Below, in pieces: positions 1 to 64,000 of a DNA stretch of 64,000 nucleotides (within the stretch, counting starts at the first letter, position 1; each line of letters opens with the position of its first letter). The stretch lies in assembly GCF_002102355.1 (NCBI RefSeq), contig NZ_LQPT01000070.1, positions 1-64,000 of the forward strand, written 5' to 3'. The stretch is from Mycobacterium sherrisii (GTDB lineage: Bacteria > Actinomycetota > Actinomycetes > Mycobacteriales > Mycobacteriaceae). The position numbers and the translations under genes are program-made. Below the pieces are notes generated by a model. That model saw nothing but the letters and a program-made list of their open reading frames with translations. It ran no database searches and had not been told where the DNA came from.

Positions 1-427
1 TTGCCGCACAATATGACCGGATAATAGCTGAGTTGGAGGACAAGCTGCCAAAGACGGCTGAACACCTTGAATCCGCGCGGGCGGACCTGCTGGCGTTTAC
101 CGCGTTCCCCAAGCAGATCTGGCGTCAGATTTGGTCCAACAACCCCCAGGAGCGGCTGAACAAGGAGATCCGCCGGCGCACCGACGTCGTCGGCATCTTC
201 CCCGACCGCAACGCACTCATCCGCCTCGTCGGGGCCGTGCTGGCCGAACAACACGACGAATGGGCCGAATCCAGGCGCTACCTCGGCCTCGACGTCCTGA
301 GCAAATCCCGAAACGACCAGGACTCACCGACAGAACAGGAGGCCACCCCGGCGGCCCTGACCGCCTGAACCACCAAACTCGAAGAATCACACGACGACGT
401 CCTACACCACGTCCCTGGACTTGACCT
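1..427 (+). mobile_element. Right end of an IS256-family insertion sequence
   Basis: The C-terminal part of a Mutator/IS256-type transposase enters from the left edge of the window. About 45 bases after its stop codon lies GTCCCTGGACTTGACC (411-426), which looks like the inner-to-outer sequence of an IS256-type terminal inverted repeat. The outer boundary near 427 is inferred, because the left end needed to confirm the repeat is outside the window. The element abuts the 3' end of the PPE gene. In M. tuberculosis that side of PPE3 leads into the ESX-3 cluster, so an insertion or rearrangement breakpoint is possible here. Confidence 0.6.
3..368 (+). CDS. IS256-family transposase, C-terminal fragment (5' end outside window)
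   Basis: The frame is open from the first bases and ends at a TGA at 366-368. Recognisable Mutator-type transposase features are FPKQIWRQIWSNNPQERLNKE (written here in two overlapping pieces: FPKQIWRQIW and WSNNPQERLNKE), followed by RRTDVVGIFP and the tail LVGAVLAEQHDEWAE...RRYLG. In the IS256 family this segment carries the last catalytic acidic residue and the conserved NxxERLNxEIRRR motif. The catalytic aspartates lie upstream of the window. Whether the full element is intact cannot be judged from here. A TTG at 33 would give a shorter frame, but the upstream codons read naturally as transposase. Confidence 0.85.
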   Translation, partial: AAQYDRIIAELEDKLPKTAEHLESARADLLAFTAFPKQIWRQIWSNNPQERLNKEIRRRTDVVGIFPDRNALIRLVGAVLAEQHDEWAESRRYLGLDVLSKSRNDQDSPTEQEATPAALTA

Positions 428-453
428 CCCGCCAGTGTTGGCCCTTAGATTAG

Positions 454-2055
454 TTAGCTGTTGTCTTGTAACTCTTCACCTTCCGCAGGGGCGTCGCCTG
501 TGTCCCAAGTGCCCGGCATCATCGGCGACTGCGGGTCGCCGCCGAACTCGCCACCGGCCAATGTGGCCAACCCAGCGGGGCTCGCGGTTTGCTTGTGTGC
601 CGTACCGGCGAAGCCCAGGTTTCCGGCGCCCTGGTCCGAGGCCACCGCAGCAGGGCCGGCAGGTTCGACCCAGTCCGGGTCGACGTCGACGTTCATGTCC
701 ATGTACTCCTCGCCGTATCCCCGTTGCCGCGCCTTTCGCCTGCGCTTAGCCCGCACCGCCTCACGCGCCGCTGCGGCCGCCGCCGCGGCCGAATCGGGTT
801 CCGGAGCTTTCTTTTTCGCGCCTGCGGCCGCGGCGGCGCTGGTTCCGGTCTTAGACTCGATGCCCGGGGGGCCGATCACGTAGGGGGGGACAAAAGGCGC
901 GCTACCAGTGGCCGGCGGTGCCGATGGCGCCGGACTGGCCACTGTGCTTGCGGCCGGAGTGGGGGCGGGCGTCGATGCCGTGGCCGGGGCCGCGGCCGGG
1001 GCGGCGATCGGGGTTGTCCCGAGCACCGGCGCCAACGCGGGCGGCGCCGACGCGGCGGGTGGAGGGGCCGGGACAACCGCAAGATGGGGGATTCCGGCCA
1101 GCCCGGCCAGCCCGCCCAGCCCGCCGATGGCCCCGAGCGGGGCAACCGCGGCGATGACCGGGACCAGCAGCAACTGCGGCGCGCTCGACAGCCAGCTCGC
1201 GATTTCGGCAATGTGAGTAGGCCAGTCCACCGCTTCGAGGAAAGCGATGTACTGAAAAGCCAACGCCGGATTTGTTTGCAGGTACTGACCGAACTGCTCG
1301 AAATCCTCGAGCAATTCCAGCGCTCGAACAATCCAGAAAATTAGCTGGCCCGGGTTGGTGTACTCGTCATACGGGATCCCGTTGACCGTCGCTTGGCTCG
1401 GATTCCAATCGATTCCGAACCACCGCAGAATCTGCGCAAGGAACTGGTTGAACGGGTTGTCGACCGTGGGGTCGGGGAATTCTTCGTCGTCTCCCGTGTC
1501 TCCCGAGTCGTCAGGGGCTTTCAGGATCTGCGGCGGCGGGTCGGCTGGCGGAGTGGCCGCCAGCGCGGCATCGGAGAGGGCTTGATAGGTCGTCATCGTG
1601 GTGGCGGCCTGAACCCACATCCGCGCGTAGTCGGCCTCGTTGAGTGCGATTGGAATCGTGTTGATGCCAAAGAAATTCGTCCCCACCAAGACCCCGTGGA
1701 CGACGTGGTTGGTAGCCAGCTCCGGCAGGGTTGGCATGGCTGCCAGCGCTGCGGTGTAGGCGGCCGCCGCCGTCTCGTGTAGCGCCGCGGTCGCGGCGCT
1801 GTCCGCGCTGGCCTGCGCCAGCCACTCCAGATACGGCGCGTGCGCGGCCACATACGACTCGGCGCTCGGCCCCTGCCATGCCCCCGCCTGGACCGCCGCC
1901 AACAGGCCGCTGAGTTCTTCTGCAGTTGAGGCGTACTCAGTGCTCAAAGAGTCCCACGCCGCCGCGGCCGCCAGCAACGAGCCGGGCCCCGGACCGCTGC
2001 TCAGCAACGCCGAGTGCACCTCCGGCGGTGCGGCCATCCAAATCGGCGCGGTCAT
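454..2055 (-). CDS. PPE3: PPE family protein, PPW subfamily, probable PPE3 orthologue
   Basis: The protein is 533 residues. The N-terminus [18 protein letters not shown] carries the PPE motif. Residues 1-180 form the helical PPE domain, which in this family pairs with a PE partner and is exported by type VII secretion. The middle is Ala/Pro-rich. The C-terminus has GFAGTA and PMMPGTW, the signature of the PPW subfamily. A basic run ([12 protein letters not shown]) precedes an acidic patch, as in PPE2/PPE3. I chose the ATG at 2053-2055 because the family begins MTAPxWMAxPPE; an in-frame extension of 14 residues upstream looks non-coding. The choice of PPE3 over PPE2 rests on synteny with the DUF2236 and TetR genes (Rv0276-Rv0275c side) and on the Zur-like site upstream. 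No PE gene is adjacent. Confidence 0.8.
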
Positions 2056-2167
2056 GCTAAGCCGCCGCCCACAACCAGTTACAGCGAACCTGACCAACTT
2101 CGCCAGCTGGCATCACGGCAACTCCTCGGGCTTAATAAATATGGGGCTGTCAAGAGCAAGAGAGTAC

Positions 2168-2188
2168 TGAAAACGATTGTCGTTATCA
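2168..2188 (-). promoter_or_regulatory. Zur-like operator upstream of the PPE gene
   Basis: Half-sites TGAAAACGA and TCGTTATCA face each other across a 3-base centre (TTG). The arms are complementary except for one position. The AT-rich TGAAAA...TTTTCA-like architecture matches the zinc-responsive Zur boxes of actinobacteria. The site lies about 113 bases upstream of the PPE start codon. In M. tuberculosis, PPE3 (Rv0280) and the downstream ESX-3 genes are known to be Zur-repressed, so the placement agrees with the PPE3 assignment. Binding itself is inferred. Confidence 0.6.
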
Positions 2189-2219
2189 ACAATGACCTGG
2201 TATACCAGCCTGCCGCCCG

Positions 2220-3128
2220 CTAGACCAACGGGCGTCCCGATTTGATCCGGCGATCCAGGTCCCAGAGCATCCAGTTGAACGGGAACTGCCGGATGGTCCG
2301 CGGCAACCGTCGGTTCACGCCGGCCAGCACCGTCATCAGGCGGTCGAAGCGCTGCTGCATGGCCGCGTCCCAGGGCAGCCGCATCTCGTCGCGAAACCGT
2401 TGCGGCAGAAAGCCGGTGGTGATCAACAGGTTGAAGCTGTCCAGTCGGCGTTGCAGGGGGCGGGGCAGCCGCACCCCACGAATGCGGCCGGCAGCGATCG
2501 GATACAAAAATTCCCGAACGGTGTCGTCGATGTGCACCTTGTTCAGCGACTCTTGCCAGTAGGTATCGAACGCCGCTCGATCCGCCGGCCACATTTCCGC
2601 CGGCACCTGCAACGTGGTGCCCAACGCCATGGCCTCGCGGTACAGGCGGTCGGCGTCCGCCTCCTCCAGCTCGCCGACGAAGGTGCGGTAGACGTCGATG
2701 CCGCCCTTATAGATGCAAGCGGCCACCCACAACTGCAGTTCGGGATCGAACGCGTTGTACTGCACCGGGCTGTCCGCGGTGGAATACACCTGCGCGTGCG
2801 ACTTGTTCACCGCGCGGCGGTAGGCGGCCTTCTGCGCATCGGTCCCGGCATTGGCGACCGCGATGTAGGTGAACGTGGTGCGCGCCCGTTTGATCGGATG
2901 ACGATCGATGCGACCGCTCTCGACCCGGCTTTCCGCCACGCCGTGGCCGACGCCGGGCAGCGACAGCTCCATGATCACGTTGGCCGGGCCGGCCAGCAGC
3001 GCCACACCCATCAGGCCGTAGTCCCGGGCCACCCGCTGGGGGCGCCGGGCCGGGTACGGCCGGGGCGGGTCGGCCATCGGGCGTTCGACATGCGGAATGG
3101 GCCGGTGCACCGCGTCGCGGATCGTCAT
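2220..3128 (-). CDS. DUF2236 (MpaB/latex-clearing-like) oxygenase-family protein
   Basis: The protein is about 302 residues, matching the oxygenase MpaB / DUF2236 family (Rv0276 by position). Visible family features are RVARDYGLMGVALLAGPANV near the N-terminus (given as RVARDYGLMG and LLAGPANVIM), RARTTFTYIAVANAGTD in the first third, and the central HAQVYSTADSPVQYNAFDPE block (HAQVYS, YNAFDPELQLWVA). Members of this family can bind b-type haem and include latex-clearing proteins, but the function of the mycobacterial paralogues is unknown. The ATG at 3126-3128 is preceded by GGGAGG at the right spacing. A longer in-frame start at 3161 lacks such a site. It is transcribed divergently from the TetR gene at 3215. 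Confidence 0.75.
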   Translation of the reverse strand: MTIRDAVHRPIPHVERPMADPPRPYPARRPQRVARDYGLMGVALLAGPANVIMELSLPGVGHGVAESRVESGRIDRHPIKRARTTFTYIAVANAGTDAQKAAYRRAVNKSHAQVYSTADSPVQYNAFDPELQLWVAACIYKGGIDVYRTFVGELEEADADRLYREAMALGTTLQVPAEMWPADRAAFDTYWQESLNKVHIDDTVREFLYPIAAGRIRGVRLPRPLQRRLDSFNLLITTGFLPQRFRDEMRLPWDAAMQQRFDRLMTVLAGVNRRLPRTIRQFPFNWMLWDLDRRIKSGRPLV

Positions 3129-3214
3129 CGGACAAACCTCCCGGCGCTCTGAGTCGCGCAAAATGTGATAACGACTGTTTCCTGATATTGTCCGGGCATC
3201 GGGGCGGTGTCAAG

Positions 3215-3916
3215 ATGGAAACCATGGCCGAACCCTCGGCGGAACGTCGCTATCGCGGCGTCGAGGCCGCCATCCGACTGTCCGAGCGCCGCGGCCGGCT
3301 GCTCGCCGCCGGACTCGACCTGTTGGGCAGCGACCAGGACACCGCGGCGGTGACGGTGCGCGCCGCATGCGCCCGGGCGAATCTGACGCCCCGCTACTTT
3401 TACGAAAACTTCAGCGATAGAGACGGATTCGTCGGCGCCGTGTTCGACTCCGTGATCGCCGAACTGGCCGCCACCACCCAGGCCGCGGTGGCCTCGGTGC
3501 CGGTACCCGAACAGTCTCGCGCCGGTATGGCAAACATCGTGCGCACCATCGCCGGAGATACCCGGATCGGCCGGCTACTGTTCAGCACCCAGCTGGCCGA
3601 CCCGGTGATCGTCCGCAAGCGCGCCGAGTCCACCGCCCTGTTCGCGATGCTGCTGGGCCAGCATGCCAGCGACATGCTGCAGATGCCGGCAAACATCGGC
3701 ATGAAGGCCGGCGCGCACTTCGCGGTCGGCGGGGTCGGTCAGATGATCAGCGCGTGGCTGGCGGGCGACATCGCGCTGGACCCTGACCAGCTCGTCGATC
3801 AACTGGCGGTGCTGCTCGACGAACTCGCCCATCCGCGGCTGTACGGCGTCACGGAAACAGCGGCACCTGCCACAGCCGCATCCCGGGATCCAGGAGCCAC
3901 AGCCTCATCATCGTGA
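3215..3916 (+). CDS. TetR-family transcriptional regulator (Rv0275c-like)
   Basis: The protein is about 233 residues. The N-terminal helix-turn-helix is seen around TVRAACARANLTPRYFYENFSD (ACARANLTPRYFYENF), the usual TetR recognition-helix pattern with an aromatic pair followed by F. The rest is a helical ligand-binding domain. The gene is divergent from the DUF2236 oxygenase, which is a likely target. The intergenic stretch has a GATAACGA element near 3164 but no clean palindrome. The start was placed at the ATG at 3215; an ATG at 3224 is equally possible. The last 20 or so residues are a low-complexity Ala/Ser/Thr tail that runs 68 bases into the convergent membrane-protein gene. Confidence 0.8.
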   Translation: METMAEPSAERRYRGVEAAIRLSERRGRLLAAGLDLLGSDQDTAAVTVRAACARANLTPRYFYENFSDRDGFVGAVFDSVIAELAATTQAAVASVPVPEQSRAGMANIVRTIAGDTRIGRLLFSTQLADPVIVRKRAESTALFAMLLGQHASDMLQMPANIGMKAGAHFAVGGVGQMISAWLAGDIALDPDQLVDQLAVLLDELAHPRLYGVTETAAPATAASRDPGATASSS

Positions 3917-4403
3917 GACGCATGATGCGTTGCGCACCGCGAATCATGAAGCTCGCCAACGGCACCTCGATGCCCAGCGCGGTGATCAACGACAGCCAGA
4001 TGTCGTCGGGCCCCGCGGTCATCAGGTCGAACCAGGCGTCACAGATCAACAGCACGCCCGAGGTGAAGGCCGCGAGCATCAGGATCCGCCGCCGCAGATA
4101 GCCGAAAACCGCTGTCGCCACCATGAATCCGACCAGCAGGACATCGAATCCCACCCAGGTCAGCACCCAGTTGCGCGCAATATAGCTGTCCGGCAACGTC
4201 ATCGCGAGATAGATCAACCAGGGGATCATCGCGACCGAGCCGCCGATCATCAGGCCCAGCCGGATCCGCCGCATTCGCGCCAGCAGCACCGGATCGATCA
4301 CATCGCTCAGTGGCGCCTCCAGCCGGGTGATCAGATCGCGCCGCTGCGCGGCAGTCAGCGCCGCGATCTGCTCATCAGTCAAATGCCGTCGGTCAACATA
4401 CAC
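3849..4403 (-). CDS. Four-helix membrane protein of unknown function
   Basis: The predicted product is 184 residues with a GTG start. A soluble N-terminal stretch (about 1-48), rich in charged residues (LTDEQIAALTAAQRRDL), precedes four hydrophobic segments near residues 49-67, 82-104, 108-125 and 136-152. The C-terminus is short and arginine-rich. I do not recognise a named family. It ends inside the 3' end of the convergent TetR gene, overlapping by 68 bases, and starts 27 bases downstream of the VOC gene on the same strand, so the two may be co-transcribed. No strong ribosome-binding site is visible ahead of the GTG. Confidence 0.65.
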   Translation of the reverse strand: MYVDRRHLTDEQIAALTAAQRRDLITRLEAPLSDVIDPVLLARMRRIRLGLMIGGSVAMIPWLIYLAMTLPDSYIARNWVLTWVGFDVLLVGFMVATAVFGYLRRRILMLAAFTSGVLLICDAWFDLMTAGPDDIWLSLITALGIEVPLASFMIRGAQRIMRLTMMRLWLLDPGMRLWQVPLFP

Positions 4404-4430
4404 CCCCCGGCTCGGCAGTGGTCTTGCCGA

Positions 4431-5012
4431 TCAGCCTACGACGTGCTCCACGGGCCGGCGGTCCGCCGCCGTCTTGGGCACGGCCGGCGTGTCGGTCGCA
4501 TCGAAATCCTTGACCCAGCAAGCGAACTCCAGCGTGATGCCGTCGGGATCCTGGAAATAGAATGAGCGCACATACACGCCGGGATGCAGCGTCGCGGACA
4601 CTTGCATGTCGCTCTCATCGTGATTGAGGATCGGCCCGACCCGCACGCCCTTGTCCTTCAGCCGCTGCCGGTAGGCGTCGAATTTCTCGGCCGGCACATG
4701 AAAGGCGAGATGGTTCATGGTGCTGACCGCGCTGGTGATGTCCCCGATTCCGGGAATGGCGCCCGGCGAGGAGATGCCGGGCACGCGGTCCGGTGCGTCG
4801 GCGAACCAGAAGAATGCGACGCAATCGCCGTTGCCGGCGTCGAAGAAGAAGTGCTGCCCCGCACCCGCAGGCAGATCCAGCGATTTGATCAGCGGCATGC
4901 CCAGGACGTTGCTGTAGAAGTCGACGGTGCGGGCCATATCGGAACACACCAGCGCAACGTGGTTGATCCCGCCGAGTTCGAATTCGCGGTTGACGTTGTG
5001 CGGCTTGATCAT
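4431..5012 (-). CDS. VOC/glyoxalase-superfamily protein (Rv0274-like)
   Basis: The product is 193 residues, the length I recall for Rv0274. The vicinal-oxygen-chelate fold is indicated by INHVALVCSDMARTVDFYS near the N-terminus (first metal-ligand His), LAFHVPAEKFDAYR in the middle, and FYFQDPDGITLEFACW near the C-terminus (DPDG followed by the Glu ligand). The family includes extradiol dioxygenases and glyoxalases; the substrate is unknown. The ATG at 5010-5012 follows GGGGGAG at good spacing. It is divergent from the TetR gene at 5100, with a perfect inverted repeat between them, so it is probably the regulated target. Confidence 0.85.
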   Translation of the reverse strand: MIKPHNVNREFELGGINHVALVCSDMARTVDFYSNVLGMPLIKSLDLPAGAGQHFFFDAGNGDCVAFFWFADAPDRVPGISSPGAIPGIGDITSAVSTMNHLAFHVPAEKFDAYRQRLKDKGVRVGPILNHDESDMQVSATLHPGVYVRSFYFQDPDGITLEFACWVKDFDATDTPAVPKTAADRRPVEHVVG

Positions 5013-5052
5013 GTCGTGGCTCCCCCGTTGAATGTGGGCCTGCCCAGATGCA

Positions 5053-5078
5053 AACTGAATCTAACATCAGATTCAGTT
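5053..5078. promoter_or_regulatory. Perfect inverted-repeat operator between VOC and TetR genes
   Basis: The arms AACTGAATCT and AGATTCAGTT are exact reverse complements (10 bases each) around a 6-base spacer, AACATC. The site sits 22 bases before the TetR start and 41 bases before the VOC start, covering both divergent promoters. This is the expected geometry of a TetR operator controlling itself and its neighbour. Confidence 0.8.
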
Positions 5079-5099
5079 CCGCTCTAGGGGGTAACGAGG

Positions 5100-5738
5100 A
5101 TGCCGATCACGGCGGGCGCCGATAACCGACCGGCCGAGTTCCCGACCCACCGGGGCCGGCGGACACGGGCCGCGATCGACGCCGCCGCGCGAAGGGTGAT
5201 CGCACGCAAAGGAATCCTGGCAACGACCATCGCCGACATTGCCGCGGAGGCGGGCCGCTCGGCGGCCTCCTTCTACAACTACTACGACTCGAAAGAGGCG
5301 ATGGTCCGCCAATGGGCCCTGCGTTTTCGGGACGAGGCCAACGAGCGCGCGCGTTCGGTCACCGGGCACGGGCTGTCCAACCGCCAGCGCGCCCACGAGG
5401 CGGCCGCGGCGCACTGGCACACCTACCGCAACCGCCTCGCCGAAGTGATCAGCGTGTCGCAACTGGCCATGGTCAACGATGATTTCGCCCAATATTGGGC
5501 CGAAATATGCGAAATCCCAATCTCTTTCATTGCCGAGACGGTCAGGCGTGCGCAACAGGAGGGACACTGTGCCCACGACGACCCGCGCCTGATCGCCGAG
5601 GCGATCGTGGCGATGTTCAACCAGTTTTGTTACGCCCAACTCAGCGGGCCCAACTGCGGCGATGCGGACGACCAGGCGTGCATCCGAACCCTGTCCAACA
5701 TCTACTACCGGGCGATCTATGCGAAGGAAGGTCGCTGA
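5100..5738 (+). CDS. TetR-family transcriptional regulator (Rv0273c-like)
   Basis: The product is 212 residues. Helix-turn-helix region: RRVIARKGILATTIADIAAEAGRSAASFYNYYDSKEAM (core IADIAAEAGRSAASFYNYYD). The C-terminal all-helical domain should bind an acyl or aromatic effector, but none can be named. The ATG at 5100 follows CGAGG. The gene is divergent from the VOC enzyme across a perfect palindrome. The downstream hydrolase begins two bases after its stop codon, so TetR, hydrolase and dehydrogenase (5100-7832) look like one transcription unit. Confidence 0.88.
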   Translation: MPITAGADNRPAEFPTHRGRRTRAAIDAAARRVIARKGILATTIADIAAEAGRSAASFYNYYDSKEAMVRQWALRFRDEANERARSVTGHGLSNRQRAHEAAAAHWHTYRNRLAEVISVSQLAMVNDDFAQYWAEICEIPISFIAETVRRAQQEGHCAHDDPRLIAEAIVAMFNQFCYAQLSGPNCGDADDQACIRTLSNIYYRAIYAKEGR

Positions 5739-5739
5739 A

Positions 5740-6873
5740 ATGACACCCGACGGCGGCAATGCGGGAGTCATCCGAGAGTTCGTCGGCCTGCCGTCGCCCA
5801 CGGCCGGACGCGCCGGCGCGGGCGGACATCCGTGCCAAGGGCTGTACCACCGCGGGGTGGGACGCAAGCCGAAGGTGGCCATGATCGCCACCCACTACCA
5901 AATCGACTTCTCCGAGCACTATCTCGCCGACTACATGGCCATCCGCGGTGTCGGGTTTCTCGGCTGGAACACCAGGTTCCGCGGCTTCGAGACCAACTTC
6001 CTGCTCGATCACGCCCTGGTCGACATCGGCGTCGGGGTGCGCTGGCTGCGCGAGGTCCAAGATGTGGATACCGTTGTCCTGCTTGGGAATTCTGGAGGAG
6101 GCTCGTTGATGTCCGCTTATCAGTCACAAGCCGTCGACCCGAATGTGACTCCGCTGCCAGGGATGCGGCCGGCGACCGGGCTCACCGAGTTGCCACCCGC
6201 GGACGGCTACGTGGCCACCGCCGCGCACCCGGGCCGGCCGGAGGTGCTGACCGCGTGGATGGACGCTGCCGTCGTCGACGAGAACGATCCCGTTGCCACC
6301 GATCCCACTCTCGATTTGTTCAACGAGATCAACGGTCCCCCATACTCGGCGGACTTCCTTGCCCGCTACCGTTCGGCGCAGACTGCGCGCAACCACGCCA
6401 TCACCGACTGGGTCGAGACCGAACTCAAACGCGTTCGCGCTGCAGGGTTTTCGGATCGCCCCTTCTCGGTCATGCGGACCTGGGCCGATCCCCGCATGGT
6501 TGATCCCGGCATCGAACCCACCAGGCGGACACCGAACCTCTGCTACGCGGGCGTGCCCGCAAAAGCCAACCGGTCCGCGCGGGGCATCGCGGCGTCCTGC
6601 ACCCTGCGCAGCTGGCTGAGCATGTGGAGTTTGCGGGTGGCGCAAACGCGGGCCGAGCCACATCTGAAGCGAATCAACTGTCCCGCGTTGGTGATCAACG
6701 CCGAGGCGGATACCGGGGTGTTTCCGTCTGACGCCCAACGCATCTACGACGCGCTCGCCAGCTCCGACAAATCACGGACGTCGATCGACACCGATCACTA
6801 CTTCACCACCCCCGGCGCGCGCAGCGAGCAAGCGGATACCATCGCCAGGTGGATCAGCAAGCGGTGGCGTTGA
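5740..6873 (+). CDS. Alpha/beta-hydrolase family protein (Rv0272c-like)
   Basis: The product is 377 residues, the same length I recall for Rv0272c. The nucleophile elbow is GNSGGGS at about residues 134-140, following VVLLGNSG. The late INAEADTGVFP segment and DHYFTTPGARS provide the usual acid and histidine positions. The substrate is unknown. The start ATG at 5740 lies one base after the TetR stop codon. A longer open frame from 5662 would overlap TetR and is not credible. It overlaps the downstream dehydrogenase by 25 bases, which suggests coupled translation. Confidence 0.82.
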   Translation: MTPDGGNAGVIREFVGLPSPTAGRAGAGGHPCQGLYHRGVGRKPKVAMIATHYQIDFSEHYLADYMAIRGVGFLGWNTRFRGFETNFLLDHALVDIGVGVRWLREVQDVDTVVLLGNSGGGSLMSAYQSQAVDPNVTPLPGMRPATGLTELPPADGYVATAAHPGRPEVLTAWMDAAVVDENDPVATDPTLDLFNEINGPPYSADFLARYRSAQTARNHAITDWVETELKRVRAAGFSDRPFSVMRTWADPRMVDPGIEPTRRTPNLCYAGVPAKANRSARGIAASCTLRSWLSMWSLRVAQTRAEPHLKRINCPALVINAEADTGVFPSDAQRIYDALASSDKSRTSIDTDHYFTTPGARSEQADTIARWISKRWR

Positions 6874-7832
6874 GAGTTCTCGCGCATTTTGTACCAGGTA
6901 ACAAAGTTCTCGAATTTCTTGCAGCCGAAGCAGATTGGCTCGACATCCGGTGGTGTGCCGCCGACGACGACACCACCTTCTATCGCGAGCTACCCGAGGC
7001 CGACGTAATTTGGCATGTACTACGCCCGTTGTCAGGCGATGATTTACGGCGCGGTGAACGGCTGCGGTTGGTGCACAAACTCGGCGCCGGGGTCAACACC
7101 ATCGACGTCGACGCCGCGATCGAGCTCGGCATCGCTGTCGCCAACATGCCCGGCGCGAATGCGCCCTCCGTGGCCGAGGGCACGGTGCTGCTAATGCTGG
7201 CGGCGCTGCGTAAGTTGCCGGCCCTGGACCGAGCTACCCGACAAGGCCGCGGCTGGCCGCTCGATCCCGAACTGGGCGAGACCGTCCGCGACATCGGGGG
7301 CTGCACCGTCGGCTTGGTCGGCTACGGCAACATCGCCAAACGGGTCGGCGAGATCGTCGCGTCGATGGGCGCCACCGTGGTGCACACCAGCACCCGCGAC
7401 GACGGTCAGCCCGGCTGGCTGCCGCTGCGCGAGTTACTGGCCGTCAGCGACATCGTCTCGCTACACCTGCCGTTGACGGAAAAGACCCATCACCTGCTCG
7501 ACGAGGATTCGATCGCCGGCATGAAACCCAGGGCGGTGCTGGTCAACACCTCGCGGGGCCCAATCGTCGATGAAAGGGCCCTCGTCGCGGCGTTGCGGGA
7601 CGGGCGGCTGGCCGCCGCGGGCCTCGACGTGTTCGAGGACGAGCCGGTGGCGCCGGACAACCCTCTGTTCGAATTGGACAACGCGGTGCTGACGCCGCAC
7701 GTCACCTGGTACACGGCCGACACGATGCGCCGCTACATGATCGAAGCGGTGCAGAATTGCCGTCGGCTGCGCGACGGCGAGCCCTTGGCGCAGCTGGTAA
7801 CCCCGATGGTCAGCCAACCGACCAGTTATTAG
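6849..7832 (+). CDS. D-isomer-specific 2-hydroxyacid dehydrogenase
   Basis: The product is about 327 residues. An N-terminal substrate-binding lobe is followed by a Rossmann fold with VGLVGYGNIAKRVG (GxGxx(A/G) nucleotide-binding motif with Tyr inserted as GYGNI). The catalytic triad is readable: Arg in NTSRGPIVDE, Glu in DVFEDEPVA and His in LTPHVTW. The family oxidises or reduces 2-hydroxy/2-oxo acids with NAD(P)H, as phosphoglycerate and glyoxylate dehydrogenases do. The GTG at 6849 lies inside the upstream hydrolase gene; a GTG at 6864 is an alternative start. The operon position suggests a catabolic role with the hydrolase and FadE6. Confidence 0.88.
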   Translation: MDQQAVALRVLAHFVPGNKVLEFLAAEADWLDIRWCAADDDTTFYRELPEADVIWHVLRPLSGDDLRRGERLRLVHKLGAGVNTIDVDAAIELGIAVANMPGANAPSVAEGTVLLMLAALRKLPALDRATRQGRGWPLDPELGETVRDIGGCTVGLVGYGNIAKRVGEIVASMGATVVHTSTRDDGQPGWLPLRELLAVSDIVSLHLPLTEKTHHLLDEDSIAGMKPRAVLVNTSRGPIVDERALVAALRDGRLAAAGLDVFEDEPVAPDNPLFELDNAVLTPHVTWYTADTMRRYMIEAVQNCRRLRDGEPLAQLVTPMVSQPTSY

Positions 7833-7882
7833 ATTGGGAGTGCTTGGCCGAAACGAGCCCCGGACGCATGGGAAGGCGACCA

Positions 7883-10108
7883 ATGCCGATCGCAATAAAC
7901 CCCGAGCATCAACAGTTGGCCGACTCGGTGCGATCTCTGGTGGCGCGCGTCGCGCCGTCGGAGCTGCTGCACGCGACCCTAGAAACAGCAACAGCGACCC
8001 AGACCCCGATCGAGAACCCGCCGTCGTACTGGCGGCCGGCCGCCGAGCAAGGCTTGCAGGGCGTCCACCTGTCGGAGTCGGTTGGCGGGCAGGGATTTGG
8101 CCTGCTGGAGCTGGCCATCGTGCTGGCCGAGTTCGGCTACGGCGCCGTACCCGGGCCGTTCGTCCCGTCGGCGATCGCCAGTGCCCTCATTGCCGCGCAC
8201 GACCCCACCGCCAAGGTGCTGGCCGAGCTGGCGTCCGGCGCCGCCATCGGCGCCTACGCGCTGGATTCCGGTTTGACCGCCACCCGCAAGGGTGACGTGC
8301 TGGTGATCCGCGGCGAGGTCCGCGCCGTACCCGCCGCGGCGCAGGCATCGGTGCTGGTGCTGCCGGTGGCGATCGACAGCGGTGACGAATGGGTGGTGCT
8401 AGACGCCGACCAGGTCGAAATCGAGCCGGTGCAAAGCCTCGACCCGCTGCGCCCGATCGCGCACGTGCGGGCCGAGGCACTCGAGGTGGGTGACGACGTG
8501 CTGTTGAGCAGGTTGACCATGACCACCGCATACGCGCTGATGTCCACGCTGCTGTCGGCGGAGGCGATCGGGGTGGCGCGTTGGGCGACCGATACCGCCG
8601 CCGAGTACGCCAAGATCCGCGAGCAGTTCGGCCGGCCCATCGGCCAGTTCCAAGCCATCAAGCACAAGTGCGCCGAGATGATCGCCGACACCGAGCGGGC
8701 CACCGCGGCCGTATGGGACGCGGCGCGGTCGCTCGACGAGGCCAGCCAGAACGGTTGGGACGTGGTCGCATCGGGGGTGGAGTTCGCGGCGGCGGTGGCC
8801 GCGACGCTGGCGCCGGCCGCCGCGCAGCGGTGCACCCAGGACTGCATTCAGGTGCACGGCGGCATCGGCTTCACCTGGGAACACGACACCAACGTGTACT
8901 ACCGCCGCGCGCTGATGCTGAACGCCTGCTTCGGCCGCCGCTCGGACTACCCGCAAAAGGTGGTCAATACCGCGACGACCACCGGGATGCGCGCGGTCGA
9001 CATCGACCTGGACCCGGAGACCGAGAAGCTGCGCGACGACATCCGCGAGGAAGTCGCCGCGCTCAAGGCCATGGAGCGCGGGCCACGGGCCGTGGCTCTT
9101 GCCGAGGGCGGCTGGGTGCTGCCGTATCTCCCCAAGCCGTGGGGCCGGGCGTCCAGCCCCGTCGAACAGATCATCATCGCGCAGGAATTCGCCAGCGGCC
9201 GGGTCAAGCGGCCCCAGGTCGGCATCGCCGCCTGGATCATCCCGTCGATCGTGGCGTTCGGCACCGAGGAGCAAAAGCAGCGGTTTTTGCCTCCGACCTT
9301 CCGCGGCGAGATGATCTGGTGTCAGCTGTTTTCCGAGCCGGGCGCCGGATCGGACCTGGCCGGACTCACCACGAAGGCCACCCGGGCCGACGGGGGGTGG
9401 CGCATCACCGGCCAAAAGATATGGACCACCGCCGCGCAATACTCGCAATGGGGCGCCCTGCTGGCCCGCACCGACCCCAACGCTCCGAAGCACAACGGCA
9501 TCACCTACTTCCTGCTGGATATGCGCAGTGCGGGCGTCACGGTCAAGCCGCTGCGTGAGCTCACCGGCAACGCGATGTTCAACACGGTCTACATCGACGA
9601 CGTGTTCGTGCCGGATGAGTGTGTGCTCGGCGAGGTGAACCGGGGCTGGGAGGTCAGCCGCAACACGCTGACCGCCGAACGGGTCTCGATCGGCAGCAGC
9701 GACGCGAATTTCCTAGCGACCCTTCCGCAGTTCGTCGAATTCGTTCGCGACGGTCATCTCGATCCGGTGGCGCAGAACCGGGCGGGCCAGCTGATCGCCG
9801 AGGGCCACGCGGTCAAGTTGCTCAACTTGCGGTCGACGCTGCTCACACTGGCCGGCGGCGCACCGGATCGGGCCATGCCGTCCGCGGCAATCTCGAAGCT
9901 GTTGTCGATGCGCACCGGGCAGGGCTATGCGGAGTTCGCCGTGTCCTCGTTCGGCACCGACGCCGCGATCGGCGATCCCGAGGAACTGCCCGGCAAGTGG
10001 GGCCAGTACCTGCTGGCCAGCCGGGCCACCACGATCTATGGCGGGACATCGGAAGTGCAGCTGAACATCATCGCCGAGCGGCTACTGGGCCTGCCGCGCG
10101 ACCCGTAG
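7883..10108 (+). CDS. fadE6: Acyl-CoA dehydrogenase FadE6, two fused ACAD domains
   Basis: The product is about 741 residues, roughly twice the usual acyl-CoA dehydrogenase length. Residues 1-370 form one ACAD domain (AKIREQFGRPIGQFQAIKH; VHGGIGFTWEHDTN) and residues 385-741 a second (WCQLFSEPGAGSDLAGL; GGWRITGQKIWTT; IYGGTSEVQ). The flavin-binding serine loop SEPGAGSDL is in the second half only. At the position equivalent to the catalytic Glu of medium-chain dehydrogenase (IYEGT) the second half has Gly (IYGGT), and the first half has no such motif, so the base must lie elsewhere. The ATG at 7883 follows GGGAAGG. The name follows Rv0271c by synteny and length. Confidence 0.88.
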   Translation: MPIAINPEHQQLADSVRSLVARVAPSELLHATLETATATQTPIENPPSYWRPAAEQGLQGVHLSESVGGQGFGLLELAIVLAEFGYGAVPGPFVPSAIASALIAAHDPTAKVLAELASGAAIGAYALDSGLTATRKGDVLVIRGEVRAVPAAAQASVLVLPVAIDSGDEWVVLDADQVEIEPVQSLDPLRPIAHVRAEALEVGDDVLLSRLTMTTAYALMSTLLSAEAIGVARWATDTAAEYAKIREQFGRPIGQFQAIKHKCAEMIADTERATAAVWDAARSLDEASQNGWDVVASGVEFAAAVAATLAPAAAQRCTQDCIQVHGGIGFTWEHDTNVYYRRALMLNACFGRRSDYPQKVVNTATTTGMRAVDIDLDPETEKLRDDIREEVAALKAMERGPRAVALAEGGWVLPYLPKPWGRASSPVEQIIIAQEFASGRVKRPQVGIAAWIIPSIVAFGTEEQKQRFLPPTFRGEMIWCQLFSEPGAGSDLAGLTTKATRADGGWRITGQKIWTTAAQYSQWGALLARTDPNAPKHNGITYFLLDMRSAGVTVKPLRELTGNAMFNTVYIDDVFVPDECVLGEVNRGWEVSRNTLTAERVSIGSSDANFLATLPQFVEFVRDGHLDPVAQNRAGQLIAEGHAVKLLNLRSTLLTLAGGAPDRAMPSAAISKLLSMRTGQGYAEFAVSSFGTDAAIGDPEELPGKWGQYLLASRATTIYGGTSEVQLNIIAERLLGLPRDP

Positions 10109-10114
10109 ACAGAT

Positions 10115-10150
10115 CCATGCCGACCCGAGGCCGGTCTCGGGTCGGCATGG
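10115..10150. terminator. Perfect 15-bp hairpin after fadE6
   Basis: CCATGCCGACCCGAG (10115-10129) pairs exactly with CTCGGGTCGGCATGG (10136-10150) around a 6-base loop, 7 bases after the fadE6 stop codon. There is no U-tract, as is common for mycobacterial terminators. Terminator function is inferred from position. Confidence 0.6.
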
Positions 10151-10169
10151 ACGACTTGATTCGGGTGGG

Positions 10170-10213
10170 CCACGCCGGTCTGCGGCCGACTCGGGCACGT
10201 CAGACCGGCGTGG
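10170..10213. terminator. Second hairpin in the fadE6 / Gly-rich gene gap
   Basis: CCACGCCGGTCTG (10170-10182) is an exact reverse complement of CAGACCGGCGTGG (10201-10213), with an 18-base loop, followed on the + strand by TTTCCCC. Together with the preceding hairpin it separates fadE6 from the convergent secreted-protein gene and may act in both directions. Confidence 0.5.
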
Positions 10214-10287
10214 TTTCCCCCCAATGCGGATCGGCCGACCTATAACTCTGGCAGGACGAGGCCGGCCGACCGCACGCTCGAGGCGGC

Positions 10288-10662
10288 TCACCACCAGGGG
10301 CGCCACCCGTGGCCCCAGCCACCGTGGCCGGCCCAACCGTGGCCCCAGCCGTGACCCCAGCCGTGACCCCAGCCGCCATGACCCCAGCCACCGCCGCGGC
10401 CCCAGCCGCCATGGCCCCAACCATGGCCACCCCAGCCGTGGCCGCCGGGCCGCTCCGGAAGCAAGCCGGGCCCCGGGCCCAGCGGTAAGCCGCCGTGCGG
10501 TCCGACAGCTTCGAAAGTCGTGGCGGGAGCGGGCGCCGGTGCGGCCTGCGCCACCGGGACACCGCCGAACAGCATCGCTCCGGCTATCGCACCGGCGCCG
10601 ACCGCCCCAGCGGCCGCGCCTCGCATCGATCGCAGTGACATCGTCGATCGCAGTGACATCAT
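10288..10662 (-). CDS. Secreted Gly/His/Trp-repeat protein
   Basis: The product is 124 residues. An N-terminal export signal has Arg residues, a hydrophobic stretch (AAAGAVGAGAIAGAMLFGG) and a likely cleavage after VAQA, at about residue 41. The mature part starts Ala/Pro-rich and ends in tandem GHGWGHGGWG-type repeats with a WRPWW terminus. The ATG at 10660-10662 follows AAGGAG. The signal region contains an internal duplication (MSLRST then MSLRSM), caused by an 18-base tandem DNA repeat. I recognise no family. The His/Trp-rich glycine repeats could bind metal or pack against surface polymers; that is inference. It is read away from the AT-rich TACTGA region. Confidence 0.7.
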   Translation of the reverse strand: MMSLRSTMSLRSMRGAAAGAVGAGAIAGAMLFGGVPVAQAAPAPAPATTFEAVGPHGGLPLGPGPGLLPERPGGHGWGGHGWGHGGWGRGGGWGHGGWGHGWGHGWGHGWAGHGGWGHGWRPWW

Positions 10663-11263
10663 TGTGGTGAGCTCCTTCCGAGACCTCAGTTCCCCGACAT
10701 CTCGAACGCTACGCATAAATTGCTAGGCAAACAATGGGAATAGCAATATTTCTCGCTGTGAATTCCTTGACAGTCTCTGTTTTTCTGGGTTTCCTGAATT
10801 CCGTTAATCAGTATTGGATAATTTCTTTTGCGATATTCCTGAATTACACAATTCAGGAGCGTCGCGGTTACTGAGGTCAGTATCGGCGTAGCCAGTGATA
10901 TGCCGAGCTTACCGGACCTGTACTGATGTACTGAGCTCAGTATCGTGCCTTCTCAGTAAATGGCTACTGGAGTTGATTCATCGAATTTATTATTGTTGAC
11001 CCCGGCCACGATAATGGATTGAGACGGCGTGTCAAGACCTCGAATTGATTTTAACCGGGACCCGCCTGACAGTTTGCGACATACTCGTGCAGCTAATTTA
11101 GGGAATTTCCAGGTCACCGCGCCGTGACGGTCCCGTCGCGCGCGGTAAAACCCGCTCTCCCCGCGACGCGACTTACGCTGGCGTCAGTGAGACAATCAGT
11201 AGACAACGCGCCACGGAAGCACTGATCTACTGATTGGCGCCCCCACGGGAGGACGGTCGCCCA
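10663..11263. repeat. AT-rich intergenic region with nine TACTGA/TCAGTA hexamers
   Basis: This gene-free stretch is clearly more AT-rich than its surroundings, especially 10730-10860. It contains the hexamer TACTGA or its complement TCAGTA at 10808, 10869, 10877, 10921, 10929, 10937, 10953, 11196 and 11228. Two pairs form 14-base palindromes: TACTGAGGTCAGTA (10869-10882, imperfect centre) and TACTGAGCTCAGTA (10929-10942, perfect), exactly 60 bases apart. A third pair sits in CAATCAGTAG (11193-11202) and CTACTGATTG (11227-11236). A separate inverted repeat, CCTGAATT-ACAC-AATTCAGG, is at 10838-10857. About 0.2 hexamers would be expected by chance in this length. It lies between two divergent genes and probably carries both promoters. 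Confidence 0.75.
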
Positions 11264-11650
11264 GTGAGCTTCAACCCCGGCCACATCGGGCCCAGCGCCG
11301 GAACATTCCGCGCGCGGGTATCTGCCTCGACGCCCCCGGGAGATGCGGCACCAACCGAGCGCATCACGGGTTTCCGCCAGCTCCGCCCCCAGCGCCTGGT
11401 CGACGACGCGGCAGACCCGCGCTCACGCAAGGCCGATCCGTCATCCCCGCGGATCCAGCGCACCCGTCGCACCGTCGACCTGCCGGCCACTACCCACCGT
11501 GCCCTCGACATCTGGCAGCGCGAGGCCGCCGACCGGCTCGGCGTGGCCCGCGTCACCGGTCAGGAGGTACTCACCGCGCTGATCGACCAGCTGTTGGCCG
11601 ATCCCAAGCTCTCGGATCAGATCATCCGGGCCATTCAAGACCGCCGTTAG
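11264..11650 (+). CDS. Small DNA-binding protein, ribbon-helix-helix-like C-terminus
   Basis: The product is 128 residues. The first 65 are disordered in appearance (Pro, Ser, Arg, Asp). The last 60 read as a strand TRRTVDLPA followed by helices (THRALDIWQREAADRL; TGQEVLTALIDQLLADP; LSDQIIRAIQDR). This resembles ribbon-helix-helix proteins and the small ParB-type centromere-binding proteins of actinobacterial plasmids. The GTG at 11264 follows GGGAGGA (11247-11253). No ParA gene is nearby. The upstream region carries a dense TACTGA array that is the obvious candidate binding site. It converges with fadD2, whose stop is 6 bases away. The family assignment is by eye and tentative. Confidence 0.6.
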   Translation: MSFNPGHIGPSAGTFRARVSASTPPGDAAPTERITGFRQLRPQRLVDDAADPRSRKADPSSPRIQRTRRTVDLPATTHRALDIWQREAADRLGVARVTGQEVLTALIDQLLADPKLSDQIIRAIQDRR

Positions 11651-11656
11651 TGCCCG

Positions 11657-13336
11657 CTAGTCGATCTGCATCTCGCGCAGCTCGCGCTTGAGGATCTTGC
11701 CCGTCGGGTTACGCGGCAGCTCGTCGAGGAAGATCACTTCCCGCGGCACCTTGTACCGGGCCAAGTGGTCACGCACGTATCCCTTGATGGTGTCCTCGTC
11801 CAGATCGGCGTCGCCCTTCTTGACGACGAACGCACGCAACCGGTGACCCCACTCCTTGTCCTCCACACCGATCGCGGTCGCCTCCACAACGTCGGGGTGG
11901 CCGCTGATTAGGTCTTCGACCTCGGCGGGGAAGACGTTCTCGCCGCCGGAGACGATCATCTCGTCGTCACGCCCACTGACGTAGAGCAGCCCGTGCTCGT
12001 CGAAATAGCCGACGTCGCCCGACGACATCAGGCCGTCGATGATCTGCTTGTGGCCACCGCCGGTGTAGCCCTCGAACGGGAAGGCGTTGCCGACGAAGAT
12101 GCGCCCCACCTCACCCTGCGGCAACTCGTTGCCGTTGTCGTCGAGGATCTTGACCTTCACGCCCTTGACGACCGGTCCGACCGTCGCCGCGTCTTTCTGC
12201 AGGTCCTCGGGCCGGGCAATGGTGGCGAAGGCAATCTCCGTCGAGCCGTACATGTTGTAGATGACGGGGCCGATGTCCTTCAGCGCGCGGGTGGCCAGTT
12301 CGGCGCCCAGCTGCGACCCGGACACAAAAATGATCTTCAGGCTGGACAGATCGGGCTTGGAGTCCATCTTCTCGATGGTGTCGAGGATGCGCGACAGCAT
12401 CACCGGGACCACGACCATCGCCGTCACCTTGTGCTTTTCGATGTCCTCGAGCACCAGGGGCGGCTTGAACTTGCGCCGCAGCACCAGCGTCGAGCCCAAA
12501 AACATCGCGATCGTGGCATGCAGATAACCCAGCGCGTGGAACATCGGTGCCGGCAGCGAGGTGACCTCGTTCGCCTTGAACGGAACGTGCGACAAGATCC
12601 CGCCGACCGGCGCCAACGTGGGCGGGGTGCTGCGGTTGGCGCCCTTCGGGGTGCCGGTGGTGCCGCTGGTCAGGATGATGATCGACGCATGCTTGGTGGC
12701 CTTGGGAGCCGGCTCCTTGCTGCTGCGCTTGATCAGGTCGGCAAGCGTCTCGTCGGTGCTGCCCGATGGCTCGTCGCTGTCCGGGTTGACACCCAGCGCC
12801 CGCAACTTGCCCAGGTCCGGCTCGGCTTTGCTGACGGCCTTGGTGTACTCGTCGTCATAGATGATCACCTTGGCGCCCTCGCGCTCGGAGACCTCGTTGA
12901 TCTGCGGTCCGGAAAATTCGCTGTTGAGCAGGATGATGCGGGCGCCGACGCGGGCGGCGCCATAGTTGGCGATCAAGAACCAGCGGTGGTTGCGCGCCAG
13001 GATCGCCACGCCGTCGCCGCCCTTGACGCCCCGTTCGAGTAACCCGTTCGCCACCGCGTGGGCCGCCTCGTCGAGCTCGCGGTAGCTGAACTCGCCCTCC
13101 TCGTCGATGCACGCGGCGCGGTCCGGGTGGCGGCGGGCATTGAGCGCCGGAAGCATGCCGAACTCGCCCCATTTGACGATGTCGGAGGCCAGCGCGGCGT
13201 AATTTTGTGGCGGTTCTAGCCGGAACGCTCCTGCTTCGAAAATCTTGCGCACGTAGTGCAACTCGGCCGAGCCGCGTTCCACGTACTGCTGGAGCTTGGC
13301 AACGGCTTGCCCGGGAAGGCCAGGAAGGTTAGGCAT
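11657..13336 (-). CDS. fadD2: Fatty-acyl-CoA ligase FadD2
   Basis: The product is 559 residues (Rv0270 is about 560). ANL-superfamily motifs are all present: phosphate loop LTSGTTGTPKGANR at about residue 225, YGSTEIA (A5) near 360, SGRDDEMIVSGGENVFPAEVE (hinge and A8; SGRDDEMIVSGGENV) near 450, and the catalytic lysine region RNPTGKILKREL at the C-terminus. The enzyme activates fatty acids to acyl-CoA through acyl-adenylates. The ATG at 13334-13336 starts MPNLPG. It is divergent from the polymerase gene (57 bases apart), so they share a short promoter region. Confidence 0.9.
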   Translation of the reverse strand: MPNLPGLPGQAVAKLQQYVERGSAELHYVRKIFEAGAFRLEPPQNYAALASDIVKWGEFGMLPALNARRHPDRAACIDEEGEFSYRELDEAAHAVANGLLERGVKGGDGVAILARNHRWFLIANYGAARVGARIILLNSEFSGPQINEVSEREGAKVIIYDDEYTKAVSKAEPDLGKLRALGVNPDSDEPSGSTDETLADLIKRSSKEPAPKATKHASIIILTSGTTGTPKGANRSTPPTLAPVGGILSHVPFKANEVTSLPAPMFHALGYLHATIAMFLGSTLVLRRKFKPPLVLEDIEKHKVTAMVVVPVMLSRILDTIEKMDSKPDLSSLKIIFVSGSQLGAELATRALKDIGPVIYNMYGSTEIAFATIARPEDLQKDAATVGPVVKGVKVKILDDNGNELPQGEVGRIFVGNAFPFEGYTGGGHKQIIDGLMSSGDVGYFDEHGLLYVSGRDDEMIVSGGENVFPAEVEDLISGHPDVVEATAIGVEDKEWGHRLRAFVVKKGDADLDEDTIKGYVRDHLARYKVPREVIFLDELPRNPTGKILKRELREMQID

Positions 13337-13393
13337 AGCCTCACCCTATGTGACGCGGGTCGCAACGAGGCCAGAAAATCTTCCAGAATTACG

Positions 13394-14635
13394 ATGGATC
13401 CCATGACCGGCCCGGTGTCATTGGAGGTTGCCGGACACGACGTCACGATCACCCACCCGGACCGGGTGGTGTTCGACGCTCATGATGGGACCGGTCCATT
13501 CACCAAGCTGGATCTGGTGCACTACTACCTCGCGGTGGCCGAGGGAGCGTTGCGCGGGGTCGCAGGCCGGCCCATGATCCTGAAACGCTTCGTCAAGGGC
13601 ATCGCGGTCGAGGCGGTGTTCCAGAAGCGGGCGCCGGCAAACCGGCCGGACTGGGTTGACGTCGCCGAACTGCACTACGCGCGCGGCACCTCGGCGGCGG
13701 AAGCCGTCATCCACGACGCCGCCGGACTCGCCTGGGCGATCAACTTAGGGTGCGTGGACCTCAACCCGCATCCCGTGCTCGCCAGCGACCTCGACCATCC
13801 CGACGAACTGCGGGTGGATCTGGACCCGATGCCCGGGGTCGAATGGCAACGAATCGTCGAGGTGGCCCAGGTGGCCCGCGAGGTGCTCGAGGACTACGGC
13901 CTGGTGGCTTGGCCGAAGACGTCCGGCTCCCGGGGGTTTCACATCTACGCCCGGATCACGCCGCGCTGGGAATTCCGTCAGGTCCGGCTGGCGGCCCAGA
14001 CAGTGGCGCGCGAGGTGGAGCGGCGCGCGCCCGACGCGGCGCCCAGCCGCTGGTGGAAGGAAGAACGCGAGGGCGTGTTCGTCGACTTCAATCAGAACGC
14101 CAAGGACCGCACGGTCGCATCGGCCTACTCGGTGCGGGCCACTCCGGATGCTCGGGTCTCCACGCCGCTGCACTGGGACGAGGTCGCCGACTGCCGGCCG
14201 GAGGCGTTCACGATCGCCACCGTGCCGGATCGGTTCCCCGCGATCGGCGACCCGTGGGAGGGGATCGACGACGCGGCGGGGGAGCTGGACCGCCTGCTGA
14301 TGCTGGCCGAGGAGCTCGGCCCGCCCGAGAAGGCACCGCGGGGCGCGGGGAAGCACGCCGACGGCAGGCGGCAGTCGTCCAAGCCGCTGATCGAGATCGC
14401 CCGGACCAAGACCAAAGACGAGGCGATGGCCGCGCTGGACACCTGGCGGGCTCGCCATCCCGCCGCGTCCGAGCGGTTGTGGCCGGCCGACGTGCTGGTC
14501 GACGGGATGCGTGGGCCGAGCTCGATCTGGTACCGGATCCGGATCAACCTGCAGCACGTGCCGGTCGGCCAGCGCCCCGCGCAGGAGGAGCTGATCGCCG
14601 ACTACAGCCCGTGGGAGAAACCTCAGCAGCGGTAG
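13394..14635 (+). CDS. Stand-alone LigD-type primase-polymerase (Rv0269c/PolD2-like)
   Basis: The product is about 413 residues. It is a LigD polymerase (archaeo-eukaryotic primase) domain without ligase or nuclease domains. Motifs: RVDLDPMPG (paired metal-binding aspartates), WPKTSGSRGFHIYARI (SGSRGFHIYARI, nucleotide-binding), and VFVDFNQNAKDRTVASAYSVR (VFVDFNQNAKDRT). An N-terminal HPDRVVF block and a C-terminal helical extension of about 90 residues follow the family layout. M. smegmatis PolD1 and PolD2 are biochemically characterised homologues that add ribo- or deoxynucleotides in gap filling. The ATG at 13394 was chosen; an ATG at 13403 is also possible. An open frame extends upstream to 13256, but that part is antisense to fadD2. 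Confidence 0.85.
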   Translation: MDPMTGPVSLEVAGHDVTITHPDRVVFDAHDGTGPFTKLDLVHYYLAVAEGALRGVAGRPMILKRFVKGIAVEAVFQKRAPANRPDWVDVAELHYARGTSAAEAVIHDAAGLAWAINLGCVDLNPHPVLASDLDHPDELRVDLDPMPGVEWQRIVEVAQVAREVLEDYGLVAWPKTSGSRGFHIYARITPRWEFRQVRLAAQTVAREVERRAPDAAPSRWWKEEREGVFVDFNQNAKDRTVASAYSVRATPDARVSTPLHWDEVADCRPEAFTIATVPDRFPAIGDPWEGIDDAAGELDRLLMLAEELGPPEKAPRGAGKHADGRRQSSKPLIEIARTKTKDEAMAALDTWRARHPAASERLWPADVLVDGMRGPSSIWYRIRINLQHVPVGQRPAQEELIADYSPWEKPQQR

Positions 14636-14704
14636 CGGCCCGGCGGAGCACCGGAATGGCACGGTCGCTGCAGGTCAGCGTCGCGGACGCGATACTCTCA
14701 CGCG

Positions 14705-15703
14705 ATGCGACAGGGATGGAATCGGCGGGGGTTCCTGCAGCTCGCCGCTGCCGCCGCCGCAGCCGGGGTGGCGGGTCCCCTAGCGGGGTGCTCGTCGCCC
14801 AAGCAGACGTCGAACTCCCCGAGTTCCGAAGGCGTGACGATCACCCATTTGTTCGGCAAGACCGTGATCAAAGCGCCGCCCAAGCGAGTGGTCAGCGCCG
14901 GCTTCACCGAGCAAGACGACTTGCTCGCGGTCGGCGTCGTGCCGGTCGCGGTGACCAACTGGTTCGGTGACCAGCCGTTCGGTGTGTGGCCCTGGGCCCA
15001 GGCCAAACTCGGTGGGGCGCAGCCGGTGATGTTGAACCTGGACAACGGAATTCCGGTCGATCAGATCGCCAGTCTCAAGCCGGACCTGATCGTGGCCATC
15101 AACGCCGGCGTCGATGCCGACACCTACCAGAAGCTGTCCGAGATCGCCCCCACGATCGCCCAGTCCGGCGGCGACGCCTTCTTCGAGCCGTGGAAAGACC
15201 AGGCCACCGCGATCGGCACCGCGGTGTTTGCGGCCGACCAGATGAAAACGCTCATCGACGGCGTCGACAAGCAATTCGCCGCCGTCGCGCAGAACCACCC
15301 GCAGTGGCAAACCAAGAAGGCACTGTTGTTGCAGGGCAGCCTGTTTCAGGGCTCGGTGGTGGCAACCGCGGCGGGCTGGCAGACCGACTTCTTGAACCAG
15401 ATGGGATTGGTCATCGCCGACAGCATCAAGCCCTTCGTCACCGGTCACCGCGCCGTCATCCCGCGCGATCAGACCAAAGCGGTACTCGACTCCGCCGACG
15501 TGCTCATCTGGACGACCGAGAATCCGGACCAGCAGAAGGCGCTGCTCGCCGACCCCGAGATTGCGGGATCGCAGGCGACCGCACAGAACCGGCACGTCTT
15601 CACCACCAAGGACCAGGCCGGTGCGATCGCGTTCGCCTCGGTGCTGAGCTACCCGGTCGTCGCCGATCAGCTGCCGCCACAAATCGGCAAAATCCTGGGT
15701 TAG
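14705..15703 (+). CDS. fecB2: Iron-siderophore substrate-binding lipoprotein FecB2
   Basis: The product is 332 residues. The N-terminus has a twin-arginine-like NRRGFLQL followed by a hydrophobic stretch and a lipobox LAGC (Cys at about 28), so the mature protein is a lipid-anchored cell-envelope protein. The remainder is a type III periplasmic binding fold: PPKRVVSAGFTEQDDLLAVGV, IASLKPDLIVAINAG, LSEIAPTIAQSG and the C-terminal ADQLPPQIGKIL. This matches Rv0265c (FecB2) by position. The transport permease and ATPase genes are not adjacent. No IdeR-type iron box is visible in the 69 bases upstream. Confidence 0.87.
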   Translation: MRQGWNRRGFLQLAAAAAAAGVAGPLAGCSSPKQTSNSPSSEGVTITHLFGKTVIKAPPKRVVSAGFTEQDDLLAVGVVPVAVTNWFGDQPFGVWPWAQAKLGGAQPVMLNLDNGIPVDQIASLKPDLIVAINAGVDADTYQKLSEIAPTIAQSGGDAFFEPWKDQATAIGTAVFAADQMKTLIDGVDKQFAAVAQNHPQWQTKKALLLQGSLFQGSVVATAAGWQTDFLNQMGLVIADSIKPFVTGHRAVIPRDQTKAVLDSADVLIWTTENPDQQKALLADPEIAGSQATAQNRHVFTTKDQAGAIAFASVLSYPVVADQLPPQIGKILG

Positions 15704-15803
15704 CGCCCGCTCTTTGAGTGTTCGGTAAGGCACCTCTGGCAGTGCTCGAAAATCCCGCTCCGCCCCCTTTCGGCTGCCCCGATGCCGAAGTTACCGTCGG
15801 GTA

Positions 15804-16466
15804 ATGAGCGTGACGGATCTTCCCACCGAGCCGCCGGCCGAACTTGACGGCCACGTCGTTCTCGATTACGGCGACCAGGCGCTGCTGGTCGAATGTGGCA
15901 GCACCGCCGAGGTATTGGCATGGGCCGACGCGCTGCGCGCGGCGGCGCTGCCCGGAGTGCTCGACATCGTCCCGGCCGCCCGCACGGTGCTGGTCAAACT
16001 GGACGGTCCGCGCTACCAGGGCGTCGTCCGCCACCGGCTACGCAAACTCCGCGTCGTCCCGGAGACGCCGACTTCCGGGCCGCGCCGTGCCGACGTCGTG
16101 ATCGACGTCGTGTATGACGGTCCGGACCTCGCCGAAGTCGCCGCCCTCACCGGGCTGACCACCGCACAGGTCATCAACGCCCACACCGCAACGTTGTGGC
16201 GGGTCGGATTCACCGGTTTCGCACCGGGTTTCGCCTACCTGGTCGACGGCGACGCGCGGCTGCAAGTGCCACGCCGCTCCGAACCGCGGACCTCGGTGCC
16301 CGCCGGAGCGGTTGCCCTGGCCGGCGAGTTCAGCGCGATATATCCGCGCCAATCCCCCGGCGGCTGGCGACTGATCGGTCGCACCGACGCGGTTCTGTGG
16401 GATCTGCAGCGACCCGATCCCGCCTTGCTGACGCGCGGCATGTGGGTTCAATTCCGGGCCGCGTAG
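15804..16466 (+). CDS. pxpB: 5-oxoprolinase subunit PxpB
   Basis: The product is 220 residues of the KipI/PxpB (carboxyltransferase domain subdomain C-D) family: ALLVEFxx-like ALLVECGS near the N-terminus, [14 protein letters not shown], and the conserved [16 protein letters not shown] and [17 protein letters not shown] blocks. With PxpC and PxpA it hydrolyses 5-oxoproline to glutamate using ATP. The start ATG at 15804 overlaps a TTAC-N6-GTAA element (15791-15804). PxpC follows after 10 bases. No PxpA gene is seen nearby. Confidence 0.88.
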
Positions 16467-16476
16467 CGGAGGACAC

Positions 16477-17385
16477 ATGACCACCCTCGAAATTCTGCGT
16501 ACCGGTCCGCTCGCCGTCGTCCAGGACCTGGGCAGGGTCGGTCAGGCCGACCTCGGCGTCGGCCGGTCCGGCGCCGCCGACCGCCGTGCGCACAAACTGG
16601 CCAACCGGCTGGTCGCCAACCCCGACGACCGCGCGACCATCGAAGTGACGTTTGGCGGTTTCGCGGCCCGGGTACGCGGCGGCGACCTCGACATCGCGGT
16701 GACCGGTGCCGACACCGACCCGTCGGTCAACGGAATCAAGTTCGGCACCAACAGCATTCACCACGTCCGGGACGGCGAAGTAATTTCGCTGGGCACCCCG
16801 CGCGCGGGCCTGCGGACCTATCTGGCGGTGCGCGGCGGCATCTGCGTGGAGCCGGTGTTGGGTTCGCGAAGCTACGACGTGATGTCGGCGATCGGTCCCG
16901 CGCCGCTGTCGGCCGGGGACCAGTTGCCGGTCGGCCAGCACACCGAGCGGTACCCCGAACTCGATCAGGCGCCCGTGGCGGCCATCACCGGCGACACCGT
17001 CGAGCTGTTGGTGGTTCCCGGACCGCGCGACGATTGGTTCGTCGATCCCGACGTCCTGGTGCACACCGACTGGGTGGCATCCGACCGCAGCGACCGGGTC
17101 GGGATGCGGCTGCTGGGCCGCCCGCTGCAATACCGCGTCCCGGACCGGCAATTGCCCAGCGAAGGCACCACTCGAGGTGCAATCCAGGTGCCGCCCAACG
17201 GATTACCGGTAATCCTGGGCCCCGACCACCCGATCACCGGGGGCTACCCCGTCATCGGCGTGGTCATCGACGAGGACGTCGACAAGGTCGCCCAGGTGCG
17301 CGCGGGCCAGCACGTGCGGCTGCACTGGGCGCGACCCCGCGGGCCGTTCGGAGCCCACGCTCACGCCGGCGCGGCGCTCTCCTGA
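16477..17385 (+). CDS. pxpC: 5-oxoprolinase subunit PxpC
   Basis: The product is 302 residues of the biotin-dependent carboxyltransferase-like KipA/PxpC family. Visible blocks are [27 protein letters not shown] (e.g. [19 protein letters not shown]), [36 protein letters not shown], and near the C-terminus [19 protein letters not shown] and [16 protein letters not shown]. It works with PxpB as the ATP-dependent part of 5-oxoprolinase. The ATG follows GGAGGA. This is the Rv0263c position. Confidence 0.88.
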
Positions 17386-17410
17386 TGCGGGCGCGGCGAT
17401 AAGACGGTAG

Positions 17411-17965
<555 letters not shown>

Positions 17966-17999
17966 CCCCCGGTGTGGTCGAAATCTCGTTATTGACAAC

Positions 18000-18034
18000 G
18001 TGATTCATCACAGTGCGGTCGAGTACGCTGTGAT
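18000..18034. promoter_or_regulatory. Overlapping inverted repeats upstream of narK3
   Basis: GTGAT-TC-ATCAC (18000-18011) is a perfect palindrome, and ATCACAG (18007-18013) pairs with CTGTGAT (18028-18034) across 14 bases. The two share the ATCAC arm. They lie about 175-205 bases before the narK3 start codon and just after a TTGACA (17992-17997). A regulator-binding role is inferred from symmetry only. Confidence 0.35.
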
Positions 18035-18206
18035 TCTGCAACGTGGTCGGCCCCATTGTTGTGGTGTGCGCCACACGCGTTGAGCGCCCTCACATGGCCA
18101 CCGCGGGATGGGTGAGCGGAAATTCACGCCCGGGACACTGCGGGCATCGCCCGGGCAACAAAGGATTCCTACCGTGATCGGCAAGAGCGATGACGATTGG
18201 AGTCCC

Positions 18207-19613
18207 ATGAAAATCTCGCTGGGCCGTTCGCATGTCCTTTCGGACTGGGACCCGGAGGACACCGCGGCCTGGGAGGCCGGCAACGACAAGATTGCCCGCC
18301 GCAACCTGATCTGGTCGGTGTTCGCCGAACACATCGGTTTCTCGATCTGGTCAATCTGGTCGGTGATGGTGTTGTTCATGCCAGCGTCGGTTTACGGGTT
18401 CTCCGCAAGCGACAAGTTCTTGCTGGGCGCCATCGCAACGTTCGTCGGCGCATGCCTGCGCTTCCCCTACACCTTTGCCACCGCGAAGTTCGGCGGCCGC
18501 AACTGGACGGTGTTCTCCGCGGTGGTGCTGCTGATCCCGACCGTGGGCACCATCGGACTGTTGGCCCACCCCGGTCTGCCGCTCTGGCCGTATCTGCTGT
18601 GCGCCGCGCTGGCCGGCTTGGGAGGTGGCAACTTTGCGTCGTCCATGACGAACATCAACGCCTTCTACCCGCAGCGACTGAAGGGCTGGGCACTGGCGGT
18701 CAACGCCGGCGGCGGCAACCTCGGTGTGCCGCTGATCCAACTGGTCGGGCTGCTGGTGATCGCGACCGCGGGCGCGCGCCAGCCGTACTGGGTGTGCGCG
18801 ATTTACCTTGTGCTGCTTGCGATAGCGGGCATCGGCGCGGCGCTGTACATGGACAACCTGCCGCAATACCGGATCGAGATGGACACCATGCGGGCGGTGC
18901 TGCGCGAACCACACAGCTGGGTGATCGCGCTGTTATACATCGGCACCTTCGGCTCGTTCATCGGCTTCTCGTTCGCGTTCGGCCAGGTGCTGCAGATGAA
19001 CTTTCTCGGCAGCGGAGAGAACACAGCGCAGGCGTCGCTGCACGCCGCCCAGATCGCTTTCCTGGGGCCGTTGTTGGGGTCACTGTCGCGCGTTTACGGC
19101 GGGAAGCTGGCCGACCGCATCGGCGGCGGCCGGGTCACCCTCGCCGTCTTCTGCTCGATGATCCTGGCCGCGGGAATCCTCGTCGCCGCAAGCACTTTCG
19201 GCGGCCACGGCGCGCACCGGACGCCACCGGCGACGATGGTCGGCTACGTGATCGGATTTGTCGCGCTGTTCATCCTGTCCGGCATCGGCAACGGTTCGGT
19301 GTACAAGATGATCCCGTCGATCTTCGAGGCGCGCAGCCACGCGCTGCAGATCGGCGAGGCGCAGCGCCGACAGTGGTCACGGTCCATGTCCGGCGCGCTG
19401 ATCGGCGTGGCCGGCGCCATCGGCGCCCTGGGCGGTGTGGGCGTCAACCTCGCGCTGCGCCAGTCGTATCTGCATAGCGGTACCGCAACATCGGCGTTCT
19501 GGGCTTTCATGTTCTGCTACGTCGCGGCCGCGGTGCTGACCTGGGCGGTGTACATCCGCCGCCCGGTCGAGGTCATCACACCGAGCGAGACCGCAGCGCT
19601 GGCACACGTGTAG
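18207..19613 (+). CDS. narK3: Nitrate/nitrite transporter NarK3
   Basis: The product is 468 residues, a major-facilitator transporter with about 12 hydrophobic segments. Nitrate/nitrite porter features: ARRNLIWSVFAEHIGFSIWSIWS in TM1 (ARRNLIWSVFAEHIGF), FGGRNWTVFSA, the glycine-rich signature AGLGGGNFASSMTNINAFYP (GLGGGNFASSM) and PSIFEARSH. It moves nitrate and/or nitrite across the membrane. The ATG at 18207 follows GGAG; an open frame from 18108 has no convincing site. Rv0261c is about 469 residues. The next gene is a close paralogue in tandem. Confidence 0.88.
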   Translation: MKISLGRSHVLSDWDPEDTAAWEAGNDKIARRNLIWSVFAEHIGFSIWSIWSVMVLFMPASVYGFSASDKFLLGAIATFVGACLRFPYTFATAKFGGRNWTVFSAVVLLIPTVGTIGLLAHPGLPLWPYLLCAALAGLGGGNFASSMTNINAFYPQRLKGWALAVNAGGGNLGVPLIQLVGLLVIATAGARQPYWVCAIYLVLLAIAGIGAALYMDNLPQYRIEMDTMRAVLREPHSWVIALLYIGTFGSFIGFSFAFGQVLQMNFLGSGENTAQASLHAAQIAFLGPLLGSLSRVYGGKLADRIGGGRVTLAVFCSMILAAGILVAASTFGGHGAHRTPPATMVGYVIGFVALFILSGIGNGSVYKMIPSIFEARSHALQIGEAQRRQWSRSMSGALIGVAGAIGALGGVGVNLALRQSYLHSGTATSAFWAFMFCYVAAAVLTWAVYIRRPVEVITPSETAALAHV

Positions 19614-20010
19614 CCCGACGCTGGACAAATTCAATGAGAAAATCTCCGTCGACGCGAAATGTATTGCACCTCACTTCGAATTCGGTGACGGGCTGCTGTG
19701 GTCGCCGACTACCTCGTCTGGGCCCGCCCGTATTGTCGTCCGCACCGCTCTGAGCTGTGACTTTCCATCAGCAAATTCCGTTCAGGTTTCTGCCAGATAA
19801 CTAGGATTCAACTTACAGGGGAAATAGGCCGAAATGAGTTGACGGAGTTCGGTTCCGAATGTGAGCATCGGAACAACGCACGGCGTCCTCTTTCAATTCG
19901 GGGCGGCCGCAAGGGCATTCAAAGTCAGACTCACCGCAGCTCATTCCGTCACGGGGAGCCGCTTGACGCCCAGACGATTCGACCGCTCCGTCACGAAAGG
20001 TACAGATCGC
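19614..20010 (+). promoter_or_regulatory. 397-base gap before second narK, with a GlnR-like box at 19786-19801
   Basis: No gene is visible here. GTTTC-TGCCAG-ATAAC at 19786-19801, read on the other strand, is GTTAT-N6-GAAAC. It resembles the actinobacterial GlnR a-site/b-site arrangement, with a complete GAAAC half and an imperfect first half. It lies about 210 bases upstream of the second narK start, consistent with nitrogen control of nitrite genes. The remainder is moderately AT-rich with no further structure that I can support. Confidence 0.35.
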
Positions 20011-21408
20011 ATGGGCCGCACGCACCGGATCACGGACTGGAATCCAGAGGACACCGCCGCTTGGGCAGCCGGCAACAACAGGATCGCCCGCCGCAATCTG
20101 CTGTGCACGATCGCCGGCGATCACGTCGCCTTCTCGATCTGGACCCTGTGGTCGGTGATGGCACTGTTCATGCCGATGTCCGTGTACGGCTTCGGTGCCA
20201 GCGACAAGTTGCTGCTGGGCGCGGTCGCGACCCTGGTCGGCGGGTGCGCGCGGATCTTCTACACCCTGGGCATCGCCAGGTTCGGCGGCCGTAACTGGAC
20301 CGTCTTTTCCGCGTTCGTGTTGCTGATCCCGACGGCGGGCACCATCGTGTTGTTGGCCAATCCCGGGCTGCCGCTGTGGCCGTACCTGGTGTGCGCGGCC
20401 CTGACCGGCCTCGGCGGCGGCAACTACGCGGCATCGCTGGCCAACGTCAACGCGTTCTACCCGCAGCGTCTCAAGGGCACCGCGTTGGCGGTGAACGCCG
20501 GCGTCGGAAACCTCGGCGTCGCCGGCATCCAATTGGTCGGCCTGCTGGCGCTGGCCACCGCGGGACACCAAGCCCCCTACTGGGTATGCGCCGGTTACCT
20601 GGTCTTGCTGGCCGTCGTCGGCATCGCCGCGGCGCTGTTCATGGACAACCTCGAGCACCGCATCGAGCTCAACCACATGCGCTCGATCCTGTTCGAGCGC
20701 GACACCTGGCTGATTTCCTTGCTCTACGTCTGCACTTTCGGCTCCTGGATCGGATTCTCGTTCGCTTTCGGCCAGGTGTTGCAGGTGAACTTTGTGGCCG
20801 ACGGCCAAAGCGCTGCCGCCGCGTCGCTACACGCGGCCGAAATCGCCTTCGTCGGACCGCTGTTCGGTTCGCTGTCGCGGATTTACGGGGGCCGGCTGGC
20901 GGACCGGCGCGGCGGCAGCCGAGTCACCCTCGGCGTCCTCGGCGGCATGATTGCGGCGGCCGGCCTGCTGGTGGGCCTCAGCACGTTCGACGACCGCCAC
21001 GGCGGCACCACATCCATCGCTTTGATCGGCTCCGTCGTCGCGTTTCTGGCGCTGTTCGTCTTGTCCGGCATGGGCAATGGATCGGTATTCAAACTGATCC
21101 CGTCCGTCTTCGAGGCGCGCAGCCGTTCGCTGGACGTCGGCGAGGCCGAGCGCCGAGACTGGTCGCGGGCGAAGTCGGGCTCGTTGATCGGGATCTGCTC
21201 GGCGGTCGGGGCGCTCGGCGGCGTCGCCATCAACCTGGCGCTGCGCGAGTCCTACCTGCACAGCGGGACCGAGACGTCGGCTTACTGGCTGTTCCTGGTG
21301 TCCTACGTCGTGGCCGCGGCGCTGACGTGGACGGTGTATGTGCGCCGTCCCGCCGGGGCGGCGAGCCCGAAGAACCCGGCCCTCGACGCCGAACCGGCGC
21401 GAGTGTGA
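20011..21408 (+). CDS. Second nitrate/nitrite transporter of the NarK3/NarU type
   Basis: The product is 465 residues, an MFS nitrate/nitrite porter closely similar to the preceding gene along its whole length. Shared stretches include FGGRNWTVFSA, GLPLWPYLVCAAL, NAFYPQRLKG and IGFSFAFGQVLQ. It retains about 12 membrane segments and the glycine-rich LTGLGGGNYAASLANVNAFYP signature. It could be the Rv0267 (NarU) orthologue relocated, or a tandem duplicate of narK3. The ATG at 20011 follows GAAAGG. The regulator gene follows closely, and a GTG/ATG overlap at its stop is possible. Confidence 0.85.
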   Translation: MGRTHRITDWNPEDTAAWAAGNNRIARRNLLCTIAGDHVAFSIWTLWSVMALFMPMSVYGFGASDKLLLGAVATLVGGCARIFYTLGIARFGGRNWTVFSAFVLLIPTAGTIVLLANPGLPLWPYLVCAALTGLGGGNYAASLANVNAFYPQRLKGTALAVNAGVGNLGVAGIQLVGLLALATAGHQAPYWVCAGYLVLLAVVGIAAALFMDNLEHRIELNHMRSILFERDTWLISLLYVCTFGSWIGFSFAFGQVLQVNFVADGQSAAAASLHAAEIAFVGPLFGSLSRIYGGRLADRRGGSRVTLGVLGGMIAAAGLLVGLSTFDDRHGGTTSIALIGSVVAFLALFVLSGMGNGSVFKLIPSVFEARSRSLDVGEAERRDWSRAKSGSLIGICSAVGALGGVAINLALRESYLHSGTETSAYWLFLVSYVVAAALTWTVYVRRPAGAASPKNPALDAEPARV

Positions 21409-21485
21409 TGACTACCGCAACGCGAGCAATGCGCCAGCAATCGCCGGGTAACATCGCCGAAACGTCGCGGGCCTACACAGGTCGT

Positions 21486-22631
21486 ATGGACCGGCCCGAC
21501 TCGGCGCCGCTCACCGGTTACCGGGTAGCGGTGACGTCCTCGCGCCGATCCGAAGAGCTGTGCGCATTATTGAGCCGGCAGGGCGCCGAGGTATCCAGCG
21601 CCGCCGCGATCAACATGATCGCGTTGCCCGAAGATGAAGAACTGCAAAGCACTACCGAAGCCGTCATCGCGGATCCGCCCGATATCCTGGTGGCCCACAC
21701 CGGCATCGGCTTTCGCGGCTGGGTGGCCGCTGCCGAGGGCTGGGGACTGTCCAACCAGCTGATCGCCTCGTTGTCCAACGCGCGGGTGCTGGCGCGGGGC
21801 CCGAAGGCGACCGGCGCCCTGCGCGCCGCGGGTCTGCACGAGGAGTGGTCACCGAAATCCGAATCCTCCCAAGAGCTGCTCCGGTATCTGCTCGAATCCG
21901 GGGTGAGCGGCCAGCGGATCGCGGTCCAGTTACACGGCGCTGCCGATGCGTGGGATCCGTTCCCGGAATTCATCGGCGGGCTGCGCGCCGCGGGCGCCGA
22001 TGTGGTGCCCATCCGGGTGTACCGCTGGAAGTCCACCCCCATGGGCGGCAACTTCGATCAACTGGTCACCGGCATTGCCCGCCGGCAATTCGACGCGGTC
22101 AGCTTCACCTCGGCGCCGGCCGCGGCGGCCGTCCTGGAACGCAGCCGCGACTTGAACATCGAGGCCCAGGTGATCGAGGCGCTGCGCACCGAGGTGCATG
22201 CGATGTGCGTCGGCCCGGTGACGGCGCAGCCGTTGCACCGCAAGGGAATTCCGACCTCGGCACCGGAACGGATGCGGTTGGGCGCCTTGGCTCGTCACAT
22301 CGCCGAGAAGCTTCCGCTGCTGGGGTCGTCGACCGTGCGGGCCGCCGGACACGTGGTCGAGATCCGCGGGAACTGCGTCCTGGTCGACGGGTCGGTGCAA
22401 TCGCTGTCCGGATCGGGGATGGCGGTGCTGCGCGCGCTGGCCCAGCGTCCCGGTGACGTGGTGGCCCGCGGCGATCTACTACGGGTGCTGCCGGGCAACA
22501 GCAACGACCCGCACGCCGTCGACACCGCGGTGTTACGCCTGCGAACAGCGTTGGGCGACAAAAACATTGTCGCGACCGTCGTCAAGCGCGGTTATCGGCT
22601 GGCAATCGATGAGCCGGCGGGTGTGTCGTGA
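21486..22631 (+). CDS. nnaR: HemD-OmpR fusion regulator (NnaR type, Rv0260c-like)
   Basis: The product is 381 residues, the same length I recall for Rv0260c. Residues 1-260 resemble uroporphyrinogen-III synthase (LTGYRVAVTSSRRSEELCALL; VSFTSAPAAAAVLE). Residues 275-378 are an OmpR/PhoB-type winged helix (LSGSGMAVLRALAQRPGDVVARGDLL; HAVDTAVLRLRTALGD; TVVKRGYRLA). Homologues called NnaR in Streptomyces and M. smegmatis activate nitrite/nitrate assimilation genes together with GlnR, which fits this locus. An upstream ATG at 21408, overlapping the transporter stop, would add 26 residues. The downstream chelatase overlaps by 4 bases. Confidence 0.82.
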   Translation: MDRPDSAPLTGYRVAVTSSRRSEELCALLSRQGAEVSSAAAINMIALPEDEELQSTTEAVIADPPDILVAHTGIGFRGWVAAAEGWGLSNQLIASLSNARVLARGPKATGALRAAGLHEEWSPKSESSQELLRYLLESGVSGQRIAVQLHGAADAWDPFPEFIGGLRAAGADVVPIRVYRWKSTPMGGNFDQLVTGIARRQFDAVSFTSAPAAAAVLERSRDLNIEAQVIEALRTEVHAMCVGPVTAQPLHRKGIPTSAPERMRLGALARHIAEKLPLLGSSTVRAAGHVVEIRGNCVLVDGSVQSLSGSGMAVLRALAQRPGDVVARGDLLRVLPGNSNDPHAVDTAVLRLRTALGDKNIVATVVKRGYRLAIDEPAGVS

Positions 22632-23362
22632 GCCTGATTCTTGCCGCACACGGGACGCGCCGACCCGGTGGCGTCGCGATGATCGGCGATCTGGCCACGC
22701 AGGTGAGCGTTCTGCTGGGCAGAACGGTGTGGGTCGCCTTCGTCGACGTCCTGGGACCCACCCCCAGCGAGGTGCTTTCGGCCGCCGGCAGCCAGCGCGC
22801 CATCGTGGTGCCGGCGTTCCTGTCCCGCGGTTATCACGTGCGCACCGATGTGCCCAATCACGTCGCGGCCAGCGGACATCCGGATGTCGTCGTCACCGCG
22901 GCCCTGGGTCCGGACGGCGAGATTGCACGTATCGTCGCCGATCAACTGGCTCAATCGGGTTGGCGTCCACGTGATTCGGTGATCCTCGGCGCGGCCGGTA
23001 CATCGGACCCGATCGCCCGCAGAGACCTGCACACCACCGCCACGCTGCTGTCGGCGCTGACCGGATCGCGCGTGACGCTGGGCTTCGCGGCCACCGGCGA
23101 CCCGGACATCCGCCAGGCCGTGGCGATGGCCCGGGCGCAGGGGGCGCGACGCGTCGCGATCGCGTCCTACCTGCTTGCCGACGGGCTGTTCCAGGAGCGG
23201 CTACAGGACTGCGGCGCCGACGTGGTCAGCCGCCCGTTGGGGACGCATCCGCGGCTGGCCCGGCTGGTCGCGAACCGGTTCCGCCGGGCCGTGCCGGCCG
23301 CCCGGCACCCGATGCGCCACTACCGGCTGGGCGCGCCGACACGGGTAATGCTTGATCTTTGA
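22628..23362 (+). CDS. Sirohydrochlorin chelatase (CbiX family)
   Basis: The product is 244 residues. It has two CbiX-like halves: LILAAHGTRRPGG with the metal-binding His at the start, VVVPAFLSRGYHVRTDVP in the middle and IASYLLADGLFQERL with the second lobe. CbiX/SirB proteins insert Fe or Co into sirohydrochlorin. Here the NirB neighbour needs siroheme, so ferrochelation is the likely role. I recall Rv0259c being described as a ferrochelatase for siroheme (Che2). The GTG start overlaps the nnaR stop by 4 bases. Confidence 0.85.
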   Translation: MSLILAAHGTRRPGGVAMIGDLATQVSVLLGRTVWVAFVDVLGPTPSEVLSAAGSQRAIVVPAFLSRGYHVRTDVPNHVAASGHPDVVVTAALGPDGEIARIVADQLAQSGWRPRDSVILGAAGTSDPIARRDLHTTATLLSALTGSRVTLGFAATGDPDIRQAVAMARAQGARRVAIASYLLADGLFQERLQDCGADVVSRPLGTHPRLARLVANRFRRAVPAARHPMRHYRLGAPTRVMLDL

Positions 23363-23386
23363 CCGCACACGAGTGATCCTGGCAAC

Positions 23387-23836
23387 ATGCCCCGTCGCGA
23401 AGAGCCATCGCGTGGGCTACGTGATCCGGTAGCGAAGATGTTGCGGTTGCCGTTCGGCACACCGGAATTCATTGATCGCATCATCACCGGCGGGGTCAAC
23501 CAGGTCGGCCGCCGAACGTTGTACATGCTGATCACCACCTGGGACGCCGCCGGCGGCGGACCCTTCGCAGCCGGTGCCATCGCTTCCACCGGAATGGCGA
23601 AGACCGCGGAGGTCGTGCAAAGTGCCTTCATCGGACCGATTTTCGGCCCGATGCTGAAGTTGCTGGGCGCGGACAAGGCTGCCGTGCGCGCATCGCTGTG
23701 CGCCTCACAACTGGTCGGCCTCGGCATCATGCGCTACGGGGTGCGCTCCGAACCGTTGCACTCCATGTCGGTGGACGCCCTCGTCGACGCCATTGGGCCG
23801 ACGATGCAGCGGTACCTGGTCGGCGAGATCGACTAG
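23387..23836 (+). CDS. TetR C-terminal-like domain without helix-turn-helix (Rv0258c-like)
   Basis: The product is 149 residues. It reads as the ligand-binding half of a TetR regulator: FGTPEFIDRIITGG, AALRASLCASQLVGLGIMRY-type helix (SLCASQLVGLGIMRYGVR), then SEPLHSMSVDAL and IGPTMQRYL, which is the usual end of the TetR_C_17-like domain. No DNA-binding domain precedes it, and the 24 bases between it and the chelatase leave no room for one. It may sense a ligand or partner another regulator. Its stop overlaps the convergent nirD stop by 4 bases. The domain assignment is by pattern only. Confidence 0.65.
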   Translation: MPRREEPSRGLRDPVAKMLRLPFGTPEFIDRIITGGVNQVGRRTLYMLITTWDAAGGGPFAAGAIASTGMAKTAEVVQSAFIGPIFGPMLKLLGADKAAVRASLCASQLVGLGIMRYGVRSEPLHSMSVDALVDAIGPTMQRYLVGEID

Positions 23837-24189
23837 CCGGCAAACCGGCCGATCTGGATCTGACCGTCGTCGGTGACACGCACCTGGTACACGGGCACCG
23901 AGACTCGCGGGTCGTCGAGGCAGTAACCGTCCTCGAGTGCGAACGCCTGCTTGAGGATTGGCGATTGCACCGTGGCGCGACCACCGCGGTCACCGACGAT
24001 GCCGCGCGAGAGCACGGCCGCACCGGAGAACGGGTCGATGTTGCCGATGGCGTGCAGGGATCCGTCGTCCAAGCGGAACAGTGCCGCCTGCGAGCCGTCG
24101 TCGAGCAGCACGCCGACGCCACGGCCCGGGATGAGGTGGTCGTAGGAGCAGGCGGTGGTCCACACCTGAACGTCGTTGAGAATTGTCAT
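23833..24189 (-). CDS. nirD: Nitrite reductase [NAD(P)H] small subunit NirD
   Basis: The product is 118 residues, as in M. tuberculosis. It has a Rieske-like fold with no Cys-His cluster ligands, which is normal for NirD: VWTTACSYDHLIPGRGVGVLL, ALFRLDDGSLHAIGNIDPFS, YCLDDPRVSVPVYQVRV. It partners NirB in the cytoplasmic six-electron reduction of nitrite to ammonium. It lies 22 bases downstream of nirB on the same strand, forming a nirBD operon. Confidence 0.93.
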   Translation of the reverse strand: MTILNDVQVWTTACSYDHLIPGRGVGVLLDDGSQAALFRLDDGSLHAIGNIDPFSGAAVLSRGIVGDRGGRATVQSPILKQAFALEDGYCLDDPRVSVPVYQVRVTDDGQIQIGRFAG

Positions 24190-24211
24190 GCTCGCTCTAG
24201 CCCTCCAGCCT

Positions 24212-26779
24212 CTAAGAACGGACCCGCGGCATCCCGATCGACACCGGGATTTTGCGGCCGGCGTGCTCGGTGAATGTCACGGTCGAATCGATTGCGTCCG
24301 GCGCGTTGACGAAAGAGACAAACCGCGAAAGCTTGTCGGGATCCTCCAGCACGCCCTTCCACTCGCACTTGTAGTTCTGCACGTGCCGCTCCATTGCGGC
24401 CTCGAATTCCTGGGCCAGGCCCAGCGAGTCCTCGCAGACGACCTCGCGGACATGATCGAGGCCGCCGTCCAGGGATTCGACCCACGGCGCGGTGCGTTGC
24501 AGCCGATCCGCGGTGCGGATGTAGTACATGACGAACCGATCGATGTAGCGCACCAGGGTCTCGGTGTCGAGATCGCTGGCCAACAACTGGGCGTGCTTGG
24601 GTGTCATGCCGCCATTGCCGCCGACGTAGAGGTTCCAACCCTTTTCGGTGGCAATGACGCCGACGTCCTTGCTGCGCGCCTCGGCGCATTCGCGGGCGCA
24701 GCCGGAGACGCCCATCTTGAATTTGTGCGGTGCCCGCAGGCCCCGGTAGCGCAGTTCCAGGTCGATGGCCAGCTGCACCGAGTCCTGCTGCCCGTAACGG
24801 CACCAGTCCGTACCGACGCAGCTTTTCACCGTGCGCAACGCCTTGCCGTACGCGTGGCCGGACTCCATGCCGCCGTCGACCAACCGCTTCCAGATTTGGG
24901 GCAGCTGGTCCACGCGGGCGCCGAACATGTCGATGCGCTGTCCGCCGGTGATCTTCGTGTAGAGCCCGAAGTCCTGCGCGATCTGACCGATCAGGATCAG
25001 ATGCTCCGGCTTGATGTCGCCGCCGGGCACCCGCGGCACCACGGAGTAACTGCCGTTCTTTTGAATGTTGGCCAGGAAGTGGTCGTTGGAGTCCTGTAGC
25101 GCGGCCTGCTCGCCGTCGAGAATGTGGTCCGAACCGGTCGACGCGAGGATCGATGCGACCACCGGTTTGCAAATGTCGCAACCCTTTCCGCGACCGAACC
25201 GTTCCAGCAGGCCGCTGAACGTCCGGATCTCGGTGGCCGAGATGATCTCGAAGAGCTCGGCGCGCGACTGGCTGAAGTGCTCGCACAGCGCCTTGGACTG
25301 TTCGACGCCCTCGGCTTCCAGCAGCTGCTTGAGCAACGGCACACAGGATCCGCACGAGGTGCCGGCCGCGGTGCACGACTTCAACGACGGAACATCCCCG
25401 CAGCCGTCGGCGATGGCGCACTTCAGATCGCCCTTGGTGACGTTGTTGCACGAGCAGATCTGCGCCGAGTCCGGGAGCGCCCCGATACCCAAAGCCGAAG
25501 CGCCGCCGCCTGATTGATCGGGTGCGATCAGCGCGAGCGGGTCGCCCGGCAGCTGGCTGCCGACCATGGGCCGCAGGACGCCGTAGTTGGACGCGTCGCC
25601 AACCAGCACGCCGCCGAGCAGTGTCTTTGCGTCGTCGGAGAGCACCAGCTTGGCGTAGGTCCGATTGACCGCGTCGTTGATGGCGACCTCGAGGCAGTTC
25701 TCGGTGGTGCCCATCGCGTCACCGAAGCTTGCGACGTCGACGCCGAGCAGTTTGAGTTTGGTGGACAGATCCGCCTCGGGGAACTCCGCGGCGCCGCCCA
25801 GCAGCCGGTCCACCACCACCTCGGCCGAGGTGTAGCCCGGCCCGACCAGGCCGTAGCACCGTCCCTCGATCGCGGCCACCTCGCCGATGGCGTAGATGTC
25901 GGGATCGCTTGTGCGGCAGGAAAGATCGGTGAGCACGCCGCCGCGCTCACCGAGGGTCAGGCCCGCGGCAGCAGCCAGCTCGTCGCGTGGCCGGATCCCG
26001 GCCGCGAAGATCACCGGGCCGGCGTCAATTTCGTCGCCGTCGGTCAGCCGGACCCGGGTCGACGCCGAACCGTCTGCGCGCTCGACGATTTCGATCGCTT
26101 CGGTGCCGGTGCCGACATGCACACGGATGCCAAGCTCGGAGACCATCCTGGCGAGCAGCGCGCCCCCGGCCTCGTCGATCTGCTGGGCCATCAGTCGCGG
26201 CATCATCTCGATGACGTGCGTCTGCAAGCCGAACTGCCGCAAGGCGTTGGCGGCTTCCAGACCGAGCAGGCCGCCACCGATCACCACTCCCGCCGCGTCG
26301 TGACCGGCGTCCCGCGCCGCCTCGGCGGCGGCACGGATTTCGTCGAGGTCGTCCAGGGTGCGGTAGACGTGACATCCGGGCAAGTCGTGGCCGGGCACCG
26401 GCGGAACGAAAGCGTACGAACCGGTCGCCAAGACCAGGGTGTCATAGTCGTAGCGTTGGCCGTCGGCAGTCACCACCGACTTTGTCGCACGGTCGATTTC
26501 GGTGACACGCGCGTTCAGAAGCAGCCGCACCCGATCGTCACCGGCGTAGTCGTTGCCGGGCAGGGCCAACAGCCCACGGTCCCAGCTTTCGGTATACGAC
26601 GTCAGTCCGACGCGGTCGTAGGCGGCGTCGGCTTCCTCGGCCAAAACGGTGATACGCCAAGCACCCTCGGCGTCGCGGGCTCGCAGGGCCTCGACCAGTC
26701 GGTGGCCGACCATGCCATGCCCGACCACCACCAAGTGACGTGCAGCACAGTGCTCCTGCGTCTTGGGTGTTGGGGTCAT
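24212..26779 (-). CDS. nirB: Nitrite reductase [NAD(P)H] large subunit NirB
   Basis: The product is 855 residues. Residues 1-400 are a pyridine-nucleotide-disulphide-type flavoprotein (HLVVVGHGMVGHRLVEAL at the FAD site; GVVIGGGLLGLEAANAL at the NAD site). Then comes a BFD-like [2Fe-2S] domain with CSCNNV and CGSC, and a second CDIC. The siroheme/[4Fe-4S] domain carries SCVGTDWCRYG and SGCARECAEA, giving the four cluster cysteines. Siroheme would come from the chelatase at 22628. The operon nirBD is convergent with the narK-nnaR-chelatase block. Confidence 0.95.
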   Translation of the reverse strand: MTPTPKTQEHCAARHLVVVGHGMVGHRLVEALRARDAEGAWRITVLAEEADAAYDRVGLTSYTESWDRGLLALPGNDYAGDDRVRLLLNARVTEIDRATKSVVTADGQRYDYDTLVLATGSYAFVPPVPGHDLPGCHVYRTLDDLDEIRAAAEAARDAGHDAAGVVIGGGLLGLEAANALRQFGLQTHVIEMMPRLMAQQIDEAGGALLARMVSELGIRVHVGTGTEAIEIVERADGSASTRVRLTDGDEIDAGPVIFAAGIRPRDELAAAAGLTLGERGGVLTDLSCRTSDPDIYAIGEVAAIEGRCYGLVGPGYTSAEVVVDRLLGGAAEFPEADLSTKLKLLGVDVASFGDAMGTTENCLEVAINDAVNRTYAKLVLSDDAKTLLGGVLVGDASNYGVLRPMVGSQLPGDPLALIAPDQSGGGASALGIGALPDSAQICSCNNVTKGDLKCAIADGCGDVPSLKSCTAAGTSCGSCVPLLKQLLEAEGVEQSKALCEHFSQSRAELFEIISATEIRTFSGLLERFGRGKGCDICKPVVASILASTGSDHILDGEQAALQDSNDHFLANIQKNGSYSVVPRVPGGDIKPEHLILIGQIAQDFGLYTKITGGQRIDMFGARVDQLPQIWKRLVDGGMESGHAYGKALRTVKSCVGTDWCRYGQQDSVQLAIDLELRYRGLRAPHKFKMGVSGCARECAEARSKDVGVIATEKGWNLYVGGNGGMTPKHAQLLASDLDTETLVRYIDRFVMYYIRTADRLQRTAPWVESLDGGLDHVREVVCEDSLGLAQEFEAAMERHVQNYKCEWKGVLEDPDKLSRFVSFVNAPDAIDSTVTFTEHAGRKIPVSIGMPRVRS

Positions 26780-26902
26780 GCCAAGAGATTAGAGGCAAGA
26801 AATTAACTGAAAATCGCGCAATGTATCGCGCGTATGACGTGGCTCTCACACCTCACAACTTCCTGTGTGATGTGTGTTCTCTGGTGGCGAACGGTCGAGT
26901 GG

Positions 26903-26927
26903 AACTTAAGCGTGGTTCGCTCAAGTT
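26903..26927 (+). promoter_or_regulatory. HAIR-like (HspR) inverted repeat upstream of hsp20
   Basis: AACTTAAGCG (26903-26912) and CGCTCAAGTT (26918-26927) are complementary at 9 of 10 positions around a 5-base spacer. This resembles the HspR-associated inverted repeat (CTTGAGT-N7-ACTCAAG). It ends 77 bases before the hsp20 start. GGAAC at 26901-26905 overlaps it and could serve as an extracytoplasmic sigma -35. Both HspR and SigE are known to control acr2 in M. tuberculosis. Confidence 0.6.
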
Positions 26928-27004
26928 TCACTGTATAGCCGGCCACCAGCGAGCCGGGCACAGCACATTCACAACCAAACATAAGGAAGCAACGAGGAGA
27001 GATC

Positions 27005-27445
27005 ATGAGCAATCTCGCATTGTGGTCACGTCCGGCCTGGGACACCGACCGATGGCTACGCGACTTCTTCGGACCGGCCGCGGTAGCCGACTGGTTCCAG
27101 CCCACGGCCAGTGGTTTTAGCCCCGCTGCGGAGGTCGTCAAGGACGGCGACGACGCGGTGGTACGTCTGGAGCTGCCCGGTGTCGATGTCGAAAAGGACG
27201 TCAACGTCGAGCTCGACCGGGGCCGGCTGGTCATCCACGGTGAACACCGCGACGAGTTCGCCGACGACAAAGACGGGCGCACCGTGCGGGAGATCCGCTA
27301 CGGCTCGTTCCGCCGCTCGTTCCAGTTGCCGGCGCACGTCACCCGCGAAGCCATCACGGCTTCCTACGACGCCGGTGTGTTAACGGTGCGCGTGGCCGGT
27401 GCCTACGCCGGCACGCAGGCGCAGCGCATCGCGATCACCAAGTAA
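27005..27445 (+). CDS. Small heat-shock protein Hsp20 (Acr2 type, Rv0251c-like)
   Basis: The product is 146 residues. The alpha-crystallin domain spans about 38-140 (VRLELPGVDVEKDVNVELDRG; RLVIHGEHRDEF; GSFRRSFQLPAHV; ASYDAGVLTVRVAG), ending with the family A-x-x-x-x-x-G motif. The N-terminus (MSNLALWSRPAWDTDRWLRDFF) matches the Acr2 rather than HspX type. It acts as an ATP-independent holdase chaperone. GGAGAG precedes the ATG. A HAIR-like site upstream supports heat-shock regulation. The gene is divergent from nirB. Confidence 0.92.
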   Translation: MSNLALWSRPAWDTDRWLRDFFGPAAVADWFQPTASGFSPAAEVVKDGDDAVVRLELPGVDVEKDVNVELDRGRLVIHGEHRDEFADDKDGRTVREIRYGSFRRSFQLPAHVTREAITASYDAGVLTVRVAGAYAGTQAQRIAITK

Positions 27446-27507
27446 GCCGGACGAACAACCACGCGGCCGGCGGAGCCCACGGGCTTCGCCGGTCGCGTCT
27501 CAAGGCA

Positions 27508-28044
27508 TCAGCGGAACGCTTCGTCGGCGTCAATCCCGATCACGCGCAACAGGTTTGCCACCTTGCGATCCAGGCTGTAGCCGACCGCGGTCACCTCGGT
27601 GATGCCGAGGCTGCCGAACACCGCGCTGGGCTGATCCATCGTAAGCACCGCGTTGCCGTCGGCGTCAGCGTGGATCAACAGTCGTAATGGCGCATACAGC
27701 ATGGCCTTCGGGTCATGACGAAACATCGTCTCGGCGATCGTGTGGTTGCCCAGCAAGTACTCCACCGCTTTGGTGGTGTGGCCGGCGATGGAAAAGAACG
27801 GCAATACGTCGATCTTCCCGTAAACCATCAGGCCGTGCGGTGCGTTGGCGTCCGCCGCCGCAAGCACGTCGTCCCAGGTGCCGCCCCGACTGGCGATCTC
27901 GCTCACCACGCCCCGGTCGACCACCGGCGCGGCCGCCTCGAACTCGGCGATGAACTCGTCGAACTCGACACCGGTGGCAACGTCGATGCGGTTCACGGTG
28001 TGTGACACCACGTCATACTTCGCCGTTTTCACGCTACTTGTCAT
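27508..28044 (-). CDS. DUF302 domain protein
   Basis: The product is 178 residues. A DUF302-like core is seen at EYLLGNHTIAETMFRHDP and AMLYAPLRLLIHADADG, with SAVFGSLG near the C-terminus (the usual LxxPS-type ending of the fold). DUF302 proteins bind small ligands in a putative dimeric pocket; function is unknown. The ATG at 28042-28044 is chosen over an upstream frame that would run through the operator region. It is divergent from the HxlR regulator, with two copies of a palindromic operator between them, so it is the likely target of that regulator. Confidence 0.72.
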   Translation of the reverse strand: MTSSVKTAKYDVVSHTVNRIDVATGVEFDEFIAEFEAAAPVVDRGVVSEIASRGGTWDDVLAAADANAPHGLMVYGKIDVLPFFSIAGHTTKAVEYLLGNHTIAETMFRHDPKAMLYAPLRLLIHADADGNAVLTMDQPSAVFGSLGITEVTAVGYSLDRKVANLLRVIGIDADEAFR

Positions 28045-28083
28045 CGCACTCCTCGGATCGCCCTCGTCGCGCCCCGCGGCGAT

Positions 28084-28135
28084 GGTTCGGTGAATGAACT
28101 TTATGTTCTCGAGTATAGGGTTCATTGAATGAACC
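28084..28135. promoter_or_regulatory. Two palindromic operators between DUF302 and HxlR genes
   Basis: GGTTCATT-G-AATGAACC (28119-28135) is a perfect 17-base palindrome. A related degenerate copy, GGTTCGGT-G-AATGAACT, lies at 28084-28100, 35 bases away. Both are in the 112-base gap shared by the divergent genes. This fits an autoregulated HxlR repressor binding two sites. Confidence 0.75.
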
Positions 28136-28156
28136 AACAAGGGGTAGCATGACCAG

Positions 28157-28654
28157 GTGGCGCTTCCCCGCGAATATCCGAACGAAAACTGTCCCATCGC
28201 GCGGTCTTTGGAGATTATCGGTGAGCGCTGGACCCTGCTGATCGTGCGCGACGCCTTCTTCGGGGTCCGGCGCTTCAGCGATTTCCGCAGTCACCTCAAC
28301 ATCCCCAAGGCCGTGCTATCCGAGCGGTTGGCGCTACTGGTCGCCCAGGGCGTGTTGGCCAAGAACGACGGTGACTACACCCTGACCACCAAGGGCCATC
28401 GGTTGTGGCCGGTGCTGTGGTCGATGATCAGCTGGGGCGACGAGAATTACGTGGAAAAGCCAAGGCGGCGCACCTATGTGCATGCGGATTGCGACGGCGT
28501 CATCGACTCCGACGGCCGCTGCGATCGCTGTGGTCAGACGCCCGACGTCGCCGATCTGATCACGCATCCGCCCCGGCGCCTGCGGACTTCGGCTGGCGAC
28601 GATCCGGTCAGCCGAGCGCTGCGCCGACCGCACCGAATGCTGGAGGCGATTTAG
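28157..28654 (+). CDS. HxlR-family transcriptional regulator with C-terminal Cys-rich tail
   Basis: The product is 165 residues. The MarR/HxlR winged helix is clear: NCPIARSLEIIGERWTLLIVRDAFFGVRRFSDF (core SLEIIGERWTLLIVRDAF), ISNKVLSERL-type helix (IPKAVLSERLALLVAQGVL) and the wing YTLTTKGHRLWPVL. HxlR proteins sense thiol or redox stress or aldehydes. A C-terminal extension has HADCDG...CDRCGQ, a possible zinc or redox site (Cys residues at about 115, 124 and 127). The start is a GTG. Two palindromic sites lie just upstream. Confidence 0.85.
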   Translation: MALPREYPNENCPIARSLEIIGERWTLLIVRDAFFGVRRFSDFRSHLNIPKAVLSERLALLVAQGVLAKNDGDYTLTTKGHRLWPVLWSMISWGDENYVEKPRRRTYVHADCDGVIDSDGRCDRCGQTPDVADLITHPPRRLRTSAGDDPVSRALRRPHRMLEAI

Positions 28655-28658
28655 CCGC

Positions 28659-29420
28659 TCAACCCCAGCGCGCCAGCAGTTCGGTGGCCCGGCTCGACAA
28701 TGCGGCCTGCAAAAACGGGCCGAAACTGATCCGGGCGACGCCCAACGGGCCGAATGACGCCGGATCGTCCTGGTCGGGCAGCGCGATCGCGTTGATCGGC
28801 AGCGGCAGCTCAGTCGCCAAGCGCCGCAACGTCTCCGGATCGTGGCGCCCCACCGGATACAGCACATCGGCGCCGGCGCCCGCGGCCTCGGTCAACCGCT
28901 CGATTGCGCGCTCGACCAGATCCACGCCGCCGGCATCCCCGCGCAGGAAGAGGTCCGTGCGCGCGTTGATCACCACGTGCACCCCGGCGGCGTCGGCGGC
29001 CGCCCGCAACGCCGCGACGAAATCGGCGTGCTCACGCGCGGATCGCAGCCGCCGGTTCTCCGAGTGCACGGTGTCCTCGACATTGAGGCCCACCGCACCG
29101 ACGCTGAGCAGCCCGTCGATCAGGCGTTGCGGGGATTGGCCGTAGCCGGATTCGATGTCCACCGACACCGGCACGTCGACCGCCGCGGTGATCTGGGCGA
29201 CCCCGGCGAGCACGTCGTCGAACGACATACCTTCGTTGTCACGTTTGCCGAGCGAGTCGGCCAGCGGGTGGCTGCCGACGGTCAGGGCGGCAAAACCGGC
29301 CCCCGTCGCCAGACGCGCCGACCAAGCGTCCCACACGGTCGGAAGCACGACGGGGTGCCCGGGCCGATGCAATTCCAGGAACGCCGCCGCGCGCGCGGCG
29401 GTCGTGATCTGACGTGGCAT
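28659..29420 (-). CDS. PEP mutase / isocitrate lyase superfamily protein
   Basis: The product is 253 residues. TIM-barrel lyase features: VLPTVWDAWSARLATGAGF (N-terminal strand), GKRDNEGMS, VDIESGYG (metal-binding acidic motif), LNVEDTVHSE, and VINARTDLFLRG. The KRCGH motif of true isocitrate lyases is absent, so it is closer to the PEP-mutase/oxaloacetate-decarboxylase-like branch. The substrate cannot be named. The start at 29420 follows GGAG; a longer frame from 29513 crosses the promoter region. It converges with the HxlR gene, with stop codons 4 bases apart. Confidence 0.8.
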   Translation of the reverse strand: MPRQITTAARAAAFLELHRPGHPVVLPTVWDAWSARLATGAGFAALTVGSHPLADSLGKRDNEGMSFDDVLAGVAQITAAVDVPVSVDIESGYGQSPQRLIDGLLSVGAVGLNVEDTVHSENRRLRSAREHADFVAALRAAADAAGVHVVINARTDLFLRGDAGGVDLVERAIERLTEAAGAGADVLYPVGRHDPETLRRLATELPLPINAIALPDQDDPASFGPLGVARISFGPFLQAALSSRATELLARWG

Positions 29421-29533
29421 GGGTATTTGCTCCGTGTTCCCCGACGAGTCGTCTGCCCGGCACCATCGGTGCGCAGTGGATAGTATCGAGAAACACATTG
29501 TGATTTGTGACACCGTCGGATTTAGGAGATCTC

Positions 29534-29830
29534 TTGACCACCACGACTGAACTCGCCGAACTGCACGATCTCATCGGTGGCCTGCGTCGGTGTGTGAACT
29601 CCCTGCGGTCACGCTACGGCGACAGCCCGGCCATGCGGCGCATCGTCATCGACGCCGACCGGATCCTCAACGATGTCGAATTACTCGACTCCGATGTTTC
29701 CGAATTGGACTTGGCGCGCGCCACGGTGCAGCACTCCGGTGAAAAGATCACCATTCCCGATACCCAGTACGACAGCGATTTTTGGCGCGATGTCGACGAC
29801 GAGGGCGTCGGGGGCCACCACCGATCCTGA
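29534..29830 (+). CDS. Small conserved protein preceding the Sdh1 genes (Rv0250c-like)
   Basis: The product is 98 residues with a TTG start, directly after AGGAGA. It is acidic and largely helical (ELAELHDLIGGLRRCVNSL; IDADRILNDVELLDSD), with a C-terminal DTQYDSDFWRDVDDEG. The length and position match Rv0250c, which precedes sdh1 in M. tuberculosis. It may be an accessory factor of the complex; that is inference from linkage. The sdh membrane-subunit gene follows after 90 bases. Confidence 0.78.
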   Translation: MTTTTELAELHDLIGGLRRCVNSLRSRYGDSPAMRRIVIDADRILNDVELLDSDVSELDLARATVQHSGEKITIPDTQYDSDFWRDVDDEGVGGHHRS

Positions 29831-29920
29831 CAGCCATGCCCCCCGAAAATTCGGGGGGCCTCTCTGTGTACCCTTCGACCAACAGCTTCGTTCAACAGCC
29901 CGTTCGAAGAGGAACACTTG

Positions 29921-30748
29921 ATGAGCGCACCCACGGCGAACCGTCCTGCGTCCGGAGTTTTTTCCCCGACGCGCGCCAGGATCCAGCAACGCACTCTGCG
30001 CACCGACCGCTGGTGGATGTCGCCGCTGCGGATCGACCTCGGCTTCGCCGCGTTCATCATCTACGCGACGGCACGGGCATTTCAGCAGAACTACTTCTTC
30101 GTCCCCAAGTACCACTACCTGACGCCGTTCTACTCCCCGTGCGTCAGCAAGGGCTGCGGTGAGGCCGGCGACATCTGGCCACAGTTCCTGCCCGACGTGT
30201 GGTGGCTGCCGTACGCGGCCCTGTCGCTGCCGTTTCTGCTGCTCTTCCGGCTGACCTGCTACTACTATCGCGGTGCCTACTACCGCACGGTGTGGCAGTC
30301 GCCCAGCGCGTGCGCGGTCGCCGAGCCCCGTGTCCACTACACCGGCGAGACCCGGTTCCCGCTGATCATCCAGAACACCCACCGGTACTTCTTCTACATC
30401 GCCGGCATCATCTCGATCATCAACACCTACGACGCGATCGTCGCGTTCCACTCCGACACCGGACCCGGCGGATTCGGGTTCGGCCTGGGCAACCTGATCC
30501 TGCTCGGCAACGTCATCATGCTGTGGATCTACACGCTGTCCTGCCACTCCTGCCGGCACGTGACCGGCGGCCGGCTCAAGCACTTCTCCAAGCACCCTGT
30601 GCGGTATTGGATTTGGACTCAGGTCAGCAACATCAACACCCGGCACAAATTGTTCGCCTGGATCACGCTGGGCACCCTGATGGTCACCGATTTCTACATC
30701 GCACTGGTGGCCAGCGGCGCTATTCATGACCCGAGATTTGTTGGCTGA
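29921..30748 (+). CDS. Succinate dehydrogenase 1 membrane subunit (Rv0249c-like)
   Basis: The product is 275 residues with about five hydrophobic segments (near residues 37-55, 88-108, 155-175, 190-208 and 248-268). It carries CVSKGCGEAG and, just after a membrane segment, CHSCRH, plus several conserved histidines. Structural work on M. smegmatis Sdh1 (recalled, not checked) placed a Rieske-type cluster within the membrane subunit, and these Cys/His residues are candidate ligands. It anchors SdhAB and passes electrons to menaquinone. The operon order here is membrane subunit, SdhA, SdhB. Confidence 0.82.
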   Translation: MSAPTANRPASGVFSPTRARIQQRTLRTDRWWMSPLRIDLGFAAFIIYATARAFQQNYFFVPKYHYLTPFYSPCVSKGCGEAGDIWPQFLPDVWWLPYAALSLPFLLLFRLTCYYYRGAYYRTVWQSPSACAVAEPRVHYTGETRFPLIIQNTHRYFFYIAGIISIINTYDAIVAFHSDTGPGGFGFGLGNLILLGNVIMLWIYTLSCHSCRHVTGGRLKHFSKHPVRYWIWTQVSNINTRHKLFAWITLGTLMVTDFYIALVASGAIHDPRFVG

Positions 30749-30792
30749 ATAGCCATTTCAAACAAAATCTGAATTGAGCTAGCGAGGGATTT

Positions 30793-32733
30793 ATGGCTGA
30801 GGTCGAGCGGCACTCCTACGACGTCGTAGTGATCGGTGCCGGCGGCGCAGGTTTGCGCGCGGTCATCGAGGCGCGCGAACGCGGCCTGCGGGTCGCCGTG
30901 GTGACCAAGTCGCTGTTCGGGAAGGCCCACACGGTGATGGCCGAAGGCGGCTGCGCCGCCTCGATGGGCAACACCAACCCCAAGGACAACTGGAAGACGC
31001 ACTTCGGCGACACCATGCGCGGGGGCAAGTTCCTCAACAACTGGCGGATGGCCGAACTGCACGCCAAAGAGGCACCGGATCGCGTCTGGGAGCTGGAGAC
31101 CTACGGCGCGCTGTTCGACCGCCTCAAGGACGGCAAGATCAGCCAGCGCAACTTCGGGGGCCACACCTACCCCCGGCTCGCCCACGTCGGTGACCGCACG
31201 GGCCTGGAGCTCATCCGCACCATGCAGCAGAAGATCGTCTCGCTGCAGCAGGAGGACTTCGCCGAGCTCGGCGACTACGAGGCGCGCATCAAGGTGTTCG
31301 CCGAATGCGCCATCACCGAGCTGATCAAGGACGGCTCCGGAGACGAGGGGCGGATCGCCGGCGCCTTCGGCTACTGGCGCGAGAGCGGCCGGTTCGTCGT
31401 GTTCGAGGCGCCCGCGGTGGTGCTGGCCACCGGCGGCATCGGCAAGTCCTTCAAGGTGACCTCCAACTCGTGGGAATACACCGGCGACGGCCACGCCCTG
31501 GCGCTGCGCGCCGGGGCGACGCTGATCAACATGGAGTTCATCCAGTTCCACCCGACGGGCATGGTCTGGCCGCCGAGCGTGAAGGGGATCCTGGTCACCG
31601 AGGGTGTGCGCGGCGACGGCGGAGTGCTGAAGAACTCCGACAGCAAGCGCTTCATGTTCGACTACATTCCGCCGGTGTTCAAAGGCCAGTACGCCGAATC
31701 CGAGCAAGAGGCCGACCAGTGGCTCAAGGACAACGACTCGGCCCGGCGCACCCCGGACCTGCTGCCCCGCGATGAGGTCGCCCGCGCGATCAACTCGGAG
31801 GTCAAATCGGGTCGTGGCACCCCGCACGGCGGGGTTTACCTCGACATCGCCTCTCGGTTGACGCCCGACGAGATCAAGCGGCGGCTGCCGTCGATGTACC
31901 ACCAGTTCATGGAGTTGGCCGGGGTGGACATCACCAAGGAGCCCATGGAGGTCGGGCCCACCTGCCATTACGTGATGGGCGGTGTCGAGGTCGATCCCGA
32001 CACCGGAGCGGCCACCGTCGCCGGCCTGTTCGCCGCCGGCGAGTGCTCCGGCGGCATGCACGGTTCCAACCGGCTCGGCGGCAACTCGCTGTCGGACCTG
32101 CTGGTCTTCGGGCGCCGCGCCGGATTGGGCGCCGCCGACTACGCGCGCGCCCTGGCCAGCCGGCCGTCGGTCAGCGAGGCCGCCATCGAGGCGGCGGCGC
32201 AACGCGCACTGGCCCCCTTCGAGGGACCCACCGACGGCTCCACCCCGGAGAACCCGTACACGTTGCAGCTGGAGCTGCAGCAGTCGATGAACGACCTCGT
32301 CGGCATCATCCGCAAGGCGGAGGAGATCACCGAGGCGCTGGACCGGCTGGTGAAACTCCGCGAGCGGTTCAAGAACATCAAGGTCGAGGGGAACCGGCAG
32401 TACAACCCGGGCTGGAACCTGGCCATCGATCTGCGCAACATGCTGTTGGTCAGCGAATGCATCGCCAAGGCGGCGCTGCAGCGCACCGAGAGCCGTGGCG
32501 GACACACCCGCGACGACCACCCCGGGATGGACTCCGCGTGGCGCAAGGTCCTGCTGGTGTGCCGCGCCGTCAACAGCGAAGACGTCATTCCCGAGATCAC
32601 CATCACCCGCCAAGACCAGGTGCCGATGCGACCGGATCTCATGGAGCTCTTCGAGATCTCGGAGCTCGAGAAGTACTTCACCGATGAAGAGCTGGCCGAT
32701 CACCCAGGACGGACCTCGAGGACGGAGAGCTAA
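30793..32733 (+). CDS. sdhA: Succinate dehydrogenase 1 flavoprotein subunit SdhA
   Basis: The product is 646 residues, equal to Rv0248c. FAD-binding Rossmann motif DVVVIGAGGAGLRAVIEA at the N-terminus; covalent-flavin His region in KAHTVMAEGGCAAS; substrate-site and catalytic Arg region in EFIQFHPTGMVWP and later SRGGHTRDDHPGMD; GLFAAGECSGGMHGSNRLGGNSL (GECSGGMHGSNRLGG) near residue 420. It oxidises succinate to fumarate at the cytoplasmic face. It overlaps sdhB by one base (TAATG), indicating coupled translation. Confidence 0.95.
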   Translation: MAEVERHSYDVVVIGAGGAGLRAVIEARERGLRVAVVTKSLFGKAHTVMAEGGCAASMGNTNPKDNWKTHFGDTMRGGKFLNNWRMAELHAKEAPDRVWELETYGALFDRLKDGKISQRNFGGHTYPRLAHVGDRTGLELIRTMQQKIVSLQQEDFAELGDYEARIKVFAECAITELIKDGSGDEGRIAGAFGYWRESGRFVVFEAPAVVLATGGIGKSFKVTSNSWEYTGDGHALALRAGATLINMEFIQFHPTGMVWPPSVKGILVTEGVRGDGGVLKNSDSKRFMFDYIPPVFKGQYAESEQEADQWLKDNDSARRTPDLLPRDEVARAINSEVKSGRGTPHGGVYLDIASRLTPDEIKRRLPSMYHQFMELAGVDITKEPMEVGPTCHYVMGGVEVDPDTGAATVAGLFAAGECSGGMHGSNRLGGNSLSDLLVFGRRAGLGAADYARALASRPSVSEAAIEAAAQRALAPFEGPTDGSTPENPYTLQLELQQSMNDLVGIIRKAEEITEALDRLVKLRERFKNIKVEGNRQYNPGWNLAIDLRNMLLVSECIAKAALQRTESRGGHTRDDHPGMDSAWRKVLLVCRAVNSEDVIPEITITRQDQVPMRPDLMELFEISELEKYFTDEELADHPGRTSRTES

Positions 32734-33479
32734 TGAGCTACAACGCAACGATGCGGGTGTGGCGCGGCGACGAAGCCGGCGGCGCGCTGGAGAACTTCAC
32801 CGTCGAGGTCAACGAGGGTGAGGTGGTGCTCGACATCATCCACCGCTTGCAGCAGACACAGACGCCGGACCTCGCGGTGCGGTGGAACTGCAAGGCCGGC
32901 AAATGCGGATCCTGCTCGGCCGAGATCAACGGCAAGCCGCGGCTGATGTGCATGACCCGGATGTCGTCGTTCGACGAGGACGAGACCGTGACCGTCACCC
33001 CGTTGCGGACCTTCCCGGTGATCCGTGACCTGGTCACCGACGTCTCGTTCAACTACGAGAAGGCAAGGGAGATCCCCTCTTTCGCGCCTCCCAAGGACCT
33101 GCAGCCCGGCGAGTACCGGATGGCGCAGGTGGACGTGCAGCGTTCCCAGGAGTTCCGCAAGTGCATCGAATGCTTCCTGTGCCAGAACGTCTGCCACGTG
33201 GTGCGCGACCACGAGGAGAACAAGAAGTCGTTCGCCGGACCGCGTTACCTGATGCGCATCGCCGAACTCGAGATGCACCCGCTGGACACCCGCGACCGTC
33301 GCAACGACGCGCAGGAGGAGCACGGTCTGGGCTTTTGCAACATCACCAAGTGCTGCACCGAAGTGTGCCCCGAGCACATCAAGATCACCGACAACGCGCT
33401 GATCCCGATGAAAGAGCGGGTGGCCGATCGCAAGTACGACCCGATCGTCTGGCTGGGCAACAAGCTGTTCCGGCGCTAG
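32733..33479 (+). CDS. sdhB: Succinate dehydrogenase 1 iron-sulphur subunit SdhB
   Basis: The product is 248 residues, equal to Rv0247c. N-terminal [2Fe-2S] ferredoxin-like domain with CKAGKCGSCSAEING and CMTRM; C-terminal bacterial-ferredoxin domain with CIECFLCQNVCHVV and CCTEVCPEHIK for the [4Fe-4S]/[3Fe-4S] clusters. It relays electrons from SdhA to the membrane subunit. The ATG overlaps the sdhA stop. Confidence 0.95.
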   Translation: MSYNATMRVWRGDEAGGALENFTVEVNEGEVVLDIIHRLQQTQTPDLAVRWNCKAGKCGSCSAEINGKPRLMCMTRMSSFDEDETVTVTPLRTFPVIRDLVTDVSFNYEKAREIPSFAPPKDLQPGEYRMAQVDVQRSQEFRKCIECFLCQNVCHVVRDHEENKKSFAGPRYLMRIAELEMHPLDTRDRRNDAQEEHGLGFCNITKCCTEVCPEHIKITDNALIPMKERVADRKYDPIVWLGNKLFRR

Positions 33480-33498
33480 CCGCGAGCCTTCGCGTTGT

Positions 33499-33564
33499 CG
33501 CCGAACGTGCTCCGATGGTGAGATTTTGGCCCGCCGCTGTTGCACCGGGAGAGCACGTTCGGCG
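33499..33564. terminator. Long-armed inverted repeat between sdhB and the convergent reductase
   Basis: CGCCGAACGTGCTC (33499-33512) and GAGCACGTTCGGCG (33551-33564) are exact reverse complements 14 bases long, separated by 38 bases. The element fills most of the 102-base gap between convergent genes and could terminate transcription from both sides. It could also be a remnant of a small mobile repeat. There is no U-tract. Confidence 0.45.
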
Positions 33565-33581
33565 CGAGCGGACGCGTGAAA

Positions 33582-34079
<498 letters not shown>

Positions 34080-35234
34080 TCACTCGCCCCTTGTCGCCGA
34101 CGACAAATTCGCTCGTGTGACATTACCTGCCGAGTATCCGTGTGCCTCGGCGACGTCGGGGTGGGCGCGCACTCTGCTTTTCCAGGCGTTGCGCCCGTAG
34201 ACCGCGAAGATCGGATCGGACGGCTTGTGCGCCGGATTCCAGGAGCGGTCGGTGCACGCGGCGAGTTCGCCCGGTAGCGACAGCACCGGCAGCTGGGCGT
34301 CGAGCCGGGGATTGAAGAAGTAGGGCACCGAGATGCGCTCGCCGGTTTGCTCGTCGAGCTGCACCCGGTGTTCGGTGGCGCGCAGGTAGCCGCTGGTCGC
34401 GACCTCGAGTAGCTCGCCGATGTTCACGATGAACGCCCCGTCCACCGGCGGGACATCGACCCAATCGTCGTGCGGCGCACCCCGCCGCACCTGTAGGCCC
34501 CGGCTGCCCGGCTCGGCGAGCAGCAGCGTCAGCACCCCGGAGTCGCGGTGCGCCCCCACGCCCTGCGTCAGCGGCGATCGCAAGCGCGGCGAAGCCGGGC
34601 GCCGCGGGTCGCCGCCGTCAGCCGTGGCCGCGCGGGCCGGATAGCGGATGACCTTGATCAAGGTGGCCGGCGTCTCGGCGAAGGCGTCGTCGAACACATC
34701 CGGCGGGCTGCCCAGCGACGCGGCCCAGTGCCGCAGCAGCGCGCGGGCGACCCGGGACAGGGCGGCGTCCCACTCCGCGATGAGGCCCGGGAACGCCGGC
34801 AACGCCGCCGGCCATTGGTTGGGACCCTGCAGCCAGAGGTAGTCGGGCTTGCCCGGGCCGCCGATGGCGGGCCGTTCGGGGCCGATATCAATCTGCTCGC
34901 GCCAATCCACCCGGCCGAGTGTCCGCTCGCCACCCATCCGGGTGTAGCCGCGGAAGTGCGGGCTGCGCACCATGGCCATGGCGTCCTTGTCGGCGTCGGG
35001 CAGCGCGAACAGGCTCCGGGCCGCCTCAAGCAGCCGGTTGGTCAACGCCTCGGACACACCGTGGCCGGTCAGGTAGAAGAAACCCACCTCATGTGCGGCT
35101 TCGCGCAGGCCCGCCCGCAGCTGCTCGGCACCGGCCCGCAAATCCACCACCGGCACCGCGGCAGCGCTTCCCTCACCCGTCACGTGTCCATTATCGCCGC
35201 AGGTAGACGAGCCGTCGAAGGCGTTGGCAGGCAC
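34080..35234 (-). CDS. 2-oxoglutarate/Fe(II) oxygenase, isopenicillin N synthase family
   Basis: The product is up to 384 residues. N-terminal DIOX_N segment VPVVDLRAG and GFFYLTGHGVSEAL; iron site HRD in GVGAHRDSGVLTLLL and distal His in LRATEHRVQL; the 2OG-binding R-x-S is ERISVPYFF. Members hydroxylate, cyclise or oxidise small molecules; the substrate is unknown. A GTG at 35181-35183 (VTGEGSAAAVPVVDL) would give a product 17 residues shorter and is closer to the start of the domain. I do not recall an orthologue at this place in M. tuberculosis, which has Rv0246 here. It is divergent from fadE5. Confidence 0.8.
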   Translation of the reverse strand: MPANAFDGSSTCGDNGHVTGEGSAAAVPVVDLRAGAEQLRAGLREAAHEVGFFYLTGHGVSEALTNRLLEAARSLFALPDADKDAMAMVRSPHFRGYTRMGGERTLGRVDWREQIDIGPERPAIGGPGKPDYLWLQGPNQWPAALPAFPGLIAEWDAALSRVARALLRHWAASLGSPPDVFDDAFAETPATLIKVIRYPARAATADGGDPRRPASPRLRSPLTQGVGAHRDSGVLTLLLAEPGSRGLQVRRGAPHDDWVDVPPVDGAFIVNIGELLEVATSGYLRATEHRVQLDEQTGERISVPYFFNPRLDAQLPVLSLPGELAACTDRSWNPAHKPSDPIFAVYGRNAWKSRVRAHPDVAEAHGYSAGNVTRANLSSATRGE

Positions 35235-35237
35235 TTG

Positions 35238-35249
35238 CCAACCGGTTGG
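35238..35249. promoter_or_regulatory. Perfect 12-base palindrome between oxygenase and fadE5
   Basis: CCAACCGGTTGG is fully self-complementary and lies just upstream of the oxygenase gene, in the 150-base gap shared with fadE5. It could be an operator for the oxygenase. No regulator is identifiable. Confidence 0.35.
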
Positions 35250-35318
35250 TTAATTAGGCAATGAAATTTAGGTCACAGTCCCTTGCGCGGATCTGACGCC
35301 GCGGGATATTTTAGCGGT

Positions 35319-35334
35319 GTTACTGGTGGGTAAC
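35319..35334 (+). promoter_or_regulatory. TTAC-N6-GTAA box upstream of fadE5
   Basis: GTTAC-TGGTGG-GTAAC has 5-base perfect arms and ends 51 bases before the fadE5 start. The same TTAC-N6-GTAA pattern recurs in the fadA2/fabG4 divergent promoter at 38951-38966, at a comparable distance from those starts. A shared TetR- or GntR-type fatty-acid regulator is the simplest reading. Confidence 0.55.
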
Positions 35335-35385
35335 TTAGCCCAAAGTACCCAACCACACGTGGCGTTCTCAACGAGGAGGAGAATA

Positions 35386-37221
35386 GTGAGCCACTACAAA
35401 AGCAACGTCCGCGACCAGGTGTTCAACCTGTTTGAGGTGCTGGGCGTTGACAAGGCATTAGGCCAAGGCGAGTACACCGACCTCGACGTCGATACCGCCA
35501 CTGAAATGTTGAACGAGATCAGCCGGCTGGCCGAGGGGCCGATCGCGGAGTCGTTCGTCGAGGGTGATCGCAATCCCCCGGTCTTCGACCCCGAGACGCA
35601 CTCGGTGACGCTGCCGGAAGAGTTCAAGAAATCCGTCCGCGCAGTCCAAGAGGGTGGCTGGGACAAGGTCGGCCTCGACGAGGCCCTCGGCGGCGTGCCC
35701 GCCCCCAAGGCGCTGTTGTGGGCGCTGCACGAGCACATCCTCGGCGCCAACCCGGCCGTCTGGATGTACGCCGGCGGCGCCGGATTCGCCAACATCCTGT
35801 ACCACCTCGGTACCGAGGAGCAGAAGAAGTGGGCCGTACTGGCCGCCGAGCGTGGCTGGGGTTCCACCATGGTGCTGACCGAGCCGGACGCCGGTTCGGA
35901 CGTCGGCGCGGGCCGCACCAAGGCGGTGCAGCAGGACGACGGTTCCTGGCACATCGAGGGCGTCAAGAGGTTCATCACCTCGGCCGACTCGGGTGACCTG
36001 TTCGAGAACATCTTCCACTTGGTGCTGGCCCGCCCGGAGGGTGCCGGCCCCGGCACCAAGGGACTGTCGTTGTTCTTCGTGCCGAAGTTCCTGTTCGACT
36101 TCGAGACGGGTGAACTCGGCGAGCGCAACGGCGCCTTCGTCACCAACGTCGAGCACAAGATGGGCTTGAAGGTCTCCGCGACCTGCGAGCTGTCGTTCGG
36201 TCAGCACGGTGTGCCCGCCAAGGGCTGGCTGGTCGGCGAGGTGCACAACGGCATCGCGCAGATGTTCGAGGTCATCGAGCAGGCCCGGATGATGGTCGGC
36301 ACGAAGGCGATCGCCACCCTGTCGACGGGTTACCTGAACGCGCTGGCCTACGCCAAGCAGCGGGTGCAGGGCGCCGACATGACCCAGATGACGGACAAGA
36401 CCGCCCCGCGGGTGACCATCACCCACCACCCGGACGTGCGCCGGTCACTGATGACCCAAAAGGCCTACGCCGAGGGGTTGCGCGCGCTGTACCTGTTCAC
36501 CTCCACCTACCAGGACGCGGCGGTCGCCGAGGCCATCCACGGGGTGGACGCCGAGCTGGCGGTCAGGGTCAACGACCTGATGCTGCCCGTGGTCAAGGGT
36601 GTCGGGTCGGAGCAGGCCTATGCCAAGCTGACCGAGAGCCTGCAGACCTACGGTGGCTCCGGCTTCCTGCAGGACTACCCGATCGAGCAGTACATCCGGG
36701 ACGCCAAGATCGACTCTCTGTACGAAGGCACTACGGCCATCCAGGCGCAGGACTTCTTCTTCCGCAAGATCGTCCGCGACAAGGGCGTGGCCCTGGCGCA
36801 CGTGTCCGAGCAGATCCAGAAGTTCGTCGACAGCGAGTCCGGCAACGGACGGCTGAAGACCGAGCGCGAGCACCTGGCCAAGGCGTTGGCCGACGTCCAG
36901 GGCATGGCGGCCACGCTGACCGGCTACCTGATGGCCGCGCAGGAGGATGTCACCAGCCTGTACAAGGTGGGGCTGGGCTCGGTGCGCTTCCTGATGAGCG
37001 TCGGTGACCTGGTCATCGGCTGGCTGTTGCAGCGTCAGGCGGCGGTCGCCGTGGCGGCGCTCGACGGCGGTGCCAGTGGCGCCGAGCGGTCCTTCTACGA
37101 GGGCAAGATCGCGGTGGCGTCGTTCTTCGCGAAGAACTTCCTGCCGCTGTTGGCCAGCACCCGCGAGGTGATCGAAACGCTGGACAACGAGATCATGGAA
37201 CTCGATGAGGCGGCGTTCTAG
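35386..37221 (+). CDS. fadE5: Acyl-CoA dehydrogenase FadE5
   Basis: The product is 611 residues, the length I recall for Rv0244c. The ACAD core has [20 protein letters not shown] (flavin loop TEPDAGSDV), [41 protein letters not shown] ([13 protein letters not shown]), and the catalytic Glu region [17 protein letters not shown]-terminal extra helical domain (about residues 470-611) is typical of this subfamily, which forms homodimers and accepts a broad range of acyl-CoAs. The GTG at 35386 follows GAGGAGG. Two perfect arms of a TTAC-N6-GTAA box lie upstream. Confidence 0.93.
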
Positions 37222-37257
37222 CCGCTTCTAGGCCGCATATCCGGTCCGGCCACACGC

Positions 37258-37290
37258 AAATCCCCCGCTTTGACGAGAAGCGGGGGATTT
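37258..37290 (+). terminator. Intrinsic terminator of fadE5
   Basis: AAATCCCCCGCTT (37258-37270) pairs exactly with AAGCGGGGGATTT (37278-37290) around a 7-base loop, giving a GC-rich stem ending in a T-run. It is 36 bases after the fadE5 stop codon. This is an unusually classical terminator for a mycobacterium. Confidence 0.8.
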
Positions 37291-37316
37291 TGCATGGGTG
37301 GGCGACAACGAAAAGA

Positions 37317-37347
37317 CCGCCGCTGGATCCCCTCACTCCAGCGGCGG
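37317..37347 (-). terminator. Intrinsic terminator serving fadA2 on the minus strand
   Basis: CCGCCGCTGGA (37317-37327) pairs exactly with TCCAGCGGCGG (37337-37347). On the minus strand the stem is followed by TCTTTT. It lies about 195 bases past the fadA2 stop codon, back-to-back with the fadE5 terminator. The gap from 37348 to 37541 holds no gene that I can support. Confidence 0.7.
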
Positions 37348-37541
37348 CCTATTCCGTACGCCCGTAACTTGTACCGGCGCTCGAACCTGGGATGCCCCGC
37401 GTTGCCGTCGGGGTCGGGGGGTCAGACCACAACACGGGACAATCCGCTCTTCGTCTACCCATCCCCCGCCGTTACTAATCAGCTGTGATCAACTTCATCC
37501 ACAGTCGGCAACCATGGCCCGATTTACGGCATCTGCGCAGG

Positions 37542-38897
37542 TCACGTCTCCAAAATCGCGGCCACACCCTGGCCACCCGCGGCGCAGATGGAAATCAGCG
37601 CGCGCAGCGGCGCCCCACCCTTGTTCGCCTCTTTCTTCTTTTCGGCAAGTTGTTTGGCGGCCTGCGCGAGAATCCGTCCGCCGGTGGCCGCGAAGGGGTG
37701 TCCGGCGGCCAGCGAAGAACCGTTGACGTTCAGCTTCGACCGGTCGATCGAGCCCAGAGCCGCGTCCAGGCCCAGCCGTTCCTTGCAGTACTCCTCGGAC
37801 TCCCACGCCTGTAGGTGTGCCAGCACCACCGACGCGAAGGCCTCGTGGATCTCGTAGAAGTCGAAGTCCTGCAAGCTCAGGCCGTTGCGGGCCAGCAGCC
37901 GCGGCACCGCGTAGGTCGGGGCCATCAGCAGGCCGTCGCGGCCGCTGACGTAGTCGACGGCGGCGGTCTCCGCGTCGACCAGATAGGCCAGTACGGGCAG
38001 CGAGTGATCGGCCGCCCACTGCTCGGTCGACAACAAGGCGACCGAGGCGCCGTCGGTCAATGGAGTGGAGTTGCCCGCCGTCATCGTGGCGTCGCCGGCC
38101 TTCACCCCGAAGACCGGGCGCAGCGAGGCGAGCTTCTCCACGCTGGCGTTGGCACGCAGGTTGTCGTCGCGGTACAGCCCCAAGAAGGGAGTGACGAGGT
38201 CGTCGAAGAACCCGCGGTCGTAGGCGGCGGCCATGTTGTGATGGCTGGCGACGGCGAGTTCGTCCTGATCCACCCGCTTGATGCCCATCTGCTTGGCGGT
38301 GATGGCCGCGTGCTCGCCCATTGACAGCCCCGTGCGCGGCTCGCTGTTCGCCGGGATCTCGATGCCCAGCGCCGCGGGCAGCGTGCCGAGCAGCTTGAGC
38401 CGCTGCACGTTGGACTTCGACCGCCGCAACTTCAGCAACTGGCGGCGCAGGTTGTCGCCCAGGCCGATTGGCGGGTCGGACGTGGTGTCCACCCCGCCCG
38501 CGGCGGCGACCTCGTAGCGGCCGGAGGCGATGCCGTCGGCGGCCGCGACGGCCGCCTGCAGGCCGGTACCACAGGCCTGTTGGATGTCGAATGCCGGTGT
38601 ATACGAAGACAATTGGGATCCCAGCACGCACTCGCGGGTGAGGTTGAAGTCGCGACTGTGCTTGAGCACCGCGCCGCCGACGACCACGCCGAGGCGCTCG
38701 CCCTTCAGCCCGAACCGATCCACTAGCCCACCGAGGGCCGCGGTGAACATGTCCTGGTTGGACGCTTCGGCGTAGGCGCCGTCGGACCGCGCGAACGGGA
38801 TGCGATTGCCGCCCAGCACGGCGACGCGCCGCCGGGAGTTCAAACTTGTCTGAGCTGCTTGGTCAGTTGTCTGGGAACTTGCAGGGGCCACGTTCAT
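37542..38897 (-). CDS. fadA2: Acetyl-CoA acyltransferase (thiolase) FadA2
   Basis: The product is 451 residues. Thiolase landmarks: IQQACGTGLQAAVAAADG with the acyl-accepting Cys, NGSSLAAGHPFAATGGRI with a catalytic His, DFYEIHEAFASVVLAHL (HEAF), and the C-terminal ISICAAGGQGVAAILE with the second Cys. The SNxxG/GGGxDTxS-type region is present as AAAGGVDTTSDPP. It cleaves or forms 3-ketoacyl-CoA. Rv0243 is about 440 residues. It is divergent from fabG4 across a TTAC-N6-GTAA box. Confidence 0.92.
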   Translation of the reverse strand: MNVAPASSQTTDQAAQTSLNSRRRVAVLGGNRIPFARSDGAYAEASNQDMFTAALGGLVDRFGLKGERLGVVVGGAVLKHSRDFNLTRECVLGSQLSSYTPAFDIQQACGTGLQAAVAAADGIASGRYEVAAAGGVDTTSDPPIGLGDNLRRQLLKLRRSKSNVQRLKLLGTLPAALGIEIPANSEPRTGLSMGEHAAITAKQMGIKRVDQDELAVASHHNMAAAYDRGFFDDLVTPFLGLYRDDNLRANASVEKLASLRPVFGVKAGDATMTAGNSTPLTDGASVALLSTEQWAADHSLPVLAYLVDAETAAVDYVSGRDGLLMAPTYAVPRLLARNGLSLQDFDFYEIHEAFASVVLAHLQAWESEEYCKERLGLDAALGSIDRSKLNVNGSSLAAGHPFAATGGRILAQAAKQLAEKKKEANKGGAPLRALISICAAGGQGVAAILET

Positions 38898-38908
38898 CTC
38901 CGGTTATC

Positions 38909-38966
38909 AGTATGGGGGATTGGCCGTTGGCACCCATACTACCGACTGTTCTTACTCTGCAGTAAG
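38909..38966. promoter_or_regulatory. Operator region between fadA2 and fabG4
   Basis: CTTACT-CTGC-AGTAAG (38951-38966) is a perfect inverted repeat of the TTAC-N6-GTAA type also found before fadE5. A second inverted repeat, AGTATGGG (38909-38916) with CCCATACT (38933-38940), sits beside it. The first lies about 54 bases from the fadA2 start and 66 from the fabG4 start, so it could control both. Confidence 0.55.
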
Positions 38967-39031
38967 TTCGTCCCCGATACCGTTGGTTTGTCCGACATGT
39001 TCGACTCAGAAAGACAACGGAAGGCAGCTCA

Positions 39032-40408
39032 GTGGCTCCCAATCGTCCCTCCGACCTGTTCTCACAAGTGGTCAACTCGGGCCCCGGATCTTTCCTCGCG
39101 AAGCAACTCGGGGTCCCGCAGCCGGAGAATCTGCGCCGCTACTCTCCCGGCGATCCGCCGCTGGCGGGGTCTTTGCTGATCGGCGGCCCGCAGGAGCAGC
39201 CGGGCCGGATCGTCGAGCCGCTGCGGGCCGCGCTGAGCGGCGACTACGACCTGGTCGGCAACAACCTGGGCGGCCGCTGGGCCGACAAGTTCGGCGGCCT
39301 GGTGTTCGACGCAACCGGCATCACCACGCCGGACGGCCTCAAGGCGCTGCACGACTTCTTCACCCCGCTGCTGCGGAACCTGGGCCACTGCGCGCGCGTC
39401 GTCGTCGTCGGCACCACCCCCGACGCCGCGGCCAGCACCGACGAGCGGATCGCGCAGCGCGCGCTGGAAGGCTTCACCCGGTCGCTGGGCAAAGAGCTGC
39501 GCAACGGCTCCACCGTCGCGCTGGTCTACCTGTCACCGGACGCCAAACCGGCCGCCACGGGCCTGGAATCGACCATGCGGTTCATCCTTTCGGCGAAGTC
39601 GGCGTACGTCGACGGCCAGGTGTTCTACCTGGGGGCCGCCGATTCCACCCCGCCGGCCGACTGGGACCGGCCACTGGACGGCAAGGTCGCGATCGTCACC
39701 GGTGCCGCGCGCGGCATCGGCGCAACGATCGCCGAGGTGTTCGCCCGCGACGGTGCGCGCGTCGTCGCGATCGACGTGGAATCTGCGGCCGAGGCCCTGG
39801 CCGAGACCGCCAGCCGGGTGGGGGGAACCGCGCTGTGGCTCGACGTCACCGCCGCGGACGCGATCGACAAGATCACCGAACACCTGCGCGACCACTACGC
39901 CGGACGCGCCGACGTGTTGGTGAACAACGCCGGCATCACCCGGGACAAGCTGCTGGTGAACATGGACGACGCCCGCTGGGACGCGGTATTGGCGGTCAAT
40001 CTTCTTGCCCCGAAACGTCTTACCGAGGGTCTGGTCGGCAACGGCAGCATCGGCGAGGGCGGCCGGGTGATCGGGCTGTCGTCGATGGCCGGCATCGCCG
40101 GCAACCGCGGGCAGACGAACTACGCCACCACCAAGGCCGGGATGATCGGCTTGACCCAGGCGCTGGCACCGGAGCTCTACGAGAAAGGCATCACGATCAA
40201 CGCCGTGGCACCGGGCTTCATCGAGACGCAGATGACCGCGGCGATCCCACTCGCCACCCGCGAGGTGGGCCGCCGGATGAACTCGCTGCTGCAGGGCGGC
40301 CAGCCGGTCGACGTCGCAGAGACCATCGCCTACTTCGCCAGCCCAGCGTCGAATGCGGTGACGGGCAACGTCATTCGCGTCTGCGGCCAGGCAATGTTGG
40401 GCGCCTGA
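39032..40408 (+). CDS. fabG4: 3-oxoacyl reductase FabG4 (two-domain SDR)
   Basis: The product is 458 residues, close to Rv0242c (454). The N-terminal 200 residues are a degenerate flavodoxin-like SDR half. The C-terminal half is a complete short-chain dehydrogenase: [20 protein letters not shown] (nucleotide site TGAARGIG), [15 protein letters not shown] (NNAG), and catalytic Ser/Tyr/Lys in [22 protein letters not shown] (NYATTKAG). It is the high-molecular-weight NADH-dependent FabG type. The htdX gene follows after 29 bases, as in M. tuberculosis. Confidence 0.93.
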
Positions 40409-40437
40409 CAAGCCAGGCGAAGCTCGAGGAGAACGCG

Positions 40438-41283
40438 ATGAATCAACCCAGCGGGCTGCGGAACATGCTGCGCGCGGCCGCCGGGGCACTACCCGTGGTG
40501 CCCCGGACCGACCAGCTGCCCAGCCGGACGGTGACCGTCGAGGAACTGCCGATCGACCGGACCAACGTGGCCGAGTACGCGGCGATCACCGGATTACGCT
40601 TCGGCAACAACGTGCCGCTTACCTACCCTTTCGCGTTGACCTTTCCGGCGCTGATGTCGTTGGTGACAGGGTTCGACTTTCCTTTTGCCGCAATGGGTTC
40701 GGTGCACACCGAAAACCACATCACGCAATATCGGCCGATCGCGGTCACGGACACCGTCGGGGTGCGGGTGCGCGCCGAGAATCTGCGTGAGCACCGCAAG
40801 GGCCTGCTGGTCGACCTGGTCACCGACGTCGAAGTCGGCAACGAGACCGCCTGGCACCAGGTGACAACCTTTTTGCATCAGCAGCGCACCAGCCTGTCCG
40901 ACGAGCCCAAACCACCCCCGCAGAAACAGCCCAAGATTGCGCCGCCGGGCGCCGTGCTGCGCGTCACCCCGGGCCAGATCCGCCGTTACGCCGTCGTCGG
41001 GGGTGATCACAACCCAATCCACACCAACCCGATAGCCGCCAAACTCTTCGGGTTCCCGACCGTCATCGCACACGGAATGTTCAGCGCCGCAGCGGTATTG
41101 GCAAACATCGAAGCCCGGCTCCCGGACGCGGTGCGGTACTCGGCCCGGTTCGGCAAGCCGCTCATCCTGCCGGCGACCGCGGGCCTGTACATCGACGAGA
41201 AAGATCATCAGCGCTTCGAGTTGTCCTTGCGCAACATCGCCAAGGGGTACCCGCACTTGACCGGGACCGTCGAGCCGCTGTAG
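40438..41283 (+). CDS. htdX: (R)-specific enoyl-ACP/CoA hydratase HtdX (MaoC-like)
   Basis: The product is 281 residues with two hot-dog halves. The C-terminal half holds the hydratase-2 motif YAVVGGDHNPIHTNPIAAKLFGF (core GDHNPIHTNP) followed by VIAHGMFSAA; the Asp and His are the catalytic pair. The N-terminal half has lost the motif (LTYPFALTFPALMSLV). It hydrates trans-2-enoyl chains to R-3-hydroxyacyl products, the step before FabG4. The ATG follows GAGGAG. Length matches Rv0241c (280). Confidence 0.92.
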   Translation: MNQPSGLRNMLRAAAGALPVVPRTDQLPSRTVTVEELPIDRTNVAEYAAITGLRFGNNVPLTYPFALTFPALMSLVTGFDFPFAAMGSVHTENHITQYRPIAVTDTVGVRVRAENLREHRKGLLVDLVTDVEVGNETAWHQVTTFLHQQRTSLSDEPKPPPQKQPKIAPPGAVLRVTPGQIRRYAVVGGDHNPIHTNPIAAKLFGFPTVIAHGMFSAAAVLANIEARLPDAVRYSARFGKPLILPATAGLYIDEKDHQRFELSLRNIAKGYPHLTGTVEPL

Positions 41284-41291
41284 CGGCCGGG

Positions 41292-42560
41292 TCAGCCGAC
41301 TCGTTCGTCACGCTTGAGCACCCGAACGCTCAGCAGCCTGTTCAGCCCGTGTGCACCGGTTGAGGTCATCAGGAACACCAAGAACAGCCACAGCGGCGGC
41401 CGGGCCAGCTCCCAGACGAAGATCGCGGCCCAGATCGGCGAGCCCTGGGTGACCGCGAGCACCCCGGCGGCCCCCGCCAGCGAGACCGCCGGAACGTGCA
41501 GGTCTGTTCCGGCCATCCAGTTGATCGTCAGCACCAGCAGCGCACCGGTCGCCGCCCCGGTGGCCAGCGACGGCGTGAGCAACCCGCCGGCACCACCGGC
41601 CCGCAGGAACAACGCGGTCAGCAGGGGCTTCAGCAACAGGATCGCCGCCGCCGCGGCGAGGGTGAGTCCGCTGGCGAGGCTGACGGTCAGGATGCTGCGG
41701 CCGTTGCCCGGCAACTCGGGCCGCCAATGTGAGCAGATGCCCATGACCAGCCCGGCGCCCGCCAGGGCGGGAATCAGCATCCAGCCACGCGGCTCCCGCG
41801 CCGGCCGCGCCGCCGCCATCAGACGGTTGAAGGCGAGGCCCACCGCCAGCGCGAACGGGGCCACCAACAGCCCGTGCGCCGTCAGCAAATAGGTGGACTC
41901 CCCGATCGGCCAGTCCAGGTTGGCGTGATCACCGGTGCTGGCCGAGCCGATCGCGACGGCCAGGCTCGAGGTGAGAAACGCCGCGCCCAGCGCGCGCGGG
42001 TGCCAGGTGTTGAGCATGATGCGGGCGGAGAACAAGGCCCCGGCCAGCGGCACGGCATACACCGCGCCCAGACCGGCCCCGGCCGCACAGGCGAGCAGGA
42101 TCTCCCGGTCGCGGGAATCCAACCGCCGCAACCATCCGGTCCCGAAATCACCGAGCGCCGCGGCGAATTGGCGCGGCGCCCCCTCCCGGCCCAACGACGC
42201 CCCCGAGCCGACCAGCAGCACCTGCAGCATGGCGTCGACACTCCACGCCAGCCGCGGTATCGGCCCGTGGGCGGCGATGGTACCGGCCAGGGGCGGTACC
42301 TCGGCCCGACGCCGCAGCAGCCACCAACCCAGACCCGCCAGCGCGGCACCCACCATCGGCCCCAGCACCCGACGCACCGGGCTGCTGCCGGTCACGCCGG
42401 CCAGCAGGGCGCCGAAACTGTAGTTGTAGGTCAGGTGCTGAATGAAACGAAGCACGAACGTTGTCGACAACCCGGCCACGCCTGCCAGCAATCCGACGAT
42501 GACGACCGCGCAGAAGAAGTCGACGTTACGACCCGATGAGCTGGCGGGCGAGCGGACCAC
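41292..42560 (-). CDS. ClC-family chloride channel/transporter
   Basis: The product is 422 residues with 10 or more hydrophobic segments. ClC selectivity-filter motifs: GSGASLGREGAPRQ (GSGxP and GREGP variants) at about residue 115, and a later GAGGLLTPSLATGA with the GxFxP-like position altered to GGLLTP. It moves chloride, or exchanges chloride for protons; the gating Glu is present in GREGAP. The vapBC24 genes that I recall at this position in M. tuberculosis are absent. It converges with htdX, with stop codons 8 bases apart. Confidence 0.85.
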   Translation of the reverse strand: MVRSPASSSGRNVDFFCAVVIVGLLAGVAGLSTTFVLRFIQHLTYNYSFGALLAGVTGSSPVRRVLGPMVGAALAGLGWWLLRRRAEVPPLAGTIAAHGPIPRLAWSVDAMLQVLLVGSGASLGREGAPRQFAAALGDFGTGWLRRLDSRDREILLACAAGAGLGAVYAVPLAGALFSARIMLNTWHPRALGAAFLTSSLAVAIGSASTGDHANLDWPIGESTYLLTAHGLLVAPFALAVGLAFNRLMAAARPAREPRGWMLIPALAGAGLVMGICSHWRPELPGNGRSILTVSLASGLTLAAAAAILLLKPLLTALFLRAGGAGGLLTPSLATGAATGALLVLTINWMAGTDLHVPAVSLAGAAGVLAVTQGSPIWAAIFVWELARPPLWLFLVFLMTSTGAHGLNRLLSVRVLKRDERVG

Positions 42561-42598
42561 GGCACGAATCTAGCCCGCGAGCAGCGCGCCGGCCCCCG

Positions 42599-43228
42599 TT
42601 AGGACGCGGGCCGCTGGGCGGGCCCGGCTTCCTGCTTCTCGGGCACCCCGCGCAGACCGTGCCAGAACAGGTCGATCATCAGCTCGGCCGCCTCGTCGAC
42701 GTCGATGTCGCCGGTGGACAGCCGATTCGCCATCGCCTCCCCGGCCCCCACCAGCGCCACCGCCATCATCTGGTGCTCGGCGTCGGTACGCGGGGTGCGG
42801 CTGTTCTCCCGCACCAGACCCGCGACCAACTCGATGATCTGCTCACGGCCTTCCCGGACGGTGTGCGCGAAGGCCTGCGAGCTGATCGCCTGGGTGTACA
42901 TCACGATCCAGGACGCCCGGTTGGCGTCGATATAACGCAAAAACGACCCAATCGTGTTGCGCAGCAAGTCCCGTGGGCTTTGGGTGAAATCGATGTCGGC
43001 GCGCACCGCGTCGATGAAGCGGGTCATTTCGCGGTTCAGGCAGGCGCCGAACAAGTCCTCTTTCGAGCCGTAATACAGATACAGCATCGGCTTGGAGATC
43101 TCCGCCGCGGCCGCGATGGTGTCCATCGAGGTCTCGTGATAGCCGTTGACCGAGAACATCTGCACGGCGGCGTCGAGCATCTGCTGTTCCCGCACGGCGC
43201 GCGGTAACCGCTTGGTGCCACCTGCCAT
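42599..43228 (-). CDS. TetR-family regulator (Rv0238-like)
   Basis: The product is about 209 residues. The helix-turn-helix is VNGYHETSMDTIAAAAEISKPMLYLYYGSKEDLF (core TIAAAAEISKPMLYLYYGS). The C-terminal domain has ANRASWIVMYTQAISS and LMIDLFWHGLRGVP. Effector unknown. The ATG at 43226-43228 follows AAAGG; five more residues could be included upstream. It lies 54 bases downstream of lpqI on the same strand, matching the Rv0237-Rv0238 order. No palindrome is evident near it. Confidence 0.87.
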   Translation of the reverse strand: MAGGTKRLPRAVREQQMLDAAVQMFSVNGYHETSMDTIAAAAEISKPMLYLYYGSKEDLFGACLNREMTRFIDAVRADIDFTQSPRDLLRNTIGSFLRYIDANRASWIVMYTQAISSQAFAHTVREGREQIIELVAGLVRENSRTPRTDAEHQMMAVALVGAGEAMANRLSTGDIDVDEAAELMIDLFWHGLRGVPEKQEAGPAQRPAS

Positions 43229-43282
43229 CGCTGTACCTTTCAAGCCGCTTATCCGACTCCAGGGTAACGATCGAGCTGCGGG

Positions 43283-44431
43283 TCAATGTTCACACGACCG
43301 ACCAGGGCCCTTCATCGTGGCCACCCGCAGCAGCGCCTGATTCACCGAGGGCAACGCCAGTTCGTCTGCGGCCAAAGCCTTTTCGAGTCGATCCAGCACC
43401 GCGGGCACCTCGTCGGTGGTGACCCACAGCGCGATATCGGTGCCCGCCCGCAGGGTCCGCAGCACCGCTTCGGCCACCCCGTAGCGATCCGAGATCGCCG
43501 CCATGCTCGACAGGTCGTCACTGAAGATGGGGCCGTTGAACGGTTGGCCGCCGTACCCGGTGCCGTCGCGCAGCAGTTTGACCGCGGCGGGGCTCAGGCT
43601 GGCCGGCTCGTCGTCGGCGGTCAATCCGGGCACCTGCAGGTGGCCGATCATCACCGCGACCGGGGCCTGGGTCACCAGGGTCTGGTAGGGCACCAGGTCG
43701 TCGTTGATCAGCTCGGGCAGCGGCGGCGTGACGACCCCGCCCTTGTGCGAATCGCCGGAACCGTGGCCGTGGCCCGGGAAATGCTTGAGCACCGGCAGCA
43801 CCCCGGCGTCGCGGAGCCCCTGCGCGTAGGCCCCGGCGTAGTCGGTGACGGTCTTGGGGTTGTCGCCGAACGAGCGGTCCCCGATCACGCTGTCGTCGGA
43901 CTCGTCGGTGACGTCGACGACGGGTGCGAAGTCGATGGTGATCCCCAGATCGTGCATCTTCTTACCGCGTTCGTTCGCTTGCGCGCGCACCTGATCGGGG
44001 GTCTGGGTCCGGGCCAGCTCGCGCGGCGACGGGGCCGTGCCGATCAGCGACTTCAGCCGGGACACCCGGCCGCCTTCTTCGTCGACGCTGACTGCCAGCG
44101 GCAGCGGACCGGCCTGGCCCGCGATGTCGGCCAGCGGACCCTGGAAGATGCCCAGGTCGGTCCAGCTGCCGATGAAAATCCCGCCGACGTGGTAGCCGTT
44201 GACCACCGCGCGGGCGTCGTCGGCGTTCTTCACGCCCACCATCAGCAACTGGGCCAGCTTGTCGCGGGTGGACAGCTTGGCCGTCGGGTCGCCGCAGACC
44301 TGGGGTGCGGGCGGCGCGGCGGCGGGCTTGCTGGTTGCCGTGGACGCGGGCGGCCGGGCGGTGTCGTGACCACAGGCCGCCACCAGCGTCGACACGGCCG
44401 CCAGCAGGGCCAGGGTGCGCGAAAAAGCCAT
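43283..44431 (-). CDS. lpqI: Beta-N-acetylglucosaminidase lipoprotein LpqI (GH3, NagZ-like)
   Basis: The product is 382 residues. A signal peptide ends at the lipobox LVAAC (Cys at about 20), so it is anchored at the outer face of the membrane. The GH3 core has LAQLLMVGVKNADDARAVV, PLAVSVDEEGGRVSRLK (DEEGGRV), and the NagZ signature LKHFPGHGHGSGDSH with the catalytic His/Asp loop. In mycobacteria LpqI releases N-acetylglucosamine from cell-wall fragments for recycling. Rv0237 is 388 residues. Confidence 0.93.
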   Translation of the reverse strand: MAFSRTLALLAAVSTLVAACGHDTARPPASTATSKPAAAPPAPQVCGDPTAKLSTRDKLAQLLMVGVKNADDARAVVNGYHVGGIFIGSWTDLGIFQGPLADIAGQAGPLPLAVSVDEEGGRVSRLKSLIGTAPSPRELARTQTPDQVRAQANERGKKMHDLGITIDFAPVVDVTDESDDSVIGDRSFGDNPKTVTDYAGAYAQGLRDAGVLPVLKHFPGHGHGSGDSHKGGVVTPPLPELINDDLVPYQTLVTQAPVAVMIGHLQVPGLTADDEPASLSPAAVKLLRDGTGYGGQPFNGPIFSDDLSSMAAISDRYGVAEAVLRTLRAGTDIALWVTTDEVPAVLDRLEKALAADELALPSVNQALLRVATMKGPGRSCEH

Positions 44432-44547
44432 CGGGACATGTTGTCACGGCCGGTGGGCACGCCGGGCGGCACCACCTGACGCGCCGTGGCGGCGAGCGGC
44501 GGTTAGGTTGACCGTGGACCCAATGACTGGCAAGGGAGGAGCCAGCG

Positions 44548-44754
44548 ATGACGGGGTTTGCGCTGGCCGCGGTCACCGGGGTGGTGGCGGGCCTGATGAT
44601 CGGTGCCGCCGCCACCGTCGGCATCACGCTGGCCGTCCAGGACCACGGCACGATGCACGAGCCGGCCGCGCCGGCCACCCGGAGCCCGACCGGGCCGTAT
44701 TTGGTCAACTATGGCGAGCGGTGTTGGCACGGACATTGCATCCCCTGGCCGTGA
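44548..44754 (+). CDS. DUF2613-like small membrane/secreted peptide, copy 1
   Basis: The product is 68 residues. A single N-terminal hydrophobic segment (LAAVTGVVAGLMIGAAATVGITLAVQ) is followed by a short Pro/Ala-rich tail ending in LVNYGERCWHGHCIPWP. The core AGLMIGAAATVGITLAVQ parallels VGLLLGAAAIFGVTLMVQ in the next gene, and the tail NYGER parallels VEYGNRS, so this is a diverged tandem copy. GGGAGGAG precedes the ATG. The extra Cys-x5-Cys and two His at the end are peculiar to this copy. Function unknown. Confidence 0.72.
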   Translation: MTGFALAAVTGVVAGLMIGAAATVGITLAVQDHGTMHEPAAPATRSPTGPYLVNYGERCWHGHCIPWP

Positions 44755-44821
44755 CGGCCGTTCTGCTAGGTTGACTTTTGGGTAGTCCCCCGTGACATCC
44801 ACCAAACCCGAGGAGTGACCG

Positions 44822-44995
44822 ATGAACCGGATCGTTGCGCCCGCCGCCGCGAGCGTGGTGGTTGGTTTGCTGCTGGGCGCGGCCGCGATCTTCGGGGTCA
44901 CCCTGATGGTGCAACAGGACACGAAGCCGCCACTGCCCGGGGGCGATCCGCAGTCGTCAGTGCTCAACCGGGTGGAATACGGCAACCGTAGCTAG
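44822..44995 (+). CDS. Small secreted DUF2613 protein (Rv0236A orthologue)
   Basis: The product is 57 residues, the exact length I recall for Rv0236A. MNRIVAPAAASVVVGLLL begins a single hydrophobic segment, and the polar tail ends SVLNRVEYGNRS. GAGG lies upstream of the ATG. It is immediately upstream of aftD (88 bases), as in M. tuberculosis, so a role next to arabinan synthesis is plausible but unproven. Confidence 0.85.
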   Translation: MNRIVAPAAASVVVGLLLGAAAIFGVTLMVQQDTKPPLPGGDPQSSVLNRVEYGNRS

Positions 44996-45083
44996 CGGCG
45001 TAGCCGGGCGCAGCGGGTCGTCACCACCGCAAGACGCGCTAGCGGCAGCCCCGGAATCCGCCCCGAGCTCGCCGGCCACACCC

Positions 45084-48000
45084 GTGTCCCGCCGTTGGCT
45101 GTTGTTGGTCGGCGCGATCTCGCTGGCGTTGACGTTCGCCCAATCGCCCGGGCAGATCTCGCCCGACACCAAACTCGACCTCACCGCGAACCCGGTGCGC
45201 TTCCTGCTGCGCGCGACCAACCTGTGGAACAGCGAGCTGCCGTTCGGGCAGACCCAGAACCAGGCCTACGGCTACCTGTTTCCGCACGGCACCTTTTTCT
45301 TGATCGGTCATCTGCTCGGGGTACCGGGCTGGATGACGCAGCGGTTGTGGTGGGCGCTGCTGCTGACGGTGGGTTTTTGGGGCGTGCTGCGGGTCGCCGA
45401 GACGCTGGGGATCGGCAGTCCGACGTCGCGGCTGATCGGCGCGACCGCGTTCGCGCTGTCCCCGCGGGTGTTGACCACCCTCGGATCCATCTCCTCGGAG
45501 ACGCTGCCGATCATGCTGGCACCCTGGGTGTTGCTGCCCACGATCCTGGCTTTGCAAGCCCGCGGCCGCCGCTCGGTGCGCGCGCTGGCCGCGCAGGCCG
45601 GGTTGGCCGTCGCGCTGATGGGCGCGGTCAACGCGATCGCCACCCTGGCCGGCTGTCTGCCGGCCGTGATCTGGTGGGCGTGCCACCGGCCCAACCGGGT
45701 GTGGTGGCGCTACACCGCGTGGTGGGCGGTGAGCCTGGCGCTGGCCATGCTGTGGTGGGTGGTGGCGCTGGTCCTGCTGCGCAACGTCAGCCCCCCATTC
45801 CTTGATTTCATCGAGTCTTCCGGGGTGACGACGCAGTGGTCCTCGCTGGTCGAGATGCTGCGCGGGACCGACAGCTGGACCCCGTTCGTGGCGCCCACCG
45901 CGACCGCGGGCGCCCCGCTGGTGACCGGGTCCGCGGCCATCCTGGCGACCTGCCTGGTCGCCGCCGCCGGGCTGGCCGGGTTGGCCAGCCCGCGAATGCC
46001 GGCGCGCGGACGGCTGGCGACGATGCTGCTGGTCGGGGTGGTGTTGATGGCCGTCGGCTACTCCGGGGGGCTGGGTTCGCCGCTGGCCCATCAGGTGCAA
46101 CTGTTTCTCGACGCCGCGGGCGCGCCGCTGCGCAACGTGCACAAGCTGGAATCGGTCATCCGCATCCCGATTGTGCTCGGTGTCGCCGAGCTGCTGGGCC
46201 GAGTGCCGCTTCCGGGCAGCGCGCCAAGAGCACAGTGGTTGCCTGCGTTCGCCCATCCCGAGCGCGACAAACGGGTCGCCGTGACGGTGGTGGTGCTGAC
46301 CGCACTGATGGTCAGCACCTCGCTGGCGTGGACCGCCCGGCTCACACCGCCGGGCACGTTCGACGCCATCCCGCGCTACTGGCACGACGCCGCCGACTGG
46401 CTCAGCACGCACAACGCCGCGCCTGCCGGCGGGCCGCCCCCCGGCCGCGTGCTGGTGGTTCCCGGTGCTCCGTTCGCCACCCAGGTTTGGGGCACCACGC
46501 ACGACGAACCACTCCAGGTACTCGGCACCAGCCCATGGGGCGTGCGCGACTCCATCCCGCTGACGCCGCCGCAGACCATCCGGGCGCTGGACTCGGTGCA
46601 GCGGCTCTTCGCCGCCGGGATTCCGTCCGCCGGCCTCGCGGATACCCTTGCCCGCCAAGGTATTTCGTACGTCGTAGTGCGCAACGATCTGGATCCGGAC
46701 TCGTCGCGGTCGGCCCGCCCGATCCTGGTGCACCGCGCGATCGACGGCTCCCCACGACTGCAGAAGGTGGCACAGTTCGGCGAGCCGGTGGGCCCGGGTA
46801 CGGTGACCGGGTTCGTCACCGACAGCGGGTTGCGCCCGCGCTACCCCGCGGTGCAGATCTACCGCGTGTCGATACCCGGCGCACCCGGCGCGCCCTACTT
46901 TGCCGACGCGGATGGGCTGGCCCGCGTCGACGGTGGGCCCGAAGTGCTGCTGCGCCTCGACGAGCGGCGCCGACTGCTCGGCCAGCCGCCGCTGGGTCCG
47001 GTGCTGATGACCGCCGACGCCCGGGCGGCCGGCCTGCCGTTGCCCCCCGGTGCCGCGGTCACCGTCACCGACACCCCGGTGGCGCGCGAGACCGACTACG
47101 GCCGGGTCGACGAGCATGCGTCGGCGGTGCGGGCCGACGGCGACAGCAGGCATACCTTCAACCGAGTGCCGGACTATCCGGTCCCCGGCGCCGCCCCGGT
47201 CGTCGGCGGCTGGAACGGCGGGCGGATCACGGCATCGAGTTCGTCCTCGGACTCCACCGCCATGCCCGACGTCGCACCGGCGACCTCCCCCGCGGCGGCG
47301 GTCGACGGCGACCCGGCCACGGCCTGGGTGACCAACGCGCTGCAATCCGCCGTCGGGCAATGGCTGCAGGTCACCTTCGACCACCCGGTGACCAACGCAG
47401 CAATCACCCTGACCCCCAGCGCCACCGCCGTCGGCTCCCAGGTTCGCCGCATCGTGATCGACACCGCCACCGGCAGCACCACGCTGCGGTTCGACCAGCC
47501 CGGCACGCCGCTGACCGCCGCACTGCCCTACGGCGAAACCCCCTGGGTGCGGATCACCGCCGCCGGCACCGACGACGGATCCAGCGGAGTGCAGTTCGGC
47601 ATCACCGACCTGTCCATCACCCAGTACGACGCCTCCGGGTTCGCGCACCCGGTCGACCTGCGGCACACCGTGCGGGTGCCGGGGCCGCCGCCGGGCTCGG
47701 CGATCGCGGGCTGGGACCTCGGCTCGGAATTACTCGGCCGGCCCGGCTGCGCGGCCGCGGCCGACAGCGTGCGCTGCGCGCCGTCAATGTCGTTGGCCCC
47801 GGAGGAGCCGGTCAACTTCAGCCGCACCCTGACCGTGCCCACGCCGGTGGCGGTGACACCGCGGGTGTGGGTCCGCCCGCGGCAGGGCCCCAAGCTGGCC
47901 GACCTGGTCGCTGAGCCGAATACCGTTCGCGCCCAAGGTGATTCCGATACCGTCGACATCCTCGGTTCGGCGTTCGCGGCCACCGACGGCGACCCGGCCA

Positions 48001-49316
48001 CGGCCTGGACCGCGCCGCAACGGGTGGTGCAACACAAGACGGCGCCCACGCTGACGTTGACGCTGCCGCGCCCCACCGAGGTCACCGGGCTGCGGCTGCT
48101 GCCGAGCCGCTCGACATTGCCCGCCCGGCCGACGATGGTGGCTGTCGACCTCGGCGACGGCCCGCAGGTTCGCCAAGTGCTGCCCGGTGATGACGGCGCC
48201 GCTGCGACGCTGCCGTTGCGGTCCCGGGTGACCGACACCGTGACGGTCAGCCTGCTGGACTGGCAAGACATCATCGACCGCAACGCGCTGGGGTTCGACC
48301 AGCTCAAGCCGCCGGGCCTGGCCGAGATCGCGGTGCTCGGCACCGACGGCCATCCCGTCGCCCCCGCCGACGCGGCCCGCAACCGGTCGCGTGAAATCGT
48401 CGTCGACTGCGACCACGGCCCGGTGATCGCGGTCGCCGGAAGGTTCGTGCACACCTCGATCCGCACCACGGCGGCCGCGTTGCTCGACGGGGCGCCGGTT
48501 CCCGTCGCGCCGTGCGATCGCAACCCGATCGCGCTGCCGACCGGCCAGCAGGAATTCTTGGTCAGCCCCGGCGCTGCATTCGTCGTCGACGGGGCACAAC
48601 TGCTGGCCACCGGTCTGGCCGAATTGCCCAGCGCCGCAGGCGGTTCCAGGACAGCAGCGGTGACCCAGCGGTGGGGTCCCGATCACCGCGAGGTGCGCGC
48701 CGCGGCCTCGGCCCGCTCGCGGGTCCTGGTGATCCCCGAAAGCATCAACCCGGGCTGGGCGGCCCGCACCGGCAGCGGGACCCGGCTGACTCCGGTGGCC
48801 GTCAACGGCTGGCAGCAAGGCTGGTTGGTGCCGCCGGGAGATCCCGGCACCATCACGTTGACGTTCGCGTCCAACGGCCTGTACCGGGCCGGGTTGGCCT
48901 TCGGGTTGGCGCTGCTGCCGCTGTTGACGCTGCTGGCGTCGTGGCGCACCCGGCGGGGACGTTCGGACGATCCGCCGGCGACGCCCTGGTCCCCCGGCCC
49001 CTGGGCCGCCGTCGCCGTCGCGGCGGCCGCGGCGCTGATCGCCGGAGTGGCCGGCGTCGTGGTGGTCGCGGGCATGCTGGGCCTGGGTTACGCGCTGCGG
49101 CGCCATGACCGATGGCGCGATCGGACCGCCGTCGCGGCGGCATCCGGCGGGCTGATTCTGGCCGGAGCGGCACTGTCGCGACACCCGTGGCGCGCGGTCG
49201 ACGGCTATGCCGGGCATTCTGCGAGTGTGCAACTGCTCGCGCTGATTTCGGTCGCCGCCGTCGCCGCGTCGGCGGTCGTGCTGCCCAGGCGGCGAGGTGC
49301 GGCACCCGGCGACTGA
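45084..49316 (+). CDS. aftD: Alpha-(1->3)-arabinofuranosyltransferase AftD
   Basis: The product is 1410 residues (Rv0236c is about 1400). The N-terminal third has about 11 membrane helices with the GT-C region QISPDTKLDLTANPVRFL (acidic residues near the first helix) and FGQTQNQAYGYLFPHGTFF. The long extracytoplasmic part contains two discoidin-like carbohydrate-binding modules, recognisable by VDGDPATAWVTNALQ (about 744) and TDGDPATAWTAPQ (about 968). Three or four helices close the C-terminus. It uses decaprenyl-phosphoarabinose to branch arabinogalactan and lipoarabinomannan. The GTG start has no better upstream alternative in frame. Confidence 0.93.
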   Translation: MSRRWLLLVGAISLALTFAQSPGQISPDTKLDLTANPVRFLLRATNLWNSELPFGQTQNQAYGYLFPHGTFFLIGHLLGVPGWMTQRLWWALLLTVGFWGVLRVAETLGIGSPTSRLIGATAFALSPRVLTTLGSISSETLPIMLAPWVLLPTILALQARGRRSVRALAAQAGLAVALMGAVNAIATLAGCLPAVIWWACHRPNRVWWRYTAWWAVSLALAMLWWVVALVLLRNVSPPFLDFIESSGVTTQWSSLVEMLRGTDSWTPFVAPTATAGAPLVTGSAAILATCLVAAAGLAGLASPRMPARGRLATMLLVGVVLMAVGYSGGLGSPLAHQVQLFLDAAGAPLRNVHKLESVIRIPIVLGVAELLGRVPLPGSAPRAQWLPAFAHPERDKRVAVTVVVLTALMVSTSLAWTARLTPPGTFDAIPRYWHDAADWLSTHNAAPAGGPPPGRVLVVPGAPFATQVWGTTHDEPLQVLGTSPWGVRDSIPLTPPQTIRALDSVQRLFAAGIPSAGLADTLARQGISYVVVRNDLDPDSSRSARPILVHRAIDGSPRLQKVAQFGEPVGPGTVTGFVTDSGLRPRYPAVQIYRVSIPGAPGAPYFADADGLARVDGGPEVLLRLDERRRLLGQPPLGPVLMTADARAAGLPLPPGAAVTVTDTPVARETDYGRVDEHASAVRADGDSRHTFNRVPDYPVPGAAPVVGGWNGGRITASSSSSDSTAMPDVAPATSPAAAVDGDPATAWVTNALQSAVGQWLQVTFDHPVTNAAITLTPSATAVGSQVRRIVIDTATGSTTLRFDQPGTPLTAALPYGETPWVRITAAGTDDGSSGVQFGITDLSITQYDASGFAHPVDLRHTVRVPGPPPGSAIAGWDLGSELLGRPGCAAAADSVRCAPSMSLAPEEPVNFSRTLTVPTPVAVTPRVWVRPRQGPKLADLVAEPNTVRAQGDSDTVDILGSAFAATDGDPATAWTAPQRVVQHKTAPTLTLTLPRPTEVTGLRLLPSRSTLPARPTMVAVDLGDGPQVRQVLPGDDGAAATLPLRSRVTDTVTVSLLDWQDIIDRNALGFDQLKPPGLAEIAVLGTDGHPVAPADAARNRSREIVVDCDHGPVIAVAGRFVHTSIRTTAAALLDGAPVPVAPCDRNPIALPTGQQEFLVSPGAAFVVDGAQLLATGLAELPSAAGGSRTAAVTQRWGPDHREVRAAASARSRVLVIPESINPGWAARTGSGTRLTPVAVNGWQQGWLVPPGDPGTITLTFASNGLYRAGLAFGLALLPLLTLLASWRTRRGRSDDPPATPWSPGPWAAVAVAAAAALIAGVAGVVVVAGMLGLGYALRRHDRWRDRTAVAAASGGLILAGAALSRHPWRAVDGYAGHSASVQLLALISVAAVAASAVVLPRRRGAAPGD

Positions 49317-49344
49317 CATTTCGGGCGCCCAAGGAGTGATGGCC

Positions 49345-50769
49345 ATGGGATGGTTTTCTGCACCCGACTACTGGGTGGGCAGATTCGTGCTGGAACGCGG
49401 GATTGCGGTCATCTACCTGATTGCGTTCGTCGCCGCGGCCAGACAATTCCGGGCGTTGATCGGTGCCGACGGAATGCTGCCCGTACCCAAGTACCTGGCG
49501 CGGCAGTCATTTTGGCGAGTACCAAGCATCTTTCAGCTGTACTATTCCGACCGGCTGTTCGCGGGTGTGTGCTGGTGCGGTGCGGCGCTGTCGGCGGCGA
49601 TTGCGCTCGGGGCGGCCGACCTGGTCCCGCTGTGGGCGGCGATGGTGCTGTGGCTGACGGTGTGGACGCTGTACCTGTCGATCGTCAACGTCGGGCAGGC
49701 GTGGTATTCGTTCGGGTGGGAATCGTTGTTGCTGGAAACCGGATTCCTGATGGTCCTTCTCGGCAACGACCGGGTCGCGCCGCCGATGTTGACGTTGTGG
49801 CTGGCGCGGCTGCTGTTGTTCCGGGTCGAGTTCGGCGCGGGATTGATCAAGATGCGCGGCGACCCCTGCTGGCGCGATCTGACCTGTCTGTACTACCACC
49901 ACGAGACCCAGCCGCTGCCGGGTCCGTTGAGCTGGTTCTTCCACCACCTGCCGAAACCATTGCACCGGATCGAAGTGGCGGGCAATCACTTTGCGCAACT
50001 CGTGGTGCCGTTCGGGCTCTTCGCGCCGCAACCCGTGGCCAGCGTGGCCGCGGTGATCGTCGTCGTCACGCAGCTGTGGCTGGTGCTGTCGGGCAATTTC
50101 GCCTGGCTGAACTGGGTGACGATCGTGCTGGCATTCAGCGCGATCGACGACGCCGCGGTGGCGCGGCTGTTGCCGATACCGGGGCATGCGCCGCCGGCGG
50201 CGTCACCGCCGTGGTTCGTCGCCCTGGTGTCCGCGGTCGCCGGCGCAATGCTGATCCTGACATACTGGCCGGTGCGCAACATGCTGTCTCGCCAGCAGCG
50301 AATGAACATGTCGTTCAATGCCTTTCATCTGGTGAACACCTATGGCGCGTTCGGCACCATCGGCCGGACCCGCTACGAGGTGGTCATCGAGGGTACCGGC
50401 GAACCCCGGATCAGCCCGCAGACCGTCTGGAAGGAATACGAGTTCAAGGGCAAGCCCGGCACGGTGACCCGGTTACCCCGCCAGTGGGCGCCGTATCACC
50501 TGCGGCTGGACTGGCTGATGTGGTTCGCCGCAATCTCGCCGGGGTACGCCCAACCGTGGCTGGCGCCGTTTATGCAGCGCCTGCTGCGCAACGACCGCCC
50601 CACGCTGCGGCTGTTGCGGCACAACCCGTTCCCGGACGCCCCGCCGCAGTACGTGCGGGCGCGACTGTTTGCGTACCGGTTCACCTCACCGGCCGAGTTG
50701 CGGCGCGACCGGGCGTGGTGGCACCGCACGCTGGTGGGCCAGTACGTTCCGCCGACGTCCGTTCGCTAA
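49345..50769 (+). CDS. Lipase maturation factor-like multi-pass membrane protein (Rv0235c position)
   Basis: The product is 474 residues. Family hallmarks are YWVGRFVLERGIAVIYLIAF (VGRFVLERG), the SFGWESLLLETGFL block, and LYYHHETQPLPGPLSWFFHHLP (YYHHETQPLPGP), plus a C-terminal soluble part with YEFKGKPGTV and WAPYHLRLDWLMWF. LMF1-type proteins help lipases mature in animals; the bacterial role is unknown. About eight hydrophobic segments are visible. The ATG at 49345 follows AAGGAG by 8 bases; an ATG at 49339 is too close to it. It is 28 bases downstream of aftD, so they are probably co-transcribed. Confidence 0.85.
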   Translation: MGWFSAPDYWVGRFVLERGIAVIYLIAFVAAARQFRALIGADGMLPVPKYLARQSFWRVPSIFQLYYSDRLFAGVCWCGAALSAAIALGAADLVPLWAAMVLWLTVWTLYLSIVNVGQAWYSFGWESLLLETGFLMVLLGNDRVAPPMLTLWLARLLLFRVEFGAGLIKMRGDPCWRDLTCLYYHHETQPLPGPLSWFFHHLPKPLHRIEVAGNHFAQLVVPFGLFAPQPVASVAAVIVVVTQLWLVLSGNFAWLNWVTIVLAFSAIDDAAVARLLPIPGHAPPAASPPWFVALVSAVAGAMLILTYWPVRNMLSRQQRMNMSFNAFHLVNTYGAFGTIGRTRYEVVIEGTGEPRISPQTVWKEYEFKGKPGTVTRLPRQWAPYHLRLDWLMWFAAISPGYAQPWLAPFMQRLLRNDRPTLRLLRHNPFPDAPPQYVRARLFAYRFTSPAELRRDRAWWHRTLVGQYVPPTSVR

Positions 50770-51146
50770 CCTAGCCGGCCGAGGTCCGTGATGAGCTGGG
50801 ACACCACCGTGATCGTGGCGATCCGGCGGCCGGAATCGTCATCGAGGTCAGCGCCCAGCACGGCGTTGGTCTTCGTCAGCTTTAAGATCCGGCCCGTCGC
50901 CACATAGCTTTTCGCCGTTCCCGCGCGCAGGATCGTCACCGACATGCTCAGCGTCGGGCAGGGACATCCCGTGGCGAGCGAGCCGCAATGGGTGGCCGTC
51001 TGATCCAGCATCTCGGCCATCGACCCACCGCTGAGTTGCGCGAAATTGTATGCCCCGGGGCCGGGTTCGTACGACATCCGCAACCAGCGCTCATCTCGGG
51101 ACCCGTCGAGAAACCGCGCGTTCAACGCCGCGAGGTTGGGCGTCAA
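50766..51146 (-). CDS. PaaI-type hot-dog thioesterase family protein
   Basis: The product is 126 residues from a TTG. The hot-dog fold is suggested by GAYNFAQLSGGSMAEMLDQTATHCGS (helix with the acidic residue), PTLSMSVTILRAG, SYVATGRILKLTKTNAVLGADL and ATITVVSQLI. Reading continues openly upstream as coding-like DINIDDYLGLFGEPG to about 51233, where an AAGGAG sits 7 bases before an ATC codon, so the true start may be non-canonical. It lies directly downstream of the P450 gene and shares its strand. The stop overlaps the LMF-like gene by 4 bases. Confidence 0.72.
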   Translation of the reverse strand: MTPNLAALNARFLDGSRDERWLRMSYEPGPGAYNFAQLSGGSMAEMLDQTATHCGSLATGCPCPTLSMSVTILRAGTAKSYVATGRILKLTKTNAVLGADLDDDSGRRIATITVVSQLITDLGRLG

Positions 51147-51244
51147 GTTCTCGTTGGCGTGGGCAACCCAGGCCGTTTCGGTGAGCGCAGCGCCGGGTTC
51201 GCCGAACAGGCCCAGGTAGTCGTCGATGTTGATGTCTGGGCTCC

Positions 51245-52456
51245 TTACCGTAAGGCCGGCCGCTCGGAACCGACCAGGAGTCGGGTTGGACTACGACCCA
51301 GCACCTGTCGCCACGGTATGGCAGCGGGATCCTCGGTTAGGTACAGCGGCGGCACTTCTGCCAACACCGCCCGTATGCACTCTTCCACTGCGAGCTTCGC
51401 AAGCGCGGTACCCAGGCAATAGTGCGTGCCGGCACCGAAATTCAGTGGTCTCGGGGTCCCCGGGCGGATGAAGCGATCGGGATGGAACCGATCGGGATCC
51501 TCCCATGCCGACTCGTCACGACAGGCCGCGGCAATGCACGGAAACACCATCGCTCCGGCGGGGATGACCGTGTCATACAAATCGATCGGCGCAACGGCAG
51601 TGCGAGGAATCAGGGGGACGCTGGGTTCCATCCGCATCGTCTCGGCGACGACCGCGGAAAGACGCGCCGAATCCTCCGCAACGCCGTCCAGCTGGTCGCG
51701 GTGCCGCAGGGCGACCAGGATACTGCAGGGAATTTGACTTCCAGTCGTATCGTGCGCTGCCACAAGCAGGTTAGAGATCATGACGACCGTTTCGTCATGG
51801 GTAAGCCGTTGCCCTTCGACCTCGGCGTCGAGCAGGCTGGTAATCAGATCTGATCCGGGGGCCCCGCGGCGCCGACCGATCAGGTCGCGAACGTAGCCCT
51901 GCAACTCCACCACAGCGCGCGTCGCATCATCGATCTGCTCCGGGGTCATCACGAAGAAGACCGGGCTCAGGGCGTCCGCCCAGCGCGCGAACATCGAGAC
52001 ATCGCCATCTGGCACCCCGAGCAGACGGCAGGTCAATCCGGCCGCCACGGCCGCACCGGCGGGAACCATATCCCCGCTCTGGCCGGCCGACGTGATCGCC
52101 GCGGCGGCCAGCTGTGCCGCGCTATCCTGCAGCGCGGCGACGGCCCGCGGCGTGAAGGCACGCGAGACGAGTGCTCGCATCCGCTGGTGATAGTCGCCCT
52201 CGGTGGTAAACATCAACCGGGCATACCAATCCCGTAACGGCCCGTCGGTGATGCCCATCATGTCGAACAACGTCAAGCCGATGCCGTTGAGCCGCTTGTC
52301 ACGCACCAATAGCTCAACATCGCGCTGGCGCAGCGCGACAATGGCCCCAGTCATCTCATCCCTGGCCAACGGGCCGCGCCGCGCGGCCTCGCGTAACACC
52401 CCGTGCAAGTCACCGGCCAAATTGCCAGTGAGGTCAACGCCCGGCAATGCGTCCAT
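51245..52456 (-). CDS. Cytochrome P450
   Basis: The product is about 403 residues. Haem loop FGAGTHYCLGTALAKL with the axial Cys; ExxR in VAETMRMEP; I-helix AAHDTTGS, where His replaces the usual Gly/Glu before the acidic-Thr pair; PDRFHPDRF before the Cys loop. It is a class I bacterial P450 of unknown substrate and would need a ferredoxin that is not adjacent. The ATG at 52454-52456 follows GGGGAGAGG. It probably forms an operon with the downstream thioesterase. Confidence 0.92.
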   Translation of the reverse strand: MDALPGVDLTGNLAGDLHGVLREAARRGPLARDEMTGAIVALRQRDVELLVRDKRLNGIGLTLFDMMGITDGPLRDWYARLMFTTEGDYHQRMRALVSRAFTPRAVAALQDSAAQLAAAAITSAGQSGDMVPAGAAVAAGLTCRLLGVPDGDVSMFARWADALSPVFFVMTPEQIDDATRAVVELQGYVRDLIGRRRGAPGSDLITSLLDAEVEGQRLTHDETVVMISNLLVAAHDTTGSQIPCSILVALRHRDQLDGVAEDSARLSAVVAETMRMEPSVPLIPRTAVAPIDLYDTVIPAGAMVFPCIAAACRDESAWEDPDRFHPDRFIRPGTPRPLNFGAGTHYCLGTALAKLAVEECIRAVLAEVPPLYLTEDPAAIPWRQVLGRSPTRLLVGSERPALR

Positions 52457-52797
52457 AGCCTCTCCCCTCGAGTGGTGCAAACCGGTTGTCACGCGGCTTC
52501 TTTTCGACCAGCTGTATCTCCGACGATAGCCCAATCTCGCGATGGGTGCGGTTGCGTCGATCCTGCGACGCCCGCATCGAATGAGCGAAAGCTCTTGGCG
52601 CTGACCGAGTTTGATAGGACAAGGCTCTTAGCTGTTAGCGGCAGGCCCGCTTCGGGCGCTTCGATCCGGCAGGCACCGCACGTTGCGTACAGAGTTGAGC
52701 GCGTACTGTCCTGGGATGCGGTCGACATCGTCCTCTGCCGCGACCGACCGGACCAGGCAGCATTGATCGCTGGCGGCCCTGGCTAAAACGCAGCGCC
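52457..52797. other. Gene-free 341-base gap between P450 and the ThDP enzyme
   Basis: An open frame at 52403-52786 on the plus strand overlaps the P450 start antisense and has no family resemblance or ribosome-binding site, so I regard it as spurious. The gap presumably holds the P450 promoter; I see no clear repeat or operator. Confidence 0.5.
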
Positions 52798-54441
52798 CTA
52801 TAGGGTTTCGTCGAGCTCGCCGAGGCGGTCGGTGAGCCGCAGGTTCTCGGAGTAGTCGACCGGGCAGCAGATCAGCGACACCCCGTCGTCGTCGAGCGCG
52901 GCCCGCAACGTCGGCAGCAGCTCGTCGGCGTGAGAGATCCGATACCCCTTGGCGCCGAAGCTTTGCGCATATTGCACGATGTCGGGATTACCGAAACGCA
53001 CGTAGTGATGCTCGCCGAGTTCAAGGTCCATCTTCCACTCGATCAGACCGTAGCCGCCGTCCTCCCAGATCAGCACGACCAGCGGGATCTTCTCCCGCAC
53101 CGCCGTTTCGATCTCCTGCGAGTTCATCAGGAAGGCACCGTCACCCACCACCGCCAGCACCTTGACGTCAGGTTGCGCCAGCTGCACACCCAATGCGCCG
53201 GGCAGCGCGAAACCCATGGTGGACAACCCATTTGAGATCAGGCAGGTATTGCGCTCGAAGGTTGGATACAGCCGGGCCATCCACATCTTGGTCGCACCCG
53301 TGTCGACCAGCACCACGTCGGAGCGACCCAGCGCCGCCCGGGTGTCGGCGACGACGCGCTGCGGGGCCAGCGGATATCGTGAATCCTGTTGCCCCCGAGC
53401 GAATTCCTCGTCCAACAAACCCGATCCCGGCACCTCGGCGCCGTCGAAGCTGCAACCCGACAGCGCGTCGGCCAGCTGGTTCAACGAGTCGCTGATATCC
53501 CCGATGATGCCGACGCTGACCGAGTAATGGGCGTCCACCTCGGCCGGGAAGCGATGGATGTGGATGATCTTCTTGTCGCCCTGCGGGTTGATCCGGACCG
53601 GGTCGAACTCCTGCAACTCGTAGCCGACGGCGATCACCACGTCGGCGTTGTCGAACCCGAAGTTGACGTAGTCGTGCCGCATGAACCCCACGGTCCCGAT
53701 GCTGTTGGGGTGATCGTCGGGCATCACGCCCTTGCCGTGGAAGGTGTTGGCAACCCGGATCCCGAGTTCCTCGGCGAAGCGCACCAACGCCGCCGTCGCG
53801 TCGCTGCGCGCGGCCCCGTGCCCGGCCAACAGCACCGGACGTTGCGCGCTCCGCAGGATATCGACGGCCCGCGCCACCTGTCGAGCGGCCGGCGCGTCGG
53901 CACGAACCACGTTGCGCGGCAACGGCTCCAGCTCGTAATCGGCGTCGTCCTCGTCGATGTGCTCCGGCACCGCCAGGTACACGGCGGCCGGCCGTTCGGT
54001 CTCGGCGACCTTGAACGCCTTGCGGACCATCTCCGGTATGGCCCGTGCGGTCGGCACCGGGGCCGACCATCGGGTGATCGGCGCGTACATCGACACCAGG
54101 TCGACGTACTGGTGGGACTCCTTGTATTCGCGGTCCTGTCCGACCTGTGCCGAGATCGCGACCAGCGGGGTGCTGTTGGTGGTGGCGTCGGCGACGCCCA
54201 GCTGCATGTTGATCGCGCCGGGCCCCAGGGTCGCCGAGACCACCCCGGCGCGTCCGGTCACCCGGCCGTACATCTCGGCCATGAAGGCCGCGCCCTGCTC
54301 GTGCCGGGTCAGGATGTAGCGGATGCCGGACGCGGCCAGCGCCTGGACGAACCGGATGTTCTCCTCCCCGGGGATGCCGAAGACGACGGCAACCCCCTCA
54401 TTCTGCAGGCATTTGACAATCAGCTGAGCCGCAGTGCTCAT
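52798..54441 (-). CDS. Thiamine-diphosphate enzyme, acetolactate synthase-like (AlsS branch)
   Basis: The product is 547 residues. Domain order is PYR (AAQLIVKCLQNEGVAVVFGIPGEEN, with catalytic Glu in the RHEQGAAFMAEMYGR context), central (VLLAGHGAARSDA; GKGVMPDDHPNS) and PP domain. The ThDP/Mg motif is VVGDGAFLMNSQEIETAV, ending WEDGGYGLI; the usual NN is replaced by ED, as in some AlsS and related enzymes. It probably condenses pyruvate or a related 2-keto acid. No small regulatory subunit is present, as for catabolic acetolactate synthases. The ATG at 54439-54441 follows GGGAGG. It is divergent from gabD1. Confidence 0.85.
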   Translation of the reverse strand: MSTAAQLIVKCLQNEGVAVVFGIPGEENIRFVQALAASGIRYILTRHEQGAAFMAEMYGRVTGRAGVVSATLGPGAINMQLGVADATTNSTPLVAISAQVGQDREYKESHQYVDLVSMYAPITRWSAPVPTARAIPEMVRKAFKVAETERPAAVYLAVPEHIDEDDADYELEPLPRNVVRADAPAARQVARAVDILRSAQRPVLLAGHGAARSDATAALVRFAEELGIRVANTFHGKGVMPDDHPNSIGTVGFMRHDYVNFGFDNADVVIAVGYELQEFDPVRINPQGDKKIIHIHRFPAEVDAHYSVSVGIIGDISDSLNQLADALSGCSFDGAEVPGSGLLDEEFARGQQDSRYPLAPQRVVADTRAALGRSDVVLVDTGATKMWMARLYPTFERNTCLISNGLSTMGFALPGALGVQLAQPDVKVLAVVGDGAFLMNSQEIETAVREKIPLVVLIWEDGGYGLIEWKMDLELGEHHYVRFGNPDIVQYAQSFGAKGYRISHADELLPTLRAALDDDGVSLICCPVDYSENLRLTDRLGELDETL

Positions 54442-54543
54442 CCGCCACCTCCCTATAGGGAACGATAGTGGCAGGCTAGGTGTTGAACGTTTTGTCACCT
54501 TGGCGAAAAGACAGAGAAAAGACAGCAAGGGAAGGATGTCAGC

Positions 54544-55962
54544 GTGTCAATCGCGACGATCAACCCGGCCACCGGTGAGACAGTCAAGACTTTCACCTCC
54601 GCGACCGATGACGATGTCGACGCCGCGATCGCGCGGGCGTACGCACGGTTCAAGGATTACCGCCGCAACACCACCTTCGCCCAGCGTGCCGAATGGGCAA
54701 CGGCGACCGCCGACCTGCTGGAGCAGGAGGCCGACGAGGTCGCGGCCATGATGACCCTGGAGATGGGCAAGACCCTGAAATCGGCGAAGGCCGAAGTGCT
54801 CAAGTGCGCCAAGGGTTTTCGCTACTACGCCGAAAACGCCGAGCAGCTGTTGGCTGACGAACCGGCCGAGGCGGACAAGGTCGGGGCGAAAAAGGCCTTC
54901 GTGCGTTACCAGCCGTTGGGAGTGGTGCTGGCGGTGATGCCGTGGAACTTCCCGCTGTGGCAGGCGGTGCGGTTCGCCGCCCCGGCATTGATGGCCGGCA
55001 ACGTCGGACTGCTCAAACACGCCTCCAACGTGCCCCAGACGGCGCTGTATCTCGCCGATGTCATCGCCCGCGGCGGGTTCCCGCCCGACTGCTTCCAGAC
55101 GCTGCTCGTGTCGTCCAGCGCGGTCGAGCGCATCCTGCGCGACCCGCGCGTGGCCGCGGCCACGCTGACCGGCAGCGAGCCGGCCGGCCAATCCGTCGCG
55201 GCGATCTGCGGCGACGAGATCAAGCCGACCGTGCTCGAACTCGGCGGCAGCGACCCGTTCATCGTGATGCCGTCGGTCGACCTGGACGAGGCGGTCAAGA
55301 CCGCGGTGACCGCCCGCGTGCAGAACAACGGTCAATCCTGCATCGCCGCCAAGCGGTTCATCGTGCACACCGACATCTACGACGCCTTTGTCGACAAGTT
55401 CGTCGAACGCATGAGCGCGCTCAAGGTCGGCGACCCGACCGACCCGGACACTGACGTGGGCCCGCTGGCCACCGAATCGGGGCGCGACGAGATCGCCAAG
55501 CAGGTCGACGACGCCGTCGCGGCCGGCGCCAAGCTGCGGCTGGGTGGCGAGGTTCCCGACCGGCCGGGCTGGTTCTACCCGCCGACCGTGGTCACCGAGA
55601 TCGGCAAGGACATGGCCCTCTACACCGAGGAGGTATTCGGCCCGGTCGCCTCGATGTACCGCGCCGCCAGCATCGACGAAGCCATCGAGATCGCCAACGC
55701 CACCACCTTCGGGCTGGGGTCCAACGCCTGGACCAACGACGAGGCCGAGCAGCAGCGTTTCATCGACGAGATCGAGGCCGGCCAGGTCTTCATCAACGGC
55801 ATGACGGTGTCCTACCCCGAGCTGGGCTTCGGCGGCATCAAACGCTCCGGCTACGGCCGCGAACTCGCCGGCCTGGGCATCCGCGAATTCTGCAACGCCA
55901 AGACCGTCTGGGTGGGCCAACCCGAAAGCGGTGATTCCGGTGGGGGCACCAAGGTCGAATAG
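54544..55962 (+). CDS. gabD1: Succinate-semialdehyde dehydrogenase GabD1
   Basis: The product is 472 residues. Aldehyde dehydrogenase features: VMPWNFPLWQ (NAD(P) site), LTGSEPAGQSV, VLELGGSDPF (general-base Glu), NNGQSCIAAKRF (catalytic Cys), and EEVFGPVASM. It oxidises succinate semialdehyde to succinate with NADP, joining the mycobacterial variant of the TCA cycle. The position matches Rv0234c. The start is a GTG at 54544, 102 bases from the divergent ThDP enzyme. The two could share substrates (2-oxoglutarate decarboxylation gives the semialdehyde), but that is inference. Confidence 0.92.
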   Translation: MSIATINPATGETVKTFTSATDDDVDAAIARAYARFKDYRRNTTFAQRAEWATATADLLEQEADEVAAMMTLEMGKTLKSAKAEVLKCAKGFRYYAENAEQLLADEPAEADKVGAKKAFVRYQPLGVVLAVMPWNFPLWQAVRFAAPALMAGNVGLLKHASNVPQTALYLADVIARGGFPPDCFQTLLVSSSAVERILRDPRVAAATLTGSEPAGQSVAAICGDEIKPTVLELGGSDPFIVMPSVDLDEAVKTAVTARVQNNGQSCIAAKRFIVHTDIYDAFVDKFVERMSALKVGDPTDPDTDVGPLATESGRDEIAKQVDDAVAAGAKLRLGGEVPDRPGWFYPPTVVTEIGKDMALYTEEVFGPVASMYRAASIDEAIEIANATTFGLGSNAWTNDEAEQQRFIDEIEAGQVFINGMTVSYPELGFGGIKRSGYGRELAGLGIREFCNAKTVWVGQPESGDSGGGTKVE

Positions 55963-56038
55963 CCTTCGCGCCGAGAGCGGGGCCTGCGGACGTCCGTAAT
56001 TTTCGTACCGAAGGCCCACACCCGTGGTCTTGGTGCCG

Positions 56039-56974
56039 TTACACGCTGGCCAGGGCCCGCTGGTCCTCCTCGGCGAAGGTGTCCTCGAGCTGCAGCGGCG
56101 AGTAGTCGAGGTCGATCTCGCCGAGCGGACGCCCGCGGGCGCTGGCAATGGTGCCAAAGCGGCGCATCCCCTTGTCCGAGGCGTAGGCCATGGACTCCTC
56201 CGTCGACAGACCGAAAGGCATCGGGTCGTAAAGGGCGAAGCCCTCTTCGATCAGCCGCAGTCCCAGCGGCATCAGCTCGTTCATCCGCGTTTCGAACACG
56301 CCCCAGTTGGCGTCGTCCGCGGCGACGTGCCGCCGGCAGGTGAAGGTGCCCCAGGCCATGTGGCGGCGTTCGTCGTCGCCGATACGGCGTACCAGCTCCT
56401 GCATGCCGGGCAGGATGCCGCGCTCCACACAGATCTTGTGCCAGATGTAGTAGCCGGTCAGCGCGAGCATCCCCTCGACCATGTGGTTGTAGGTGACCGA
56501 CGCACGGACCTGGGCGGCCGGCGACGGATCGTCGGCCAGCACGCTCAGGCACTGCGGCAGCTCCTCGTAGAAGATCGCGCGATACGTCGGGACATCGTCG
56601 ATGAACGGGTGCAGGTCGTCGGTGACGCCGACGGCATCCAGCCACATGCGGAACACCTGGACGTGCTTGGCCTCCTCGAAGGCGAACTGCGTCAGGTACA
56701 TCTCGTCGCCGAGCCGGCCCTCGGCGCGCATGGCGGCCATGAACGGCTGGATGTCCTGGGTCACCGATTCCTCGCCGGCGATGAACTCGGCGCACAACCG
56801 GGTCGCGTAGTGGCGCTCGTCGTCGGTCAGGCGTTCCCAGTCCTCGCGATCGCGGGAGAAGTCGATGTCGGCCGGATTCCAGAACTTCGCGTTGCCACCC
56901 GCAAAGAGCTTGAGCGGCAAGCTTTCCCAGTTGAGGCCACCCTGGATCATTGAGGCGACTCGTGTTCTGTTCAT
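56039..56974 (-). CDS. nrdB: R2-like ligand-binding oxidase R2lox (Rv0233/NrdB-like)
   Basis: The product is 311 residues. Counting from the ATG, the six Mn/Fe ligands fall on their known R2lox numbers: E68, E101, H104, E167, E202 and H205. The ether-cross-link pair V71 and Y162 is also conserved. The key stretches are [35 protein letters not shown] and [14 protein letters not shown]. It binds a fatty-acid-like ligand and performs two-electron oxidation; it is not a class I ribonucleotide reductase subunit despite the nrdB annotation. The start overlaps the upstream TetR stop by 4 bases. Confidence 0.95.
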
Positions 56975-57660
56975 GTGACCTCCTCAGATCGCATCGGGGT
57001 TGGGGCACGCGAGGCATCCGGTGCGGCGAACGCGGCGGCGAGGACCGCGACGATCCTTCGCACGGCCAGGGCCGGCTGTTCGGGGCTGGGTTCGTCGAGC
57101 CCGAGGATGGGGTCCAGGCCGCGCATGTAGGGGGCCAGGGCCAAGTGCGGGAAGATCAGCAGCAGCAACGACAGCAGCACGTCGGTGTCGGCGTCCGCAC
57201 GTAGGTCGCCGCGCGTCTGGGCGGTGCGCACCAGGGGCCGCAGCACTTCCAGGTAGTGGCGGTGGATCACGCTGCGGACACTGATGCGGGCATCGGTGTC
57301 GACCTCCAGAGTGGCCGCGGCGTGCAGCGCGCGTTCTCGCGGATGCTCGGCGTAGTAGGCGACCCAGCCGTCGAGCAATTCGGTGAGGAAATCGAAAAAT
57401 GGCCGCTCCGGGCCGATCTTGTGGATCAGGTTTTCCATGTAGACCCGCACCCGCTGGCTGCCGATGTCGGCGATGAACGCGAACAGGTCGCGCTTGTCGG
57501 CGAAGTACTGGAACAGGCTGCCCTTGGCGACGCCGGCCCGGCGCGCGACGACGTTGAGGCTGCCCGACGAGAATCCGTGGGCCCCGAATTCGGCCTCGGC
57601 CGCCTCGATGATCGCGGTGCGACGAGCGGGGTCGACGCGTGCCCATGTGACCGTCGGCAT
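56971..57660 (-). CDS. TetR-family regulator coupled to R2lox (Rv0232-like)
   Basis: The product is 229 residues. Helix-turn-helix: [35 protein letters not shown] (core [19 protein letters not shown]). A C-terminal helical domain follows. The last codons overlap the R2lox start (ATGA), so translation is coupled and the regulator is co-expressed with the oxidase. Upstream, TTGACT (57713-57718 on the minus strand) and TAGACT (57691-57696) with 16 bases between form a plausible sigma-70-type promoter. Confidence 0.87.
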
Positions 57661-57690
57661 CCGGCCTCCTTGCCTTGATGACCACCGGTC

Positions 57691-57718
57691 AGTCTAGTGT
57701 GATGCGCGACACAGTCAA
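57691..57718 (-). promoter_or_regulatory. Candidate promoter of the TetR-R2lox operon
   Basis: On the minus strand TTGACT is followed after 16 bases by TAGACT, about 30 bases upstream of the TetR start codon. GTGT and ACAC arms (imperfect, 8-base spacing) lie within the spacer and could be an operator. A tandem CTCTTTGA-CTCTTTGA direct repeat at 57797-57812 lies farther upstream toward the divergent TetR gene. Confidence 0.45.
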
Positions 57719-57852
57719 GGGGTTGCGCCGCGGGTGGGCATGCACCGCGGGTGCAATAAGAGCGACGGGTGGTCAAGCAACCACAATCGTCAACATCTCT
57801 TTGACTCTTTGACGTAGTTTTCGGTAATTGGCAGAAGAGGTGCCAGATCACT

Positions 57853-58437
57853 TTGGATCAGCCGCGGGCCCGTCCTGGCCGACCGCGCAGCCAGGAGTCG
57901 CAAGCCGCCGTGCTGCGGGCGACGTCGGAGCTGATGCACGAGGTCGGCTTGCGAGCCATGACCACCGAGGAGATCGCCACTCGCAGCGGGGCGAGCAAGG
58001 CGACGATTTACAAGTGGTGGCCGAACAAGTACGCCCTGGCCGTCGAGGCCTTTCTGACGGAGATGTCGGTCGAGTCGGCCGATCACGACACCGGGTCGGC
58101 GCTCGACGATTTTCGCCTTGCGGTGCGGGGCATGACCCGCTTCTACACCAGCGACAGCGGCCGAGCGTATGCCCAACTGGTCGGTGAGGCGCAATTCGAC
58201 CCGCAGGTCCGTGCGCAATTGCGCGACTACCTCGTGGGATCCCGTCGCAAGCTGGTCCGTGCGATCTGGGATCGCGGTGTCGCGCGCGGTGAACTCCGCC
58301 CCGATATCGACCCCGAGGTGGCGATCGACTTGATTTTCGGCCCGGTGATGTACCGCCTGGTCGCCGGCCACGCCCCCCTGGACGACGCCAGCGCGGACGC
58401 GATCGTGGAAACGGCCATGCGCGGGTTGGCCTACTGA
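57853..58437 (+). CDS. TetR-family regulator of the aquaporin cassette
   Basis: The product is 194 residues with a TTG start. Helix-turn-helix: VGLRAMTTEEIATRSGASKATIYKWWPNKYAL (core IATRSGASKATIYKWWPNK). The C-terminal part (FGPVMYRLVAGHAPLDDA) is the TetR_C_11-like family ending. A perfect palindrome with arms TTTAGTTT/AAACTAAA lies 78 bases after its stop, in front of the aquaporin gene, and is the likely target. I do not recall this gene, or the next two, at this place in M. tuberculosis. Confidence 0.85.
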   Translation: MDQPRARPGRPRSQESQAAVLRATSELMHEVGLRAMTTEEIATRSGASKATIYKWWPNKYALAVEAFLTEMSVESADHDTGSALDDFRLAVRGMTRFYTSDSGRAYAQLVGEAQFDPQVRAQLRDYLVGSRRKLVRAIWDRGVARGELRPDIDPEVAIDLIFGPVMYRLVAGHAPLDDASADAIVETAMRGLAY

Positions 58438-58514
58438 GAGCACCTACGGACCACCTACGGACCACTATGAGACCGACGTCATAACTTTGACGGTTCAAAA
58501 GCCGCGGCACTTGC

Positions 58515-58532
58515 TTTAGTTTGGAAACTAAA
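58515..58532 (+). promoter_or_regulatory. Perfect operator palindrome before the aquaporin gene
   Basis: TTTAGTTT (58515-58522) and AAACTAAA (58525-58532) are exact reverse complements across GG. Just downstream is TATCCT (58540-58545), a plausible -10, about 7 bases before the start codon at 58552, so the operator would cover the -35 and the mRNA may be leaderless. Confidence 0.75.
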
Positions 58533-58551
58533 CGTTCAGTATCCTATTGGA

Positions 58552-59250
58552 ATGGTCATGGCCGCTGCCTCTCACGTGTCCTCGAAACCCCCGTCCAGCT
58601 CGACTACGCGCGGCCAGTCAACGGCGCGCAAATTGGTGACCGAGTTCATCGGAACGTTCTTCCTCGTGTTCACCGTCGGTGCCAGCTCTCGCACCACCAA
58701 CCCGCTTGCCCCGCTCGCAATCGGCGCGGTGCTCATGGTGATGGTCTACGCGGGCGGCCACATTTCCGGCGGCCACTACAACCCGGCCGTGACGATGGCC
58801 GCGTTCGTCCGTCGCAGGATCGGCGCGGGTGATGCGGCCGGCTATTGGAGCGCGCAGTTGTGCGCGGGCCTACTCGCCGCGGTCGTCGTCGGCGCCTCGA
58901 TCAGCGCTTCGGACGCTCACCCGTTTACCCCGCCCGGCCACGCCATGACGAGCGCGCTTGTCGTCGAGTTCCTGTTCACGTTCGCGCTGGCCTATGTGGT
59001 GCTCAATGTGGCAACCAGCAAGGACCATCCGTCCAACTCCTTCTATGGGCTGGCGATCGGTTTCACCGTCCTCGTTGGTGCGGTGAGCGTGGGTGACATT
59101 TCGGGCGGTGCATTCAACCCCGCCGTCGTTTTGGGCGGAGCGGCGATGGGGCTGCTCGGCTGGTCGACCCTGATCTATCTGGTGCCAGAACTGATTGCCG
59201 GCGTTGCGGCCGGCTTGGTGTTCTGCGCACTCAACCCTGCCGACAAGTAA
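58552..59250 (+). CDS. MIP-family aquaporin
   Basis: The product is 232 residues with six membrane helices and both half-helix NPA motifs: GGHYNPAVTMAAFV and GGAFNPAVVLGG. The arginine usually following the second NPA is Val here (NPAVV), so pore selectivity may be unusual. The N-terminal 25 residues are Ser/Thr-rich and outside the fold. It should conduct water or a small neutral solute. It sits between a TetR gene with an adjacent perfect operator and an aldo-keto reductase. Confidence 0.88.
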   Translation: MVMAAASHVSSKPPSSSTTRGQSTARKLVTEFIGTFFLVFTVGASSRTTNPLAPLAIGAVLMVMVYAGGHISGGHYNPAVTMAAFVRRRIGAGDAAGYWSAQLCAGLLAAVVVGASISASDAHPFTPPGHAMTSALVVEFLFTFALAYVVLNVATSKDHPSNSFYGLAIGFTVLVGAVSVGDISGGAFNPAVVLGGAAMGLLGWSTLIYLVPELIAGVAAGLVFCALNPADK

Positions 59251-59339
59251 GCCGACAAGTAACAGGGCGCGACCCGCCGGACGTGCGGTTCGGCGCGGGT
59301 ACGACCCGCAGCGCACGTCCGAGATAGGAGAGCAAGCAA

Positions 59340-60188
59340 ATGAACCCGATCCCGTCGATCACGCTCAATGACGGCAACACGATCCCTCAACTGGGTTTCG
59401 GTGTGTTCCAAATTCCACCGGAGCAGACCGCCGCGGCGGTGCAGTCTGCTCTTGCGGTGGGCTACCGCCACATCGACACCGCACAGATGTACGGCAACGA
59501 GCGCGAAGTCGGCCAAGGCATCCGGGATGCGGGACTAGACCGCGACGAGGTGTTCATCACCAGCAAACTCAACAATGCACATCACCGCCCCGACGACGCA
59601 CGGCGCGCCTTCGACGCCACGTTGACCGCTCTCGACACGGATCACGTCGACCTGTTTCTCATCCACTGGCCCTTGCCCACTCGGTATGACGGCGACTTCG
59701 TCTCCACCTGGAATGTGTTGGAGGAGTTCGCCAAGGACGGCCGGGCACGCAGCGTCGGCGTGTCGAACTTCCAGGTCCCGCACCTGCGGCGGCTCGTCGA
59801 GGCGTCGCCCACCGTGCCCGCGGTGAACCAGATCGAGCTGCACCCGTACTTCACCAACCAGCAGGTGGTCACCCACCTCCGCCAGCACCAGATTGCGACA
59901 GAGGCTTGGTCGCCGATCGCGCAAGGGCGGGTCCTCGGCGACGCACTGATCACTCGGATCGCCGAGACGCACGGCAAGACGCCGGCACAGGTGGTGCTGC
60001 GTTGGCATATCCAAAGCGGTTACATCGTCATCCCGAAATCGGTGCACCGCGAACGCATGGAGTCCAATTTCAATATCTTCGACTTCGCGCTCAGTCCCGA
60101 GCAGATGGATTCCATCAGTAGCCTCGACCGTGGCGAGCCGGGTCGCACCGGTCCCCACCCCGACACCTTCGACAGGATTCCCGACTGA
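59340..60188 (+). CDS. Aldo/keto reductase
   Basis: The product is 282 residues. AKR landmarks: VGYRHIDTAQMYGNEREVGQG (catalytic Asp/Tyr in DTAQMYGNE), VFITSKLNN (Lys), DLFLIHWPLP (His), RSVGVSNFQVPHLRRL, NQIELHPYF, and VIPKSVHRERMESN for the NADPH phosphate. It resembles 2,5-diketo-D-gluconate reductase-type enzymes. GGAG precedes the ATG. It lies 90 bases after the aquaporin and is probably in the same unit, suggesting a small carbonyl or polyol substrate. Confidence 0.92.
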   Translation: MNPIPSITLNDGNTIPQLGFGVFQIPPEQTAAAVQSALAVGYRHIDTAQMYGNEREVGQGIRDAGLDRDEVFITSKLNNAHHRPDDARRAFDATLTALDTDHVDLFLIHWPLPTRYDGDFVSTWNVLEEFAKDGRARSVGVSNFQVPHLRRLVEASPTVPAVNQIELHPYFTNQQVVTHLRQHQIATEAWSPIAQGRVLGDALITRIAETHGKTPAQVVLRWHIQSGYIVIPKSVHRERMESNFNIFDFALSPEQMDSISSLDRGEPGRTGPHPDTFDRIPD

Positions 60189-60211
60189 CGTTCGGCTGAC
60201 GGTCGCAAGTC

Positions 60212-61945
60212 CTATGGCCGCATCTGGTAGGCGCCGTTGATCGGCTCGATGTGTTCTTTCCAGATCTGGTCGTAGCGCACCGGGTCGTGGACCGGGCGGC
60301 GGACCATGCGCGTGGCGAATCGGGCTTGTTCATCGGTGGTGGCTGATTTGTCGTGCAGCTCAACGGCATAACCGTTGAAGTCGCGCACCAGCACGGCGAA
60401 GATCTCGTCGATCAGGGCCTCGGCTCCCCGTTGGTCCAACCCGGACAGCGGCGCCTCCTCCAGGATCAGCTGGGCATAGGGCACCGTGGCGAACAACTGT
60501 CCCACCCCGAACGCGAAGTCGATGTCCTTCTGCTGCGCGGCATCCGGGGTGGCGCTGGCCAGCATCTCGGCCAGCACGTCGATCTGGCCGCGCAGCAGCG
60601 CCACGTTGGGCAGGTGCGCATAGCTGTCGAACGACGCGCGCCAATCGTGGAAGCGCACCTTGCCCAGCCCACCGGTCGGCCCCTGGGCGAACAGGAACGC
60701 ATCATCGGCCGCGTCGTCGCGACGGTCGATCAGCGGCAGATCGGCGTTCGGCGCGAACAGGTAGTTGGGCATGAACTTGCCGAGCAATCCGATGTTGATG
60801 TGCATGGTGCCCTCAAGCCTTGGCAGCAAACCGATTTCCCGGGCCATAGCCTCGAAAATGGTGTCCTTTTCGACGCCCTTGGCGGCGATGACGTCCCAGA
60901 GTGCGGTGATCACCCGTTCGCCTTCGCTGGTGATCTTCGCCTTGGTCAGCGGGCTGTACAGCAGATAGCGGCGATCGTTCGCCGACGCGCTCCGCATGTA
61001 GTCGCAGGCCCGGCTGGCCACCAGCCGCATCGCGATCAACCGCACGTAGGCGTCGGTGAGCAGCCGCCGCACGTGGCTGAAGTCGGTGACGACCGTTCCG
61101 TACAGGTGCCGGTTGGACGCGTGAGTGACCGCCTCGTACATGGCGTGGGTGCACATGCCGACCGCACCCCAGCCGAGGTTGTACTTGCACACGTTGACCG
61201 TGTTGAGCGCGGCGTGAAAGGCGTCCGGGCCGCGGTGCAACAGGTCGGCCTCGCCGACCGGGTAATCGCGCAGCGCATAGTTGGCGACGAAGTTCTGCGA
61301 GTTGACGACGTTCTTGATCAGGTCGTAGCGATCGTGCTGGGAGTCGGCGACGAAGAAGACGTACTCGTCGTCCTTCGGCGAGGATCCGGCGATCTTGCCG
61401 AAGGTCGACACCATCCGCGCGACGTTGGCGTTGCCGATGTAGTACTTCTCGCCGTTGGCCGTCCAGCCGCCGTCGCCGTCGGGCCGCAGCACCATGTCGG
61501 TCTGGTAGACGTCGGCGCCGTGGGACTGCTCGGACAGGCCGAAGCCGAACACCTCGCCGGCCTGAAGCTGCGCGGCGGCCTTGCGTTTGGCGTCCTCGTT
61601 GGCGCTCATCCATATCGGCCCGAGGCCAAGCGCGGTGACCTGGAATGGGTACCAGTAGTTCAACCCGTAGAAGCCCACGATTTCGGCGAACTCACTGATC
61701 CGGTAGGTGTCCCAGCGGCAGGCCACCTCGGCCGAGGTGCCGTATTGCGAGGGCGTCAGCAGCGAGGCGAAGATGTGCTCCCGGCCGATGTGATCGAGGA
61801 ATTCGGAGTACCACCGGCGTTCGTGGTCGTCGGACTTCAGCCGCGCCTTGCCCCGGGACTCGAAGAAGTCCACGGTCGCGGCCATGATCTCCGCCGAGCG
61901 ACGGTCAGGGTAGCGGCGTTGCAAATGATTCGGATTGAGCAACAT
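60212..61945 (-). CDS. fadE4: Acyl-CoA dehydrogenase/oxidase-like FadE4
   Basis: The product is 577 residues (Rv0231 is about 568). It is an ACAD with oxidase-like length: VTALGLGPIWMS and GFGLSEQSHGADVYQTDMVL (flavin loop SEQSHGADV), GGWTANGEKYYIGNANVARMV, then FDSYAHLPNVALLRGQ in the C-terminal helical domain. The catalytic Glu region typical of FadE5 (YEGT) is not obvious; the part around PRLEGTMHINIGLLGKFMPN (RLEGTMHINIGLLG) may supply it. The substrate is unknown. It converges with the aldo/keto reductase, stop codons 24 bases apart. Confidence 0.85.
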   Translation of the reverse strand: MLLNPNHLQRRYPDRRSAEIMAATVDFFESRGKARLKSDDHERRWYSEFLDHIGREHIFASLLTPSQYGTSAEVACRWDTYRISEFAEIVGFYGLNYWYPFQVTALGLGPIWMSANEDAKRKAAAQLQAGEVFGFGLSEQSHGADVYQTDMVLRPDGDGGWTANGEKYYIGNANVARMVSTFGKIAGSSPKDDEYVFFVADSQHDRYDLIKNVVNSQNFVANYALRDYPVGEADLLHRGPDAFHAALNTVNVCKYNLGWGAVGMCTHAMYEAVTHASNRHLYGTVVTDFSHVRRLLTDAYVRLIAMRLVASRACDYMRSASANDRRYLLYSPLTKAKITSEGERVITALWDVIAAKGVEKDTIFEAMAREIGLLPRLEGTMHINIGLLGKFMPNYLFAPNADLPLIDRRDDAADDAFLFAQGPTGGLGKVRFHDWRASFDSYAHLPNVALLRGQIDVLAEMLASATPDAAQQKDIDFAFGVGQLFATVPYAQLILEEAPLSGLDQRGAEALIDEIFAVLVRDFNGYAVELHDKSATTDEQARFATRMVRRPVHDPVRYDQIWKEHIEPINGAYQMRP

Positions 61946-62038
61946 GGTGGTCTCCCGCGGTTCGGACGGTCCAGGCGGCTTGACGGTAGATCACCAGCGT
62001 GGCCGCAACGTCGACGGTACTGCCAACGAATCGTCGAT

Positions 62039-62935
62039 TTATGCGTGTTGGGCTCGGGTGGCAAATATCGCGAGGCTGGCCGGCACGATCAGCACCCCGA
62101 GCAATATGGCCGGCCAGTTCACCGGCCGCCCGGCCGCGACCTCAACGAACAGCGCGATGACCGGTACCAGTGCCAGCGCCGCGGTGACGAGCACCGGCGC
62201 CAACCGCTGAATGGCGTACTGCATCAACAAGAACGGCACCACCAGGGAGGCGAACGCGGCTGCGACCGAGGTGCTCAACGGCAAACTGGGCGCGGCGAGC
62301 ACACCGGACGGAACCAGCACCAGCAAGGCGAAAGCAGCCACCGCGACGGTGCCGTAGTAACGATGTGCCATCACCTGCCACACGCCGACCCCGCCGGTCC
62401 CCAAGTCGCGCGAAACGACGGCAACGCCGCCGCCGGCGGCGCCGTCGACAACGCCGAGGGCCGCCGCGACCAGCAACGCCCCGATCCCGCGCGGATCCGA
62501 CCCGGCCAGTGCCACCACCAACGAGGCGCCCAGCGCCGCCAACAGACATACCGCCGACCATTGAGCGAACCCCGGCCGCGTCGGAGCCTGGCTGCGCCGC
62601 GCCCGCAGGGCCGACCAGGCCGTCACCGCGAGGGGGGCCACCGAGGCGGCCAGCGTGAAGACAACCACCGCGCTGTAGACCGCCACCCCGCAGAAAAAGG
62701 CGACGAACGTCAGCGCGGTCCACAGATTCAGCCAGCCGAAGCTGCGCCTGGTAGACCCGGTGGTCGAAGAATCGGAAAGGCCCCTGCGCGTCGCGACGGC
62801 TCCGAGCACCGCGCACGCCGCCGCGGCGATCGCCAAGATCACCAGGCTGTCCGCGACGGTGATCATCGATAACCCCAACAGTGCCGTGATCACGGCGTGC
62901 AGCCCGTTGCCGGTGAGAAGGGCGAGCCAGGGCAT
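62039..62935 (-). CDS. EamA/DMT-type transporter, ten membrane segments
   Basis: The product is 298 residues, almost entirely hydrophobic, with about ten membrane segments in two repeat halves, as in drug/metabolite transporters. Glycine-rich helix GVVDGAAGGGVAVVS and the end VPASLAIFATR are typical. It probably exports a small metabolite or amino acid. It is divergent from the alpha-oxoamine synthase, and the two may be functionally linked (for instance export of its product), but that is inference from position. Confidence 0.75.
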   Translation of the reverse strand: MPWLALLTGNGLHAVITALLGLSMITVADSLVILAIAAAACAVLGAVATRRGLSDSSTTGSTRRSFGWLNLWTALTFVAFFCGVAVYSAVVVFTLAASVAPLAVTAWSALRARRSQAPTRPGFAQWSAVCLLAALGASLVVALAGSDPRGIGALLVAAALGVVDGAAGGGVAVVSRDLGTGGVGVWQVMAHRYYGTVAVAAFALLVLVPSGVLAAPSLPLSTSVAAAFASLVVPFLLMQYAIQRLAPVLVTAALALVPVIALFVEVAAGRPVNWPAILLGVLIVPASLAIFATRAQHA

Positions 62936-63240
62936 CAGGTCATCACCACAGCGGTGCTCGGCATGTCGATAAGAGTGCCTTGCGCAGGCGGCGACGTCTG
63001 TCGGTCAACTAGCCACCGCCGAGGATGAATCGGGTGTCCCCCGATTGGGGGAACGAGATTCATCCCACCGAGAACCGATCGGCGGATAGCCCCCGGTTGC
63101 GGATCTCCCTACTCTGCAACGTGTTGAAAAACCACGGTGGCCATCGTTAGACACGGATCCTTCGAACGGAAACCGTTCAAGGAACGGCTGTCGGCCACGC
63201 GAAACCCGCGTTACCGAAACCTGTTTCGAGGAGACTGTCG
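62936..63240. promoter_or_regulatory. 305-base divergent leader with nested and alternating inverted repeats
   Basis: No gene fits here. GGATGAATC (63023-63031) pairs with GATTCATCC (63057-63065), and inside it CCCCC (63038-63042) pairs with GGGGG (63047-63051). GAACGG (63164), CCGTTC (63173) and GAACGG (63182) alternate so that the middle element can pair with either flank. CGAAAC-CT-GTTTCG (63215-63228) is a perfect palindrome directly before the ribosome-binding GAGGAG. Such alternation could form an operator array or a switching 5' leader. Confidence 0.55.
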
Positions 63241-64000
63241 ATGAATGCCGCGCCCCAGATCCACCGATTCCAACACAATGCCAAGGCCGTCGCCATCGGC
63301 AATCCCGCATGGCAGGCCGCAGCCGATAACAAGCTGCTGGACAACAGCGTTCGTTACATCGGCAACGATCGGCTGGAGCGGCAGAGCGATGGCCACCGTT
63401 TCATCAACATGATTTCGTGCTCGTACCTCGGACTGCACTCACACCCATGGGTACTGGAAGGCGCCCGTGCGGCAATCGATTCCGAGCAGACGTTCGCACT
63501 GTCGGCCTCACGGCTGCGGATCCGGTTCTCCATCATCGACGAGCTCGAAGCCGGACTCTCGGCGTTGTACCGGGCTCGCTGCATCTCCGCGATCTCCACG
63601 GCGGTGGCCAGTTCCGCGGTATTGCCCCTGATCGCGTCGGGGCACCTGACCGACGACGGGGAACCGCGCGTCATGGTCTTCGACAAGCATGCCCACTTCT
63701 CGCTGAACTACGTCAAGCCCATCTGCGCCGACGAGGCACCCGTCTACACCAGCCCGCACAACGACCTGAACTACCTCGAAGACATGTGCAAGAAGCACAA
63801 GCGGGTTGCCTACATCGCCGACGGCGCCTACTCGCTCGGTGGGGTCGCGCCGGTCAAAGAGCTGATGGAGTTGCAGGATCGCTACGGCCTGTTCCTCTTC
63901 TTCGACGAGGCCCACTCGTTGTCGATGTACGGCGCACGGGGCGAAGGAATCGTGCGCTCCATGATGCCCGCGCAGCTCAACCCGCTGACCGTCATCGTCG
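63241..64000 (+). CDS. Alpha-oxoamine synthase-type PLP enzyme, N-terminal part (truncated by window)
   Basis: At least 253 residues are present; the 3' end is outside the window. It belongs to the KBL/AONS/serine-palmitoyltransferase class: FINMISCSYLGLHSHPWVLEGA (NMISCSYLGLHSHP), SASRLRIRFS replacing the usual G-x-G-S-x-G region, DKHAHFSLNYV, and the cofactor aspartate motif LFLFFDEAHSLSMYGARGEG. The catalytic Lys comes after the window edge. Such enzymes condense an amino acid with an acyl-CoA, decarboxylating it, to give biotin precursors, sphingoid bases, autoinducers or natural-product starters. GAGGAG precedes the ATG. The loss of the usual glycine-rich loop hints at a specialised substrate. 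Confidence 0.8.
   Translation, partial: MNAAPQIHRFQHNAKAVAIGNPAWQAAADNKLLDNSVRYIGNDRLERQSDGHRFINMISCSYLGLHSHPWVLEGARAAIDSEQTFALSASRLRIRFSIIDELEAGLSALYRARCISAISTAVASSAVLPLIASGHLTDDGEPRVMVFDKHAHFSLNYVKPICADEAPVYTSPHNDLNYLEDMCKKHKRVAYIADGAYSLGGVAPVKELMELQDRYGLFLFFDEAHSLSMYGARGEGIVRSMMPAQLNPLTVIV

Follow-up and report, generated by a model that had tools for sequence, protein, structure and literature searches.

Chromosomal descendants of a plasmid partition protein in mycobacteria, with TACTGA repeats that probably serve local gene regulation

The window analysed here is a stretch of 64,000 nucleotides of Mycobacterium sherrisii DNA and forms part of contig C70 in the 5.56-Mb genome G000. At 11264..11650, on the plus strand, a GTG-start open reading frame encodes a ribbon-helix-helix (RHH)-like protein of 128 amino acids, adjacent to an array of short repeats as the original prediction had it. 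The assignment draws on the open reading frame, on homologues, on a tree and on an AlphaFold2 model, and the locus belongs to class A of the three classes defined below. On the minus strand, at 10288..10662, a divergent open reading frame encodes a small, putatively secreted Gly/His/Trp-rich (GHW-rich) protein with a signal-peptide-like start, a frame that recurs in class A. Its longest start lies at 10716; the ribosome site is better for the ATG at 10662.

Nine exact copies of the hexamer TACTGA, or of its complement TCAGTA, span 10808-11233 of the window. They start at 10869, 10921, 10929 and 11228 on the plus strand and at 10808, 10877, 10937, 10953 and 11196 on the minus strand. The whole 64 kb holds 16 copies, against 5.6 expected. 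In shuffles of the intergenic region 10665-11263, which has all 9, the mean was 0.22 copies and the maximum 4 (n=5000), and over 500 shuffles the highest count for any hexamer was at most 7. The predicted density of nine hexamers in 426 bases, with about 0.2 by chance, is thus what we found. Counts and conservation delimit a distal array at 10808..10958, with no strand assigned, which has seven exact hexamers and two 14-bp palindromes, TACTGAGGTCAGTA at 10869 and TACTGAGCTCAGTA at 10929, separated by the 60 bases foreseen. The proximal array, at 11185..11235 and likewise unstranded, consists of TCAGTA at 11196, CACTGA at 11220 and TACTGA at 11228, and is strongly conserved in 32 class A loci. 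Its hexamers at 11196 and 11228 are the third inverted pair, which had also been recognised near the gene start. Two features were absent from the original prediction: the 8-bp step between hexamer units of the array, and the one-mismatch unit CACTGATC at 11220, which is in register with the hexamer at 11228. When G000 was scanned for the paired-site pattern TACTGANNTMMKKA, the array made up 5 of the 6 match rows and 3 of the 4 places. The G+C content of 10690-11060 is 44.5%, against 66.6% for the window, and the array region includes the 350-bp stretches that are poorest in G+C within the window.

Immediately 5' of the proximal array, on the plus strand, is a block at 11163..11184 that is conserved in the 32 class A loci and includes a -10-like TACGCT (11174-11179). 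The mycobacterial -10 element follows the pattern TANNNT, and by this pattern the block is a putative promoter of the RHH gene; a sigma-70 scan did not have the TACGCT element among its listed promoters. Beside the distal array there is also an inverted repeat, CCTGAATT-ACAC-AATTCAGG (10838-10857), partly conserved in class A, which is perhaps the site of another regulator.

Homologues of the RHH-like protein were found in 154 of 396 genus genomes at E<=0.01 and in 132 at E<=1e-10. Class statistics were taken from 87 loci (the window and 86 others), which are part of the genus-genome places and plasmid matches found. The classes were set by the neighbouring genes: ParA defines class C, fadE, or fadD with ligD, defines class A, and the rest is class B. 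Class A comprises 42 loci at the fadE/fadD-type site, including the window, class B 22 loci elsewhere, and class C 23 loci directly behind ParA. Because neighbours define the classes, the synteny of class A and the lack of ParA in class A and B loci hold by definition; the separate tests of ParA absence were a genome-wide ParA scan and a set of species-named loci. The latter set has 80 of 126 relatives (66 class A, 14 class B) and partly overlaps with the genus genomes. Class C is mostly made of plasmids, with some genome contigs that may not be plasmids, and includes the duplicate plasmids L043/L054, L056/L115 and L064/L116. Removal of identical upstream stretches before hexamers were counted left 42, 22 and 18 loci in classes A, B and C, respectively. 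Among the species that carry class A loci are M. triplex, M. genavense, M. colombiense, M. parascrofulaceum, M. asiaticum and M. lepraemurium.

Alignment of 32 class A loci shows that the hexamers at 10869, 10921, 10929, 11196 and 11228 are strongly conserved, and that those at 10808 and 10953 are poorly to moderately conserved. Together with the block 11163-11184, the conserved hexamers form islands near each end of the stretch between the two divergent genes, and the segment at about 10965-11085 is unconserved. The palindromes stressed in the original prediction are present, but their second halves are less well kept, with about 50-70% conservation per base at 10877 and poor conservation at 10937. 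The unit therefore matters more than the palindrome.

The commonest upstream hexamer is TACTGA in classes A, B and C alike. Its density per kb, upstream and elsewhere in these loci, is 8.32 and 0.05 in class A, 6.14 and 0.08 in class B, and 4.15 and 0.31 in class C. At least two exact hexamers are found upstream in 42/42 class A, 21/22 class B and 11/18 class C loci; absence of such conservation had been named in advance as evidence against the prediction. Exact hexamers are missing upstream in 4 of the 18 class C loci, one of which, L060, is cut short by the start of its record, in one of the 22 class B loci (L093) and in 3 of the 14 species-named class B loci. In L093 and the latter three (L192, L195 and L201, from Mycolicibacter), the RHH gene and a divergent GHW/HW-rich frame are all kept, and the operator may have diverged. 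With up to one mismatch allowed, a neighbouring unit occurs at offsets 8, 16 and 24 with frequencies of.35,.12 and.12 in class A,.51,.23 and.15 in class B, and.56,.37 and.26 in class C; at other offsets between 5 and 23 the frequency is only 0-.05. Successive exact spacings are multiples of 8 in 58/129 cases in class A, 22/44 in class B and 33/39 in class C, so that class A is looser than class C.

On plasmids, the homologue has a partner. In all 15 plasmid neighbourhoods that were fetched, out of 25 records matched, the gene directly upstream of it is annotated as 'ParA family protein'; on the circular pCAZ1, this adjacency spans the record start. The hosts are Mycobacteroides, Mycolicibacterium, Mycolicibacillus, Rhodococcus, Streptomyces, Streptosporangium and Couchioplanes. 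In mycobacterial class C, TACTGA sites are found at most loci both ahead of parA and in the gap that separates it from parB, frequently with an 8-bp step. The plasmids L043, L056, L062, L064 and L065 show parS-like TACTGA clusters around parA. M. abscessus plasmids (L057, L058 and L066) have no more than three copies around the operon: two ahead of parA and one after parB, with none in the gap that separates the two genes. All eight of these plasmid records give the gene that follows parA as 'hypothetical protein', but it looks like parB. In Rhodococcus plasmids (L055, L059, L067 and L068) the 900 bp upstream contain at most one exact TACTGA, and their centromere sequence probably differs from TACTGA. 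A ParA-ParB pair that looks intact, with TACTGA sites, was also observed in a chromosome-size contig of 5.6 Mb (L117 of class C, G219:C1:2857828-2858842), perhaps as an integrated plasmid or element.

The ParA partner is missing from the window copy. No ParA match was found within positions 1-20000 of the window and no plasmid-type ParA in G000 at E<=1e-5, in line with the earlier statement that none is near the gene. Plasmid ParA was detected in 12 of the 396 genus genomes, and the homologue adjoins it in 12/12; in the other 120 of the 132 genomes with a strong homologue, no plasmid-type ParA was found at E<=1e-30, and none of the 80 species-named loci has ParA. In a tree of the domain, classes A and B form one clade inside class C (SH-aLRT 86), with A nested in B, and the sister of this clade is a plasmid protein of M. 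boenickei (support 93). The alignment has 67 columns, L063, which lacks the domain pattern, was excluded, and long-branch warnings were raised among class C rows. The topology gives moderate support to one capture, followed by relocation. Descent from a plasmid ParB with loss of the partner, as in ParB-derived regulators, is supported by sequence comparison. Of the plasmid-relic option raised at the outset, the ancestry holds: plasmid relatives adjoin ParA, many with the same TACTGA repeats.

The AlphaFold2 model of the window protein has a disordered tail, followed by helices 75-92, 99-112 and 114-127. Structure searches gave weak matches only, and by sequence this protein matched no solved structure credibly; an RHH fold of the C-terminal domain is likely. 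The domain is under purifying selection, with pN of.02-.15 and pS of.37-.66 in 11 pairs.

The tail has changed between classes. Among 81 non-identical proteins, with start codons picked by script, the strict N-terminal motif [AK][DE][KRQ]I[KR]A[NS]A is present in 15/18 class C, 0/42 class A and 0/21 class B proteins; looser forms were found in 2/21 and 4/21 class B proteins. This motif is a putative ATPase activator, equivalent to the type Ib arginine finger, and taken as such a tail it is not present in the window protein. A different motif, T[EQ][RP][ILVFM], which in the window is Thr31-Glu-Arg-Ile (codons 11354..11365, plus strand), occurs in 42/42 class A, 21/21 class B and 0/18 class C proteins. 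N-terminal to the basic region, no tail residue other than its threonine is the same in all 63 class A and B rows. In the species-named set, the motif is kept in 63/66 class A and 14/14 class B proteins, the three misses being TEHL (M. lepraemurium) and TVRL, twice.

These comparisons support the ancestry, the conservation of the sites and the lack of both ParA and the N-terminal motif of class C. On this basis we favour, with some confidence, the reading that a type Ib-like ParB was captured by a mycobacterial chromosome together with its TACTGA centromere repeats, lost ParA and now acts as a local transcription regulator; its binding, repression, target promoter, bridging and control through the threonine are what we infer. 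Dimers of the C-terminal RHH-like domain would occupy successive 8-bp TACTGANN units, whichever way these point. Of the two clusters, the proximal one would lie in the leader, just 3' of the promoter-like block of the RHH gene, so that the protein should repress its own gene. The distal cluster would control the divergent promoter of the GHW-rich secreted protein, and the two clusters, which are about 240 bp apart, could be bridged.

More tentatively, phosphorylation of Thr31 by a kinase such as PknA or PknB may have replaced the ParA-facing tail; it would alter cooperative binding to the old centromere array and thereby control a secreted Gly/His/Trp-rich envelope protein. The context of the invariant threonine, P-T-[EQ]-[RP]-[LIVF], absent from class C, appears partly kinase-like. 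PMC7164672, in the part available, reports that phosphothreonines of M. tuberculosis that are sensitive to PknA depletion are enriched for Pro at -1 and +2 and for Leu/Val at +3. Residue +2 of the tail threonine is mostly Pro in class B, and Arg in the window and most of class A. The kinase switch is made less likely by the residue named at +2 in that part of PMC7164672, which is Pro, not Arg.

A divergent GHW-rich frame is found across the array in 40/42 class A loci; the exceptions are L047, near a contig end, and L125, just under the score threshold, in which a search for three signature strings of the GHW protein found none. In the species-named set, 55/66 class A loci have the frame and 8 misses have less than 900 bp upstream; with at least 900 bp upstream, 3/58 show no GHW frame (L170, L171 and L172). 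None of the 7 class C loci examined has it. In class B, 8/22 loci have an HW-rich secreted divergent gene, and 13 of the other 14 have instead a divergent ligase-like gene of ~1080-1150 amino acids. The target is therefore not one conserved gene. By eye, this second gene (L051-L053, L091, L092, L094, L095, L099, L105-L107, L122 and L123) resembles acyl ligases/reductases.

If the array served the RHH gene only, the GHW-rich neighbour would be a passenger. This simple autoregulation, which we consider unlikely, agrees with type Ib centromere proteins being described as repressors in the accessible text of PMC5016525, with the proximal cluster being the best conserved part, and with a class B divergent neighbour that varies between sites. 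It does not account for the company that the array keeps with GHW-rich genes in class A and HW-rich genes in class B. The signal-peptide ends of these genes also look related in 2/12 pairs compared between the two classes (E 4e-8 and 3e-9, both to L108), although this resemblance could be convergence. Furthermore, the RHH gene is missing from 49 fadD loci, 33 of which have a fadE-type gene within 1.5 kb, and three of the 49 keep the GHW gene (L217, L218 and L245) and have 4, 1 and 6 hexamers, respectively; a class B protein is encoded elsewhere in each of these three genomes. In the remaining 46 loci there is no GHW gene and never more than one stray hexamer. Among the comparative results, this joint retention best tells an operator apart from a relic centromere, although only three loci show it. 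With the conserved islands at both intergenic ends, it makes an operator role most likely, and of the options first proposed, operator and plasmid relic fit together.

The chromosomal protein and its array might, less probably still, act as a decoy that competes with incoming plasmids with TACTGA centromeres and destabilises them by incompatibility. The recognition hexamer is identical on plasmid and chromosome, and the available part of PMC10954446 reports a genomic island that stabilises itself and expels its helper plasmid via the plasmid parABS. In 11 of the 12 ParA genomes the ParA-linked copy is the sole homologue found, G385 having a second match, where a simple product (12 x 120 / 396) gives ~3.6 expected overlaps, the homologue and ParA scans being presumed to cover the same 396 genomes. 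However, the near-absent overlap may only mirror clades: chromosomal carriers with species names are Mycobacterium and Mycolicibacter (one titled Mycolicibacterium), and mycobacterial plasmid carriers are Mycolicibacterium, Mycobacteroides and Mycolicibacillus. A decoy would also leave unexplained the hexamers kept with the GHW gene and the conserved divergent layout.

That the array is a working chromosomal centromere or condensation site, served by a ParA encoded elsewhere, is very improbable. The layout is like that of a plasmid centromere, but G000 and 120 of the 132 strong-homologue genomes have no plasmid-type ParA at the thresholds given above, and the class C motif is missing in 63/63 class A and B proteins, results that tell against the partition or condensation role first suggested. 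A search of 8 genomes for hexamer pairs within 28 bp, in two of the three pair orientations, also found only isolated pairs away from the homologue loci. An inert plasmid remnant, to which the orphan gene with no ParA would conform, can be practically dismissed given the strong purifying selection on the domain and, over the 42 loci that share a site, the conserved hexamers and a new threonine that never varies.

The regulator reading can be compared with known systems. Type Ib systems, according to the text available from PMC5016525, combine small RHH proteins, which carry an arginine finger at the N-terminus and act as repressors, with direct and inverted repeats upstream. Like ParG of TP228, omega of pSM19035 and ParB of pCXC100, the window protein is small, with a flexible tail and a C-terminal helical domain; it has a basic strand-like segment before the helices, an upstream array of short direct and inverted repeats, and relatives that adjoin the ParA ATPase on plasmids. 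Unlike these systems, the window copy is chromosomal, lacks the adjacent ParA partner, has lost the class C motif and faces a divergent secreted gene. It descends from such a system but, lacking both the partner and the tail motif, is not a working member.

The parABS of mycobacteriophage RedRock also has 8-bp repeat units, eight per parS in the part of PMC7157519 available, and from that source and the sequence, its repeats flank the par genes on both sides. The RedRock ParA is homologous to the ParA of TACTGA plasmids (30% identity, E 1.5e-16). In contrast, the RedRock repeat is TCGAGTAG-like, not TACTGANN, and its ParB had no BLAST match to the plasmid ParB of L056, so kinship with a RedRock-type ParB was not found. 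A tblastn search of phages with the window and plasmid ParB found nothing. The ParB-derived transcription regulator VirB of Shigella offers a parallel to the fate proposed for the window protein; VirB is, however, a CTP-binding ParB, while the window protein is small, RHH-like and of the type Ib kind. Were the kinase reading true, the window protein would be the type Ib equivalent of VirB, and signals would reach it by way of the tail that once contacted ParA.

The comparison yields a testable parS, the 8-bp TACTGANN, and a parB for a set of plasmids from mycobacteria and related actinobacteria. It also gives a candidate regulator for a conserved secreted Gly/His/Trp-rich protein, and the ligase-like divergent gene of 13 class B loci is a possible second target. 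Many mycobacteria seem to carry on their chromosome a descendant of a plasmid-inheritance system, a protein with its ladder of binding sites and no motor, that has been re-employed as a gene switch. This points to a probable path by which plasmid partition turns into gene control on the chromosome, with the protein, the operator sequence and the plasmid relatives all still visible.
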